64,000 nucleotides of DNA from Ascidia mentula. Taxonomy: Eukaryota > Chordata > Ascidiacea > Phlebobranchia > Ascidiidae. The first letter of the stretch is position 1. Every line of letters starts with the position of its first letter. The notes under the pieces were generated by a model. It saw only the letters and a list, made by a program, of their open reading frames with translations, searched no databases and was not told where the DNA came from. The stretch is taken from positions 6,895,001 to 6,959,000 of the forward strand of contig OX387202.1 in assembly GCA_947561715.1 (NCBI GenBank). The letters are read 5' to 3'. Made by a program: the position numbers and the translations under genes. Positions 1 through 64,000 of this stretch are shown here, piece by piece.

Positions 1-3000
1 CGAATTCGAACACTGCGGACCACACCAAAGTCATCAGGATTGGTTGATTCAACGCGGCCGATCGACCAAGAACGTTTGGGGGCAGCATCATCAACCAGAA
101 GTACCACATCACCGACCTGGACATTTCTCTTCTCATGATGCCACTTCTGGCGAGCGATGATTGTACGCAAGTATTCCCGAGCCCATCGTCTCCAAAATTG
201 ATCTGCAATATATTGGACCTTGCGCCAACCCCGGCGCGCGTAGCAGTCACGATCACTTGTGACGATTGGAAGCATCCCTCCGGACGGATTTATCCTTAGC
301 AAGTGATTATGTGTCAATGGTGACTCACCAACGTCATCAAGTGTGACCCGAGTCAGGGGTCGCGAGTTGATAATTGATTCCGCTTCAAGCAAAAACGTTT
401 GCAGATGATCATCGTTGAGGACTCGTTCGTTCGTCAGCAAGGAGAGGACGCGTCGAACAGACCGAATCATCCTTTCCCAGGCACCTCCCATGTGACTTGT
501 ACCAGGTGGGTTAAAGTGCCACTGAACTTCTTTCTTTTTGAAGAACTCTTCTGTTTGGTTCTGGTTCCATTCACGTACGGCGTCACGACGAACACGCGCA
601 GCACCCACAAAATTCGTGCCGTCATCGGAATAAATTAGCAGCACTTCGCCGCGACGAGCAATAAATCTGCGAAAGGCATTTATAAAGGCATCGGTGCTTA
701 GGTCATGTGCCACCTCGAGATGAATTGCTCTTGTAGTTAGGCATGTAAAGAGACAACCCCATCTCTTAACTTCGCAGCGCCTTTGCTTGGCGACTAGAGG
801 TCCGAAATAATCGACTCCTGTAAATGCAAAGGGAAATTCATTCATTTGCAGACGAGCTGGCGGTAAATTGGACATAATTTGCCCTTCAGACTTTGCGTTA
901 CGGCGCCGGCATACCAAACATGCGCGGAGAACACGTCGCACCGCCACTGCACCTTTAACGATCCAATAGCGTTGGTTCATCTGGGACAGAATGTGGTTCA
1001 CGCCAGAATGTCCACACTCTGCATGGAAATGGGAAATTAGCAACTCAGTCAGGTACGAGTTGTGAGGCAAAATGGCAGGATGTCGGGCCTCAAAAGGAAT
1101 TGGCGCCTTTTCCAAACGACCGCCAACCCTAAGCATTCCATCAATCATCACAGGATCCATACGAAAAACTGCCGATGACTTGCTTGGTTTCTTCAAGTTT
1201 CCATCTGGGGTAATTGCTATCACCCATTGTGAGAAATGACCTCGTTGCACATATTTCACCAACTCGGCTTCAGCCGTCTGCAGCTCATCAACTCTCAGGG
1301 CCGAGGAGCCAAATCGCGGTTTTTGCATTTCGCAGAATTGCCTTCAAACGCAAAAACCATGCAGCAGCACGTTTAGGTTGATACAACGAAGAAAATTTCG
1401 TTATTAAAACATCTGTGGGAGGACATTTCTCTACCACAGTAAACACACCACAAGGTTTCTTATCAAATACATTAACCTCAACAGGATCTGTAGCAGCGTA
1501 ACCAAACATGTTTGGCCAGCAGTCGGGCGTCTTCTTGAGAAACGACAGTCCGTCAAACTACAATTTACTCCTCACCAGGGCATCGGCTGAGACTCCCCTC
1601 GAAGCCAAATCAGCAGGGTTTTCCGTCGTCGGAACATGTTTCCAGTTCTTCACACAGGTATTCTTCTCGATCGTTGCCAAACGACGAGAGATCTTCGTTT
1701 ATCATTTTTAATGCTTTGCAGCACCACAGACGAATCCGTCCAAAATATAGAGGGACGCAGGTCCAAACACATTTCCTTTCTGACAATCAGTTCCACGTAC
1801 ACAGCCAGAATAGCGGCCATCAATTCCAACCGTGGAATAGAATTTTCACCATGGGATGTTAGGCGACATTTACTCATAACCAAGGTACAGGTCATTTCGC
1901 TTTCTTTATTCGTTGATCGGAGGTAGCACACAGCTCCGTGACTTCTTTGGATGCGTCAGCAAACACATGAAGTTGACTTCTTATCACATTGGCGCTGACG
2001 CCAAAACCAAATGATCGTGGAATACGCCTTTCCTGCAGGCTGTGTAAGCAGACTAACCACTTCTCCCATTTTCGTAAGTCCTTAGCAGGCATCTCTTCGT
2101 CCCATTCAATTTGTTGCTTGCACAAGCTTCTATAAATAAGCCGGGCTCGCAACACGACGGGGGTAACAAAACCCAATGGGTCGAATAGAGAATTCATAGT
2201 TGACAAGAGGCCTCGCCGAGTGCGCGGCTTTATTGGCAACGAAACAGCAAATAGAAATGCGACAGTATGAACATTCCACTGTATACCGAGCACACGCTCT
2301 TGTAATTCAGCGTCCATCGGGCGCACCTGGAAAGCCATTGATAATTCATTTTCCGGTAAGCGATCAAGAATCTCCTTGCAGTTTGACAACCACTTGGTCG
2401 AGCGAAACCAACCCTTCTCAAGCAAGGAGCGCAGACCATCGACAAGCTGCAATCCAGTTTCAACGTCTGTCACCGATGTGAGGCAGTCATCGACGTAGAA
2501 ATTACGTTCAACCGTAGAGGCAACAATGGGTTCAAATTCACTCCCAAAATCACTAGCGGTTTGACGTAAACAAAAGGTTGCGCAGCTTGGAGACGAAGTT
2601 GCCCCGAAGAAATGTACATTTATTCTGTGGGGCACAGGCTCATCTGACAGGTTCCCACCAGGCCACCAAAGGAAACGCAAACTGTCACGATCACGAGGGG
2701 CAACTCTCACTTGGTAAAACATGGCCTCAATGTCAGCTACCAAGGCAATTGGCGACTTGCGGAAGCGCAACAAGACGCCAAGTAGACTGTTGACAAGACC
2801 TTGCATCAACGTTTGGTACAAAGACAGTCCACGGTATTGAGCTGCGCAATCAAACACAACACGCAACTTACCAGGTTTGTGAGGGTTCACAACACCATGA
2901 TGAGGTATGTACCACGTCAGATGTTTGGTAATCAGTTCCTCCTCTGGTACTTCTTCGGCAAATCCTTTGTCGATGGTTGCTTGCATTTGTTCAGTGTACT

Positions 3001-6000
3001 TCTGATGCATTTTCTCGTCGTTGCTCAATCGACGTTTCAACGATTCCAATCTTTTGTTGGCCATCTTCAGATTGTTAGGCAAAACTTGGTGATCATGTCT
3101 CCACGGCAGTGGCAATTCATAATGTCCATCAATGTATTGAACGGAGTCCTTCATCAATTGGTACGTCCTCCGATCTTCCCTGGAGAAAGGACTTCCAAGC
3201 AATTCGTCTTCTTCTTCTTTGGGGATCAGGTCACTCTCGTCGCTTAGAAACATGGTATGGGCGGTGTCCATGACGCAAGCAAAGTTGGCATCTGCAGCAG
3301 ATTTGCGGACAGCCTCGAGCGATCGACCTAGCAAAGACCATCCAAGAGGCGTCTTCACGGCATCTGGGCATTCGTCGTTTCCAGGACGACTGCACTGTAC
3401 GCGATGTGCCACAGGTACATTAGCACCAATCAACAATGTGACAGTTCCACCAGCAACGGAAGACAGTTGTAGACTCCTTATTGATGGGTGCATCTTCCGA
3501 GTTTTCCAGGTGGGAGACTTGTTCGGTTTTACAGGTATTTGTTCAACAACTACTACTTCTGGCAAGTTTATTTGCTCACCTCCATCAAGTGGTTCGACTG
3601 ACACGGAAATTGCGATTGTGTCCAGTTTTTGCGGTGTCGTCAGTGTGTTCAACAAAATTTGTTTGGGTCGTCCAGACGCACCTAATTTGTCTACCAACTT
3701 ACGTTCACAAAACGTTGTGAACCCTGATCCAGAAAAGCGTACGTGGCAATGGAAGTGGTCCCATGGCGAACAACGACAGGTAGAACATTCAGGTACACAC
3801 TAGACGCGTTGACACTTGCACTGTACTCGCGACTTCGGATCGTAGCACAAGCAGGATTGTCATTCTTTACCCCTTCGGATACAGTAGGAGGGGCTGGGTT
3901 ATGCAGCAATTTATGGTGCGATTAACCATCGCATCCGTTGACAAAACAACTTTGACTGGAATCACAGTCACTAGCACGGTGGCCAGCCTTTAAACACTTA
4001 AAACACAAACCCATTGAACGCACGAACCTGCGTCGATCATTCACGACATTTTCCTAAACTGGACACATGCGTCAAGAGAATGGCTCCCGTTGCACAACAA
4101 ACACTTCATTTGCACGTGTGTTTTGTCCTTAATTTTCGGCGCAGAAGTCGCCACAGTGCTGTGCGCAATTGCCTTCGGCCGGCGGCTTCCTTTGTTGTCT
4201 TCCTTCGATGAATACAGCGCCTTACCAAAAATCGAGTTTGCAACCTTGCTTTTTTGTGCTACAAACTCTGCAAGAGTCGCAAAGGTAGCTCGTTTTTCAG
4301 TGTCATGCTCAATCTGTGCGGACATCGAAACCCATTCCTTTCGCATGTTGAATGGGAGTTTCCTCATAACAGCCAACATGACATCCATGGAATCAACACT
4401 AGAAGCATGTCTTATATGTCATATGTAGTGCCGTACAGCATTTGTCCAACAGCACAGATAATTTCATGAGACCATCGGGGTCGTTGTCCTTGACAACAGG
4501 AGCTGACATCAGCTGTTCTTCGCATCTTTGTGCGATAATGTGAGGTTGGCCATATTCGTTATACAAGGTTTGCCAGGCCAGCCTGTACCCTTCGGCTGCA
4601 TCTTTCGCGTTAAAGCGTTCAATTTTTTCCCGAATATGAGGCTTACAGTGCTGTACCATATACAACAGCCGCATCTCATCATTGTGGGCCTTCTTAGCAA
4701 TGTAGGTATCAAACTGTCGTACGAATAGCCTGTAATTTAGTGAATCACCATCAAATTTGGTTACTTCAGGACTCGGCAAGTTCACATGGTATGCGTCCTG
4801 ATACGTCTTTGGTAGTGGCGAGATATTTTGGGGACTAGGGCAACATCTATTTGCGTCTGCACGAGGGATTCCATCAAACGTACCAGTCCTATGCTTCTCG
4901 ATGCGTGGTGCGGGCACGTTCACAGGCGCTTCAATGTGTTGCGAATTTGACCTAATTTGTGGACACGAGCCCCGTACAGCATTTGACGGCAACTGTGAGC
5001 TCGTATGTTGAAAAACATTTGACAGCAATCGTGGGCGAGGGATTGAAATTGAACAACCTTTTGTAACAGACGCCAGGCTTGAATTGCCAGTAGACTCTTC
5101 CTCCCATGCCTCCATTTCAGCTTCAGCGAGTTGCAATTCGTGGGGCCTTTGCACAGCGTGCTTCTCCGCTTCTTCACTGGTGCGCCGGGCTTCATTCTCC
5201 GCCTCACGCGAATTCGTTCCGCCTCTAGCTCGGCCGTACGACGTGCACGATCTGCTTCCAGCTCGGCCGTACGACGTGCACGATCTGCTTCCAGCTCGGC
5301 CGTATGACGTGCACGATCTGCTTCCAGCTCTGCCGCACGACGTAGTCTATCTGCTTCTTCTGAGGCCCTTCGTACATTTTCGGCTTCTTGAGCACTTGCG
5401 AATTTCGCAAGCTTTAGTTTCACCTTACTGCGTCGAATTTCACTTCGTACAGAACTTGAGGTTGAATTTCTACTCGAGTGAACAGACAACGCATCGACTG
5501 GTGACAATGGTAGGGGAACGGATCTAGGCTGCGGGTCATGCAGCTTCGAGCGACCCTTTCATTGAATTCTTGTTTGTCTCGGCAACGCGAGATTATGTCA
5601 GGTAGTTTATCACTATCCGACATATTTGAGTGAAGTTCAATTAGCTTACCAAAGTTTGCATTTACTTGGGGCAGGAACTCACGTAGCGCTGAAAGATCTT
5701 ACAGCTTTTTCATAAGACTCTCTGCGCAAGCGTAGCTATCTTGTAGAGCCTTTAAAGACTCTACTATTTCGTTTTCTTGATCTTCCGTCATACAGTTTAC
5801 TTGTGATGCAATTTCACGGCAATGTCCGTGGTGACCAAATCAATCGTCGATCCTTCGCTTGTTGACGATTCCTAGTTTGTTAACGATGTAACACGGCTAA
5901 GCTAACCTTGTCACAGGGGTTTGACCGCACCGTCAGGAAAGAACAGTATTCTTTAATTCTGCGGCACAGTTAACAAACTGTGACACGTTCACTAAACAAA

Positions 6001-6300
6001 CAAACACATATTAGCGAACAGTCACACATGCAACATGTCAGACAACATTTAACTCACCAATACAAGATGCACAAGGACCGACTTCGAATAGCATTCGGTT
6101 GCACCAGGTAAATATACGTTATTCAGTCACTATTTAAGTTGTCAACTTAAGTCAATTCACTGCAATTCACAACAGATATTTAACCACCAAAACAGTTTAA
6201 TGCACGCGGACAAGTTCAACACGTGGCAAACATTAAGACTGCTGGCACTAGCCTTGCATCATACAGTTGGTAGGGGGATTATGACGTTTCTATTGTTGTG
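1..6300 (-). mobile_element. BEL/Pao LTR retroelement relic (BEL-1), left end outside window
   Basis: On the minus strand the usual BEL/Pao order can be read: a gag-like region (about 4040-5620), an aspartic-protease-like segment (about 3690-3920), reverse transcriptase with RNase H (about 1650-3700) and integrase (about 1-1500). The RT segment is long and mostly open. The integrase end shows the D-x-GTNF-VGA type core and the [14 protein letters not shown] stretch typical of this family. The element is broken, with several breaks, and runs off the left edge, so its 3' LTR is not seen. The right boundary (about 6.3 kb, 5' LTR side) is uncertain because no partner LTR is in the window. It is a fossil with no inferred host function. 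Confidence 0.85.
5227..5358 (-). repeat. 33-bp tandem repeat (4 units) in the gag-like region of BEL-1
   Basis: Four near-identical 33-bp units lie end to end. On the minus strand each encodes an 11-residue charged heptad-like unit of the form ELEADRARRTA. This predicts a highly charged coiled-coil segment in the ancient gag-like protein. The last unit is the most diverged. Confidence 0.8.
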
Positions 6301-6837
6301 AAATTTCCTCACATGGAAAGTTACGCGCACAGAAATCTTACAGCAGCAATCCTAAGCATCAAGAAGACAGGCAACATTTCTTCAGTATACACGCGTTAAA
6401 TCCTTTTTTTGTGATTTTTAGAAAGGTTTTAATTAACTGTGCCAAAACATTAATCGATAGTCTATGACGCATTACAAAAACCATGCGTCACGCGCAAATG
6501 AGTTAAAATACAACCAACCTATGTCCCTTTGCTGACGTAGATGTGCATGAATGTTTTTTTCATATTTATGTCACATTTGGGTATCTCTGTTATGAACGTG
6601 AAATAAAACCAGCGTAAGTCGTGTATAAACACAATCGACGCTTTTGGAACGTTTCAAGTTTGCCAATCATCGTAAAACTTGGTCGTTGCAATCTGTTATA
6701 TAAATTTAGTGCAAAGGTTTTATCGGTGCTTCTAATCATAAAGAACAATATAGAGGTGTTAAAACAAATTAACGCTGCCAACACAAAACGGCATATTATG
6801 AGATAAACATAATTTTTTGCAGCAAACGTGTTTGTGG
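6301..6837. other. Gene-free stretch between BEL-1 and a MITE
   Basis: AT-rich sequence. The open frames here are short and match no family I recognise. It may include the far end of the BEL-1 5' LTR, but I cannot place that border. Confidence 0.4.
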
Positions 6838-7115
6838 TCTTGGTTCCCAACCTGTGGTACGCGATGGGCATTCAGGTTTATGCACAAAACATTTGACAAA
6901 TATGTTTGGCGCTAACAATCCAACATTGATTTGCAGAAATTATACTTATATATTTTCTAATATACGGTCTGGTTACTCAATGCAACCAAACCAAGGTTTA
7001 AAGATGGTTCTTCACTCATTTATGCCATATTTTTTAATCAAATCAATAGATGGTTCGTGGCAACTGTGCAGGACTTTGAAGTGATTCGCGATAGAATTCA
7101 GGTTGGGAACCACTG
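6838..7115 (+). mobile_element. hAT-like MITE, copy 1
   Basis: A 278-bp segment has inverted ends: GGTTCCCAACCTG at the left, and its complement, ending in GGGAACCACTG, at the right. A second copy in the opposite orientation lies at 23672-23951. CAGTGGTTCCCAACC-type ends are typical of non-autonomous hAT elements. A matching 8-bp target duplication is not evident at this copy, so the insertion is probably old. There is no transposase. Confidence 0.6.
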
Positions 7116-7978
7116 CCATGGGCGCCTGACTCCATAACCTTTATGGTTTTATCGGTGCCCATGCCATTTTATTTCCTTGTTTTTTGTTCGTCGCGTAGTT
7201 GCTTTTCTCGCAAAAATAAACATGATTTTGATTTAAAAAGTTATATTTCATTCGATGGTATTGGATATAAATAAAAATTTGCTTGTCAGGGCTGTTTGGG
7301 GTTTCGTCGGTACCCTGAACTTATGAATTATATGGGACATTAAAATATTTTGAATGGTGAGCAATTCAAAACAAAAAATGGTGATGACGAGCCGGATAAC
7401 TAAACGTGTGCAAAACACCCGCCATATATATTTTTTCGTAGGACCGCTGAAGCTAGAGACAGCTTTAAAATATCATGGTTTTTTGATGAACATTATAAAT
7501 AACGACGATTGATCAATCCAAAACCAGCACTGCCCTTTTGGTTTCAATTTGTGATAAAAAGAGCCTTCTTTGTTCAGGTTAGTGCTGCTTTCTTTTGAAA
7601 GAGCAACCTTCTGTAAGCCCTGGTTTTCGTCTGGTTGGTTGGCACAGAAACTCAAAACATTTACCCGTTAATTGTAAAATGATTAGAACAGAATACACTA
7701 CCTTATCAAAATTGCTGATGTATATATTGGTGTATCAGCGTCTGGTATGTTATCCGGTCCAACCTTGGAACAGTGGTGTAACCATGGCAATATTACTTTT
7801 TTAGGCTTAGTTTCATATTTCGCTGCATTTTTTCCTCTTGATTTGATATTTTTATTTCCCAAACGCAAATAAAAATTGAGGGTTGATACCACCCCCATGC
7901 CCCGGAAAGTAAAACAAATGTAACCTCATTTGGCCAATATATGCATACTGTTTGTGGTATTACTTATTTGATCCCTAT
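7116..7978. other. Gene-free stretch left of duplication copy 1
   Basis: AT-rich sequence with no convincing exon. Homology to the K2 flank starts at about 7979, so this stretch is outside the duplicated unit. Confidence 0.4.
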
Positions 7979-8263
7979 TTTTTTGCTTGTTTGGTGACAC
8001 TTACATTTGTATCCCAATATCAAATATAAAATACGACAAAAATAGTTGTGTTGCTTTCCTGAGGCTTTAGCATCTTTTCGAAACTTCAGACTACCTTACA
8101 GTTTTTCATACCAAGAACATGTTGATATTTGACGCTGAAAAAGTTACTTTACAAGTGAAGTTTAACGTTATTTTCCATTACAGGGACTCTGCGAAAGTTG
8201 ACTTGGTAGCCCAAGGAATGAATTGCAAATGTTTCAGATTGACCAATCAGAACAAAATGAATT

Positions 8264-8269
8264 TTTATT
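8264..8269 (-). terminator. K1 poly(A) signal AATAAA
   Basis: AATAAA on the minus strand, about 160 bp after the K1 stop. It occupies the same place as the signals of K2 and K3. Confidence 0.6.
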
Positions 8270-8427
8270 CAAATTCAAACATACACAAACTGACACATAC
8301 AGTATAGAAGTAATATACAGGTACACTGGTAACGAAACTACAACTTTCAAACAATGTTTTCGAAGTAACACATTTTTTGTTAAGATTTGTTGCAAATTTG
8401 TTGCGGCTGTGTAGTAAGCATTCTCCT

Positions 8428-11400
8428 TTAAATGTGCTTTTGAGAAGAACACACAATTGATCTGTTTCTCTTAGTTTGTTCTAATACCAAACTTCTGTAG
8501 TCTTCGCTGATATCTTCAGCTTTAGTATAAATATCTACACCTTCCGCATAAAGCTTCAGGGATTCTTGAAACCGTTTTTGACGTCCATACACTGAACCAA
8601 GGTTGCAGACACAATGTCCTAACACGTGGTATTTGCAAGCATTATCACCAAACGTGGATTTCATCAAGTGAATGGCTTCTTCCAATATAGGCTCAGTGGA
8701 TTCAAGGTCAGGAATTGAAAGCAAGCAGTAAGCGGTAAACTGCATGCACCACGTTTGATTAATGACCCTGTCACGTTCGCTTAGGTCTTCCATGTTTTGA
8801 ATTTTTACCACAAAGCTCCTCATAATTGGAATGACATGTTGTTGCCACATCGACCGATCAATGGAGTTTGTTTCTCTCACATGTTTGTTGATTTCCTTCA
8901 AACCACCGAGGCACATTCTAACCCCCACTGCTGCATTTGATATGTTTGCATGACAAGCAAACATTTCAGCAGAAAGGTAATAGAAGGCCTGAGCTCGGTT
9001 GAAAAATGTTTTAAAGCGGTAATCGTCGGCTAATTTCTTCAATTCTTCTGCAGTTGATTGGAAGTTGTCGTGGAGAAGTTGAGATAGTTGATGCAAGTAC
9101 GAATTTGCATTTGACCAATTTCCCTTTTTCACGCTTTCATCGTATTTATTCAAAGCGTTTGGCAACTGTTTTTGGGCAACCGTCATATGAACTACAAGCA
9201 AACAAAACCAACATTTAAACGCAAAAACGTTTAGCTCAAATGAAAAGAAAAATACCTCCAGACTGCAGAGCTTCCAGCAAAGGAACTTTATTTCTGTATT
9301 TTGAAGTGCCTACAAACGACATACTTTATGAGCTGTAATATTAAAACTAAGCTAACGTTTCCATCACGTCCTAAAGATTGACATTGAGAAAAAGAAATAT
9401 AGGACAACGCAGAAGTAATGCCATGCTTTCGCATAGCAAGACGGAATCGCCCCACTGCGCAGGTCCTTTATATTTGGCGATCACAGCTCTAATATTCTGA
9501 TCATAAGGTTCACAGACTTCGCAATGCCTTGGCTGCGAAACCTGTGAACCTTATGAGGAAATATAGGATTGATGCACAGAAAGTGGGTATTAGTAGTACA
9601 TTAATATGTTTGATACCCCAAACAATTATAATGCATGCAGCCATCAAGCTGATCCCGCGCCGAACAACTTAATGTGTAAAAAAACACTTACCAAAGGTTT
9701 CTTTTGGAACCGTACTATCGTCGAATCGGGCAACCGCTTTAAAAAATAATAATTTAATTGTAAACATATAAAATTACTACAAGGTATCAAGCAGCTTAAT
9801 TAATTTATTGATAAACACAACACGTTAAAACGTTGTTCATTGAGTTGTAAAATTGCAAACAGCAAAAGGAAATACTTTTTTCTGTGTCTAATTTCACCCT
9901 GATATTCATGCAATTCTAACCTGAAACTTCTTTGGGGGGGGTTTCATCATTCGTTGCAGTTTCTCCTCCTGAATGAAATAACTGACATTATGGAACCCCA
10001 AAACTCAACTTTTAGATTACGAAACGCAAAGTGACAGTAGTGCATTGTTATAATTGCTACCATTAGCAGTCGTCTGCACAGATTACTCGATACTTTGGCC
10101 AAATATATTCGCGTTAAAGCATTTTTTGTATTCGTTGTTATAGCAACTGGTTGGTTATGCGACCCAACCTCGCAACAGTAATGTTAACATGACGTCATTA
10201 CCAGAAGTTTTCTTGGGAATGGTTTCGTTCCTCGATTCATTTTCTTCCCCTGAATGAAAGATTGATTATTTTTTGGAAACACAAAGAAATTACTCAATTA
10301 TAGTTGTTGCATCACATCGTACGCAAATTACAAAACAACGCCCTTTTTACCTATATGACGTCACATACAAATCATTCTGCTATGCTATGCAAAATAAGAT
10401 GGGAAGTTGTTTCACGTGTAATTTGCTTTAAAGCTGCTGTTAGGTTCATTATACTGCACTTCAGTTAACCGATTCTATTTGAATAGGATGGCAATGCAAA
10501 ATGAGTGATATCCTTATCCAACGAATTGACAAACTTACGAAAAAAGGGTTTGGGAATTGTGTTTCCATCATCTCCACCTTCTGCCAATCAAAATTTTAAA
10601 AAAAGATTTTTTTTAACAGGCAAAGAATGTTTGTTACGCGCTAAAAATTGCTCTAAACGTCTTTTTTGCCAATTCAAATACCTGCACAAAACTAAGAAGA
10701 CACTTACTATAGACTACTTCGGGAAGCCACGTATTGTCGATTCGAACAACAGCCTCAAAATCTAAATTTTACATGAAGTTTACTTTTGAACATGATTTTG
10801 TCTAGTGATGTATATACCTGTATGCAAAGTTGGACCCACCAGCGCTGTTGATGAGCTTTCTTGTCGTATTTCCACATCTAAAATATGTTTCAAATTTAAA
10901 TGTTTTGAAATATCTCAATCATAAACTGAAAAATTTAATACTTACTGGTAAAGGTTCTTGATTCGGACGAAAACTGATGTAAACGTGCCAGTCTTTGATG
11001 ATTTGAGTCAAAACACGGCGTTTCCACTTGCATGCCTCTGAGTGCAGTTGTGACCTGCTCAGCCACCACCACCGGATCTTGCTTGGTAAAGTAACTTTCA
11101 AATCTATCACGAACACTGATTATGGCTGGCCTTGAGGATGGGTTGGCATGCCAACATCTTTCCATATCACTTGCAAGAAGCCGCATGATTTCTTTATCCG
11201 CGTCACATAGCAACGCTTCAATTGCTGGGAATCCCAAACAATCTGGACGAAGACCATTTTTGACTGCTCTTTTGAAACCCTCGGGGTCACTGATGTTGAC
11301 AAAGGGCGGCTGGCGAGTCAACATTGTATAAAGAACCACTCCATAGCTGTAAACATCCTGTTCTTTCGAAGGTTTCAAATTGAAGTTGTCGAATTTTTCT

Positions 11401-12781
11401 GGTGCAGCAAATTGCATCGTCATGTTCCACCTTCGAGCGAGAGGTCGATCTGACGAAGATGTGGATCCTGTGTAGTTGGCGATCTCGGCACATCCGAAAT
11501 CCGATATTTTGCAGTGTAGCGTTATAGTGAAAAGCACATTCTCCGGTTTGAGGTCGCCGTGTATCAACCGCTTGTCGGAAAATATGTTGTGAATGACGGC
11601 AATGCCAGTTGCTATTTCAACGGCAAACCGAAGACGCAGGGTCATTCCAATGGTGACGTTTTCGTCAGCAAGTAGATCTCTGAGATTTCCACCTTGGTAA
11701 TACTCCATAACGATAGCCATGTTGAAAGGCCATTTTGCCCAGCCGTATACTCGCGCAATACAGTCATGGCTTGCTTGCTGAAGTAGGCTGAATTCCCTTT
11801 GTATCCTGTTCCATGCAAAATCATATGAATGAATTGGGTATTAATGAGCATAAAGTAGCAAATACGTTTTTCTGAACATCGTTAAACCCCTCTCTATCTA
11901 CAAACGGATTTCTTTCAATGCATTTTACCCGACAGACACCAAGAATTTATGGAGGAATGTGGAGGTTCACCTCTGGGTGTGCCCATGCGAAAGTCAAGAA
12001 TTGTTTTTGTAATTGTGCGCACTGTTGCCTGTCAATATGCGTAATTCCACGTTTCGTTTCGTCAGTGGGCGTTTCGTCAGTGGGCGTTTCGGCTTTTCAC
12101 GAGGCATGGACTGTCAGCGAGTTCCGCTGCAGCCTACTGTACATATGGGCTGTTGGCAGTCACATTGCAAAAAATTTGCCCGATAGTATTTAATCCATTT
12201 CGTTTATTCGGATTAACGTTTAGTCTGACTGTATCAAGTACAAGTTTTGAAAACTTACCGTCTCAATATGTTTGCCTTTTGTCTTCCGCCACCAGTAATA
12301 TTGAAGCACTTCATTGCAACAAGACTTAACACTTTATGTCGTCCAAGCAGTACAACGCCAAAACTTCCATTTCCAACCTCGCAAGAATCGACATCGAGCG
12401 AAATATCTACAGGGTCGAATTCCCGAAGCTAAAATTCAAAAAAATCTTTTGTAATGAAGTTTACTACAGAAATGACAATACTAATACATAAGCACTGCTG
12501 GTTGGTTTAAACTTTGAACTATGGTTCACTTGTACTAATTATATTTTAAAAGATTGCATGTAGCATCGTAGAAGTAGATTTCAACAAACGTTTAATGCTG
12601 TGAAAAATGCATTGAAATAATTGAGCTGCACCAATAACATGAAAGAATTCCTCTATTCATTAGGTTGTATATGCAATAGCCAATATATGCAATCAGTGGT
12701 TTTTTGATATTGCTATATTATCACTTAAAACTACAAGAAAAAGAATGAAGTCAATAAACTTACGCTCTCCAATTCATCCAT
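8428..12781 (-). CDS. TKL (RIPK/IRAK-like) protein kinase with microexon linker and C-terminal TPR-like domain, paralogue K1
   Basis: Eleven exons splice in frame to about 720 residues: 12764-12781, 12259-12428, 10946-11805, 10818-10877, 10708-10761, 10539-10580, 10202-10249, 9921-9968, 9692-9736, 9256-9309 and 8428-9191. The start ATG (MDELES) is conserved in all copies. Exon 2 holds the glycine loop GNGSFG and the VAMK lysine. Exon 3 holds HGDLKPEN, the DFG motif and the APE motif, so ATP and magnesium residues are present and activity is likely, although the HRD arginine is replaced by glycine. Exons 4-10 are tiny and encode a repeat-like linker. The last exon encodes about 250 mostly helical residues resembling TPR repeats. 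A cytoplasmic signalling kinase is likely; its partner is unknown. The C-terminus differs from K2 and K3 over the last 15-20 residues. Confidence 0.85.
9256..10877 (-). other. K1 microexon array (7 phase-1 exons)
   Basis: Seven exons of 60, 54, 42, 48, 48, 45 and 54 nt lie between the kinase and C-terminal exons. Every intron interrupts a codon after its first base, so each exon is a removable unit. Peptides carry a D/N-x-T-x-P-K theme, for example GNTIPK, NETIPK, DETPPK and DSTVPK. Confidence 0.8.
9404..9557. mobile_element. Small insertion with 10-bp target-site duplication, only in K1
   Basis: A 154-bp segment in a K1 intron is bracketed by direct repeats of GAAATATAGG (9394-9403 and 9558-9567). 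K3 has a single GAAATATAGG and no insert. The right end contains a near-palindrome (about 9503-9557) with arms reading CATAAGGTTCACAG and its complement. A SINE- or MITE-like element is likely; I do not recognise the family. Confidence 0.7.
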
Positions 12782-14343
12782 GATACAAGAATACTAAATA
12801 GCCGAAGCTTATCTAAAAGATAAACTTCTTCAGCAAAACAGCAGATAGTTCAGACGTCCGTTGCAACTAACGAATGACTCTGTTGATTCAGGACAAAGCA
12901 AACATTAGGCAGTTATTAAAAACCACTCATGCATAAAATCTACTACTGTCGACCACACAGTAAAATTGTTCGATGAGATAATTCACTTAGAGCCTCTTTT
13001 TTCTCGTTTTCGGGCTTTTGTTCTTTCAGCCTCGTTCTCAACACACAGATATTTTCTCTCACGTACACTTGAATGTTGAAGTCACCCAGCAAGTGCTGTA
13101 ACGTCTCTAAGAGTTCAGAAACCTACGACTTAACAACTATACACCGGCGGGTTTCCCCTCATCACATCTCCGCGACGAACCACGATTACGTCCGAGGAAG
13201 GAACGGGGATAACCGTTAGCGAGAAGCGCCTGGTTACCTCTTGTTGCCGCACACCTTCACTTGTTATCAATAAAAAACGAGCGCACTACCGCCGCTTGTG
13301 GGCGATCGGGTGCGCCGAGCGAAACGAGTCATATCTATTGGAATGAGTGGGCTTGCGGTACAACCTTGTAGAGAGGTCCCTTGTTCACTAACACCGTAGA
13401 CTACATTTTAGAATTGAAACAGAGGAAAGCCGTTTTGGACCGAAAACAAAATAGCCTCCCATGCCTATCAAATGCATTACATCTAGGGTTTGAAACAAGT
13501 GCTTTGGCATCGGACCTTCACCCCACGAGTATAAGGAAGTCAAATACACGCAGCGCGCAGTTGCATGGTTGTCAAATGCCGGGCAATTAATAACAGACCT
13601 AAAAGTTTACAGCTTATGTATACGCATGTCTTGCCCACTCGAGGAAATGTTAATCAATCAATGTTTAAGAATATGTCGGCGCTTTGCATGCCAGTAACAA
13701 TGTGGTATTATCCTAATATTGAAGAATAAAACGTACATACATTTACTTTTTCAAAAAAACCCTTGCTATAGGAAAAGAGAACAAGTTACAGTAAAACCGG
13801 AATGTTTCAACACAATGTAAAGCAAGAATTATGGGGCGGTTTCAAATCGTCCATCCCTTTATTTGGAAAGTACAAATTAATTCTGTCAACTTGTAAAATT
13901 TACAGAGCAATTTCTTACAATTTTACGTCAATGCAATTATGTCAAAATCTATAACGGTTCAGACCATTTTGCTTGATTGGCGGCAATGTCAATTTACATA
14001 TGTGATACAAGTAGTGTGTACACTATACAGTAAATCATAAATATCTGCATATTGACCCTGAAAACTGTGCAAGCAACATATGTGCAATTACCCAATAATA
14101 CCGCAAAAATACAGAACATTATGTGGTGCAAGCGCTGAACCAATAAATACGTTTTTACATGTGAAGAAAATGTTTAAAACCGTGCCAAAAATTTATTTGA
14201 TGGCCTTTATAAGAATACATAAAAAACTCATGATAACACATATCTAATCCACAAAGACACAGTGAAATGACCGAAAAATAAACTATATTAGGGATAAAAT
14301 TGCTGCTGTTGTCTGAAGGTTACTGGTAACAAAATGGTTTATT

Positions 14344-16319
14344 TTATTCGTATGGTGACTCATCTTTTTGCTGTCGCGTAGGTCGGCACAGTTTCATCAT
14401 CACGTTTTTCCACTGGTTCGTATACAAGAACGGGTTAAGGGCACTGTTAACTGGAAACAAAAACCCAATCATGTAATACGTCACGTATTTGCTAATAGAC
14501 GATTCATCTATGGACTTTGTGATCGCGATAAGTGAAATTGGAACCCAGCAAGCAAAGTCCGTCAACACAACAAGAAAGATACGACGATGCATTGCTTTAT
14601 TTTCTTGTTCTCGGGTGTTGTCTTCAGACGAACTACAACAAAAGCAGCTGCAAATGCCCCAACATTTCATAGTAGAACTTGCGTCGAAACCAGATGTTCG
14701 TTGTAGAATTATGGAGTAAGCGAGGGCCATGTAGAAGAAGGCAAAGAAGTTAAAACATACAATTTGCAGCAGGAACCCTAACGCCGGGTTTTGATCTGTG
14801 TTGAAGTAATTAGGAAAGCAAAAATTTGTTCCACTGTAGTAAGGATAAGTCTTCAATGTTGTCTTGTTAAAAAGTTGCATATCGTCTAAAAGCGAAAACA
14901 GTTCATCCCAAGAACGCGACATCGGTAATACGTACGAGCAGTTGACCTTCTTCAACATTGGTTTGACTATTTTTACTAGCTCGGAGTAAGTTGCTGTAAA
15001 CGGGAGATCGAAGCATTCATCTTCAACATACATGCTATTGTGAAACGTGTCTTTGTTTCCAAGTAAGGGGATGCACCCTAGAAACGTCCACACAATCCAA
15101 GATAGAACAAGGGGAAAGATAACAGGTTTGATTTGAACTATTTTGTACGGACAAAGTACGCTGTATAATCTACATGAAGTAATAAGTATTAAAGTTGTAA
15201 CTGAAACTTGACTAGAGACAAACGCAGTTATTCCAATTAAAGAACAAGTGTTACCAGCTTTCCATAGTTGATAATCCCGCGATGAAAGCGGTGTTCCAAT
15301 TTTAGAATACAGAACCATATGGGACAAGGTAATCAACCCCGTAAAAAAATCAGCAGTGCTCAAATTTAACAATAGGATGTTGTGGAGTGTCTTCACTTTT
15401 TCCATGATTCCAAACTTCTTGTATAGGAGAGAAATGCTATTGCACATTATAAGGACGTTGCCAAACAGAGCAAATACACCCAATGCCCATGTTAGAATGT
15501 AAGCAATGGCATACATCGTATCAAATTTAATTCGATCGTCTCTAGGATCCGGGGCAAATCCACAATTTAATAATTCGTTTGTTGAGATGCATTTGTTTGT
15601 CTTCACATAGTGTCCCAATATACCTTGAAACCTTAACGACTTGCATTCGCCAAATGAAACGTTTCGACAGATTTTGAACTCCTGGGGAAACTTTCCGTCG
15701 GTGGTGTTGCATAAGCTGATACATTGCCCAAAGGTTGTACCTTTATGAAATATAATATAAATAATTTAGGCGTATTGAACTAGTCGAATACTTTGGGACT
15801 ACTTTCAAGAAACAAAATTATGCATTTCTTACATGGACTCATGCAGATTTAAGCTTCACAATTTAACTTGTAATGTTTTGCTAAAAACACTCATTGGACA
15901 GGGTCATAGAGATTTATAATTAGTGCGTTTACATATGAAGGTACATTGGTTGCATGATCTTAAAACACTAAAATTCGTGTCAACCTCTACGAACCCTCAT
16001 TTTCGTTGTAACATTCTCACGTAGCCTAATTTAATCAGTGACTCGATTACGTTTAAAAACTTTTTGTAACAGTCAGTGCAAAGACATCCTACCATCAGGG
16101 TATTGATCTGTCATTTTTGCGTCCTGAAAAGGCGTCAATGAATGCTTCGTGGTCCTTTGCACATTTACGACCACCTATGACACTGACATTCTTTGGCAAA
16201 CTGTATAAAACTTTGCCCACCCGCTCTGAACAAGGAAGTAAAATAACAACCATTAAAGTGTCAAATTTTGATGGATTACGGTTTTGTGACTCACAGGTTT
16301 CTCTAATGAGTGATTGTGG
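14344..16319 (-). pseudogene. Class A GPCR, relaxin-receptor/GRL101-like, paralogue G1 (upstream exon out of frame)
   Basis: Two exons are recognised, 16093-16319 and 14344-15740, with a donor after CCTGATG and a phase-1 acceptor. The second encodes a Cys-rich stub and seven membrane helices. The TM2 aspartate (STADFF), the TM6 CWVP motif and the TM7 NSALNPFLYT motif agree with the LGR/RXFP/GRL101 group. TM3 ends in SCRLY, without DRY. The loop between TM4 and TM5 is about 93 residues. The first exon is 227 nt, against 229 nt in G2 and G3. This 2-nt deletion puts it out of frame with the intact 7TM exon, so G1 may be a recent pseudogene or may use another start. AATAAA overlaps the stop. The exons that would encode any signal peptide were not found. 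Confidence 0.7.
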
Positions 16320-16433
16320 CTAATCGTGACTCCTTTACTATGACCAGATTTTCTTCAGTACGATGCAATAGTCGTCCGTTTACCACAAAATATGATTACA
16401 ACCAGTGATTAGAATTCAGAGAAACCCTAAATC

Positions 16434-16658
16434 ATGCGGGGAAATATACCGAAACTACATTTTCTTCTGCTTTGTATTTTGGTTGCAAACAATCAATTCA
16501 CTTGCACACATTTTGTTTTACAAAAATGCCCCCAAAAAACTCGCAATTTCGCCCACAACGAAGATTACGATGAAGACAAAATTGAAAACCTTCCTTACAT
16601 ATCGCGTCTGCGGTTGAAGAACCATTTTTCCCTACCCGGCCAATATAGAGAGAAATAG
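16434..16658 (+). other. Candidate small secreted ORF, copy 1 (doubtful)
   Basis: A 74-residue plus-strand frame sits head to head with G1. It starts with a basic N-terminus and a hydrophobic stretch (LHFLLLCILVA), like a signal peptide, followed by an acidic DYDED segment and basic residues. The frame persists in copies 2 and 3 as 70 residues. Against coding: the differences between copy 1 and copies 2/3 that I read are all amino-acid changing, with none silent, so purifying selection is not seen. It could be a fast-evolving peptide precursor or chance. Confidence 0.3.
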
Positions 16659-17569
16659 ATCATTCCCCCCTGTTTGTACAATCTTTTGTCAACGACAGGA
16701 AGCAGTATTTTCCTGTTTTCTGCAAGAAGGTATCTTGTTACTTTACGAAATGTATTACCGCCTTTTCCAGCTCAGTGACGTTTCCCTTTTTCCTTTGCGT
16801 TTCCGTGTGTTGCATGTTGTATAGTGCCTCGCCATAATAATTAGAACGGAAGGTTTAGTCCTCTTTCTGAAGAACGCAGTTAACGTTCAACACGTCTGAC
16901 AGTTTCATAATATACATGCCATGAAACTTATTGGCGCAACACAACTAGAAAGCGTATAATACCACGCTGAACCTACGCAGACGTTTTTGCTGCAGGAAAT
17001 CCTGTTTAATGATCACATTGGTGATTTCTCTGACACTTTTGCACACTTTCGTCTTGTGTGACTATGAATATGCTGATCGTTTTCATGGAAGTTTCATTCA
17101 ACCAAGCACTTTTCAAATTCTTTCATCAAGGTTTTTGTTGTAGAAGAAGTTTTGCGAGTCTAAACCACAAATATATTTTCTGTAACAAAATCCACGTTTC
17201 TTTTATTGTGATTTACATGCCGTCGGCATAAGTTTTGTTATAACAGCACTTTTTTTATAGTTAAAAATACCAATAAAACAATTGCAGCAATTGGTTGTAT
17301 TAACATTGCTAGCCTACTTGTGTTGGTTGCCATGATAATAAAGTGAGGCAAAAATGTTCACAATAAATGCAAAGCTTGACAAGAAGCGATGACGTCAAGC
17401 ACCACAGTAAACAATAAGAAATACACTCAGACTTCTCGGATCATAAACCGCATTTTTTAAATAATAATGTCATGTTATCTAACAACTGTTCCTCAACTAC
17501 ATTAGGAGTGTAGACCAAATAATTATTTTCGTGCATGAGGATATTTTACATTGTTTTCAATGATAATTT

Positions 17570-18170
17570 AATTTTAATTCATCCATGACATAAAATATGG
17601 AATAGTTGAATCTTATCTAAAAGATAAACATCTTCAACATAACAGAAGATGGTTCAGACGTCAATTGTAACTGTCGAATCACTCTGTCGGTTTAGATCGA
17701 AGCAAACATCAAACAGGTATTCCAAACCACTCAAGCATAAAATTTACTACTGTCGACTACACAGTAAAACTGTTCGATGGAATAAAGCCACTTTTTTTTC
17801 GTGTTCGGTCACGCCCCGCTTGTTTTCTTTCAGCCTCGTTCTGAACGCACACACAGTTTCTCTAACGTACACTTGAATGTTGATGTCACCCAGCAGGTGC
17901 TGTAACGTCTTTAAGATTTCAGAAACCTACGACTTAACAACTATACACCGGGGGGTTGCACATCATCACATCTCCTAAACGAGCCACGATTACGTCGGAG
18001 GAAGGAGCGGGGATAAGCGTTAGCGAGAAGCGCCTGGTTACCTCATGTTGCGGCACACCTTCACTTGTTATCAGCGATTCAGCTCAAATATGCAACGAGC
18101 GCACTACCGCCCGCTTGTGGGATATACATAAATATAACTTCCCCAAAACCAAGGAAGGTTAGTAAAAGTT
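17570..18170 (-). pseudogene. Truncated kinase 5' end (promoter and start codon only)
   Basis: This block matches the upstream region and first codons (ATGGATGAAT) of K1-K3 but stops inside exon 1. The exon-1 splice donor and every later exon are missing. It marks the left edge of duplication copy 2a, so the kinase body was lost here or never copied. Any transcription from it would make no kinase. Confidence 0.75.
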
Positions 18171-19477
18171 GTCAAAGCCCTTCAACCGACAATTGACCAC
18201 GATGTATTTTTGCACATTTCGTTACATCCTGATGAAGGCTGTTGCCTAGCATTGCCAGAAGAACAATCTTGTAGTATTTAATATGCACGTGAGCATCAAC
18301 AATGAATTATTTGGGTCAATATTAGCCAGACCACGGTAATGCTAAAGTTGATGTGCTTTTGGTTATTTGATTGTCATTATAGGCTATTAGGCTGCTGTGA
18401 ATTTTTTTGAAAGCTGTTCATTTCACTAACACTGTAGGCTACAGTTTAGAATTGAAACAGACGAAAAGCCATCTTGGACCAAAAACAAATTGCCGCCCAT
18501 ACCTATATAAAATGCATTTCATCTAGAGTTTGAAACAAGTGCTTTGGCTTCGGGCCTTCACCCCACGAATATACAAGGAAGTCAAGTACTCACGCGGGGC
18601 ACTGTCGCATTGTGGACAAATACCGTACAATTTAGAACCCTATATCAAATTTTACAGCTTACACATATCTTGCCCACTCGAGAAAATGTGAATCAATCAA
18701 TGTTTACGATTATGTCGGCGCTTGGCATGCCAGTAACAATGTGGCATTAGTCTTATTTTAAAGACTAAAACTTATGCAAATTTACTTCAATAACCACACA
18801 ATAAATAAATAAACAGACAACACTTTCACTTTGACCAACACGAAACGAGTTAAAATTTTTATTGGTTACATACAAAAAGCAAACAAGTCCATTATTATAA
18901 GAAAAAAAGATCAAGTCACAGTAAATGTTTCAACATAAAGTAAAGCAAAAATTATAGGGCGGTCTCAAATCGTCCATCCCTTCATTTGGCACTTGGCAGG
19001 TAGAAATTAATTCTGTCAACTTGCAAAATTTGCGTAGCGTTTTCTTACAATTTTGCGTCAATGGAATAACGTTAATGTATAATGACCACGGTTCAGACCA
19101 TTTCGCTTGATTGGCGCCAATGTCAATTTACTACGTCATACAAGCAGTGTATTCTAATACTTCGGTAAAACATAAATATCTGTATATTGACCTTGAAAAC
19201 TGTGCAAGCAACATTTCTGCAATTATCAAATAATTTCGCAAAAATACAAAACATGTGGTGCAAGCGCTGAACCAATAAATATGTTCTTAAGGTGTGAAGG
19301 AAATGTTTAAAACCTGTGCCAAAAAGTTATTTGGTGGCCTTCATAAGAATACATAAAAAATTCATGATAACACATATGTAATCCACGAAGACGCAGTGAA
19401 ATGACCGAAAAATAAACTAAATTAGGGATTATAATGCTGCTGTTGTCTGAAGGTTACTGGTAACAAAATTGTTTATT

Positions 19478-21460
19478 TTATTGGTATACTGACTCATCTT
19501 TTTGCTGTCGCGTAGATCGACACAGTAGTTTCACAATCACGTTTTTCCATTGGTTCGTATACAAGAACGGGTTAAGGGCACTATTAACTGGAAACAAAAG
19601 CCCAATGATGCAATACGTCACGTATTTGCTAATAGACGATTCATCTATGGACTTTGTGATCGCGATAAGTGAAATTGGAACCCAGCAAGCGAAGTCCGTC
19701 AACACAACGAGAAATATACGACGATGCATTGCTTTATTTTCTTGTTCTCGGGTGTTGTCTTCAGGCGAACTACAACAAAAGCAGCTGCAAATGCCCCAAC
19801 ATTTCATAGTAGAACTTGCGTCGAAGCCAGATGTTCGTCGTAGGATTATGGAGTAAGCGAGGGCCATGTAGAAGAAGGCAAAGAAGTTAAAACATACAAT
19901 TTGCAGCAGGAACCCTAGCGCCGGGTTTTGATCTGTGTTGAAGTAATTAGGAAAGCAAAAATTTGTTCCACTGTAGTAAGGATAGGTCTTCAATGTTGTC
20001 TTGTTAAAAAGTTGCATATCGTCTAAAAGCGAAAACAGTTCATCCCAAGAACGCGACATCGGTAATACGTACGAGCAGTTGACCTTCTTCAACATTGGTT
20101 TGACTATTTTTACTAGCTCGGTGTAAGTTGCTGTAAACGGGAGATCGAAGCATTCATCTTCAATATACATGCTATTGTGAAACGTGTCTTCGTTTCCAAG
20201 TAAGGGGATGCACCCTAGAAACGTCCACACAATCCAAGATAGAACAAGGGGAAAGATAACAGGTTTGATTTGAACTATTTTGTACGGCCAAAGTACGCTG
20301 TATAATCTACATGAAGTAATAAGTATTAAAGTTGTAACTGAAACTTGACTAGAGACAAACGCAGTTATTCCAATTAAGGAGCAAAGGTTACCAGCTTTCC
20401 ATAGTTGATAATCCCGCGATGAAAGCGGTGTTCCAATTTTAGAATACAGAACCATATGGGACAAGGTAATCAACCCCGTAAAAAAATCAGCAGTGCTTAA
20501 ATTTAACAATAGGATGTTGTGGAGTGTCTTCACTTTTTCCATGATTCCAAACTTCTTGTATAGGAGAGAAATGCTATTGCACATTATAAGGACGTTGCCA
20601 AACAGAGCAAATACACCCAATGCCCATGTTAGAATGTAAGCAATGGCATACATCGTATCAAATTTAATTCGATCGTCTCTAGGATCCGGGGCAAATCCAC
20701 AGTTTAATAATTCGTTTGTTGAGATGCATTTGTTTGTTTTCACATAGTGTCCCAATATACCTTGAAACCTTAACGACTTGCATTCGCCAAATGAAACGTT
20801 ACGACAGATTTTGAACTTCTGGGGAAACTTGTCGTCGGTGGTGTTGCATAAGCTGATAAACTGCCCAAAATTTGCACCTTTATGAAATATAATATAAATA
20901 ATTTAGGCGTATTGAACTAGTCGAATACCTTGAGACTACTTTCAAGAAACAAAATTATGCATTTTTTGCATAGACTAATGCAGATTTAAGCTTCACAATT
21001 TAACTTGTAATGTTGCTAAAACACTCACTGGCCAGCGTCATAGAGCTTTACAATTAGTTTGTTTACATATGAAGGTACATTGGTTGCATTATCTTAAAAC
21101 CCTAAACTTTGGGTCAACCTTTACGAACCTACATTTTCGTTGTAACATGCTTTTGTTATAGCCTAATTTAATCAGTGACTCGATTACGTTTAAAATCTTT
21201 TTCGATAACAGTCAATGTAAAGATATCCTACCATCAGGGTATAGATCTGTCATTTTTGCGTCATGCAAAGTCGACACTAAATGCTTCGTGGGGTCCTTTA
21301 CACTTTCACGACCACCTATGACACTGATATTCTTTGGCAAACTGTATAAAAGTTTGCCTTCCCGCTTTAAACAAGGAAGTAAAATCACAACCATTGAAGT
21401 GTCAAATTTTGAAGGATGACGGTTTTGTGACTCACAGGTTTCTATAATGGGTGATTGTGG
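19478..21460 (-). CDS. Class A GPCR, relaxin-receptor/GRL101-like, paralogue G2
   Basis: Exons 21232-21460 (229 nt, acceptor after TATAG, phase 0 to phase 1) and 19478-20877 join in frame. The 7TM exon encodes an extracellular stub with several cysteines and seven helices with the TM2 aspartate, TM6 CWVP and TM7 NPFLY. TM3 has SCRLY in place of DRY, and extracellular loop 2 is about 93 residues with several N-glycosylation sites (NCS, NKT). One stub cysteine kept in G1 and G3 (GQC) is phenylalanine in G2 (GQF). Plasma-membrane receptor; the ligand is unknown. LRR or LDLa domains of related receptors were not found upstream, so the 5' end is incomplete. A candidate first exon ending MLLQPQTRH lies near 21744-21770 and is weakly supported. 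Confidence 0.75.
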
Positions 21461-21576
21461 CTATAATCGTGACTCCTTTACTAAGACCAGCTTTCCTTCA
21501 GTACGATACAATAGTCGTCTGTTTACCACAAAATATGATTACAACCAGTGATTAGAATTCAGAGAAACCCTAAATC

Positions 21577-21789
21577 ATGCGGGGAAATATACCGAAACTA
21601 CATTTTCTTCTGCTTTGTATTTTGGTTGCAAACAATCAATTCACTTGCACACATTTTGTTTCACAAAAAAGCCTCAAAGAAACTCGCAATTTCGCCCACA
21701 AGGAAGATTACGATGAAGACAAAATTGAAAACCTTTCTTACATGTCGCGTCTGCGGTTGAAGAAGCATTTTGCCCTACCCGCCCAATAG
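21577..21789 (+). other. Candidate small secreted ORF, copy 2 (doubtful)
   Basis: A 70-residue frame, divergent from G2, has a hydrophobic N-terminal segment, an acidic middle and a basic RLRLKKH stretch near the C-terminus. It is identical to the copy at 43404-43616. It overlaps, on the other strand, a possible first exon of the receptor. Only one of the two readings, or neither, is likely to be real. Confidence 0.3.
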
Positions 21790-23285
21790 ATTACCTTATA
21801 GCCGAGGTTAAGGTTCTATAGAGAGAAATAGATCATTCCCAGCCCCTCTGTTTGGAAACGCTTGATATTCACAAGTACAATCTTTTGGCAACGACAGGAA
21901 GCAGTATTTTCCTGTTCTCTTGCAGCAAGGTATCTTGTTACTTAACGAAATGTGTTACAGTTTTATAATATACATGCCATAAAACTTACGTTGCAACACA
22001 ACCAGAAAGCGTTTGTGCTTATTTGGTAATCTAATAATTATATTTTTTTATATATACACTTGACTGTACATGCGGTGTGAGTGTTCTCTTTTCTTGTGTT
22101 TTTACATTTCTTGATACATGTTTGTGCGCTGGACCAAGACCCCGATAAAGCCTCCTTGCAGGCTCAACGTCATTGTATAAAAGTGTACGTTTAATTGTGA
22201 CAGAAGGAAAGATTCTTTGCTTTGCCATTACAACATGCTTTGCAGCAACAGCAATACAATAATAATTCACCATCCTTCACTTGCAGTCGTCTAAATGTCA
22301 GACAATAACATTCTAAATACTATCGTGGGCTATAACACATGTAATTTACTGTCCCATTCTTTTGACCGCAATCATTGCTTTAAATTAACTAAAGCACAAA
22401 TTGAAAATTGACGTAGAAAGCATTGGTTTTGCTGATCCTCGTTGGTGTAAAGTTTTTTTTCAACTTTTGCATGAACAATACCATGCTGAACCTACGCAGA
22501 CGTTCTTGCTGCAGGAAATCCTGTTTAATAATCACATTGGTGATTTCTCTGAAACTTTTGCACACTTTCTTCCCGTATGACTATGAATAAGCTGATCGTT
22601 TCCATGGAAGTTTCATTCAACCAAGCACTTTTCAAATTCTTTCATCAAGGTTTTTGTTGTAGAAGACGTTTTGCGAGTCTAAAACCACAAATATATTTTC
22701 TGTAACAAAATCCTGATTTCTTTCATTGTGATTTAGGCTACATGCCGTCGGCATAAGTTGTGTTATAACAGCACTTTTTTCTAGTTAAAAATACCAATAA
22801 AACATTTGCAGCAATTGGTTGTATTAACATTGCTAGCCTACTTGTATTGGTTGCCATGATAAAGTGACGCAAAAATGTTCACAATAAATGCAAAGCGTGA
22901 CAAAAAGTGACGACGTCATCAAGCACCCGCAGTAAACAATAAGAAATACACTAAGACTTCGGATCATAAACTGCATTTTAACTGTTCCTCAACTGCATAG
23001 GGTTCTTTGTGGGCCATATGAAAATCAAAGTTTGAACTATTTTCCAATTGGCTATATGAAAAACACCGAAAGTTCAACAAACCCCATACAAATCCAGACC
23101 GTTTTTAATTCGTAGGCTGCTTGAAGCATCGCCTCGACTGACAGTGTCAATCACCCGTACCTACAATGGCAAACCAACATGGAGTTCGAGCGTACGCCTG
23201 TAAGCTAAACTAGATGGATAACGAATTCATTTTGCCTGAGAAGTGTGAATGGCAGAAGCACCAAACACTGCAGAAGACTCAACAG

Positions 23286-23640
23286 TTACAACACATTATT
23301 GTAAACTGCCGGAAAGAAAACACCTTGTTCTTTGTCGTTGACGCATCCACTATTTTTGTGAATGTGCAGCGACTCAAGAAATAGTCGCTTGGTGTGGTCC
23401 AACTCCTTTTCCAGAACGTGGGCTTTATCGAAGTCAACTTCGTGTCGCAATGTTACCGCATGCTTGGCAAACGCAGTCTTGCTGGCATCTTTCGATGCGA
23501 CATCACGGCGATGCTCTTTCGCATACAGTACACAGTACGTATATTTTATGCCAGAAGAGCAGTACATTTTTAAATTTACCGAATGTTTAATTGTTTTTGC
23601 CAATCTACAGCCCTGACAAGCAAATTTTATACTAAATCTA
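23286..23640 (-). mobile_element. GIY-YIG endonuclease-domain fragment, Penelope-like element remnant
   Basis: The minus-strand frame keeps the pattern of the C-terminal half of GIY-YIG domains found in Penelope-like retroelements: YAKEHRRDV, a spaced FAKHAV, ..VDFDKAHVLEKE.., RLFLESLHIHKN and a terminal N-x-EQG-x-x-FP segment. Only about 100 residues remain, and no reverse transcriptase is found beside it. It abuts a MITE and is taken as a dead fragment. Confidence 0.55.
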
Positions 23641-23671
23641 ACTTTAACCCATTCACCCTGATAAGCCATGG

Positions 23672-23951
23672 CAATGGTTCCCAACCTGAATTTTATCGCG
23701 AACCACGTCAAAGTCCTGCACAGTTGCCACGAACCATCTATTGATATCATTAAGAAAATTATGGCACAATTGGGTGAAGTGCCAGCTTTAAACCTTGTTT
23801 TGGTCGCATTGTTTGAGTAACGGGGCCGTATATTAGAAAATATATGCGTATAAATTGCTTAATTGTATGTTGGATTGTTAGCGCCAAACATATTTGTCAA
23901 ATGTTTTCGTGTACTAACCTGAATTTCCTTGCCGTAGGTTGGGAACCACAT
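23672..23951 (-). mobile_element. hAT-like MITE, copy 2 (inverted)
   Basis: A 280-bp segment matches 6838-7115 in reverse orientation, with ends CAATGGTTCCCAACCTG and its imperfect complement. Internal sequence such as TTGACAAATATGTTTGGCGC is shared. There is no coding capacity and no clear target duplication. Confidence 0.6.
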
Positions 23952-25244
23952 TGGAAATTGAACATTGGTGCGTTTTAGACCATAAACACTGTATTGCATA
24001 CTTTCTGTGCCCAATATTCTGCTTGGATGCAACTACCAACATTTTTGGTTAATGAAACCACTAAAACAAAGAAAAACGTATACACAGAGTTGTAGCGTAC
24101 AAACTACTTGAAGGGAATTCTGGTAAAACATAGGAATCCAGTGAACATACTGCGTTTATCAGGTGCCTATATACAGATATTTAGTTTCTGATTTTGCAAT
24201 TGCACAAAAACATTTCATGGTCTATATTGAATTCTGGCATTTCGTAATCCCCATATGACTGTTGCTGTTGATCCAGCTGTAACAACGAAGATCTGGCCAA
24301 ATAAAACAAAACATTTTTATTAACAGATTGTAATCTCAGTCTAGTACCTCACTTTTTGTGAAAGAAATCAGTGCAAATACTATCAAAAGATTTAAAAACA
24401 GCAAGGATATTCATACTGCTGCTTGTTAAACTAGTACCGGAAATGCGACTTTTGATATGCGTGCTGGTAATGCTACCACATTTTGGATAGCTTTTATGGA
24501 CAGACAAGTTAAATCTTCTTACGTGTTAGCTGTGGCATCCTTTTGGTTTGTGATCAGTCAGTTATCCATTATATTACATTCGATTGCATTCAAATTTTAG
24601 TCGTTGATTAATCGTGCAGTTCCACACGAATAGTAAGTTAACAAATTTCCGACGTTACAATTCGCAAGCCATCAGGAAGTCACGTATTCTTATTACATAC
24701 AACTTGTTTTTATTAAGTTATAGAGCTCCTGCACCTATGAAATTGCTGGTATAGAAATTATGATTGCAGCTTACTGCCTGGTTATTTAGCTGTCATCAAA
24801 CTACATTAAAGAGATCCAATAGATGGAAACAGAGTGGCCCTGCCTGAACCTATTTGATTTTTGTGACTCCTCTCCTCATTCATAGTTTCGTTTTTTTACA
24901 TAAAGTTGAAATTCTCAAAAAACACCTTAAAAGCTTTCGAATCCCCACAATCAACATTTTCGTGTTTTGCGACGTACTGTTTCCTGCATAATGTGTCATA
25001 GCACATTTAATTGTTTAGTTTGTACTAAATTATATAAAAAAATCATAAACTGACTTCTTGTAAATGTTTGGGCCTCATCAGTGCAGCTATAGTAACCAAG
25101 TCTTTTGGGCAAAATTTTTTGTTAAAATGCATTTTTAGCATTGGTTTAGAGGATTTTGTTATTTTAAACCTTGATTCTCAAGAGTAGAGAAATCGATGGT
25201 TTTAAACTTTTAACGGACCTGAGTCGTGTGCAAAAAAACAGTTA
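23952..25244. other. Gene-free stretch between MITE copy 2 and the inverted K2 block
   Basis: AT-rich, unique within the window. I see no open frame with domain character, no RNA gene and no repeat shared with the flanking duplications. Confidence 0.4.
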
Positions 25245-25396
25245 AACAGTACTGTGTAGTCGACAGTAGTAAATTTTATGCTTGAGTGGTTTTGAATACC
25301 TGTCTGATGTTTGCTTTGCCCTGAACCGACAGAGTGATTCGTCAGTTACAATGGACGTCTGAACCATCTGCTGTTTTGCTAAAGAAGCTTCTCTTT

Positions 25397-25402
25397 TATA
25401 AA
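25397..25402 (+). promoter_or_regulatory. TATA-like box upstream of K2
   Basis: TATAAA lies 29 bp before the K2 start codon. The same place in K1, K3 and the 17.6-kb stub reads as a TATCTTTTAGATA-type sequence, so the box is K2-specific. A TATA-dependent start would give almost no 5' leader unless transcripts are trans-spliced, so function is uncertain. Confidence 0.3.
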
Positions 25403-25430
25403 AGCTTCTGCTATACAGTATTCTTGTGTC

Positions 25431-28400
25431 ATGGATGAATCGAAGAGCGTAAGTTTATTAAGTTTATTCTTACCTTGTAGTTTAATATAGGCTATTGCAC
25501 ATACAACCTGATTTAGTAAGGATTTTTTTATGTAATTGGTGCAGCTCAATTATTTCAATGCATTTTACACAGTAATTTAACAACCGTATGTTGAAATATA
25601 TTTTTTCGATGCTACATGGCATCTTTTAAAATATAATTAGTACAAGTGAACCATAGTTCAAAGTTTAAACCAACCTGTTCTCATATGTTGTTATTTCTGT
25701 AGTAAACTTCGTCCCAAAAGATTTTCTTGAATTTTAGCTTCGGGAATTCGACCCTGTAGATATTTTGCTCAATGTCGATTCTTGCGAGGTTGGAAATGGA
25801 AGTTTTGGCGTTGTACTGCTTGGACGACATAGAGTGTTTAGTCTTGTTGCAATGAAGTGCTTCAATATTACTGGTGGTGGAAGACAAAGGGCCAACATAG
25901 TGAAGCAGTAAGTTTTAAAAACTTGCACTTGATACAGCCAGACCATACTCATTAACACGAATTTCATTCATAAGATTTTGCATATAACAGGATACAAAGG
26001 GAATTCAGCCTACTTCAGCAAGCAAGCCATGACTGTATTGCGCGAGTATACGGCTGGGCAAAATGGCCTTTCAACATGGCCATTGTTATGGAATATTACC
26101 AAGGTGGAAATCTCAGAGATCTACTTGCCGACGAAAACGTCACCATTGGAATGACCCTGCGTCTTCGGTTTGCCGTTGAAATAGCAACTGGCATTGCCTT
26201 CATTCACAACATATTTTCCGACAAGCGGTTGATACATGGCGACCTCAAACCTGAGAATGTGCTCTTAACTATCTGGCTACACTGCAAAATATCTGATTTC
26301 GGATGTGCCGAGATCGCCAACTACACAGGATCCACATCTTCGTCAGATCGACCTCTCGCTCGAAGGTGGAACATGACGATGCAATTTGCTGCGCCAGAAA
26401 AATTAGACAACTTCAATTTGAAACCTTCGAAAGAACAGGATGTTTACAGCTATGGAGTGGTTCTTTATACAATGTTGACTCGCCAGCCGCCCTTTGTCAA
26501 CATCAGCGACCCCGAGGGTTTCAAAAGAGCAGTCAAAAATGGTCTTCGTCCAGATTGTTTGGGATTCCCAGCAATTGAAGCGTTGCTATGTGACGCGGAG
26601 AAGGAAATCATGCGGCTTCTTGCAAGTGATATGGAAATATGTTGGCATGCCAACCCATCCTCAAGGCCAGATATAATCAGTGTTCGTGATAGATTTGAAA
26701 GTCACTTTACCAAGCAAGATCCGGTGGTGGTGTCTGAGCAGGTCTCAACTGCACTCAGAGGCATGCAAGTGGAAACGCCGTGTTTTGATACAAACCATCA
26801 CCGACTGGCACGTCTACACCAGTTTTCATCTGAATCAAGAACCTTTACCAGTAAGTATTAAATTTTTCATCTTATGATTGAGATATTTCAGAACATTTGA
26901 ATTTGAAACACTTTTTAGATGTGGAAATACGGCAAGAAAGCTCATCAACAGCGCTGGTGGGTCAAACTTTGCATACAGGTATATACATCAGCACAAGACA
27001 AAATCATGTTCAAAAGTAAACTTCATGTAAAATTTGAATCGACAATGCGTGGCTTCCCGAAGTAGTCTATAAGTGTAGAAAGCCATAATAATTATTGAGA
27101 ATTGCAGACAGGGTGTACACATTGTTTCGACCTGCAAGGTCTCATTAGTGCAGCTGTTCACTGTGGCACTGCGCTAGCTTTTACACTAGCAGGCACACAG
27201 ATTTCCACTTTGTGGTACCTTTCGTTTAACGTCGATCCGTTGGGTACCAAACTAGGGACAAAACAACAAAGTCGAACCACCGTTGATCGCACCTTGGCCA
27301 AACAACTGCTTGGTAACCCGAACCGGTAGCACTATCGGATTCCAAGCAGTTACCCATAGTCAGAACAATCTTGTCAGTTAAATATGGGTCTTGTCGGCTG
27401 GAATTCTGTGTGCTTGCTAGTGTAAAGGCTAGGACAATGCCACAGTAAACAGCTGCACTGATGAGATCTTGCAGGTCGAAACAGTGCTGTGCGTGCACCC
27501 TGTCTGCAGCCCTCTTTAGTAAGTTGTTTACTAGTTTTGTGCGAGTGTATATGAATTGGCAAAACAATTTTTTCAAACTTTCAGAAGGTGGAAATGATGG
27601 AAACACAATTCCCAAATCCTTTTTTCGTAAGTTTGTCAATTGGTTGGAATGAATTCGTTTCTGAGGCTACAGGCACAATTTTTTACGAAGGGCCGTAGGA
27701 TGCCGACCACACGCCTAGTTTATCGCTGATATGCAATAAACACTGTAATAAAATTCGAGATTTGAGTTTGACAAACGATTTCTTTGAACCAGTGGTGCAA
27801 AAAAATGGCCCGCGTTTGGCAAGCGGCTGGTCGCAAAGTGGCACGCGAGCTTTCATCTAGAATGTAAATCTATTTTATAAATTATTCTTTGCAAGCCTGT
27901 TTTAAGACAGCACCCTTAAAAAAACTTCAACTTGTTTCAACATGTTTGGCACGCGATAGATAGCAAAAAATTTTAAAAAGTGTAATTTGCGTACGATGTA
28001 ATGTAACACTAAAATTAAGTAATTACGATGTTATAGAATGATTTGTATGGTATTATGACGTCATATAGGTAAAAAGGGCGTTGTGTTGTAATTTGCGTAC
28101 GATGTGATGCAACAACTTTAATTGAGTAATTTCTTTGTGTTTCCAAAAAATAATCAATCTTTCATTCAGGGGAAGAAAATGAATCGAGGAACGAAACCAT
28201 TCCCAAGAAAACTTCTGGTAATGACGTCACTTACTGTTACGAAATTGGGTTTCTTGACCAACCGGTTGCTATAACAACGAATGCAAAAAAATGCTGTGCG
28301 TTTCATTTCGTGATATGCGAATATATTTGGTCAAAGTATTGAGTAATTTGTTTAGACGGCCGCTAAATGTAGCAATTATAACAATGTACTACTGTCACTT

Positions 28401-30210
28401 TGCAGATGTTTTGGAAAGTATCAGCACATATCCAAAAGGTGTCATAGGTGGGTATGACTAGCTTAACGTTCCGTAACCAAAAATTGTGTTTTGGGTTCCA
28501 TAATATCAATTTTTCATTCAGGAGGAGAAACTACAACGAATGATGAAACCCCCCCCAAAGAAGTTTCAGGTTAGAATTGCATGAATATCAGGGTGAAATT
28601 AGACACAGAAAAAAGTATTTTCTTCGCCTGTTGGCAATTTTACAACTCAATGAACAACTTTTTATCGTGTTGTGTTTATCAATATATTAATTAAGCTGCT
28701 TGATCCCTTGTGGTAATTTTAAATGTTTACAATTAACATCGAATAGAATTTTTGTTTTTTTAAAGCTGTTGCCCGATTCGACGATACTACGGTTCCAAAA
28801 GAAACCTTTGGTAAGTGTTTTAGACATAAAGTTGTTCGACCGGGATCAGCTTCATTTTAATTGGTATCAAATATATTAATGTGCTACTAATAAAATTTGT
28901 GAAAACATTTCAGTAGTTCAGCGTGCCAGCCACACCGCACCCAAGTTATTAGTTCCAAGTAAGTTAGGTTAAAGGTTAGCTTGTTGCTGTCTTTAATTTC
29001 TGGGTCCTACTTCCAACTAGGAGTGTACTTGCAGTCAATGTTCGGCAAAGTAACAACCGATTCTTTCGAAGAAGTCATGGGTGCAAACCTTGGTCGTAAA
29101 AAATCATCCGCACTTTTTGTATTTTCGCTGTAACGACTTAATTCTCTTCCAGTGTGATTATCCGAGCGCTAAATTCGTTAAAGTTTGTATCGCAACCCAA
29201 TTTTTGTGCGTCAATCCCAACCCGGATACGTGTATTTCTTATTAGGACGTGACAGAAAAGTGAGCTTAGTTTTAATATTACAGCTCACAAAATATGTTGT
29301 TTGCAGGCACTTCAAAATACAGAAATAAAGTTCCTTTGCTGGAAGCTCTGCAGTCTGGAGGTATTTTTCTATTTATTTGAGCTAAACGGTTTTGCGTCTA
29401 AATGTTGGTTTTTATTTGCCTGTAGGTCAAATGACGGTTGCCCAAAAGCAGCTGCAAGACACTTTGAATAAATACGATGAAAGCGTGAAAAAGGGAAATT
29501 GGTCAAATGCAAATTCGTGCTTGCATCAACTATCTCAACTTCTTCACGACAACTTCCAATCAACTGCAGAAGAATTGAAGAAATTAGCCGACGATTACCG
29601 CTCTAAAAAAAATTTCAACCGGGCTCAGGCCTTCTATTACCTTTCTGCTGAAATGTTTGCTTGTTATGCAAACAAATCAAATGCAGCAGTGGGGATTAGA
29701 ATGTGCCTCGGTGGTTTGAAGGAAATCAACAAACATGTGAGCGAAACAAACTCCTTTGATCGGTCGATGTGGCAACAACATGTTATTCCAATTATGAGGA
29801 GATTTGTGGTAAAAATTCAAAACATGGAAGACCTAAGCGAACGTGACAGGGTCATTAATCAAACGTGGTGCATGCAGTTTATTACCTACAGCTTGCTTTC
29901 AATTCCTGACTTGGATTCTACTGGGCCGATATTGGAAGAAGCCATTCACTTGATGAAATCCACGTTTGGTGATGATGCTTACAAATACCACGTGTTAGGA
30001 CATTGTGTCTCCAACCTTGCCTTAGTGTATAGATGTCAAAAACGTTCTCAGGAATCCCTGGAGCTTTATGCGGAAGCTGTTGATATTTACACTAAGGCTG
30101 AGGATATCAGCGAAGAATACAGAAGTATCGTAATAGAACAAACAAAGAGGGACATATCAAAAGAGATTTCTCCTCAGAGGCTTAAGAGAATGCTTTTTAC
30201 ACAGTCGTAA
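25431..30210 (+). CDS. TKL (RIPK/IRAK-like) protein kinase with microexon linker and C-terminal TPR-like domain, paralogue K2
   Basis: Twelve exons: 25431-25448, 25738-25907, 25991-26850, 26919-26978, 27585-27626, 28170-28217, 28406-28447, 28522-28569, 28766-28810, 28914-28958, 29307-29360 and 29426-30210. They splice in frame to about 738 residues. The kinase domain (about residues 20-310) has GNGSFG, VAMK, HGDLKPEN, DFG and APE. The linker is the microexon array. The C-terminal 260 residues are helical and TPR-like. Compared with K1 and K3, the 54-nt fifth exon has lost its acceptor and donor, and two exons (28406-28447 and 28914-28958) are present only here. All are phase 1-1, so the frame holds. 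Likely an intracellular signalling kinase; the pathway is not shown by the sequence. Confidence 0.85.
26919..29360 (+). other. K2 microexon array (8 phase-1 exons)
   Basis: Exons of 60, 42, 48, 42, 48, 45, 45 and 54 nt. The third and fifth (28170 and 28522) are alike in coding sequence and in the intron just before them (both end TTTCATTCAG), which indicates tandem exon duplication. Core peptides are GNTIPK, NETIPK, STYPK, DETPPK, DTTVPK and HTAPK. Confidence 0.8.
27104..27507. mobile_element. Foldback MITE with arms of about 100 bp, only in K2
   Basis: A 404-bp insert begins GCAGACAGGGTG and ends with its complement. Arms (about 27104-27210 and 27400-27507) are roughly 80% complementary over their whole length and flank a spacer of about 190 bp. 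K1 and K3 lack it at the same intron position. It has no coding capacity. It lies just after the dead fifth-exon remnant of K2. Confidence 0.75.
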
Positions 30211-30403
30211 ATTTGCAACAAATCTCAACAAAAAAATTCAAGAACGTCAAATGGTTTTACATGTGAGATGGTAATTCAAACTACGGCCCTATTATGTGAA
30301 GTTTGTTCTTTCCAAGCATTAATTGAAAGTTGTAGTTTCATTATAAGTGTACGTGTATATTACTCCTATACTGTATGTAACAGTTTGTGTATTTTTGAAT
30401 TTG

Positions 30404-30409
30404 AATAAA
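30404..30409 (+). terminator. K2 poly(A) signal AATAAA
   Basis: AATAAA within TTGAATAAAAG, about 195 bp after the K2 stop, conserved in place with K1. Confidence 0.65.
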
Positions 30410-30741
30410 AGTCAACTTTCACAGAGTCCCTGTAATGCAAAAAACAAAAAAAAAACAGTTTGCAATGAAAATGGCCTGTGACAAACCTGCTGTCAATAAA
30501 AAGTTCAAGCGTTTCAAAATTGAATGAATAAATTTGAAATATTATATGTCACTTTAAAGTTCACTTGTAATGTAATTTTTTCAGCGTCAAATATCAACAT
30601 GTTCTTGGTATGTAAAACTGTAAGATAGCCTGAAAAGTTTTGGAAAGATGCTAAGGCCTCAGGGAAACAGGATTACCATTTTTGTCGTATTTTATATTAG
30701 ATATGGGATAGAAATATAAGTGTAACCAAACAAGCAAAAAA

Positions 30742-33700
30742 ATGCGAAACCTAAATACAACGCAACCAATCGGGGCACAACAAACACAACTTCGCGATTG
30801 GGCGTCTTACGGCACCAGTGAGCCATTACGACCACCTGACGCACCACTACCTTCTTATCAGAAAGTACATCGGTCTTACGTCCCCATTTTGCCCTTTACT
30901 TTGTGGCTGGTTGTCATCCACCACAAGCACAACATCAGGGATGGCGAAATTACCATGTTCATTGGCCCACTTCGTTCTGGGCATTAGCGTAGGCAGGTAC
31001 TCCCGTGACCATTTCCGCCAAGTATTGCACCTGGCGCCAGCGATTACGGTGGTAACAGTTCTTTCTTGTGAATAGTTCAGGGGACATATTCGGCGCTGCA
31101 CGTTGCAGCAGTACATGATTTGGTGTAAGTGGCTCCTCATCCTTCGGATGGAACGTTACCGAACCAAAAGACGGGAGTTCAGCATTGCCTCGACCTCCAC
31201 CATCAGAGTTCTCAGATTCTCATCAGATAAAGTCTGCTCCGCAAGCAGTTATTAAGAATCTTGCGCACAGAGCGTATCATCCGCTCCCATACCCCACCCA
31301 TGTGGCTGGCGGTAGGAGGATTGAAGCTCCACGCAATCTCACGTTGTTGCAAATTTTCTTGAATCTGCTTTTGGTTCCACTTATGCAGTTCTTCACGCAG
31401 TATGCGCTCAGCTCCAACAAAGTTCGTACCGTTGTCACTGAAGATTTGGTCTGGCCGTCCACGACGACCGATGAACCGTCGAAGGGCTCCGATGAACGAG
31501 TCAGTCGACAATAAATCAGCTATCTCAATAAGTGCTGGTGAAAAAACAAGTAAAGATGCATCCGTACCTCTTCACCTCACTTCGTCCTTGATTAACAAGA
31601 AAGGGGCCAAAGTAGCCAACACCGACCACTGAGAAAGGTGGCTTGTTAACCTGCAGCCTTGCAGAAGGAAGATCCGCCATGATCTGTTTTCCCGGGGATC
31701 CGTTTCTTTGTCGGCACGATACACACTTGCCGAGTACACGTCAAACTGCCACTTAGTAGCGTTGTCGTAAGGACGAGCACGTGTGTCCCATTCCGACATG
31801 ACCAACCTCATGCTGCTGTATGATCACCAGGTCCGTAACCCGATGGGTGTATGGAAGAATGATCGGATGCTTCACATTAAAGTCGACAACTGCACGCTCA
31901 AGTCTTCCACCAACCCTCATAACTCCGTCAACAATATTTGGATTAAGTTTTCCTAGAGCTCTCCTTTTCTTTCGTAGACGAATTGCTTCGCCCTTTGCCT
32001 TTGACATTGCGGCGATAATTTCTGGGAAACTGCGTTCTTGCACATGTTTTACAATTTCGAGCTCAGCAACTTTAAGTTCGGCAACGGCCAATTGTCCAAA
32101 AGTTACTTCGTACTTTTCAGGAAACTTCTTTGACATCAACATCAACTTGAACCGGAGCAGCCAACCGACAGCCTTTTTCAGCCGATTCCAAGATGAATAT
32201 TTCGCAATAAATCGATCTATTGCGGATTCACGAACGACCAGACAAACTGTTTGAGCTTCTTTCTTCACCGGAAAAAACTTGATTGGCAAAGACGACAAGT
32301 CAGGAGAAGAAGGCCACGCATTTTCTTTCTTCCAAAGAAACTGAGGACCAGTGAGCCATCTGCTGGAGCTAAGGAATTTTTTTACGCTTAGCCCACGAGA
32401 CGTTTCATCGGCTGGATTTACCTTTGTACCGACGTGCCTCCATTGACCCGGACGTGAGACATTTTCGACTGTGGCCAGACGATTTGCCACGAACACTGGA
32501 AATCGCTTGTTGCTGTTGCGAATGCTTTGAAGAACTGTAGTCGAATCTGTCCAGAAAACAGGTTGACATTCGACCAGTCGAAGCTCTTTCCTTGCAAGTT
32601 GATCCAGTCTGGCTGCAACAACTGCCGCTCTCAACTCCAGACGTGGGATCGAACACGTCTTCAAGGGGGGAACACGTGCTTTGCCTACAACGAACGAACA
32701 GTAAATATGTTCTCGGTCGTCCATTAATCTCAAATAGCTGTGGACGACGAATCTGCAAAATGGTGGAATTCTGTTTTGTGCACCTTACCGAAATCACGCG
32801 GCTTCATGCATTGGGGTAAAACGACTTTTTCCAAGAGCGGGAGTTGCTGCAACCATTTTGCTCACGTTTCGGAGTCCTTGTCGGAGAGTACGTCATCCCA
32901 CCCAAGCTGTTTTCTGCAAAGTTCTCTTTGCATCTTCTTGGCCACTGCGATCACAGATGCTGCAAAACCAAGAGGGTCATACAATGAAGCCACCACAGAC
33001 AGGATTGCCCTTTTGTTGAAGGTTTTCGGTTGCTTTTCATCGACGTTAAAACCGAATTCACCAACGAAAACCAAAAACACTTTCGCACGAGGAACTCGTA
33101 AGGTTCAGCTCCTTAACTGATTTTGCCCGTTCCATTTCATCAATGGACGCAAGAACTCGCTCGCTGTTACTTATCCACTTGGTCTGGCGAAACCTTTTCC
33201 TTTTAAGAAGTACACAAATACCTTCGACCAACTGCACTGCTTCCGCTTCAGTCGGCACAGACTTTAGACAGTCGTCGACGTAGAAATTCTTGATGACAGT
33301 CTCGACGACCTTGCGCGACCTTTACAATCCTCAGCCACTTGCCTGAGGCAGAAACTCGCACTGAAGGGGGAAGAAGCTGTCCCGAACAAATGAACCAGCA
33401 TCCTGTGATCGATGGGCTTCTTCGCCACATTGCCACCAGGCCACTACAAAAACGGAAAACGACTTTACACGCATCTGATGGTACATGGCCTCCACGTCGG
33501 CAACGAGAGCTATACTTTCCATTCGGAATCTTGAAATCCTGAAGTAAAACGTCATTCAGCGACCGACCGCGACACTTGGCGGCGCAGTCCAAAACTACCC
33601 GCACATTACCGGGCTTGTGAGGATTTGTAAGGATGGTGCGGCAGGTACCACGCTGATTCTCTAAACTGTTCTTAATCCGGAACTTCTTCAGCATAGCCTT

Positions 33701-34930
33701 GAGCTATGTAACTTTGAACCGTTTTTATGTACGCAACTCGCAGTTGGGCCTCAGGGGCGTCTAACCCAAAAAGTAGCAAAGCTTCACTGCATCAACCCGA
33801 GGAAATGACAGGTCCCTAATATGTGGAAATCCACCCAACTCATTGCCTTTGGGAAACCTGTTGGCGGTGATAGACAAACTGTCAATGGCGAACACTTCGG
33901 GAAGCTCCACATTTGAGGAGCCATCAATCGAGGTGGCGGACAATCCAACTCTTTGGCTTTCGCGCCTGCGACTAACATCGCCCTGCAATCCAAGCCTATT
34001 AGTCAGTTTCTTGTCGCACAAGGTACCCGAGCCTGTATCCAAAAGAGCATATGTGTTCACAGCCCTACCGTTGGCACTGACCTTGACCGCAACCATCATC
34101 AAGTTTACGCTTTGATTACCAGAGGAAGCATGACATTCCTTTCCATTCGTCGACACGACGGAACAGACGGTCCGTTGCAGCGCATGCAGGTCCTTTGACA
34201 GTGGATCCGTCTTCTCTCTTCTCTGGCGGATGTAACAATGTGTGGTGAGTTTCGTTACAGTCATTCACGAGCTGTAGCACTTTGTGGTAAAGTGTCCTTA
34301 TCTAGAACAGTTATCATACAGTCTGCGGTGCCGAACTATGCGCATACGATAACGATACGACTGAGATTTAAATTCCTCGCACCCTGCAAGTCCATGTTTT
34401 TGCCGAACAGCACGGACCCAGAGGGTTTGTGGGAAACTGGGAAGGTCCGACATGGGTTTTGGACTTCGATTCTTCTTCCTTCACAACAACATTGTTGGAA
34501 GCCTTTACATAACTACCTTTATGTTTTGCTTTCTTTCGTCCAGCATGCGACTAAACAACGAATTCGCAATCCGGGGTCCTCCGTTTCCACGAATTCGACC
34601 AGGTGTTCCAACATTCCGTTTCCGAATCTCCTGCATCTTGAATGGTAAACGATTTGCCACCACAATCAGCGTAGGGTAGTTATTCATCTCCGAATGCCCG
34701 TCAATGTCTGAAAGTGTAAGTAAACAATCGCGCTGCGACTGTGCCAATTCGCTTAAACCAGCAGCGTCCCATTTTCCTTCAGTCTATAGCAGTGCTCAAT
34801 CAGTTTACGGGCCTTGCCTTCACAATGCTGGACCAAGTACGACAATTTGGCTCCATCGTCATTGTCACGAGAATCAAAATTGCGAACAACCGGCAAAATA
34901 ATTCATTGTATATAAATCAATATCTCTAGG
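30742..34930 (-). mobile_element. BEL/Pao LTR retroelement relic (BEL-2) between inverted copies
   Basis: Minus-strand segments follow the BEL/Pao order: protease-like (about 33760-34260) preceded by gag remnants (to about 34900), reverse transcriptase (about 32860-33700), RNase H with integrase N-terminus (about 31750-32730) and integrase core (about 31200-31510, with [10 protein letters not shown] and [14 protein letters not shown]). The element is broken, with perhaps ten or so breaks, and no LTR pair was found. It is a different lineage from BEL-1. It fills the space between the K2 and K3 duplication blocks exactly, starting where K2-block homology ends. It is a fossil. Confidence 0.85.
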
Positions 34931-35312
34931 ACGTTTATTTGGACAAGAAAAGCAATATCTTTGCGTAAAATATCCTGCACTTAAAAAAATCCAAATTACT
35001 TGCAAAGAGATAAGTGTCAGTGCGATCTCATTTTTGAAATATCACAGAAATACTAATTTAGCCTGAAATATTCATATTTGACGCTGCAAAAAGTGTACAT
35101 TACATTACAACTCAACTTTAAAGTGACATATAATATTTCAAATTTAATCATTCACTTTTGAAACGCTTGAACTTTTTACTGAAAGCAGATTTGTCAAAGG
35201 CATTTTTCATTGCAAACTGTTTTTATTTTTCATTCAAGGGAAAGTTGACTTGGTAGCCCAAAGAATGAATTGCAAAAGTTTCGGATTGACCAATCAGAAC
35301 AAAAGCGTATTT

Positions 35313-35318
35313 TCTATT
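35313..35318 (-). terminator. K3 variant poly(A) signal AATAGA
   Basis: At the position where K1 and K2 have AATAAA, K3 reads AATAGA on the minus strand. No canonical signal is evident close by, so 3' end formation may be weaker or shifted. Confidence 0.4.
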
Positions 35319-35504
35319 CAAATTCAAAAATACACAAACTGTTACATACAGTATAGGAGTAATATACAGGTATAATGAAACTACAACTTTCAATCAATGT
35401 TTGGAAAGAACAAACTTCACATAATAGGGCCGTAGTTTGAATTAACATCTCACATGTAAAACCATTTGACGTTCTTGAATTTTTTGTTAAGATTTGTTGC
35501 AAAT

Positions 35505-38500
35505 TTACGACTGTGTAAAAAGCATTCTCTTATGCCTCTGAGAAGAAATCTCTATTGATATGTCCCTCTTTGTTTGTTCTATTACGATACTTCTGTATTC
35601 TTCGCTGATATCCTCAGCCTTAGTGTAAATATCAACAGCTTCCGCATAAAGCTTCAGGGATTCCTGAGAACGTTTTTGACATCTATACACTAAGGCAAGG
35701 TTGGAGACACAATGTCCTAACACGTGGTATTTGCAAGCATCATCACCAAACGTGGATTTCATCAAGTGAATGGCTTCTTCCAGTACAGGCCCAGTAGAAT
35801 CCAAGTCAGGAATTGAAAGCAAGCTGTAGGTAATAAACTGCATGCACCACGTTTGATTAATGACCCTGTCACGTTCGCTTAGGTCTTCCATGTTTTGAAT
35901 TTTTACCACAAAGCTCCTCATAATTGGAATGAGATGTTGTTGCCACATCGACCGATCAAAGGAGTTTGTTTCGCTCACATGTTTGTTGATTTCCTTCAAA
36001 CCACCGAGGCACATTCTAATCCCCACTGCTGCATTTGATTTGTTTGCATGACAAGCAAACATTTCAGCAGAAAGGTAATAGAAGGCCTGAGCCCAGTTGA
36101 AAAAATTTTTGGAGCGGTAATCGTCGGCTAATTTCTTTAACTCTTCAGCAGTTGATTGGAAGTTGTCGTGGAGAAGTTGAGATAGTTGATGCAAGTACGA
36201 ATTTGCATTTGACAAATTTCCCTTTTTCACGCTTTCCTCGTATTTATTCAAAGCGTTTGGCAACTGTTTTTGGGCAACCGTCATATGAACTACAAGCAAA
36301 CAAAAACCAACATTTAAACGCAAAAACGTTTAGCTCAAATGAAAAGAAAAATACCTCCAGACTGCAGAGCTTCCAGCAAAGGAACTTTATTTCTGTATTT
36401 TGAAGTGCCTGCAAACAACATACTTTGTGAGCTGTAATATTTAAACTAAGCTCACGTTTCCATCACGTCCTAAAGATTGACAGAAACATTGAGAAAATCC
36501 TAATAAGAAATATAGGATTGATGCACAGAAAGTGGGTATTAGTAGTACATTAATATGTTTGGTACCCCAAACAATTAAAATGCATGCAGCCATCAAGCTG
36601 ATCCCGGGCCGAACAACTTAATGTGTAAAAAAACACTTACCAAAGGTTTCTTTTGGAACCGTACTATCGTCGAATCGGGCAACCGCTTTAAAAAATAATA
36701 ATTTTATTTAATTTTATTTATTTGTAAACATATAAAATTACTACAAGGGATCAAGCAGCTTAATTAATTTATTGATAAACACAACACGTTAAAACGTTGT
36801 TCATTGAGTTGTAAAATTGCAAACAGCAAAAGGAAATACTTTTTTCTGTGTCTAATTTCACCCTGATATTCATGCAATTCTTACCTGAAACTTTTTTGGG
36901 CGTGGTTTCATCATTCGTTGCAGTTTCTCCTCCTGAATGAAATAACTGACATTATGGAACCCCAAAACTCAACTTTTAGATTACGGAACGCAAAGTGACA
37001 GTAGTGCATTGTTATAATTGCTACCATTAGCAGTCGTCTGCACAGATTACTCGATACTTTGGCCTAATATATTCGCGTTAAAGCATTTTTTGTATTCGTT
37101 GTTAAAGCAACTGGTTGGTTATGCGACCCAACCTCGCAACAGTAATGTTATTATGACGTCATTACCGGAAGTTTTCTTGGGAATGGTTTCGTCCCTCGAT
37201 TCATTTTCTTCCCCTGAATGAAAGATTGATTATTTTTTGGAAACACAAAGAAATTACTCAATTAAAGTTGTTGCATCACATCGTACGCAAATTACAATAC
37301 AACGCCCTTTTTACCTATATGACGTCATAATACCATACAAGTCATTCTGCTATGCTAGGCAAAATAAAATGGGAAGTTGTTTCACGTGTAATTTGCTTTG
37401 AAGTTGCTGTTAGGTTCATTATACTGCACTTCAGTTAACCGATTCTATTTGAATAGGATGGCAATGCAAAATGAGTGATATCCTTATCCAACGAATTGAC
37501 AAACTTACGAAAAAAGGGTTTGGGAATTGTGTTTCCATCATCACCTTGTGCCAATCAAAAGTTGTCAATTTTAATTTTTTTTAACAGGCAAAGAATGTTT
37601 GTTACGCGCTAAAAATTGCTCTAAACGTCTTTTTTGCCAATTGAAATACCTGCACAAAACTAAGAAGACACTTACTATAGACTACTTCGGGAAGCCACGT
37701 ATTGTCGATTCGAACCACAGCCTCAAAATCTAAATTTTACATGAAGTTTTACTTTTGAACATGATTTTGTCTGGTGATGTATATACCTGTATGCAAATTT
37801 TGACCCACCAGCGCTGTTGATGAGCTTTCTTGTCGTACTTCTACATCTAGAATGTGTTTCAAATTCAAATGTTTTGAAATATCTCAATCATAAGCTGAAA
37901 AATGTAATACTTACTGGTAAAGGTTCTTGATTCGGACGAAAACTGATGTAAACGTGCCAGTCTTTGATGGTTTGAGTCAAAACACGGCGTTTCCACTTGC
38001 ATGCCTCTGAGTGCAGTTGTGACCTGCTCAGCCACCACCACTGGATCTTGCTTGGTAAAGTAACTGTCAAATCTATCACGAACACTGATTATATCTGGCC
38101 TTAAGGATGGGTTGGCATCCCAACATCTTTCCATATCACTTGCAAGAAGCCGCATGATTTCTTTATCCGCGTCACATAGCAACGCTTCAATTGCTGGGAA
38201 TCCCGAACAATCTGGACGAAGACCATTTTTGACTGCTCTTTTGAAACCCTCGGGGTCGCTGATGTTGACAAAGGGTGGCTGGCGAGTCAACATTGTATAA
38301 AGAACCACTCCATAGCTGTAAACATCCTGTTCTTTCGAAGGTTTCAAATTGAAGTTGTCGAATTTTTCTGGTGCAGCAAATTGCATCGTCATGTTCCACC
38401 TTCGAGCGAGAGGTCGATCTGACGAAGATGTGGATCCTGTGTAGTTGGCGATCTCGGCACATCCGAAATCCGATATTTTGCAGTGTAGCGTTATAGTGAA

Positions 38501-39741
38501 AAGCACATTCTCCGGTTTGAGGTCGCCGTGTATCAACCGCTTGTCGGAAAATATGTTGTGAATGACGGCAATGCCAGTTGCTATTTCAACGGCAAACCGA
38601 AGACGCAGGGTCATTCCAATGGTGACGTTTTCGTCAGCAAGTAGATCTCTGAGATTTCCGCCTTGGTAATATTCCATAACGATGGCCATGTTGAAAGGCC
38701 ATTTTGCCCAGCCGTATACTCGCGCAATACAGTCATGGCTTGCTTGCTGAAGTAGGCTGAATTCCCTTTGTATCCTGTTCCATGCAAAATCATATGAATG
38801 AAATGCGTATTAATGAATATAAAGTAGCAAATAAGTTTTTCTGAACATCGTTAAACCCCGCACTATCTACAAACGGATTTCTTTCAATGCATTTCACCTG
38901 ACAGACACCAAGAAATTGTGGAGGAATGTGGAGGTTCACCTCTGGGTGTACCCATTGCGAAAGTCAAGAATTGTTTTTTTAATTGTGCGCACTGTTGCCT
39001 GTCAATATGCGTAATTCCACGTTTCGTTTCGTCAGTGGGCGTTTCGGCTTTTCACGAGGCATCGACTGTCAGCGAGTTCCGCTGTAGCCTACTGTACATA
39101 TGGGCTGTTGGCAGTCACATTGCAAAAAAATGACCCAATAGTATTTAATCCATTGCGTTTATTCGGATTAACGATTAGTCTGACTGTATCAAGTACAAGT
39201 TTTTGAAACTTACCGCCTCACTATGTTGGCCCTTTGTCTTCCACCACCAGTTATACTGAAGCACTTCATTGCAACAAGACTTAACACTTTATGTCGTCCA
39301 AGCAGTACAACGCCAAAACTTCCATTTCCAACCTCGCAAGAATCAACATCGAGCAAAATATCTACAGGGTCGAATTCCCGAAGCTAAAATTCAAAAAAAT
39401 CTTTTGTAATGAAGTTTACTACAGAAACAACAATACTAATACATAAGCACTGGGTGGTTTAAACTTTGAACAATGGTTCACTTGTACTAATTATATTTTA
39501 AAAGATTGCATGTAGCATCGTAGAAATAGATTTCAACAAACATTTACTGCTGTGTAAAATGCATTGAATTAATTGAGCTGAACCAATAACATGAAAGAAT
39601 TCCTCTATTCATTAGGTTGTATATGCAATAGCCAATATATGCAATCAGTGGTTTTTTGATATTGCTATATTATCACATTATCACTTAAAACTACAAGAAA
39701 AAGAATGAAGTCAATAAACTTACGCTCTCCAATTCATCCAT
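35505..39741 (-). CDS. TKL (RIPK/IRAK-like) protein kinase with microexon linker and C-terminal TPR-like domain, paralogue K3
   Basis: Eleven exons: 39724-39741, 39214-39383, 37915-38774, 37787-37846, 37676-37729, 37509-37544, 37166-37213, 36885-36932, 36641-36685, 36355-36408 and 35505-36289. They splice in frame to about 725 residues. Kinase motifs GNGSFG, HGDLKPEN, DFG and APE are intact. The C-terminal 260 residues are the helical, TPR-like domain, nearly identical to K2 in its last residues (MLFTQS). The sixth exon is 36 nt here and 42 nt in K1: the old acceptor AG is mutated to AC, and the next AG (after CACA) gives an in-frame exon two residues shorter. It is transcribed away from G3's promoter side and on the same strand. 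Confidence 0.85.
36355..37846 (-). other. K3 microexon array (7 phase-1 exons)
   Basis: Exons of 60, 54, 36, 48, 48, 45 and 54 nt. Same set as K1, with one acceptor shift and a T-P-K variant (DETTPK) in place of DETPPK. Confidence 0.8.
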
Positions 39742-41307
39742 GATACAAGAATACTAAATAGCCGAAGCTTAGCTAAAAGATAAACTTCTTCAGCAAAACA
39801 GCAGATAGTTCAGACGTCCGTTGCAACTAACGAATCATTCTGTTAATTCAGGACAAAGCAAACATTAGGCAGTTATTAAAAACCACTCAAGCATAAAATC
39901 TACTGCTGTCGACCACACAGTAAAATTGTTCGATGAGATAATTCACTTAGAGCCACTTTTTTCTCGTGTTCGGTCTTTTGTTCTTTCAGCCTCGTTCTCG
40001 ACGCGCAGATATTTTCTCTCACGTACACTTGAATGTTGAAGTCACCCGGCAGGTGCTGTAACGTCTCTAAGAGTTCAGAAACCTACGACTTAACAACTAT
40101 ACACCGGCGGGTTTCCCCTCATCACATCTCCGCGACGAACCACGAAGACGTCAGAGGAAGGAACGGGGATAACCGTTAGCGAGAAGCGCCTGGTTGCCTC
40201 TCGTTGCCGCACACCTTCACTTGTTATCAATAAAAAACGAGCGCACTACCGCCGCTTGTGGGCGATCGGGTGCGCCGAGCGAAACGAGTCATATCTATTG
40301 GAATGAGTGGGATTGCGGTACAACCTTGTAGAGAGGTCCCTTGTTCACTAACACCGTAGACTACATTTAAGAATTGAAACAGACGAAAGCTGTTTTGGAT
40401 CGAAAACAAAATAGCCTCCCATACCTATATAAAATGCATTACATCTAGGGTTTGAAACAAGTGCTTTGGCTTCGGGCCTTCACCCCACGAGTATAAGGAA
40501 GTCAAATACACGCAGCGCGCAGTTGCATGGTTGTCAAATGCCGGGCAATTAATAACAGACCTAAAAGTTTACAGCTTATATATACGCATGTCTTGCCCAC
40601 TCGAGGAAATGTTAATCAATCAATGTTTAAGATTATGTCGGCGCTTTGCATGCCAGTAACAATGTGGTATTATCCTAATATTGAAGAATAAAACGTACAT
40701 ACATTTACTTTTTCAAAAAAACCCTTGCTATAGGAAAAGAGAACAAGTCACAGTAAAACCGGAATGTTTCAACACAAAGTAAAGCAAGAATTATGGGGCG
40801 GTCTCAAATCGTCCATCCCTTTATTTGGAAAGTACAAATTAATTCTGTCAACTTGTAAAATTTACAGAGCAATTTCTTACAATTTTACGTCAATGCAATT
40901 ATGTCAAAATCTATAACGGTTCAGACCATTTTGCTTGATTGGCGGCAATGTCAATTTACATATGTGATACAAGTAGTGTGTACACTATACAGTAAATCAT
41001 AAATATCTGCATATTGACCCTGAAAACTGTGCAAGCAACATATGTGCAATTACCCAATAATACCGCAAAAATACAGAACATTATGTGGTGCAAGCGCTGA
41101 ATCAATAAATACATTTTTACATGTGAAGAAAATGTTTAAAACCGTGCCAAAAATTTATTTGATGGCATTTATAAGAATACATAAAAAAAACTAATGATAA
41201 CACATATCTAATCCACAAAGACACAGTGAAATGACCGAAAAATAAACTATATTAGGGACAAAATTGCTGCTGTTGTCTGAAGGTTACTGGTAACAAAATG
41301 GTTTATT

Positions 41308-43287
41308 TTATTCGTATGGTGACTCATCTTTTTGCTGTCGCGTAGATCGACACAGTTTCATCATCACGTTTTTCCACTGGTTCGTATACAAGAACGGGTT
41401 AAGGGCACTGTTAACTGGAAACAAAAACCCAATGATGTAATACGTCACGTATTTGCTAATAGACGATTCATCTATGGACTTTGTGATCGCGATAAGTGAA
41501 ATTGGAACCCAGCAAGCGAAGTCCGTCAACACAACGAGAAATATACGACGATGCATTGCTTTATTTTCTTGTTCTCGGGTGTTGTCTTCAGACGAACTAC
41601 AACAAAAGCAGCTGCAAATGCCCCAACATTTCATAGTAGAACTTGCGTCGAAACCAGATGTTCGTTGTAGAATTATGGAGTAAGCGAGGGCCATGTAGAA
41701 GAAGGCAAAGAAGTTAAAACATACAATTTGCAGCAGGAACCCTAACGCCGGGTTTTGATCTGTGTTGAAGTAATTAGGAAAGCAAAAATTTGTTCCACTG
41801 TAGTAAGGATAAGTCTTCAATGTTGTCTTGTTAAAAAGTTGCATATCGTCTAAAAGCGAAAACAGTTCATCCCAAGAACGCGACATCGGTAATATGTACG
41901 AGCAGTTGACCTTCTTCAACATTGGTTTGACTATTTTTACTAGCTCGGTGTAAGTTGCTGTAAACGGGAGATCGAAGCATTCATCTTCAACATACATGCT
42001 ATTGTGAAACGTGTCTTTGTTTCCAAGTAAGGGGATGCACCCTACAAACGTCCACACAATCCAAGATAGTACAAGTTGAAAGATAACAGGTTTGATTTGA
42101 ACTATTTTGTACGGCCAAAGTACGCTGTACAATCTACATGAAGTAATAAGTATTAAAGTTGTAACTGAAACTTGACTGGAGACAAACGCAGTTATTCCAA
42201 TTAAAGAACAAGTGTTACCAGCTTTCCATAGTTGATAATCCCGCGATGAAAGCGGTGTTCCAATTTTAGAATACAGAACCATATGGGACAAGGTAATCAA
42301 CCCCGTGAAAAAATCAGCAGTGCTTAAATTTAACAATAGGATGTTGTGGATCGTCTTTACTCTTTCCATGACTGCAAACTTCTTGTATAGGAGAGAAATA
42401 CTATTGCACATTATAAGAACGTTGCCAAACAGAGCAAATACACCCAATGCCCATGTTATAATGTAACCAATGGTATACATCGCATCAAATCTAATACGAT
42501 CTTCTCTAGGATCCGGGGCAAATCCACAGTTTAATAATTCGTTTGTTGAGATGCATTTGTTTGTCTTCACATAGTGTCGCAATATACCTTGAAACCTTAA
42601 CGACTTGCATTCGCCAAATGAAACGTTTCGACAGACTTTGAACTTCTGGGGAAACTTGTCGTCGGTGGTGTTGCATAAGCTGGTACATTGACCAAAATTT
42701 GCACCTTTATGAAATATAATATAAATAATTTGGGCGTATTGAACTAGTCGAATACCTTGAGACTACTTTCAAGAAACAAAATTATGCATTTTTTGCATAG
42801 ACTCATGCAGATTTGAGCTTCACAATTTAACTTGTAATGTTGCTAAAACACTCACTGGCCAGCGTCATAGAGCTTTACAATTAGTTTGTTTACATATGAA
42901 GGTACATTGGTTGCATTATCTTAAAACCCTAAACTTTGGGTCAACCTTTACGAACCTACATTTTCGTTGTAACATGCTTATGTTATAGCCTAATTTAATC
43001 AGTGACTCGATTACGTTTAAAATCTTTTTCGATAACAGTCAATGTAAAGGTATCCTACCATCAGGGTATAGATCTGTCATTTTTGCGTCCTGCAAAGTCG
43101 ACACTAAATGCTTCGTGGGGTCCTTTACACTTTCACGACCACCTATGACACTGATATTCTTTGGCAAACTGTATAAAAGTTTGCCTTCCCGCTTTAAACA
43201 AGGAAGTAAAATCACAACCATTGAAGTGTCAAATTTTGAAGGATGACGGTTTTGTGACTCACAGGTTTCTATAATGGGTGATTGTGG
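41308..43287 (-). CDS. Class A GPCR, relaxin-receptor/GRL101-like, paralogue G3
   Basis: Exons 43059-43287 (229 nt) and 41308-42704 join in frame with the same phases as G2. Seven helices carry the TM2 aspartate, TM6 CWVP and TM7 NPFLY motifs, with SCRLY at the end of TM3 and a loop of about 93 residues between TM4 and TM5. The helix 1-2 region carries changes not seen in G1 or G2 (for example AVMERVKTIHN against GIMEKVKTLHN), while the rest is nearly the same. Plasma-membrane receptor; ligand unknown. Upstream exons were not identified with confidence. A minus-strand candidate first exon (MLLQPQTRH, donor at about 43570) joins in phase but lacks a signal peptide. Confidence 0.75.
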
Positions 43288-43403
43288 CTATAATCGTGAC
43301 TCCTTTACTAAGACCAGCTTTCCTTCAGTACGATACAATAGTCGTCTGTTTACCACAAAATATGATTACAACCAGTGATTAGAATTCAGAGAAACCCTAA
43401 ATC

Positions 43404-43616
43404 ATGCGGGGAAATATACCGAAACTACATTTTCTTCTGCTTTGTATTTTGGTTGCAAACAATCAATTCACTTGCACACATTTTGTTTCACAAAAAAGCC
43501 TCAAAGAAACTCGCAATTTCGCCCACAAGGAAGATTACGATGAAGACAAAATTGAAAACCTTTCTTACATGTCGCGTCTGCGGTTGAAGAAGCATTTTGC
43601 CCTACCCGCCCAATAG
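43404..43616 (+). other. Candidate small secreted ORF, copy 3 (doubtful)
   Basis: Identical 70-residue reading to 21577-21789, divergent from G3. Same hydrophobic N-terminus and DYDED segment. The identity only reflects the recent common origin of copies 2a and 3 in this stretch, so it is not independent support for coding. Confidence 0.3.
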
Positions 43617-44923
43617 ATTACCTTATAGCCGAGGTTAAGGTTCTATAGAGAGAAATAGATCATTCCCAGCCCCTCTGTTTGGAAACGCTTGATATTCACA
43701 AGTACAATCTTTTGGCAACGACAGGAAGCAGTATTTTCCTGTTCTCTTGCAGCAAGGTATCTTGTGTTTTTACATTTCTTGATACATGTTTGTGCGCTGG
43801 ACCAAGACCCCGATAAAGCCTCCTTGCAGGCTCAACGTCATTGTATAAAAGTGTACGTTTAATTGTGACAGAAGGAAAGATTCTTTGCTTTGCCATTACA
43901 ACATGCTTTGCAGCAACAGCAATACAATAATAATTCACCATCCTTCACTTGCAGTCGTCTAAATGTCAGACAATAACATTCTAAATACTATCGTGGGCTA
44001 TAACACATGTAATTTACTGTCCCATTCTTTTGGCCGCAATCACTGCTTTAAATTAACTAAAAGCACAAATTGAAAATTGACGTAGAAAGCATTGGTTTTG
44101 CTGATCCTCGTTGGTGTAAAGTTTTTTTTCAACTTTTGCATGAACAATACCATGCTGAACCTACGCAGACGTTCTTGCTGCAGGAAATCCTGTTTAATAA
44201 TCACATTGGTGATTTCTCTGAAACTTTTGCACACTTTCTTCCCGTATGACTATGAATAAGCTGATCGTTTCCATGGAAGTTTCATTCAACCAAGCACTTT
44301 TCAAATTCTTTCATCAAGGTTTTTGTTGTAGAAGACGTTTTGCGAGTCTAAAACCACAAATATATTTTCTGTAACAAAATCCTGATTTCTTTCATTGTGA
44401 TTTAGGCTACATGCCGTCGGCATAAGTTGTGTTATAACAGCACTTTTTTCTAGTTAAAAATACCAATAAAACATTTGCAGCAATTGGTTGTATTAACATT
44501 GCTAGCCTACTTGTATTGGTTGCCATGATAAAGTGACGCAAAAATGTTCACAATAAATGCAAAGCGTGACAAAAAGTGACGACGCCATCAAGCACCCGCA
44601 GTAAACAATAAGAAATACACTCAGACTTCGGATCATAAACTGCATTTTAACTGTTCCTCAACTACATAGGGTTCTTTGTGGGCGACTTATGAAAATCAAA
44701 GTTTGAACTATTTTCCAGTGGGCTATATAAAAAAAACCACGATAGTTCAACAAACCCCAAACAAATCCAGACCGTTTTTAATTCGTAGGCTGCTTGAAGC
44801 ATCGCCTCGACTGACAGTGCCAATCACGAACCTACAATGGCAAACCAACATGGAGTTCGAGTGTAGGACTGTAAGCTAAACTAGATGGGTAACCTATTCA
44901 TTTTGCCTGAGAAGTGTGAATGT

Positions 44924-46177
44924 ATCAATACATCGTTGTGAAACAATGTACTCGTGGGTTTACCGGTATTGATGACGAACATTTTTGTTACATTTGTTGT
45001 TAATTTTAGCAATTAATTTACGTGCTTCGTAGTAATGTGGACGTTTGGTAGGCCTACTTGTGTTTTTATGTAATTGCCAAACACTTCAGTTTGGTTATTT
45101 GAACTGGTAGCGACAATCACACCCCTCTTCTCTGCACAATCTTTTCAACCATACTGGAAACGGTAATTAGCACACCTGCACTGCCCTATATCGTGACGGC
45201 CGACTTTGATTTATTGTTTAGCAGATCGAACTCCCGATGTTGCTCCAGAAACAAAGAAAACTAAATCTTTTGTTTGTATCCACCAACACAATTATCTAGT
45301 CTGGGGCATTTACATTCTCTCTTTTTTAAAACTTGCATCAACAAGTCTTTCATCAAAACTTCGTTCATTACCAATCATAATTTCCCATGTTGATGATATT
45401 TTCTACGTACTTACCAAACAAATCAAATCAATACTTATGCATGGCTAATTTTAAAAATCGCTAAATTACAGAAACCTAAATGCTTTCCACGAGGAGCGCA
45501 ATTGTTGCACAGCAGGATTCGGTGCAGGCCCTGTTCCCTTTTTTCCTTTTGAGGTTTTAGTGTCGCTTTAATGTTGTGTCGGTGTCTGCGTGTCTGCTTC
45601 TCCACTTGAATTGGCGTGGTTTTTGAGAAGAAGTTACAACTAGTGGCGATGCGTGTTTTAGTTCAGAAGATTTTTTTGTACCAATCTTTCAAAATCTGTA
45701 CAGCATATCAGTAAAGAGTTTTCATAGGACACATTGTAGAAGTTGTGGAATTATTTGTCGATTGTTAAACGCCGATTTACGCGTTGCCCTTTTCATTGAA
45801 GTAATTTACGTACAGCACTAACATAGTGGGTTAGCGTTCAATCATGCACAAAACCGAAATATTTATAACTTTAAAAGGTTTGTTAAACGTATCAATATCA
45901 TGTTGCATTGCTACAAAGGATCGCACTGCTGAAGTTTTACCTTGTGTTTTAGTATTCATGCTTATTTGGCCAGTATAATCTTTTTCCTGTTCATGAATGA
46001 AACAGAACCTTGAAATGAATTTTACACTGATTCACAACAACTTTCATATGTTTGACTAGAGTACTGCATACAAGCTTTAAATAACGTAAACTACTGTTTT
46101 TTTGCTAATGCCACAGAAGGTTTCCAGCTAGAAAATGAAAGAGCTACACTAAAAAAGCTTTCAAGACACCAACAAAA
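44924..46177. other. Gene-free stretch between the duplication cluster and the DCC/neogenin-like gene
   Basis: Unique AT-rich sequence. It should contain the promoter and 5' leader of the downstream receptor gene, but I see no clear TATA box or upstream exon. Confidence 0.4.
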
Positions 46178-49100
46178 ATGGAAATTCCATTTGCAACTTT
46201 ATTTATTTTTATCACAGGAATTAGTTTGCTTGGTAAGTCTTTTTCTCTGTTGGGTCTAAAATAATACTAATGTTGTTTTTTTAAATCAGCAATGAAGTAG
46301 TTTTTTGTATTTTTTTTCTTATGTGTGTTTTTTTAGTTTGAGATTTTGCTCATAGTGTTAAAGTATATTAGTTCATTTGCACATTTTTTAATTGTCTGTT
46401 CCCATGTTTTCTTTTCTATGACAATCTTGTGTATTCTTGTGTGTAGGTCAGACTGGAGCCCTTCCTCAGTTCTTTGAAGATCAATGTAGAGATTTGCACA
46501 CTTCGTCTGCAACAAAACAATTAACAATTAAAAGAGGTGACCCTCTTCTCCTTAACTGCTCATTGCAACAGCAAGAGATTTCTCCAAAAAACATTTACTG
46601 GATTAAAAATGGCCATCCATTTATTTCAAAAAACATTCTTGGACGAAACATTGTTTATGATAATGGAAGTTTACATATTCCTGCAACCAAGTCAAGAGGC
46701 AATGGAGATGAGACGTCAGATGACGGAACTTATTTTTGTGTGGTAAACTATTCATCAAAGAGCGTGCTGAGTGCACCATCTAAAGTAACTGTCGCAGGTA
46801 AATTACAATAAATTTCATTCATGATATTATAAAGCTTGATTATATTTTTTGTGTTGAAATTAGAGTTAATTTTTCCAAACCTTAATTCTCTGTTGGCAAA
46901 CATTTGCGTAAATTAGAAGAGATTTGCTCAAATTATTTTTGGAAATGCATGATGGTATATGTTTTTGGTAATATCCCAGGGACTAGTTAATTAAGAAATG
47001 GTATATATATATGTTTTTGGTAATACCCTAAGAAGTTGCAATTTTTCTTGGAATAGTTTCTCACGCCGAGTGTGGGCAGAAATGTCTGCACAAATTTTGC
47101 CAGCTGTGCTCTCTCACAGTGTGCCTTCTCCCGTTACACACCTTTCGACATTAACGCTATGCCTTGCATCACTAACCCCCGCCACATAAAACCTACACGC
47201 TCCAACTGTCGGCAGGCATTTGCCAGGGGGTGAGAGTAGTTCTGCCCCCTTTCCTTCCTGTATGTAGAAAACTGACTCCCATGTCGAGTCTCTGCTGTGT
47301 ACATAACATTCTTACCAAAATAGCCAAAAAAACATCAATCAGATTTTCATGCTATCAAAGGTCACTTACTTCCCGCTAATTTTCCACTACTTGCACAAAG
47401 CCCCCTTTGTCTGTTTTACTGCTTTATAGATTGTGTTTGCACACTTTGTAAATCATTGAGATTGGGGTGACAGTTGCTTTGGTCCTTCTTATTGCCGGTA
47501 ATAAGTTGAAAAGCAGGTTTATGACCCCATCGCTGTTTGCTCACCACACCCCAAATGTGTAGTCGACACATTCCTACCACTGTAAAGCCAAGCTTGGCCT
47601 TATTTTGTTGTTGACAGTGTTAGGACGGATATCAGCTTCAGAAGAGTCAATCTCATTAAAATTGGGCACAATACACAGTCTTAACTGCAGTTTGGACAAA
47701 GTCAGCCCCAGACCAGTCATTACCTGGTTTCGCGATGATGTTCCCATTGCCAACGGCAGCATTTACAACATTTATGGACAATCTTCAAGATTATCTCTGT
47801 TGCCAGGCAACATTGCCAGTGCACAACATTCCAACCTAAGTGTGGCAATTTTGCCTAGCGGGGCATTGGAAATTGGTCCTGTGACAACTAATGAGTCCGG
47901 CCTGTATTGGTGCACTGCAACGAACTCTGTGCGGTCAAGAAAAAGCTCCCCCATTCAAGTGACTGTCCTGAGAAACCAGAGTAAGTTGCCTGTGATTCTG
48001 CAATTCAGGAAACACTTGGTGAAATTAAGCGTGTGACGGAAATAATTGATTTCACACAGAATGTTATGGTGTAAACTTCTTCACACATTGAGTAAATTTA
48101 TTGTCACCCTTTGATGCAACTGGTTCAGTTTAATCAAGCGTGAACAGAACAAATGGCCGAGAAATGTGTAATAGTATTGGTCAGCAGCATTTTTCATGAT
48201 AAACTTTTCAACCCATATGATTCTGTGATGACCTTAATAAGTATTATGTGTGATCCATTGCATGTAACTCGAGATTTCAGATTAAAAATACTCCTATTTT
48301 TTTATATTGTCATCTTATTTAACTCTTCATGTACTTTTGTCACAAAATATCACAGATACAAAAACTATTTAGTAAAATGACACATTTGTACAGTTATTTT
48401 AGCCCTGGGCATATAAAACTATTGCTTTAGGCTGTAAAATATTTTAAATATTGCAGGTGTAGTTGTGGGCAAGAAATCGGAAATTACAATAAAGCCTGTC
48501 AACACTTCAACGCCGTTTGGTTCAACCACCCACCTTGAATGTTTTGCAACTGGCCACCCATTGCCGGCAGTTTCTTGGAGCCGGAATGGGCAGCCCATCG
48601 ACTTTAGGTTTGTTTGCCTAGCTTGTTCTGCGTCACTCACTTGTTGTGACAGAGCGTCGCAAAACTATTGTTGGTCTGGTTATAATTTCTGTGGCCACAC
48701 GTCTAAAAGCAGTTTGAATTTCTGACTTGCAGAGTCATTTTGTGCAACTTTATATTTATGAAGTATATACTCATACAATATTCATACAAATATTAAAAGA
48801 ACATATGTTAGCCAAGATCAATACAAATTAGCATATACAGTGAAAAAATATTGATTGGTTTTTGCACAATATTCACTTGGTAGCCATCTGCTAACTATTC
48901 ATCAAGCACATAATACTTTTTTTAGAGGTTTTAGTTTAACCCAAATTTACCAACATGTTTGGATTTGGTTAGCGATTAAACCTTCATACAAATTTTTGAG
49001 CATGTTCAATTTCGACTCATGTCCCTAATAATTGGAATTGATCCCTGTTTAATTGGTATTTAAATATTTATAAACACAGATTGGAGGAAAGATTATTCTT

Positions 49101-52100
49101 AGTAGGACAAGGCACACTCGTTCTTGTCCAAACAAACACAAAAGACAGTGGACGTTATACCTGTACTGCTAGCAATGGCCAAAGCCACCCACCAACTGCT
49201 TCAGCCTATCTCACTGTGTTAGGTAAGTGGTAAATATAGCAGCAGCAATTAGATGTGTTGTATATTACCACCTCTTGTGTGTGTGGAAATGTCCTGTTAA
49301 TATGATAGACCCTTTATTAAGTGGTGTTGCATGATCCCTAATGTCTACGTAACATCACAGCTGCTATGCCACATCCCAAGCCGTGTATGTGCAAGTTAGC
49401 TGGGATATTATATACAAATATACTATTATCATATATTATATTCTTATGTAGTAATATTTATACAACAGTTTTTGTGATGATAAAAGTTCATTAATAATTA
49501 TAATAAGGTTTTAAAACAGGAAATATTAAACTAGTACCCTTATGAGTTATTAAAAACAGATTATCCCTGAAAGTCAATCCAGATTAAAAGATTTTAAGGA
49601 AGCCCCAAACGGCTGCAAACCTTTCTCCTTAAATTACATCCCTTAAACATGGTGAACAATCTGCTGACCAATCAAAACTATTAAAGCAAAATCCTTGCCA
49701 CTCAAACTTACAAAGCAAAATATTTGTTAAAGTGCCGCCATCCATGGAAGTACAGCCTTCATGCCTCAATTATGTGACCGTCGGCCAAGACAGCCACCTA
49801 AATTGCAACGTAACTGGCTTGCCTTTACCTGCAATCACTTGGTACAAGGAAGGAAAGTTGCTCAGCCCATCAGCAAACCTCAAAATCAATGTAAGATATC
49901 ATTGTACAAAGTAAATACTCAATTAATTAACAGCAATGCCGATGGAGTGTACAAGCCTCATGTTTGTTGGCATAACCAAACATTTTTAATGGTATTTTTT
50001 CCACATTCTGAAAGAACATTGTATTTGTTTAGAATGGCGAAATTGTAATAAGATCAGTTTCAAAGTCGGATAGTGGAGTGTATCAGTGCTTTGGGACTAA
50101 TACAGAAGGATCTGTTGCTGCCTCACAAAAACTTTTTGTATTTGACAAGTTTGAAGGTAAAGTTATAAGTTTAAAATGTTATTATATCCAATCCAACTAT
50201 TTCTAAGATATTGGTAAATAAAAAAGTTTTGTCAAGTTTATTGTGCATACACACATATTTTTAAGGATGCAATGTTAGGGAGAAAGTAAACCAGCATTCA
50301 AGCGATTATTGTAAAATGTTGTACTAAACCTGTTAGCCAAAATTTTTATATTTTTGCAAGTAATTTTGTTTTTTGTATGAATAAATGCTTTTTACATACA
50401 CCTGCTTTCCATTGCGATTTTATGTGGACTTACAAACATACTCAAGATAGTGATTTCGATTGCTTGGCCCATATAGCATATTGACTGATGGTGGTGATTA
50501 TGTTTGTGTGGCAAGTAATTGACCAATTTGTTTGTCCACCGCCCGAGAAAGCTCAGATGCCGCTCACCAGAGATCTCATCTAGGTTTACACTTAAACAGA
50601 TTTTTTTTGTAGATGATAGCAGCAGTTTTGAAAAGAACTTCATTTCTGATCATTTATTTAATCCACGTCAAAGTACTTTGCACATCAAGTTGCTAAAGCT
50701 TACATCAAGGTTTTTATTGTTTGTATGTTTGTGACAAAATCTTGTTTCCATCATATAGATTTAAAGTGATTTGTTAAACCGCTTTCCATGATTAAAACTA
50801 TGCTCTACCGAAATACTGAACATCAAGCTTTACAAATTGCAACTTAACTTTGAGTTTTTCACTTGCAAAACATTTATTTTCAGTTCTGCATCAATTTCCT
50901 GGTCAAGATTACCACGTGTGGGAAGTTACCAAGTAAAAATTGTTGACACAACAACAGAAACGTGAGTTTAACTCCTATTTACGTGCCTCAAATGATATGT
51001 TGTTGCACTATAACTAGCGAACTTACAGCAACATGAACCTTTCCATCACAAAATATTTTGCAGAACGACAATTGAGGAACCTACACAGCCCAAACTGGTA
51101 ATAAAGAATTTGGAACCGGGCCATGAGCTTCAAGTGTCTATCAGGGCTTCAAGACTGCCAGGGGATGCCTCAACCACACATCAGATATCATTTGTTGTAC
51201 CTGAAAGCCACCCATCCCCAGGTACACGCCCATCACTTTAATGTGGAACATTTTTTCACCATGTCAGACCACGAAACAGAACAGTGACTTCAAACGCTAT
51301 GGTGGCGTCCTAGGGGCCGTATTTAAGGGGGATTTGCTGTTACAACAGCTAGTGATATGACCGGTGAATTGCAGGTGAACGTCTGGCTAAGCTTCCCTAC
51401 TGCAGTATTACATTTCAAGCTTTTCGCCATGTCAAACTCACTGTACCATGTCCTCACACATACCACTCACACTGATCTATAATTACACACTTAAGTAGTG
51501 ATGGCTCTACCAGCTTTAGTAGTTACTTTCATATACATTTGATGCTGTGTATAAACAAAAACCTGACTACTTGGCACTGTGTATTGCTACTTTAACAATA
51601 AATATTTTACCAGGTGTGGTGGAAAATTTTGCGTTGGTGTCGCCCTCATCCACAGAAGTTCTTGCTTCATGGGGGAAACCAGCTATTGATCAGATCCCAC
51701 GATCATACAAAGTTCATGTACACAATATGCAGCTCAGTCCTGAAAGCTACCTGGTAGGAAATTGTTTCAAGTTTTTTTAATTTTCCCATTTGTTTAAACT
51801 TGCCATATTCTACTGATGTGAAAGACAAGTATTCTTGAAAACCTAAATCTTTTTGTTGTGTTTGTTTGTACTTGTACTAGTGTTGATGATTTCAATTCTT
51901 AAAAATTATTTTACATCAACTTAATCTTTTTCCTCAGGAGAAAAACTTCACTCAAACTTCCAATGTTATCACGGGATTGAGAAAATACACAAAATATGGA
52001 GTTAAGGTAGCAGCAGTTAGTGTGTATGGAGAGGTCGGTCCTTTTACACCACTAACTACCATTCGAACGAGAAGTGACGGTAATCAGACAACATTTTTGC

Positions 52101-55100
52101 TTATTGTGTTTTTTATTTTGTGTGAAAGTTGCAGCCAATTTTTATTATATTCTGAGAAATTACTTTAAATGAGCAATTTTTTGCAGCTCCTGAGGAACCA
52201 CCTCTGAATATTTCAGTCAGTATTGAGGGAATTGATAGTGCTTTGGTTAAGTGGATTCCTCCACATTCTTCATCAGTGAATGGAATAATTAAAGGATACA
52301 AACTGAGATACAAACAAAGATCACAAGTTACAACAAAATCTACAAGTGCTAATGTGAACCAGTTCCTCCTGAAAGGTAACGATCATTGTGGTCGTTTTTA
52401 AAAACATTTATATTCTTAAATTGTTTTTTCTTTGTAGGTTTGAGAAAGAATGCTGCTTACACTGTTAAAATACAAGTGATCAATGATTATGGTTCAGGGC
52501 CTTTCTCAAAAAAAGTCTCATTTTCGACACCTCGACGTTGGAGAGAAGGTATTGATAATAAAAATGCAGATATTACATCTGTGTGGACAAACTATTATAA
52601 ATGCAGCAATAGTGTTGTCGACGATTAGTGTGTTTATTGTGAGTTTGAAGTGTCACTGTGGCAACCTTGTTTATAAAATGACAAAAAAGTGTTTATGCAA
52701 TCAATCTTAGTCAGTGCAGTTAAAAACGTGCCTCTTGTAAGAGTGTCCCACTATTATTTACCTCTCTATCCTGGTTTTTGTCCAACACCAGTAACCAAAT
52801 ATCCATCAAAGCAGCAATTGTATAAAAAGTCATTAAGGCCAGTGGTACCCTTAGCGGAAAAAGTACATTAGCGCTTTAGTAAGTGGCCAGACAACACAGC
52901 CTGGGGCAGCTTCAAAGCAATGTGACACCCAGTAAAGGTGATCTACTCATTCAGGCCTCAGGTATTGTTCATTGCAACCAGCCCACTGCTTAGATGTCGC
53001 ACCAAGTTCAAAAAACAAGGGGTCTGTTTTGATAGTAAATATATCCACGTTCTTGCTGGCTCTGCCTGTCTTTGGGTAATATTTAACTGGAAGATAAGGA
53101 GCCTGTTTTGTGTGATTAAACTGTCTTGAGATATGTTGTTTTGTAGGGGTGTTTTTCAAAAACTTACTTACGTTTTTGAAAAAAAGGAGTCCTTACATAA
53201 TTAAATATCCGCATTTTTATAACTTATTTTGTATTAATTAGTTTGAAATAAATTTGCTTTCCTGTTTTGGAAATTGCAAAAAGATTTCCCCCATGTTAAA
53301 TTTTTTTCTGTTTGTTGCAGAATCCCAAGCACCAGGAAAACCCAAGACACTAAGTGTCCAGCGGTTTGTAAACTCTCTAAACGTTTCCTGGGGTAAACCT
53401 GATGGAAACACCCTTGTTCGTGAATACATTATTGGATGGGGAAGGTCTGTGCCAACAGATAAAACTGTTGCGATCAGCAGCAGGGAAAAGTACTATAAAA
53501 TTACTGATCTAGGTAATCCTGCATTTCATTAATTAATTCGTCACTTACTATTTATTGGTTATTATTGCATTTAAAGTTTTGCTTGCATAGCTTAGTTTGT
53601 AAATGTCCCACAAATGAAAGTTAGGTTGGTGTTGTAACTTATCAAACTGCAGGTGTCATTGATGCATTGCATTCACTGCCATACTCTGACAAATAGAATC
53701 TTGTCAGTTTTGTTTGTCTGAGTCAAACAGTGTGGTTGATCGCTCTGTCTTAAATCCTCTCGACCTACTACAGTCATTGCCCTTTTGGGAATTTATATTG
53801 TCGTGCACTTGTCCCTGTTTATCCAGTGGCTCCAGCAAAGTGGGGAAAGAGGGCCATCGGGCCCAATGCAAAGTCTGCTTTTTATATCCAGCTTTAACTC
53901 AAATGGCAATTGCCATTCAGACCGACGATCGCAATTATTTGACTGTCAACAGAACAAGAATGATTTGAAACGAGTGCAATCAACCACATTTAATCTTTGT
54001 GGGTAGCACAAACCACTAAATAATTATTCTTGCTTTTCTGGGTATCTTCACCAAACAACTTTCCATTGTGTTTTCGTTATGGCAGCAAATTGAATTTGTT
54101 TTGTGGTGCCAGAATTCTTCAGTGTCAGCCTTGCGTGATGAGAATACTTTTATGGCTTTGAGGTTTGATAATTGAAGTGCTTGTCAAATATTTATTGGTT
54201 TCTTGTAGAACCATCCACACGTTACTTTCTGAGTGTACAAGCTGGAAATCAGGCCGGTCGTGGAGAAAAAGCTCTTGCAAAAGCCAGAACTAAAGCAATA
54301 GAAGGTAAACTCAAATATTAAAACAGAGTCATTTGTATTATGATTTACCATGTTGGGCAAATAGCAGTACACATAGATGTTAAAGCAACAAAGCCAATAT
54401 TAAACTTTTTAGGGTTTAGCAAAAACCCAGCTTGTTAAAAACAGTAACCCAATGCAGCTTACCGAAAAAAAATAGATACAAACACATTTTTTTTACTGGC
54501 AGAGATTGTAGAGGAACTTTACCCTCCACTTGGTGTCCACGCAACTGTTCTCACAGCAACCACACTCAATGTCTCATGGCATGACACAGTGAAGGAAAAG
54601 GATTCGCGCCAATATGTGGTAAGTGTGACAGCAAATTTTACTTAAATTCATAATTAGTGTGTTTTTTTTAATTTTGCGATCATCAGACAGTACAAAATAT
54701 TTGTTATAAAAGTTTCGTGGATGAACTAAGATAATGTACATATTACTCTTGCTGAAAGTGGTGCCGTATAATATGCCTCCCAATTGAAAAACTTGGACTT
54801 CTACAAAAGTTCAATTTCAAATGCAGCACTTCATAAAAATTTGATCATAATTTGACAGTGTACGTTTATCTGGGTAAACGGCCTGGCAATTTTGCCTTCA
54901 GTGGTCGGATCAAATGATCATTAAGCATGACTTCTTGACATACTGGATCACTATAATACTCTTATAGGTGTGACATTACATATATATGATATGCCATTGC
55001 CTACTGTACTAACTTAATTATGCAGGACAATTTATTAGTGCTTTCTGACTGTATTATTGTGCATGCCTTTTGCACAAACAATTTTATTACATTCCAACAT

Positions 55101-58100
55101 TTTAAAATTTGAATCAAAATTGCACCAATTTTAAAGCAGCATCAAATATAAGGGCAATTTTGGCAGCAATTATTACAACAGAGTTACATTTAATCAGCTG
55201 CCTGTGCCGTGCTTCTCTTCAGTAAGATATGTCTTGGCCTATTGACTTCTGGATTTGCGTGCGTGTAATTACAGCTCGTCTGATGAAATTAATGGCATCT
55301 GGGAAGGAAGCGGACACTTCTGTAAACAACCTCGTGTATTTTTTCACTCTCGGCCAAGAAGCACATAGAGATACCACGACACATAGATCAATAGGCGAAG
55401 CGGGATTATGGCACAGTATATTAAGATGCGGTTTGATCGTTGGTAACTTGGTTATAATTACGGAACTAACAACGAAGTCGTTCAGAAACGAATTTTAAAT
55501 CAAAGTAAAGGCACTTTTCAGCTAAATGAAATCGCAATGATTGGAAAGATAGCTCTTGTTGTGGGAAACGAATCTTTTGAGTCGTGCGAAGTGTAGGGGG
55601 GTTCGTTTAAATAGGTCGCGCGTAAAGTCACAATAAAACAAAAAGTGTCCAACCATAAAAAGCGTGAAACGATGAAACAAAAGATTCTTTTCAACGCGAT
55701 TCCGCGCCCTCTCCGACGCGAAACATACATAATAATTAAACGAATAAAACGTTTATCATTAAATGCAACCATCAAAAGTATAAGAGCTGTTTTGGGAGAA
55801 ATTTTTTTGGCGCGTAAATTAAACACTGGCGTTAAATGTGGCGTGGACGTTTAAATGTTCAAACGGAACTTGACAGATCAAGGGCAGTCTGATATCTGGG
55901 AAAGGGCTGCTGATAAGTAACTGCGACGGAAACGTGTCGGCAGATCACATCTCTCGTATCTCAACTGAGGCATGATCCGTCGGATGGTCACATTATGCAG
56001 CATAGGCTTAAGATGACAATCGCAAAGCCAAGAATTTCCCGTCACCATCAGTCGGTTCAAAGCGCCTAGATCCAGTTCGAATCTGGGACGAAATTCGTTC
56101 AGCCAGCGATTTTCCAAACTATTTTCTTCGACGGTTGGAACACCGCAGCTTGCGAACGATGGGGGCATTAGGCACTGTATCATGTTTGTACTGAGGTCGA
56201 CAACCTTTAAAGCTGGTAATCCGGCGAAAGCATCCTCGTCGATGCTTGTGATATGGTTGTTGGCGAGGTAGATCTCCTTCAGTCTTTTTCCTCTCGTTAT
56301 GAACGCAAACCCGGGAATGTGACTAAAAAAGGTCATTGGCAAGGTGTTTAAATACCGAAACGGAATGTAAGGTTTATCTTTAATTTTTGTAATTCGTTGC
56401 ATATCGTTCAAACGCAGATGACGCTTCCTTGTTATCTGATTAAATATTTATATTTTGTAGCAAAATTGCTAAATATGTACAGAAAAGGTTTTGCGAGTAA
56501 AATACCTCAGTCTGTTTTGGTCCAATTTCACCACGAGTAACTCCGGAAAGAATAGAAAGCTTCCAGATTCCACCGAACTCACCAAATTTTCGCCCAAATC
56601 CAATAACTCTAGAGTTTTAATCGCGTTTTCCGGAGCAAACCAGTCGTCTCGAGTGAGGCTCGCTATCTGGTTTCCCCGCAATCTTAGCTCCTTCAAGCTT
56701 CCACCAGGTGTTTTGTAGAGGGCAAAATTAAGGTCAGCCAGTCGCGACAGTTGGTTTTCGTTGAGATTTAGTATTTCAATTATGGGCCAAGAAAGCAGAA
56801 GACATTTCGGCAACACACTCAACATATTCCCCCTCAAATTCACCTTCTTCACACGTGGATATATTGCCTTTGCATAGTTGCATGATCCGCGCATACCATC
56901 AGACTTGTTGGAAGGACTTGAAAGCTTAATATCGGTAATCAAGTTATACCTCACGCTCATTTCTTCAAAGTATGTCGTTGTCGCGAACGCTGTTAGATCC
57001 CAGGTCGTCAAATAGTTTCCATCGAAGCTGATTTCTGTTGTCCATTCCGGTATTCCTGCTGGGAATGCTTCCATATCCTGACTATCACAATCCGTCAGGT
57101 GTTTGGTGCCGTAGTTGTCGCACACGCACATTCTCGGGCACGAGGAAGCCGCTGCAATCCAATTGCACAGCAGAAATATCGACGATATTATCCTGAAAGC
57201 CTCCATTATCGCAAAAACCCAGTTTGCCTTGTGCAAATCCACCCTCACCCTTGTTCAGCACGCCCGAGTAAGATTGATTTCTGTAAACAGTCGGTTCGAA
57301 CGCTTGACTGCTAATGGACTATGTCCACTTGAGCGCGCACCGCTATCTCCGGGATTAGGCTGTTTTCGGCACGCACTTGCCAGAAACTTACACCTCGCGA
57401 TCCACCCCAAAACCAACTTAAACCCTGCGACCTCACACCTGCGCCGTGCTCGACTCAACTTGTTGTTACAACGCGATGTTTTATCTTCCAGGTTCGATAC
57501 AAGACCAACGTACCCATGGAACCCCGAGTACAAGTGGTGAACTCCTCCGACTTAAACTGCATCATCCACGGCCTCCGCCCCCATACACATTACGATATCG
57601 CTGTACGGGTCCTCAAGGGCAACCGGAAAAGCGCTTGGTCGATGACGGAGAAAACTGTGACCCTGGAGAGCAGTGAGTTTATCACCAACATCCTGTGCAC
57701 CAATTACATGCGTCTAAAGTCGCAACCGCAATTTTGTCGAGTTTGCCTGTTTTGGGGTTAAATTAATTGTTTCCTAAGCTAAGGTGGAAAACGACCAGCG
57801 TCAGGACCTTTTTATTTATTTGAAACAATCAAAAAAAAAAAATTTCATCAAACCGTCATTGTAAATTTCTGCCCTTATTTCCAATATAATGTTGCCAAAC
57901 AGACTGATTCCTGTGGAACCCCTTAACCTACAAGTGTTTATGTTTGAAATTCAAATCTTCTTTGTCATATTCCAGTACCCGGATCTGCTCCATTAGATTT
58001 AACAGTGATGCCAGTAGGAGAAGATTCGACATCAGTTCAATTAAACTGGCAACCACCCGAGGAACCTAACGGTGTACTTACAGGTGAAAAAATTGTTGTG

Positions 58101-61100
58101 TTTTAAAATTCTATGTCATGATATTATAGCAACAGGACTATTTCCCATATATTGGTGCAGTGCTTCCTCTTGCCTAAAAAAATAATTTTAATTTTGAAGA
58201 AACTTCCCGTTTTTTTCTTTAGCTGTTGTACCTTTTCAACATACGAAAAAGTGCTAACAATATCTCAAGTGTTATGTATTATTAGACTTACATGGAAATT
58301 TTGATCGCGTTTAAAAAGGAAATGCATACAATGTTGAACCAATTCGATTCAGAAAACAATTTAGACGAAAAAAAACAATTGTTTGGTGAATTTTTACGTG
58401 TGGCCTTGCATTTGACAAGATTGTTTTCGTTTTCAAACAGGTTATCTTATTTTTTACACAACTGACCCGAACCATCCCATCGGTGAGTGGGTGATAGAAA
58501 CTGTGATCGGAGACAAACTTTCCAAAGAACTGACCGACCTCACTCGCAACACCCACTATTACTTTAAAGCTCTTGCAAGAAACTCTGTGGGAGGTGGACC
58601 ATATTCTGAAATGGTGGAATACAGAACTGGAAGCAGCCAAAAACCGGAAAGTAAGATCCTCGTACATAGTTGTTCACTCAACTGGATTTCAGTTTATCAT
58701 GCAACGTTTTTCATGTAGTAAATCATATGTTCATTACTTGATGTTTCAAAAGGGATTTTAATGCTTTGTTTCCAAAGCAGCGCCTGATACGTGGAGTATG
58801 CCGACTTGGACTTGGTACACGATCATCGGTGGCGTCACTTTTCTCGTTCTCTGCATCGTCGCTATAGCAACGGTCGTGATATGTCGAAATAAAAATACAT
58901 CGAGGCCAAGGTGGGCTTTCAATTGTTATTGTTTACGGAAATAAATCATTGTTAATAACTAGTGTTAATCAGTAACTGAGTATAAACTTAAATATGCAAT
59001 GTATACCATTTACTAATTAGTTGTGTTCTTTTGGACTGCACCAAACGTTTTACAACAAATTTGCTTAAAAGTTGCCTTTCTTCGTAGGTTTTGGACATTC
59101 AGTGATATTATTTTTGCCATATCCGATTTATTTCGTATAAACCCTATAAAATGTTTTCAGCAAACCAATAGAGAAAGGTCCAATGATGAACGGAACTTCA
59201 CGCCATGGTTCGGAATCCTCCAAATATCCGCGTTCATCTATGTCTGAGGCATCTTGGCAGAACGCCCGACTCATTCACAACGATGACCATCCCGAATATA
59301 TTGACAGTAGAAGCACCAAATCTCCCTACCCTTTTCACGAACAGAGAAGGTACATCAGTGATCCTAGTGAGATGATTCCACTCAACAGTCAGTTGCTCAC
59401 ACATCCAGGTGCTACTTTTTTTTATTTGGATATGAAATCAAATTACATTTTAATTCAACTGAGTAGAAATTTGATATATTTTGTGTATTTCGTTTCCAGA
59501 ATAATTCACTGCAAGACTTAAGACTAATAATTCCTTCGAATTTTGCCGCCATTTTTCCTGTATTGTTTCGTGTTATGTAATGCGAGTATTGTAAAAAGTA
59601 CCGACTGCTTGCGCAGCTGGAATATTGGAATTATCCAATTTGCACCAAAACAAGCGCCGTGATCAGAGCTCCGAAGCCGTTTACCACTTTTTCCCTCAGT
59701 TAATTGTGATTGACGCATCACGTGACTACCTTCTGACGTCACAATCTTCCCTCTTTTTTTCTCTCATTATCTTCTGCGCTTTTGCCGGCGGCTGCTGAAA
59801 CCGCGAACATCTGAGGATTTCATGACTTGCAAAAGCTGTTGTTGCATTCTAAATGTGACAATGGTGATTGTGAACTAACAGCAAAAAACAATCCGCATTA
59901 ATTGCTCTGTTTGTAGAACTATTATTCCAATTACACCGGGATTGTAACGTTTGTTGTTTCATTACAGATGCTCACAATTTCGCACCATCTTATGGTTATC
60001 CTCCATACCAACCTTACACAATGAATAGTGGTGTTGGGAGTCCAGGAAACTGCACCATGGAACGTCAAAGTCACTTCTCAGGTAAGAATTTCTGCCACCG
60101 TTGTTGTTTCCCGTACCTCAGTTGTTCGTCGGACGAGCAAAGTTTAAAAGGAGTTTACAACCAGTAACGAGCTCGTAAAACGAAACTTGGCAGTCAAAGC
60201 GTCGCTTCTGCTCAAACAAGCAAATAAATCATCCCCTACATACACAGAAAGAGCTTTAAAAGCGGTTTAAAACAAAGTTTCTGTTGTGGTTGTTTTTTAG
60301 CAGACATGTTTAAACACTTTTGATGAGTTATTTGGTCGCGGTAAAAACAGCACGTCTACTTTTGATGAGTTTTTTTTGACAAATAAGTTGTTGTTTTTTT
60401 GATCGATATATTTTTTCGTACCAACCCATTACTTTTGCTGTTATACCCATTTGCACATTTTTACTTTCAAAGCATAATTTTATCGTATATTTTACTATTT
60501 TTGGTTGATTTTGTTGTAGACGTTGGGCGTGTGAGCATCGCAGAAGATCGAGTCTTGCGACATCCATCTATTTATCCACGTTCTACTCATACATCAGATA
60601 GTCGATACAGTCCCGACCCTTCAGTACACGGATCACAAGGTAACACATAACAACTTGAGCTGACTTGATCACCATTTTACCACAGTTGCAAATGTGGAAG
60701 TTGTATTTTATCATGTGTTTTACTCACACAACTTGTTTGACCCTTGACGAGGCTGATTTCCAATCGTGTTTGTTTGCAAACTGTAAAAACTTTTGTTTTT
60801 TATTTATTTGCACCAATGGTTAAATGAGAGGTGGTAAAGTTTTTGACCAAAAATTTATCATTAGTTTCACAGGCATGCTATGGTCATGTGAGTAAACAGT
60901 GGACAAAGGGCTTTTTCAAAAAACTTAAAACCAATTCGCAACGATTAACATTTGAAAACTGTTACCGACAAAACAAAAAAACTTTGACATTGAACTGCTG
61001 TGTGAGCTGTTCTTGTTGCGCGACGTTAATTTATTTCAACAGTTGGTGTTCCAGTTAAAAAGACCTACAGGAACTTGGCCCCCGTCTGTATTTGCCCATG

Positions 61101-62072
61101 CATGTTTAATAAAACTTGTGACTTCAATGTCAATCTAAAAGTAGCTGTCATTCTATCCGCAATATCTTCATATTACATCTGTGATTTGACACGTCTCTCC
61201 CTGGTGTATTCCTACCCGTGTGTCTTTAGCAAGTCTCATAACATGTATGTTAATTGTGGCAGGACGAGTTGCAGCTGACAGCGCTTATGGCAGCGAACCA
61301 ACAGAGGATAGTCCCCGTACAACTATTCAACACAACAAGTCGTATGCCAAGGGTCAACCGAAATATCTGTTGAATGGTAGGTTTTTTACTTTTTGGTCTT
61401 CGTTACTGACATACATGAGGAACTTTAACCAAACATTTCCAACATTTCTGTGCCATTAGGAGATGATGATCGATTTTAAACGTCTGTTTGTTGGCCAAGT
61501 CTATTTATTTTTTTTTGCAATATGCTTCCAGCATTGCTCTTTTGAAATTTTTACACCAGCTTAATATATGTCACATTATTGTACTTTCTCCTTACATAAC
61601 TTCATGTTTAATTCAGTGTAGTTGTACTGGATTATCACTTAAACATCAAAGGAACTTATTTTTAGACAAACAAACATCGCACGAACGTTTCACAACGAAC
61701 GTCGTTGAAAGTTCGCGGGACAGCAGATCAGTAAGTGAACAATTTTTTTCAATTTTTTTGCCGCACAATGACGGTTTCTTACGTTTTAAGGCTGAAAACA
61801 AATAAATGTTGAATCTCACATTTGCTCTGCGATTGAACTACATTTATGCATAATCTGAAACTACATGCCACAGTTTGTGCATGTCTTAAATTAAACAACA
61901 AAAATTTCACAAATTACTATCACGTATTTTGTATGGAGAGTCTGCTTTTATTTACTTCATTGTCTTCATTCAGGATTCATCCACTTCAATGGACGAACTG
62001 CAGGCGGCAGGTCTCGCCAACGCTGTCGACTTTGTGGAGACGATGAGAGCCCAAGATGACCTGCTCCAGTGA
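46178..62072 (+). CDS. neo1/dcc: DCC/neogenin-type netrin/RGM receptor (4 Ig, 6 FN3, TM)
   Basis: Twenty-seven exons: 46178-46232, 46447-46797, 47618-47980, 48457-48607, 49080-49222, 49733-49890, 50033-50156, 50613-50709, 50884-50961, 51064-51221, 51614-51753, 51938-52079, 52187-52375, 52438-52548, 53321-53512, 54209-54304, 54503-54618, 57492-57672, 57976-58083, 58441-58650, 58781-58910, 59161-59408, 59968-60081, 60520-60639, 61263-61376, 61666-61730 and 61974-62072. All phases agree, giving about 1350 residues. Order: signal peptide; Ig domains to about residue 448 with paired Cys and Trp; six FN3 domains (about 449-1054); one membrane helix (about 1066-1089); serine- and proline-rich tail ending in an acidic helix-like DFVETMRAQDD. 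This matches DCC/neogenin, which bind netrin or RGM in axon guidance and adhesion. The P1 motif DLWIHH of vertebrate DCC is not seen after the membrane helix. Confidence 0.9.
55878..57206 (-). CDS. Secreted leucine-rich-repeat protein nested in an intron of the DCC/neogenin-like gene
   Basis: Two exons, 56506-57206 and 55878-56427, separated by a 78-bp intron (phase 2), give about 416 residues. The ATG at 57206 starts a signal peptide (hydrophobic SSIFLLCNWIAAA). A Cys-rich N-terminal cap (CPRMCVCDN...DC) follows, then several LRRs with LxxLxLxxN motifs (for example LKELRLRGNQIASL, LELLDLGENLVSSV, LKEIYLANNHITSI), then a C-terminal cap (NSWLCDCHLKP...ERCDLP...DCP). No membrane helix or GPI signal is seen after the cap, so it is probably secreted. 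It lies wholly in the 2.9-kb intron between exons 17 and 18 of the receptor, on the opposite strand. Extracellular LRR proteins often bind receptors or matrix; any interaction with the host gene's product is speculation. Confidence 0.85.
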
Positions 62073-64000
62073 AGATTTGCTTGGGTGCAAATTGAACAAA
62101 AAGAAACAGTTTTGGTTTCAGTGCCAATCCGGTCGGTTAACTGGACCCGGCCAAAAACTTCAGTCAAAATATACGATGAGATTTTTTATGCTTGGCGTTT
62201 AGACCGCTGATGAAATGCCGTCGTTTTGTGTAAATCGTGCTGCCGTTCATGGATTGTGGAGGAATGTTCATTAATCATAAAAATCAAATCGCACTTTGAC
62301 TGGAAGAGAAAGAGATTCTGCCATTGGAAACTACGTTCATTTGGATTTGTTCTGTTTGCAAAAGATCAACAATTCCATGAATATTCTTTAAATTTTTGAA
62401 AAGCATTGAAATGAAGAATAAGTTGCAAATTTAAACTTGTTTAATTCCACGTCCCAGAGCAACCTGCGTTTATTATTTTTTCTCGGTTGAAGCATATTGT
62501 ATTGTTCGCATTGTATATCGTGTTATACGGTGGGTGCTACTAATTCATCGGCGTTTTTCTATCATCCTTCTACATTTAGCTTCCTTGCATTGTGTGTGTA
62601 GCATTTGTGCGTGTTTGTACGTGTGTAGGTTTGTCTACAAGTTGGATGTTTTGTGTATGGTTCGTCTGGCAGTTGCGAAGGTCGGTCTATCCAAATGTCG
62701 AATTCTGCTTCACCGGCTGCTACACCTTGCACCTCCCGTCCACCGCTCCTGACTCCTGTTACCAGCTCTTGTATGAGCACACATTGAACCTACCTTCCTA
62801 TCACCGATTCTGTTATGGTCAATTCATGAACTTTTTGTCATTCACAAACAATACTTCTCGTTCGCAACGAAACAAATCTATTGACCAATGGGTACTGCTA
62901 TGCACTTTACTAACGGTTTCTGATGACGTCACTATGACGTAGAGGTACGTAGTCTGTAAATTTCGTGCGCACGGTATATATCGTTTCCAGTAACTCGTTT
63001 AGTGTGTTAATGGAAAAAGCCTATCATCACCTTTGTGTTAAAAGATTGTGTGTTTAAAGTTGGTAAGGTTTGAAACCATCGCAACGGCAACCGATTTCGC
63101 GGTACCTCCGACTTGAAAGATGTACAAAGATTTTTACATACCTCCGCACTGTTTACTTGAAATCTGTCATAAACCTCCGCCACACAATTCCGTATAGTTG
63201 TTTCTCAAACTTCTTCCCATACTTCGATCCACCACCACATGCTTTATAATACGGCGTTACGTAGCAACGTGATACAACGTGGTGTTTGCAGTGTTTCCTC
63301 GGATTTCATTCGTTCGGTCGTCGTTTTATTATTGGTTCGTTTACTTTTTGTACTTTTCGCCTTGCCTCCTTTTTGTAAAGTGCGCGCGTTTTGTGAAGTA
63401 AAAGTGAGAAAACGGTGAAGTTTTGTGAGACTGGTTTGTTTATTTTGCCACAATCTAGCCCTCTTCTAGGCATTGTCATTCTGTCAGCGACACCAATTTA
63501 TATAGATAAGTAGGATGCCCGTGCAGGCGATATTTTTCGACTAATAAATCAGCTGACTTCAATTAGAAACTTCTGAAAGTTTTCACATTACTGCGTGACT
63601 ACTGAAGCTCTGCGACTGATTTTTATCTTAAGACATCACGACTACGTTTTCTGTTTTGAAAAAAATTGAGTAAAACCAAGATGAGTAAAAAAATTAAAAT
63701 GAAGCTTTGTAAAGTTGAACGAATAACGTAGATCGGATAGTTCCCTGCAGCTAAAAAGAGTAACTCGTTTTTGAAGTTTAAAACTATGCTAAAGACGACA
63801 CGTAAACAGCACACTTTTCGGTCATGTTGATTTGAGTTTTATGTCACTTCCTGGCAAACATTCGCTAACAGAAAGTTTTGCCCGGTCACTTATAGCTTTG
63901 TATCATGTTGTTGTACTTCTTGTACTTATTAACATGTTAATTGCCATGATGTCGCGATCATACGAAATAACTAGCGAGCAAGCTGAAGCAGAATGAGAGG
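62073..64000. other. 3' flank of the DCC/neogenin-like gene; no recognised gene
   Basis: Probably contains the 3' UTR of the receptor in its first part. No AATAAA is obvious within 500 bp of the stop. Open frames in both strands are short, with no domain character. A TG-rich low-complexity stretch lies near 62590-62640. Confidence 0.4.

Follow-up and report, generated by a model that had tools for sequence, protein, structure and literature searches.

Small symmetric exons encoding a repeated T-x-P-K motif in the linker of RIPK1-like kinases of Ascidia mentula

Why should the linker of a kinase be divided among a series of tiny exons, most of which repeat one short motif? The question is raised by K2, one of three kinase genes (K1, K2 and K3) in a stretch of 64,000 nucleotides of the genome of the ascidian Ascidia mentula (the window). 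On balance, we favour the view that these are short-linear-motif exons: their copy number sets the number of T-x-P-K motifs and the length of the linker, and the motif would be a docking or phospho-acceptor site whose avidity depends on copy number.

Structure of the K2 gene

The 12 predicted exons of K2 join into a single open frame of 738 amino acids. Exon 1 (25431..25448, +) contains the predicted start codon, exon 2 (25738..25907, +) the kinase N-lobe with the VAMK lysine, and exon 3 (25991..26850, +) the RIPK1-like kinase domain with HGD and DFG; exon 12 (29426..30210, +) encodes a C-terminal domain that is helical throughout and has one clear TPR, and ends with the stop codon. The linker between the two domains is split among eight exons of 42-60 nt, located at 26919..29360 as originally predicted, and all eight have AG/GT borders, are flanked on either side by phase-1 introns and have a length that is a multiple of three. 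Six of them encode T-x-P-K: exon 5 (27585..27626, +; 42 nt) as NTIPK, exon 6 (28170..28217, +; 48 nt) as NETIPK, exon 7 (28406..28447, +; 42 nt) as STYPK, exon 8 (28522..28569, +; 48 nt) as DETPPK, exon 9 (28766..28810, +; 45 nt) as DTTVPK and exon 10 (28914..28958, +; 45 nt) as HTAPK. Exons 4 (26919..26978, +; 60 nt) and 11 (29307..29360, +; 54 nt) lack it. The motif had been described as D/N-x-T-x-P-K in most exons; the T-x-P-K part stands, but D or N is found two residues upstream of T in only three of the six. The T-x-P-K exons on C70, the chromosome of K2, encode 14-16 residues each, and the motif stands three residues (in one case four) ahead of the donor. Of all three-residue patterns, T.PK was the one most widely shared among nine exons (the eight of K2 and the fifth exon of K1), six of which have it; when residues were shuffled within exons 5000 times, the most shared pattern occurred in at most three exons 4999 times, and in four once.

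Two pairs of exons are duplicates: exons 6 and 8, and exon 9 with the fifth exon of K1 (exon X). Local DNA alignments including the flanks gave z of about 12 for each pair, with p as low as 1000 dinucleotide shuffles allow, and the similarity continues into the intron upstream for about 30-40 nt (45 nt supplied). Since both pairs are alike in DNA, intron flanks included, exon duplication is real, and the proposed growth of the array by this route is supported. Neighbouring exons are likewise homologous at locus L051, where seven exons are mutually 55-86% identical. Exon X of K1 (10708..10761, -) is real and similar to exon 9, as had been suggested, but its frame is kept by an AG nine bases upstream, giving 54 nt, and not by the nearer AG. 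K2 has a remnant of exon X (27033..27071, +) that has lost its acceptor and donor. Intron 4 of K2 also contains a repeat element with 88-nt inverted arms (27107..27507, +), which has additional matches elsewhere across the genome.

Every array intron is in phase 1, so that an exon can be duplicated, dropped or left out in splicing harmlessly. Indeed any subset can be spliced in frame, as originally proposed: none of exons 3 to 11 of K2 ends in T, so that stop codons at the junctions are impossible for any combination. Cells might then pick exon subsets by regulated alternative splicing, tuning motif number inside one gene; the exon sizes (42-60 nt) and the several donors that deviate from GTAAGT (gtatat, gtaatg, gtgggt, gttaga, gtattt) are consistent with this. 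However, the donor strength of the array, by a crude score, overlaps that of exons 1-3, and the variation that we found lies between genes. We therefore regard regulated splicing as possible, if rather doubtful.

Variation among the copies on C70

K2 is one of 11 copies clustered within 165 kb on C70, seven of which have open kinase and C-terminal exons. Only two exon sets occur among these seven: six genes share one, with four T-x-P-K motifs each, and K2 has the other, with six motifs. Kinase and tail are 84-96% alike between four-motif and six-motif genes. On the reverse strand of the window, K1 has exon 4 (10818..10877, -), exon X, copies of exons 5 (10539..10580, -), 6 (10202..10249, -), 8 (9921..9968, -), 9 (9692..9736, -) and 11 (9256..9309, -), and a C-terminal exon with a shorter tail (8428..9191, -). 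K3 has an intact exon X (37676..37729, -), as does K1, and copies of exons 5 (37509..37544, -; 36 nt), 6 (37166..37213, -), 8 (36885..36932, -), 9 (36641..36685, -) and 11 (36355..36408, -). Neither K1 nor K3 has exons 7 and 10.

Across the seven open genes, the alignment shows 49 exon copies undamaged in borders, length and frame, to which K3 exon 5 can be added, with its acceptor shifted in frame. The sole remnant exon in these genes is exon X of K2; all other broken copies belong to the four damaged genes. Exon 10 was scored as absent in six open-gene rows that the script had flagged as broken, because the 23 aligned bases resemble intron placed there by the aligner. The array varies, as far as observed, between genes and through exon gain and loss. 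This modifies the tunable linker of the original prediction: the symmetric exons, the shared motif, the duplication and the frame safety hold up, but the differences observed are those between genes, and variation by splicing would be a further possibility.

Conservation of the motif

T, P and K are invariant across all intact C70 copies, while most other residues drift. The 18 T/P/K codons had no amino-acid and five silent changes, against 22 amino-acid changes at 273 sites and 8 silent changes at 84 sites in the other array codons (Fisher p 0.004, in a test that was chosen after the motif had been seen, with columns counted instead of events on a tree and with damaged genes included). Exon 11 had no amino-acid changes in 10 copies (junction codon left out). 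Short indels were found at 1.4 per kb in exons versus 9.8 in introns (all pairs of 10 genes). Between the close paralogs K1 and K3, substitutions were 10/317 in exons versus 35/1043 in introns, an exon rate only slightly lower; pN/pS was 0.53 in the array, higher than in the C-terminal exon (0.43) and the kinase (0.34). The array pN/pS and the exon rate near that of introns indicate that most array residues are nearly free.

Such drift of the non-core residues would be expected if the sequence of the linker peptide were of little importance, and in CaMKII linker length by itself alters autophosphorylation (PMC7141811). We consider this unlikely, given that T, P and K are constant in the intact C70 copies and that the motif keeps nearly the same register and phase in a subfamily whose kinase is about 45% identical (see below). 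Alternatively, phase-1 exon copies could pile up neutrally with nothing removing them, the motif being a mark of recent copying. Exon gain and loss inside 165 kb and the array pN/pS fit this scenario, but the core codons are kept while their neighbours drift, broken repeat exons are confined to damaged genes save exon X of K2, and the motif is found in two subfamilies; a neutral origin of this kind seems to us quite improbable. The conservation of the T, P and K codons would fit a docking or phosphorylation role of T-x-P-K.

A second kinase subfamily

The original description covered the kinases of the window, a scope that proved too narrow: exons of this kind are also present in a divergent subfamily of the kinases, on three other chromosomes (C1, C52 and C67). 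The seven loci scanned there have from one to seven T-x-P-K exons, with seven in a 3-kb locus on C1 and one to three per locus in six loci on C52 and C67. We did not find T-x-P-K exons on the reverse strands of these seven loci, nor symmetric ones in loci L023-L032 (C72, distant C70, C69 and C2); the reverse strands of the scanned loci had none except at L016, where they are a paralog's own array.

Each of the 27 matches of an exact pattern is on the strand of a family kinase and 0.4-3.8 kb downstream of it, and the reversed-pattern control gave 0; these pattern matches are from paralogs, hence non-independent. A motif-only pattern gave 44 matches genome-wide, 37 of them in kinase clusters that make up 0.54% of the genome, and its reversed control gave 25, so single motif-only matches outside the clusters are meaningless. 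Against a profile of the second-subfamily exons, exons 5-10 and X scored higher than shuffled versions of themselves (uncorrected p of 0.0002 to 0.025), values that mainly restate motif and register since the profile was trained on exons chosen for T.PK. Exons 4 and 11 gave p of 0.60 and 0.91 and are not members of the T-x-P-K repeat.

In an unrooted kinase tree of 22 sequences, the two T-x-P-K groups fall on one side together with L027, which has no T-x-P-K exons (split support 0.965); the branching order inside that side is supported at 0.199 only. A single origin of the T-x-P-K exons followed by loss is possible.

Domains flanking the linker

Among the matches listed, the K2 kinase is closest to RIPK1 in solved structures (E 6e-33); the best 29 of 60 structure matches (2267 sequences matched) are RIPK1, 4, 2 or 3, and the 30th is TNNI3K. 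The catalytic residues (VAMK, HGDLKPEN and DFG) are present in all seven open copies. Neither part of a RIPK1-type tail, RHIM plus death domain, was found in K2: Pfam listed no death domain at E up to 1, and the one RHIM-like stretch noticed, ALVG in exon 4, was rejected on comparison with the RHIM consensus, since paralogs have A or D in place of its G. The genome has at least 136 matches of the kinase family and at least 147 of the C-terminal domain.

The TPR of the C-terminal domain lies at about residues 193-226 of the K2 domain, and with E up to 1 allowed, TPR_12 was matched by all 24 domain members, the best at 2e-6. This matters for another reading, in which the kinase would phosphorylate the T of T-x-P-K and a 14-3-3-resembling C-terminal domain of the same chain would bind pT-x-P in cis or trans. 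VIA-align of the domain model did show strong 14-3-3 resemblance, but high Z values are common for models made up mainly of helices, and in Foldseek the kinesin light chain TPR came first, with 14-3-3 chains among the following rows. By sequence the resemblance is absent: at E up to 1, the 25 most frequent of the 41 families matched by the 24 members do not include 14-3-3, nor do the families of member 1, and hhalign gave 0.07% against a two-sequence 14-3-3 alignment versus 92% against a consensus TPR. On sequence, we rejected 14-3-3 homology and kept it only as a minor alternative. Moreover, 14-3-3 ligands usually have arginine at -3 or -4, found in only two of the six K2 motifs, and the T-x-P-K clusters on C1, C52 and C67 have no match to the C70-type C-terminal domain among the matches listed; two C52 loci have Kelch motifs in their tails. 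A phospho-reader of this type is very unlikely.

Discussion

Our preferred reading remains that of motif exons counted by the gene. The array probably encodes a disordered stretch that links a RIPK1-like kinase to a C-terminal interaction domain; the linker composition is more disorder-prone than that of either domain, on a disorder scale, and the array exons are presumably present in the mRNA. As the array tolerates the gain, loss or skipping of exons, their copy number sets motif number and linker length. T-x-P-K would serve as a docking or phospho-acceptor site, with T the likely acceptor, and one partner could be bound several times over by the motif copies, so that copy number would set avidity. 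Ligand motifs of 14-3-3 modes, TRAF, SUMO and CDK (S/T-P-x-K) fitted some copies at most, and none fitted all. In literature text searches, the text retrieved with the motif strings treated S/T-P-X-K, a different motif, and no such exon array in this kinase group appeared among the papers listed.

A broader view, which we put forward as a speculation with low odds, is that T-x-P-K exons form a dedicated, transferable valency module in a very large and rapidly evolving family of innate-immune kinases: kinases with TPR or Kelch tails would have one common docking partner, with copy number tuned per gene and possibly by splicing, and a shared adaptor or their own C-terminal domain would read the phospho-threonine. 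The data also point to an unusually large expansion of RIPK1-like kinases in a tunicate, with several tail types, which could be an immune repertoire. Natural gene pairs with four versus six motifs, together with a subfamily with one to seven, would allow direct measurement of how motif number affects a signalling kinase.

Three known systems offer comparisons. The kinase domain of K2 is like that of RIP kinases such as RIPK1, of which lineage-specific copies with new domain partners are reported in amphioxus (PMC9573974); K2 differs in that Pfam lists no death domain, CARD or ankyrin for it (E up to 1), and in the number of kinase matches in its genome. The disordered linker between the kinase and hub of CaMKII, in which its isoforms mainly differ, also varies in length before a C-terminal domain (PMC7141811), but the part of that paper drawn on here mentions no repeated linker motif, the kinase and hub are unrelated, and the variation that we describe is between genes. 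The PEVK region of titin is similarly an array of short repeat exons altered by duplication and loss, with length varied by splicing (PMC6469411). It is, however, a mechanical spring, whereas the array of the K2 type is a kinase linker with few exons, one short conserved core and many paralogs.

Gene layout and repeat unit

K2 is predicted at 25431-30210 on the forward strand, with 12 exons that give a single frame of 738 amino acids when joined. Exons 2-3 hold a protein kinase, recognised as Pfam Pkinase at E 4e-40, to which RIPK1 is nearest among the solved structures in the matches listed, and exon 12 encodes an all-helical domain with a single clear TPR. The eight small linker exons of the original prediction were found as exons 4-11, measuring 60, 42, 48, 42, 48, 45, 45 and 54 nt in order, every one phase 1-1. 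Two paralogs of the same plan, K1 (about 8428-12781) and K3 (about 35505-39741), lie on the reverse strand. The window spans C70:6895001-6959000 of the 195.8 Mb assembly; from the kaAscMent1.1 chromosome table (PMC11109543), we infer that C70 is Ascidia mentula chromosome 6.

A shared motif had been claimed for most of the eight exons: exons 5-10 do carry T-x-P-K, whereas exons 4 and 11 fall outside the repeat. T.PK was common to 6 of 9 exons examined, with at most four in 5000 within-exon shuffles, and sits three residues from the exon end in five of the six exons and four in the remaining one. The DNA likeness proposed for the 28170/28522 pair and for the fifth exon of K1 (exon X, a remnant in K2) with exon 9 was borne out: pairs 6/8 and X/9 aligned at z about 12 with intron flanks included, and the similarity continued through some 30-40 nt of the upstream intron. 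Other pairs were much weaker (next in line 5/10, z 5.3, and 5/6, z 2.9).

The C70 cluster

Eleven kinase copies, K2 among them, lie in C70:6768701-6933773, and in the DNA search the array exons had matches within this cluster only (8 and 10 matches). Kinase and C-terminal exons are open in seven copies: K1, K2, K3, A31, A56, A63 and A95. The kinase exon is interrupted by a stop in A69 and A08; A39 lacks an acceptor for exon 2, carries a 16-base gap towards the end of its kinase exon and has a split C-terminal exon; and A22 has lost its array almost wholly. Six of the seven open genes share the set 4, X, 5, 6, 8, 9, 11, which includes X and four T-x-P-K exons. In K2 the array runs from exon 4 to exon 11 and includes six T-x-P-K exons; exons 7 and 10 are otherwise limited to the damaged A69 and A39. 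As aligned, 49 exon copies of the open genes satisfied every check, and exon 5 of K3 passed after an in-frame acceptor shift. Broken copies in damaged genes involve exons X, 5, 7 and 9; the exon 5 copies in A69 and A39 were also flagged as broken, yet each has an in-frame acceptor a few bases on.

T-x-P-K exons in a second subfamily

Similar exons were found with a second kinase subfamily on C1, C52 and C67. At the C1 locus L051, a 3-kb stretch following a kinase of 44% identity contains seven predicted exons of phase 1, one measuring 60 nt and the other six 51 nt; they are mutually 55-86% identical, and all encode D-x-T-x-P-K followed by L or V. On C52 and C67, one to three T-x-P-K exons were found per locus (six loci scanned). 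The exon finder used on these loci recovered 5 or 6 of the 7 or 8 linker exons per gene when tested on seven genes, with one to four surplus readings per gene; on the reverse strands it gave none in six genes and four in K2.

A nucleotide pattern encoding D-x-T-x-P-K-L with a donor site had 27 exact matches genome-wide, all 0.4-3.8 kb 3' of a family kinase on the same strand, and the reversed pattern had none. With one mismatch allowed, 34 of 41 matches fell inside clusters (control, 11). The T-x-P-K-x-x-x-G plus gtaag pattern alone had 44 matches (genome-wide control, 25), 37 of them inside clusters covering 0.54% of the genome; since the matches are paralogs, we claim no probability. A profile from second-subfamily exons scored C70 exons 5-10 and X above their own shuffles, unlike 4 and 11; its training exons were chosen for T.PK, so the result mainly shows that motif and register agree. 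The repeat unit is thus the T-x-P-K exon, with exons 4 and 11 as fixed neighbours.

The larger kinase family

Genome searches with the K2 kinase exon and C-terminal domain gave at least 136 scored matches and at least 147 matches, respectively, mainly clustered on C1, C2, C69, C70 and C52, and also on C67 and C72. RIPK1-like kinases and the TPR-like domain have expanded to an extreme degree and are grouped in large clusters. Tails are TPR-like on C70, C69 and C2. On C52, both loci tested (L017, L021) have Kelch motifs 3' of family kinases on the coding strand, a tail of another kind for this kinase. On C2 near 15.929 Mb, a caspase-family stretch (L028:8836-9237, +; Peptidase_C14, E 8e-8) lies about 6.8 kb 3' of one family kinase, and the two may form one kinase-caspase gene. 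Also on C2, four C-terminal-domain stretches lie in tandem behind one kinase (L026:2558-7700, +). A 772-aa open stretch at C70:9016900-9019600 consists of a long low-complexity part with a K2-type C-terminal domain at its end; no kinase was seen within it.

Lineage-specific RIP kinase copies with unusual domain partners are reported for amphioxus (PMC9573974), and a sea cucumber survey reports RIPK1-4 as absent (PMC11507063). Our literature text searches found no RIP kinase expansion this large.

Other elements in the window

A repeat element with inverted arms of 88 nt (27107-27507) lies in intron 4 of K2 and of two paralogs, with many more matches genome-wide. Pao-type retroelement peptidase matches lie on the reverse strand between K2 and K3 (31756-32733) and beyond K1 (1895-3697). 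Three rhodopsin-type 7TM receptor frames of 424-425 aa (14347-15618, 19481-20755 and 41311-42582, all reverse strand) match the same profile and alternate with the kinase copies, as though they had been co-duplicated.

Selection on the array and possible function

When intact exon copies from the 11 genes were compared, the 18 codons for T, P or K had no amino-acid changes and 5 silent ones, versus 22 and 8 in the remaining 119 array codons (Fisher p 0.004). pN/pS was 0.53 for the whole array, 0.34 for the kinase exon and 0.43 for the C-terminal exon. Across all pairs of 10 genes, with A22 excluded, short indels were seven times less frequent in exons than in introns; substitutions reached 14.0% in introns versus 5.5% in exons, the intron excess being partly due to badly aligned stretches. 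In close pairs the two substitution rates were nearly alike, so constraint is focused on the T/P/K core.

Since T, P and K are conserved while their neighbours vary freely, as expected of such a motif, we lean slightly towards the T-x-P-K exon being a short-linear-motif exon with a docking or phospho-acceptor role, its presence in mRNA and binding being presumed. Each exon would be one self-contained motif, and exon duplication or loss would shift motif number and linker length jointly, leaving the frame unaffected. The linker may instead serve as a length spacer, exon copies may have accumulated neutrally, or exon subsets may be alternatively spliced. It is unlikely that the C-terminal domain itself reads T-x-P-K, a proposal built on its modelled resemblance to 14-3-3: in VIA-align, the best 50 rows for the K2 domain model (md808bbdf4b79) were all 14-3-3 chains, but by sequence the domain is a TPR and the resemblance lacks sequence support.

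Literature text searches found no paper describing a T-x-P-K exon array. Its nearest analogues are titin PEVK (PMC6469411) and the CaMKII linkers (PMC7141811).
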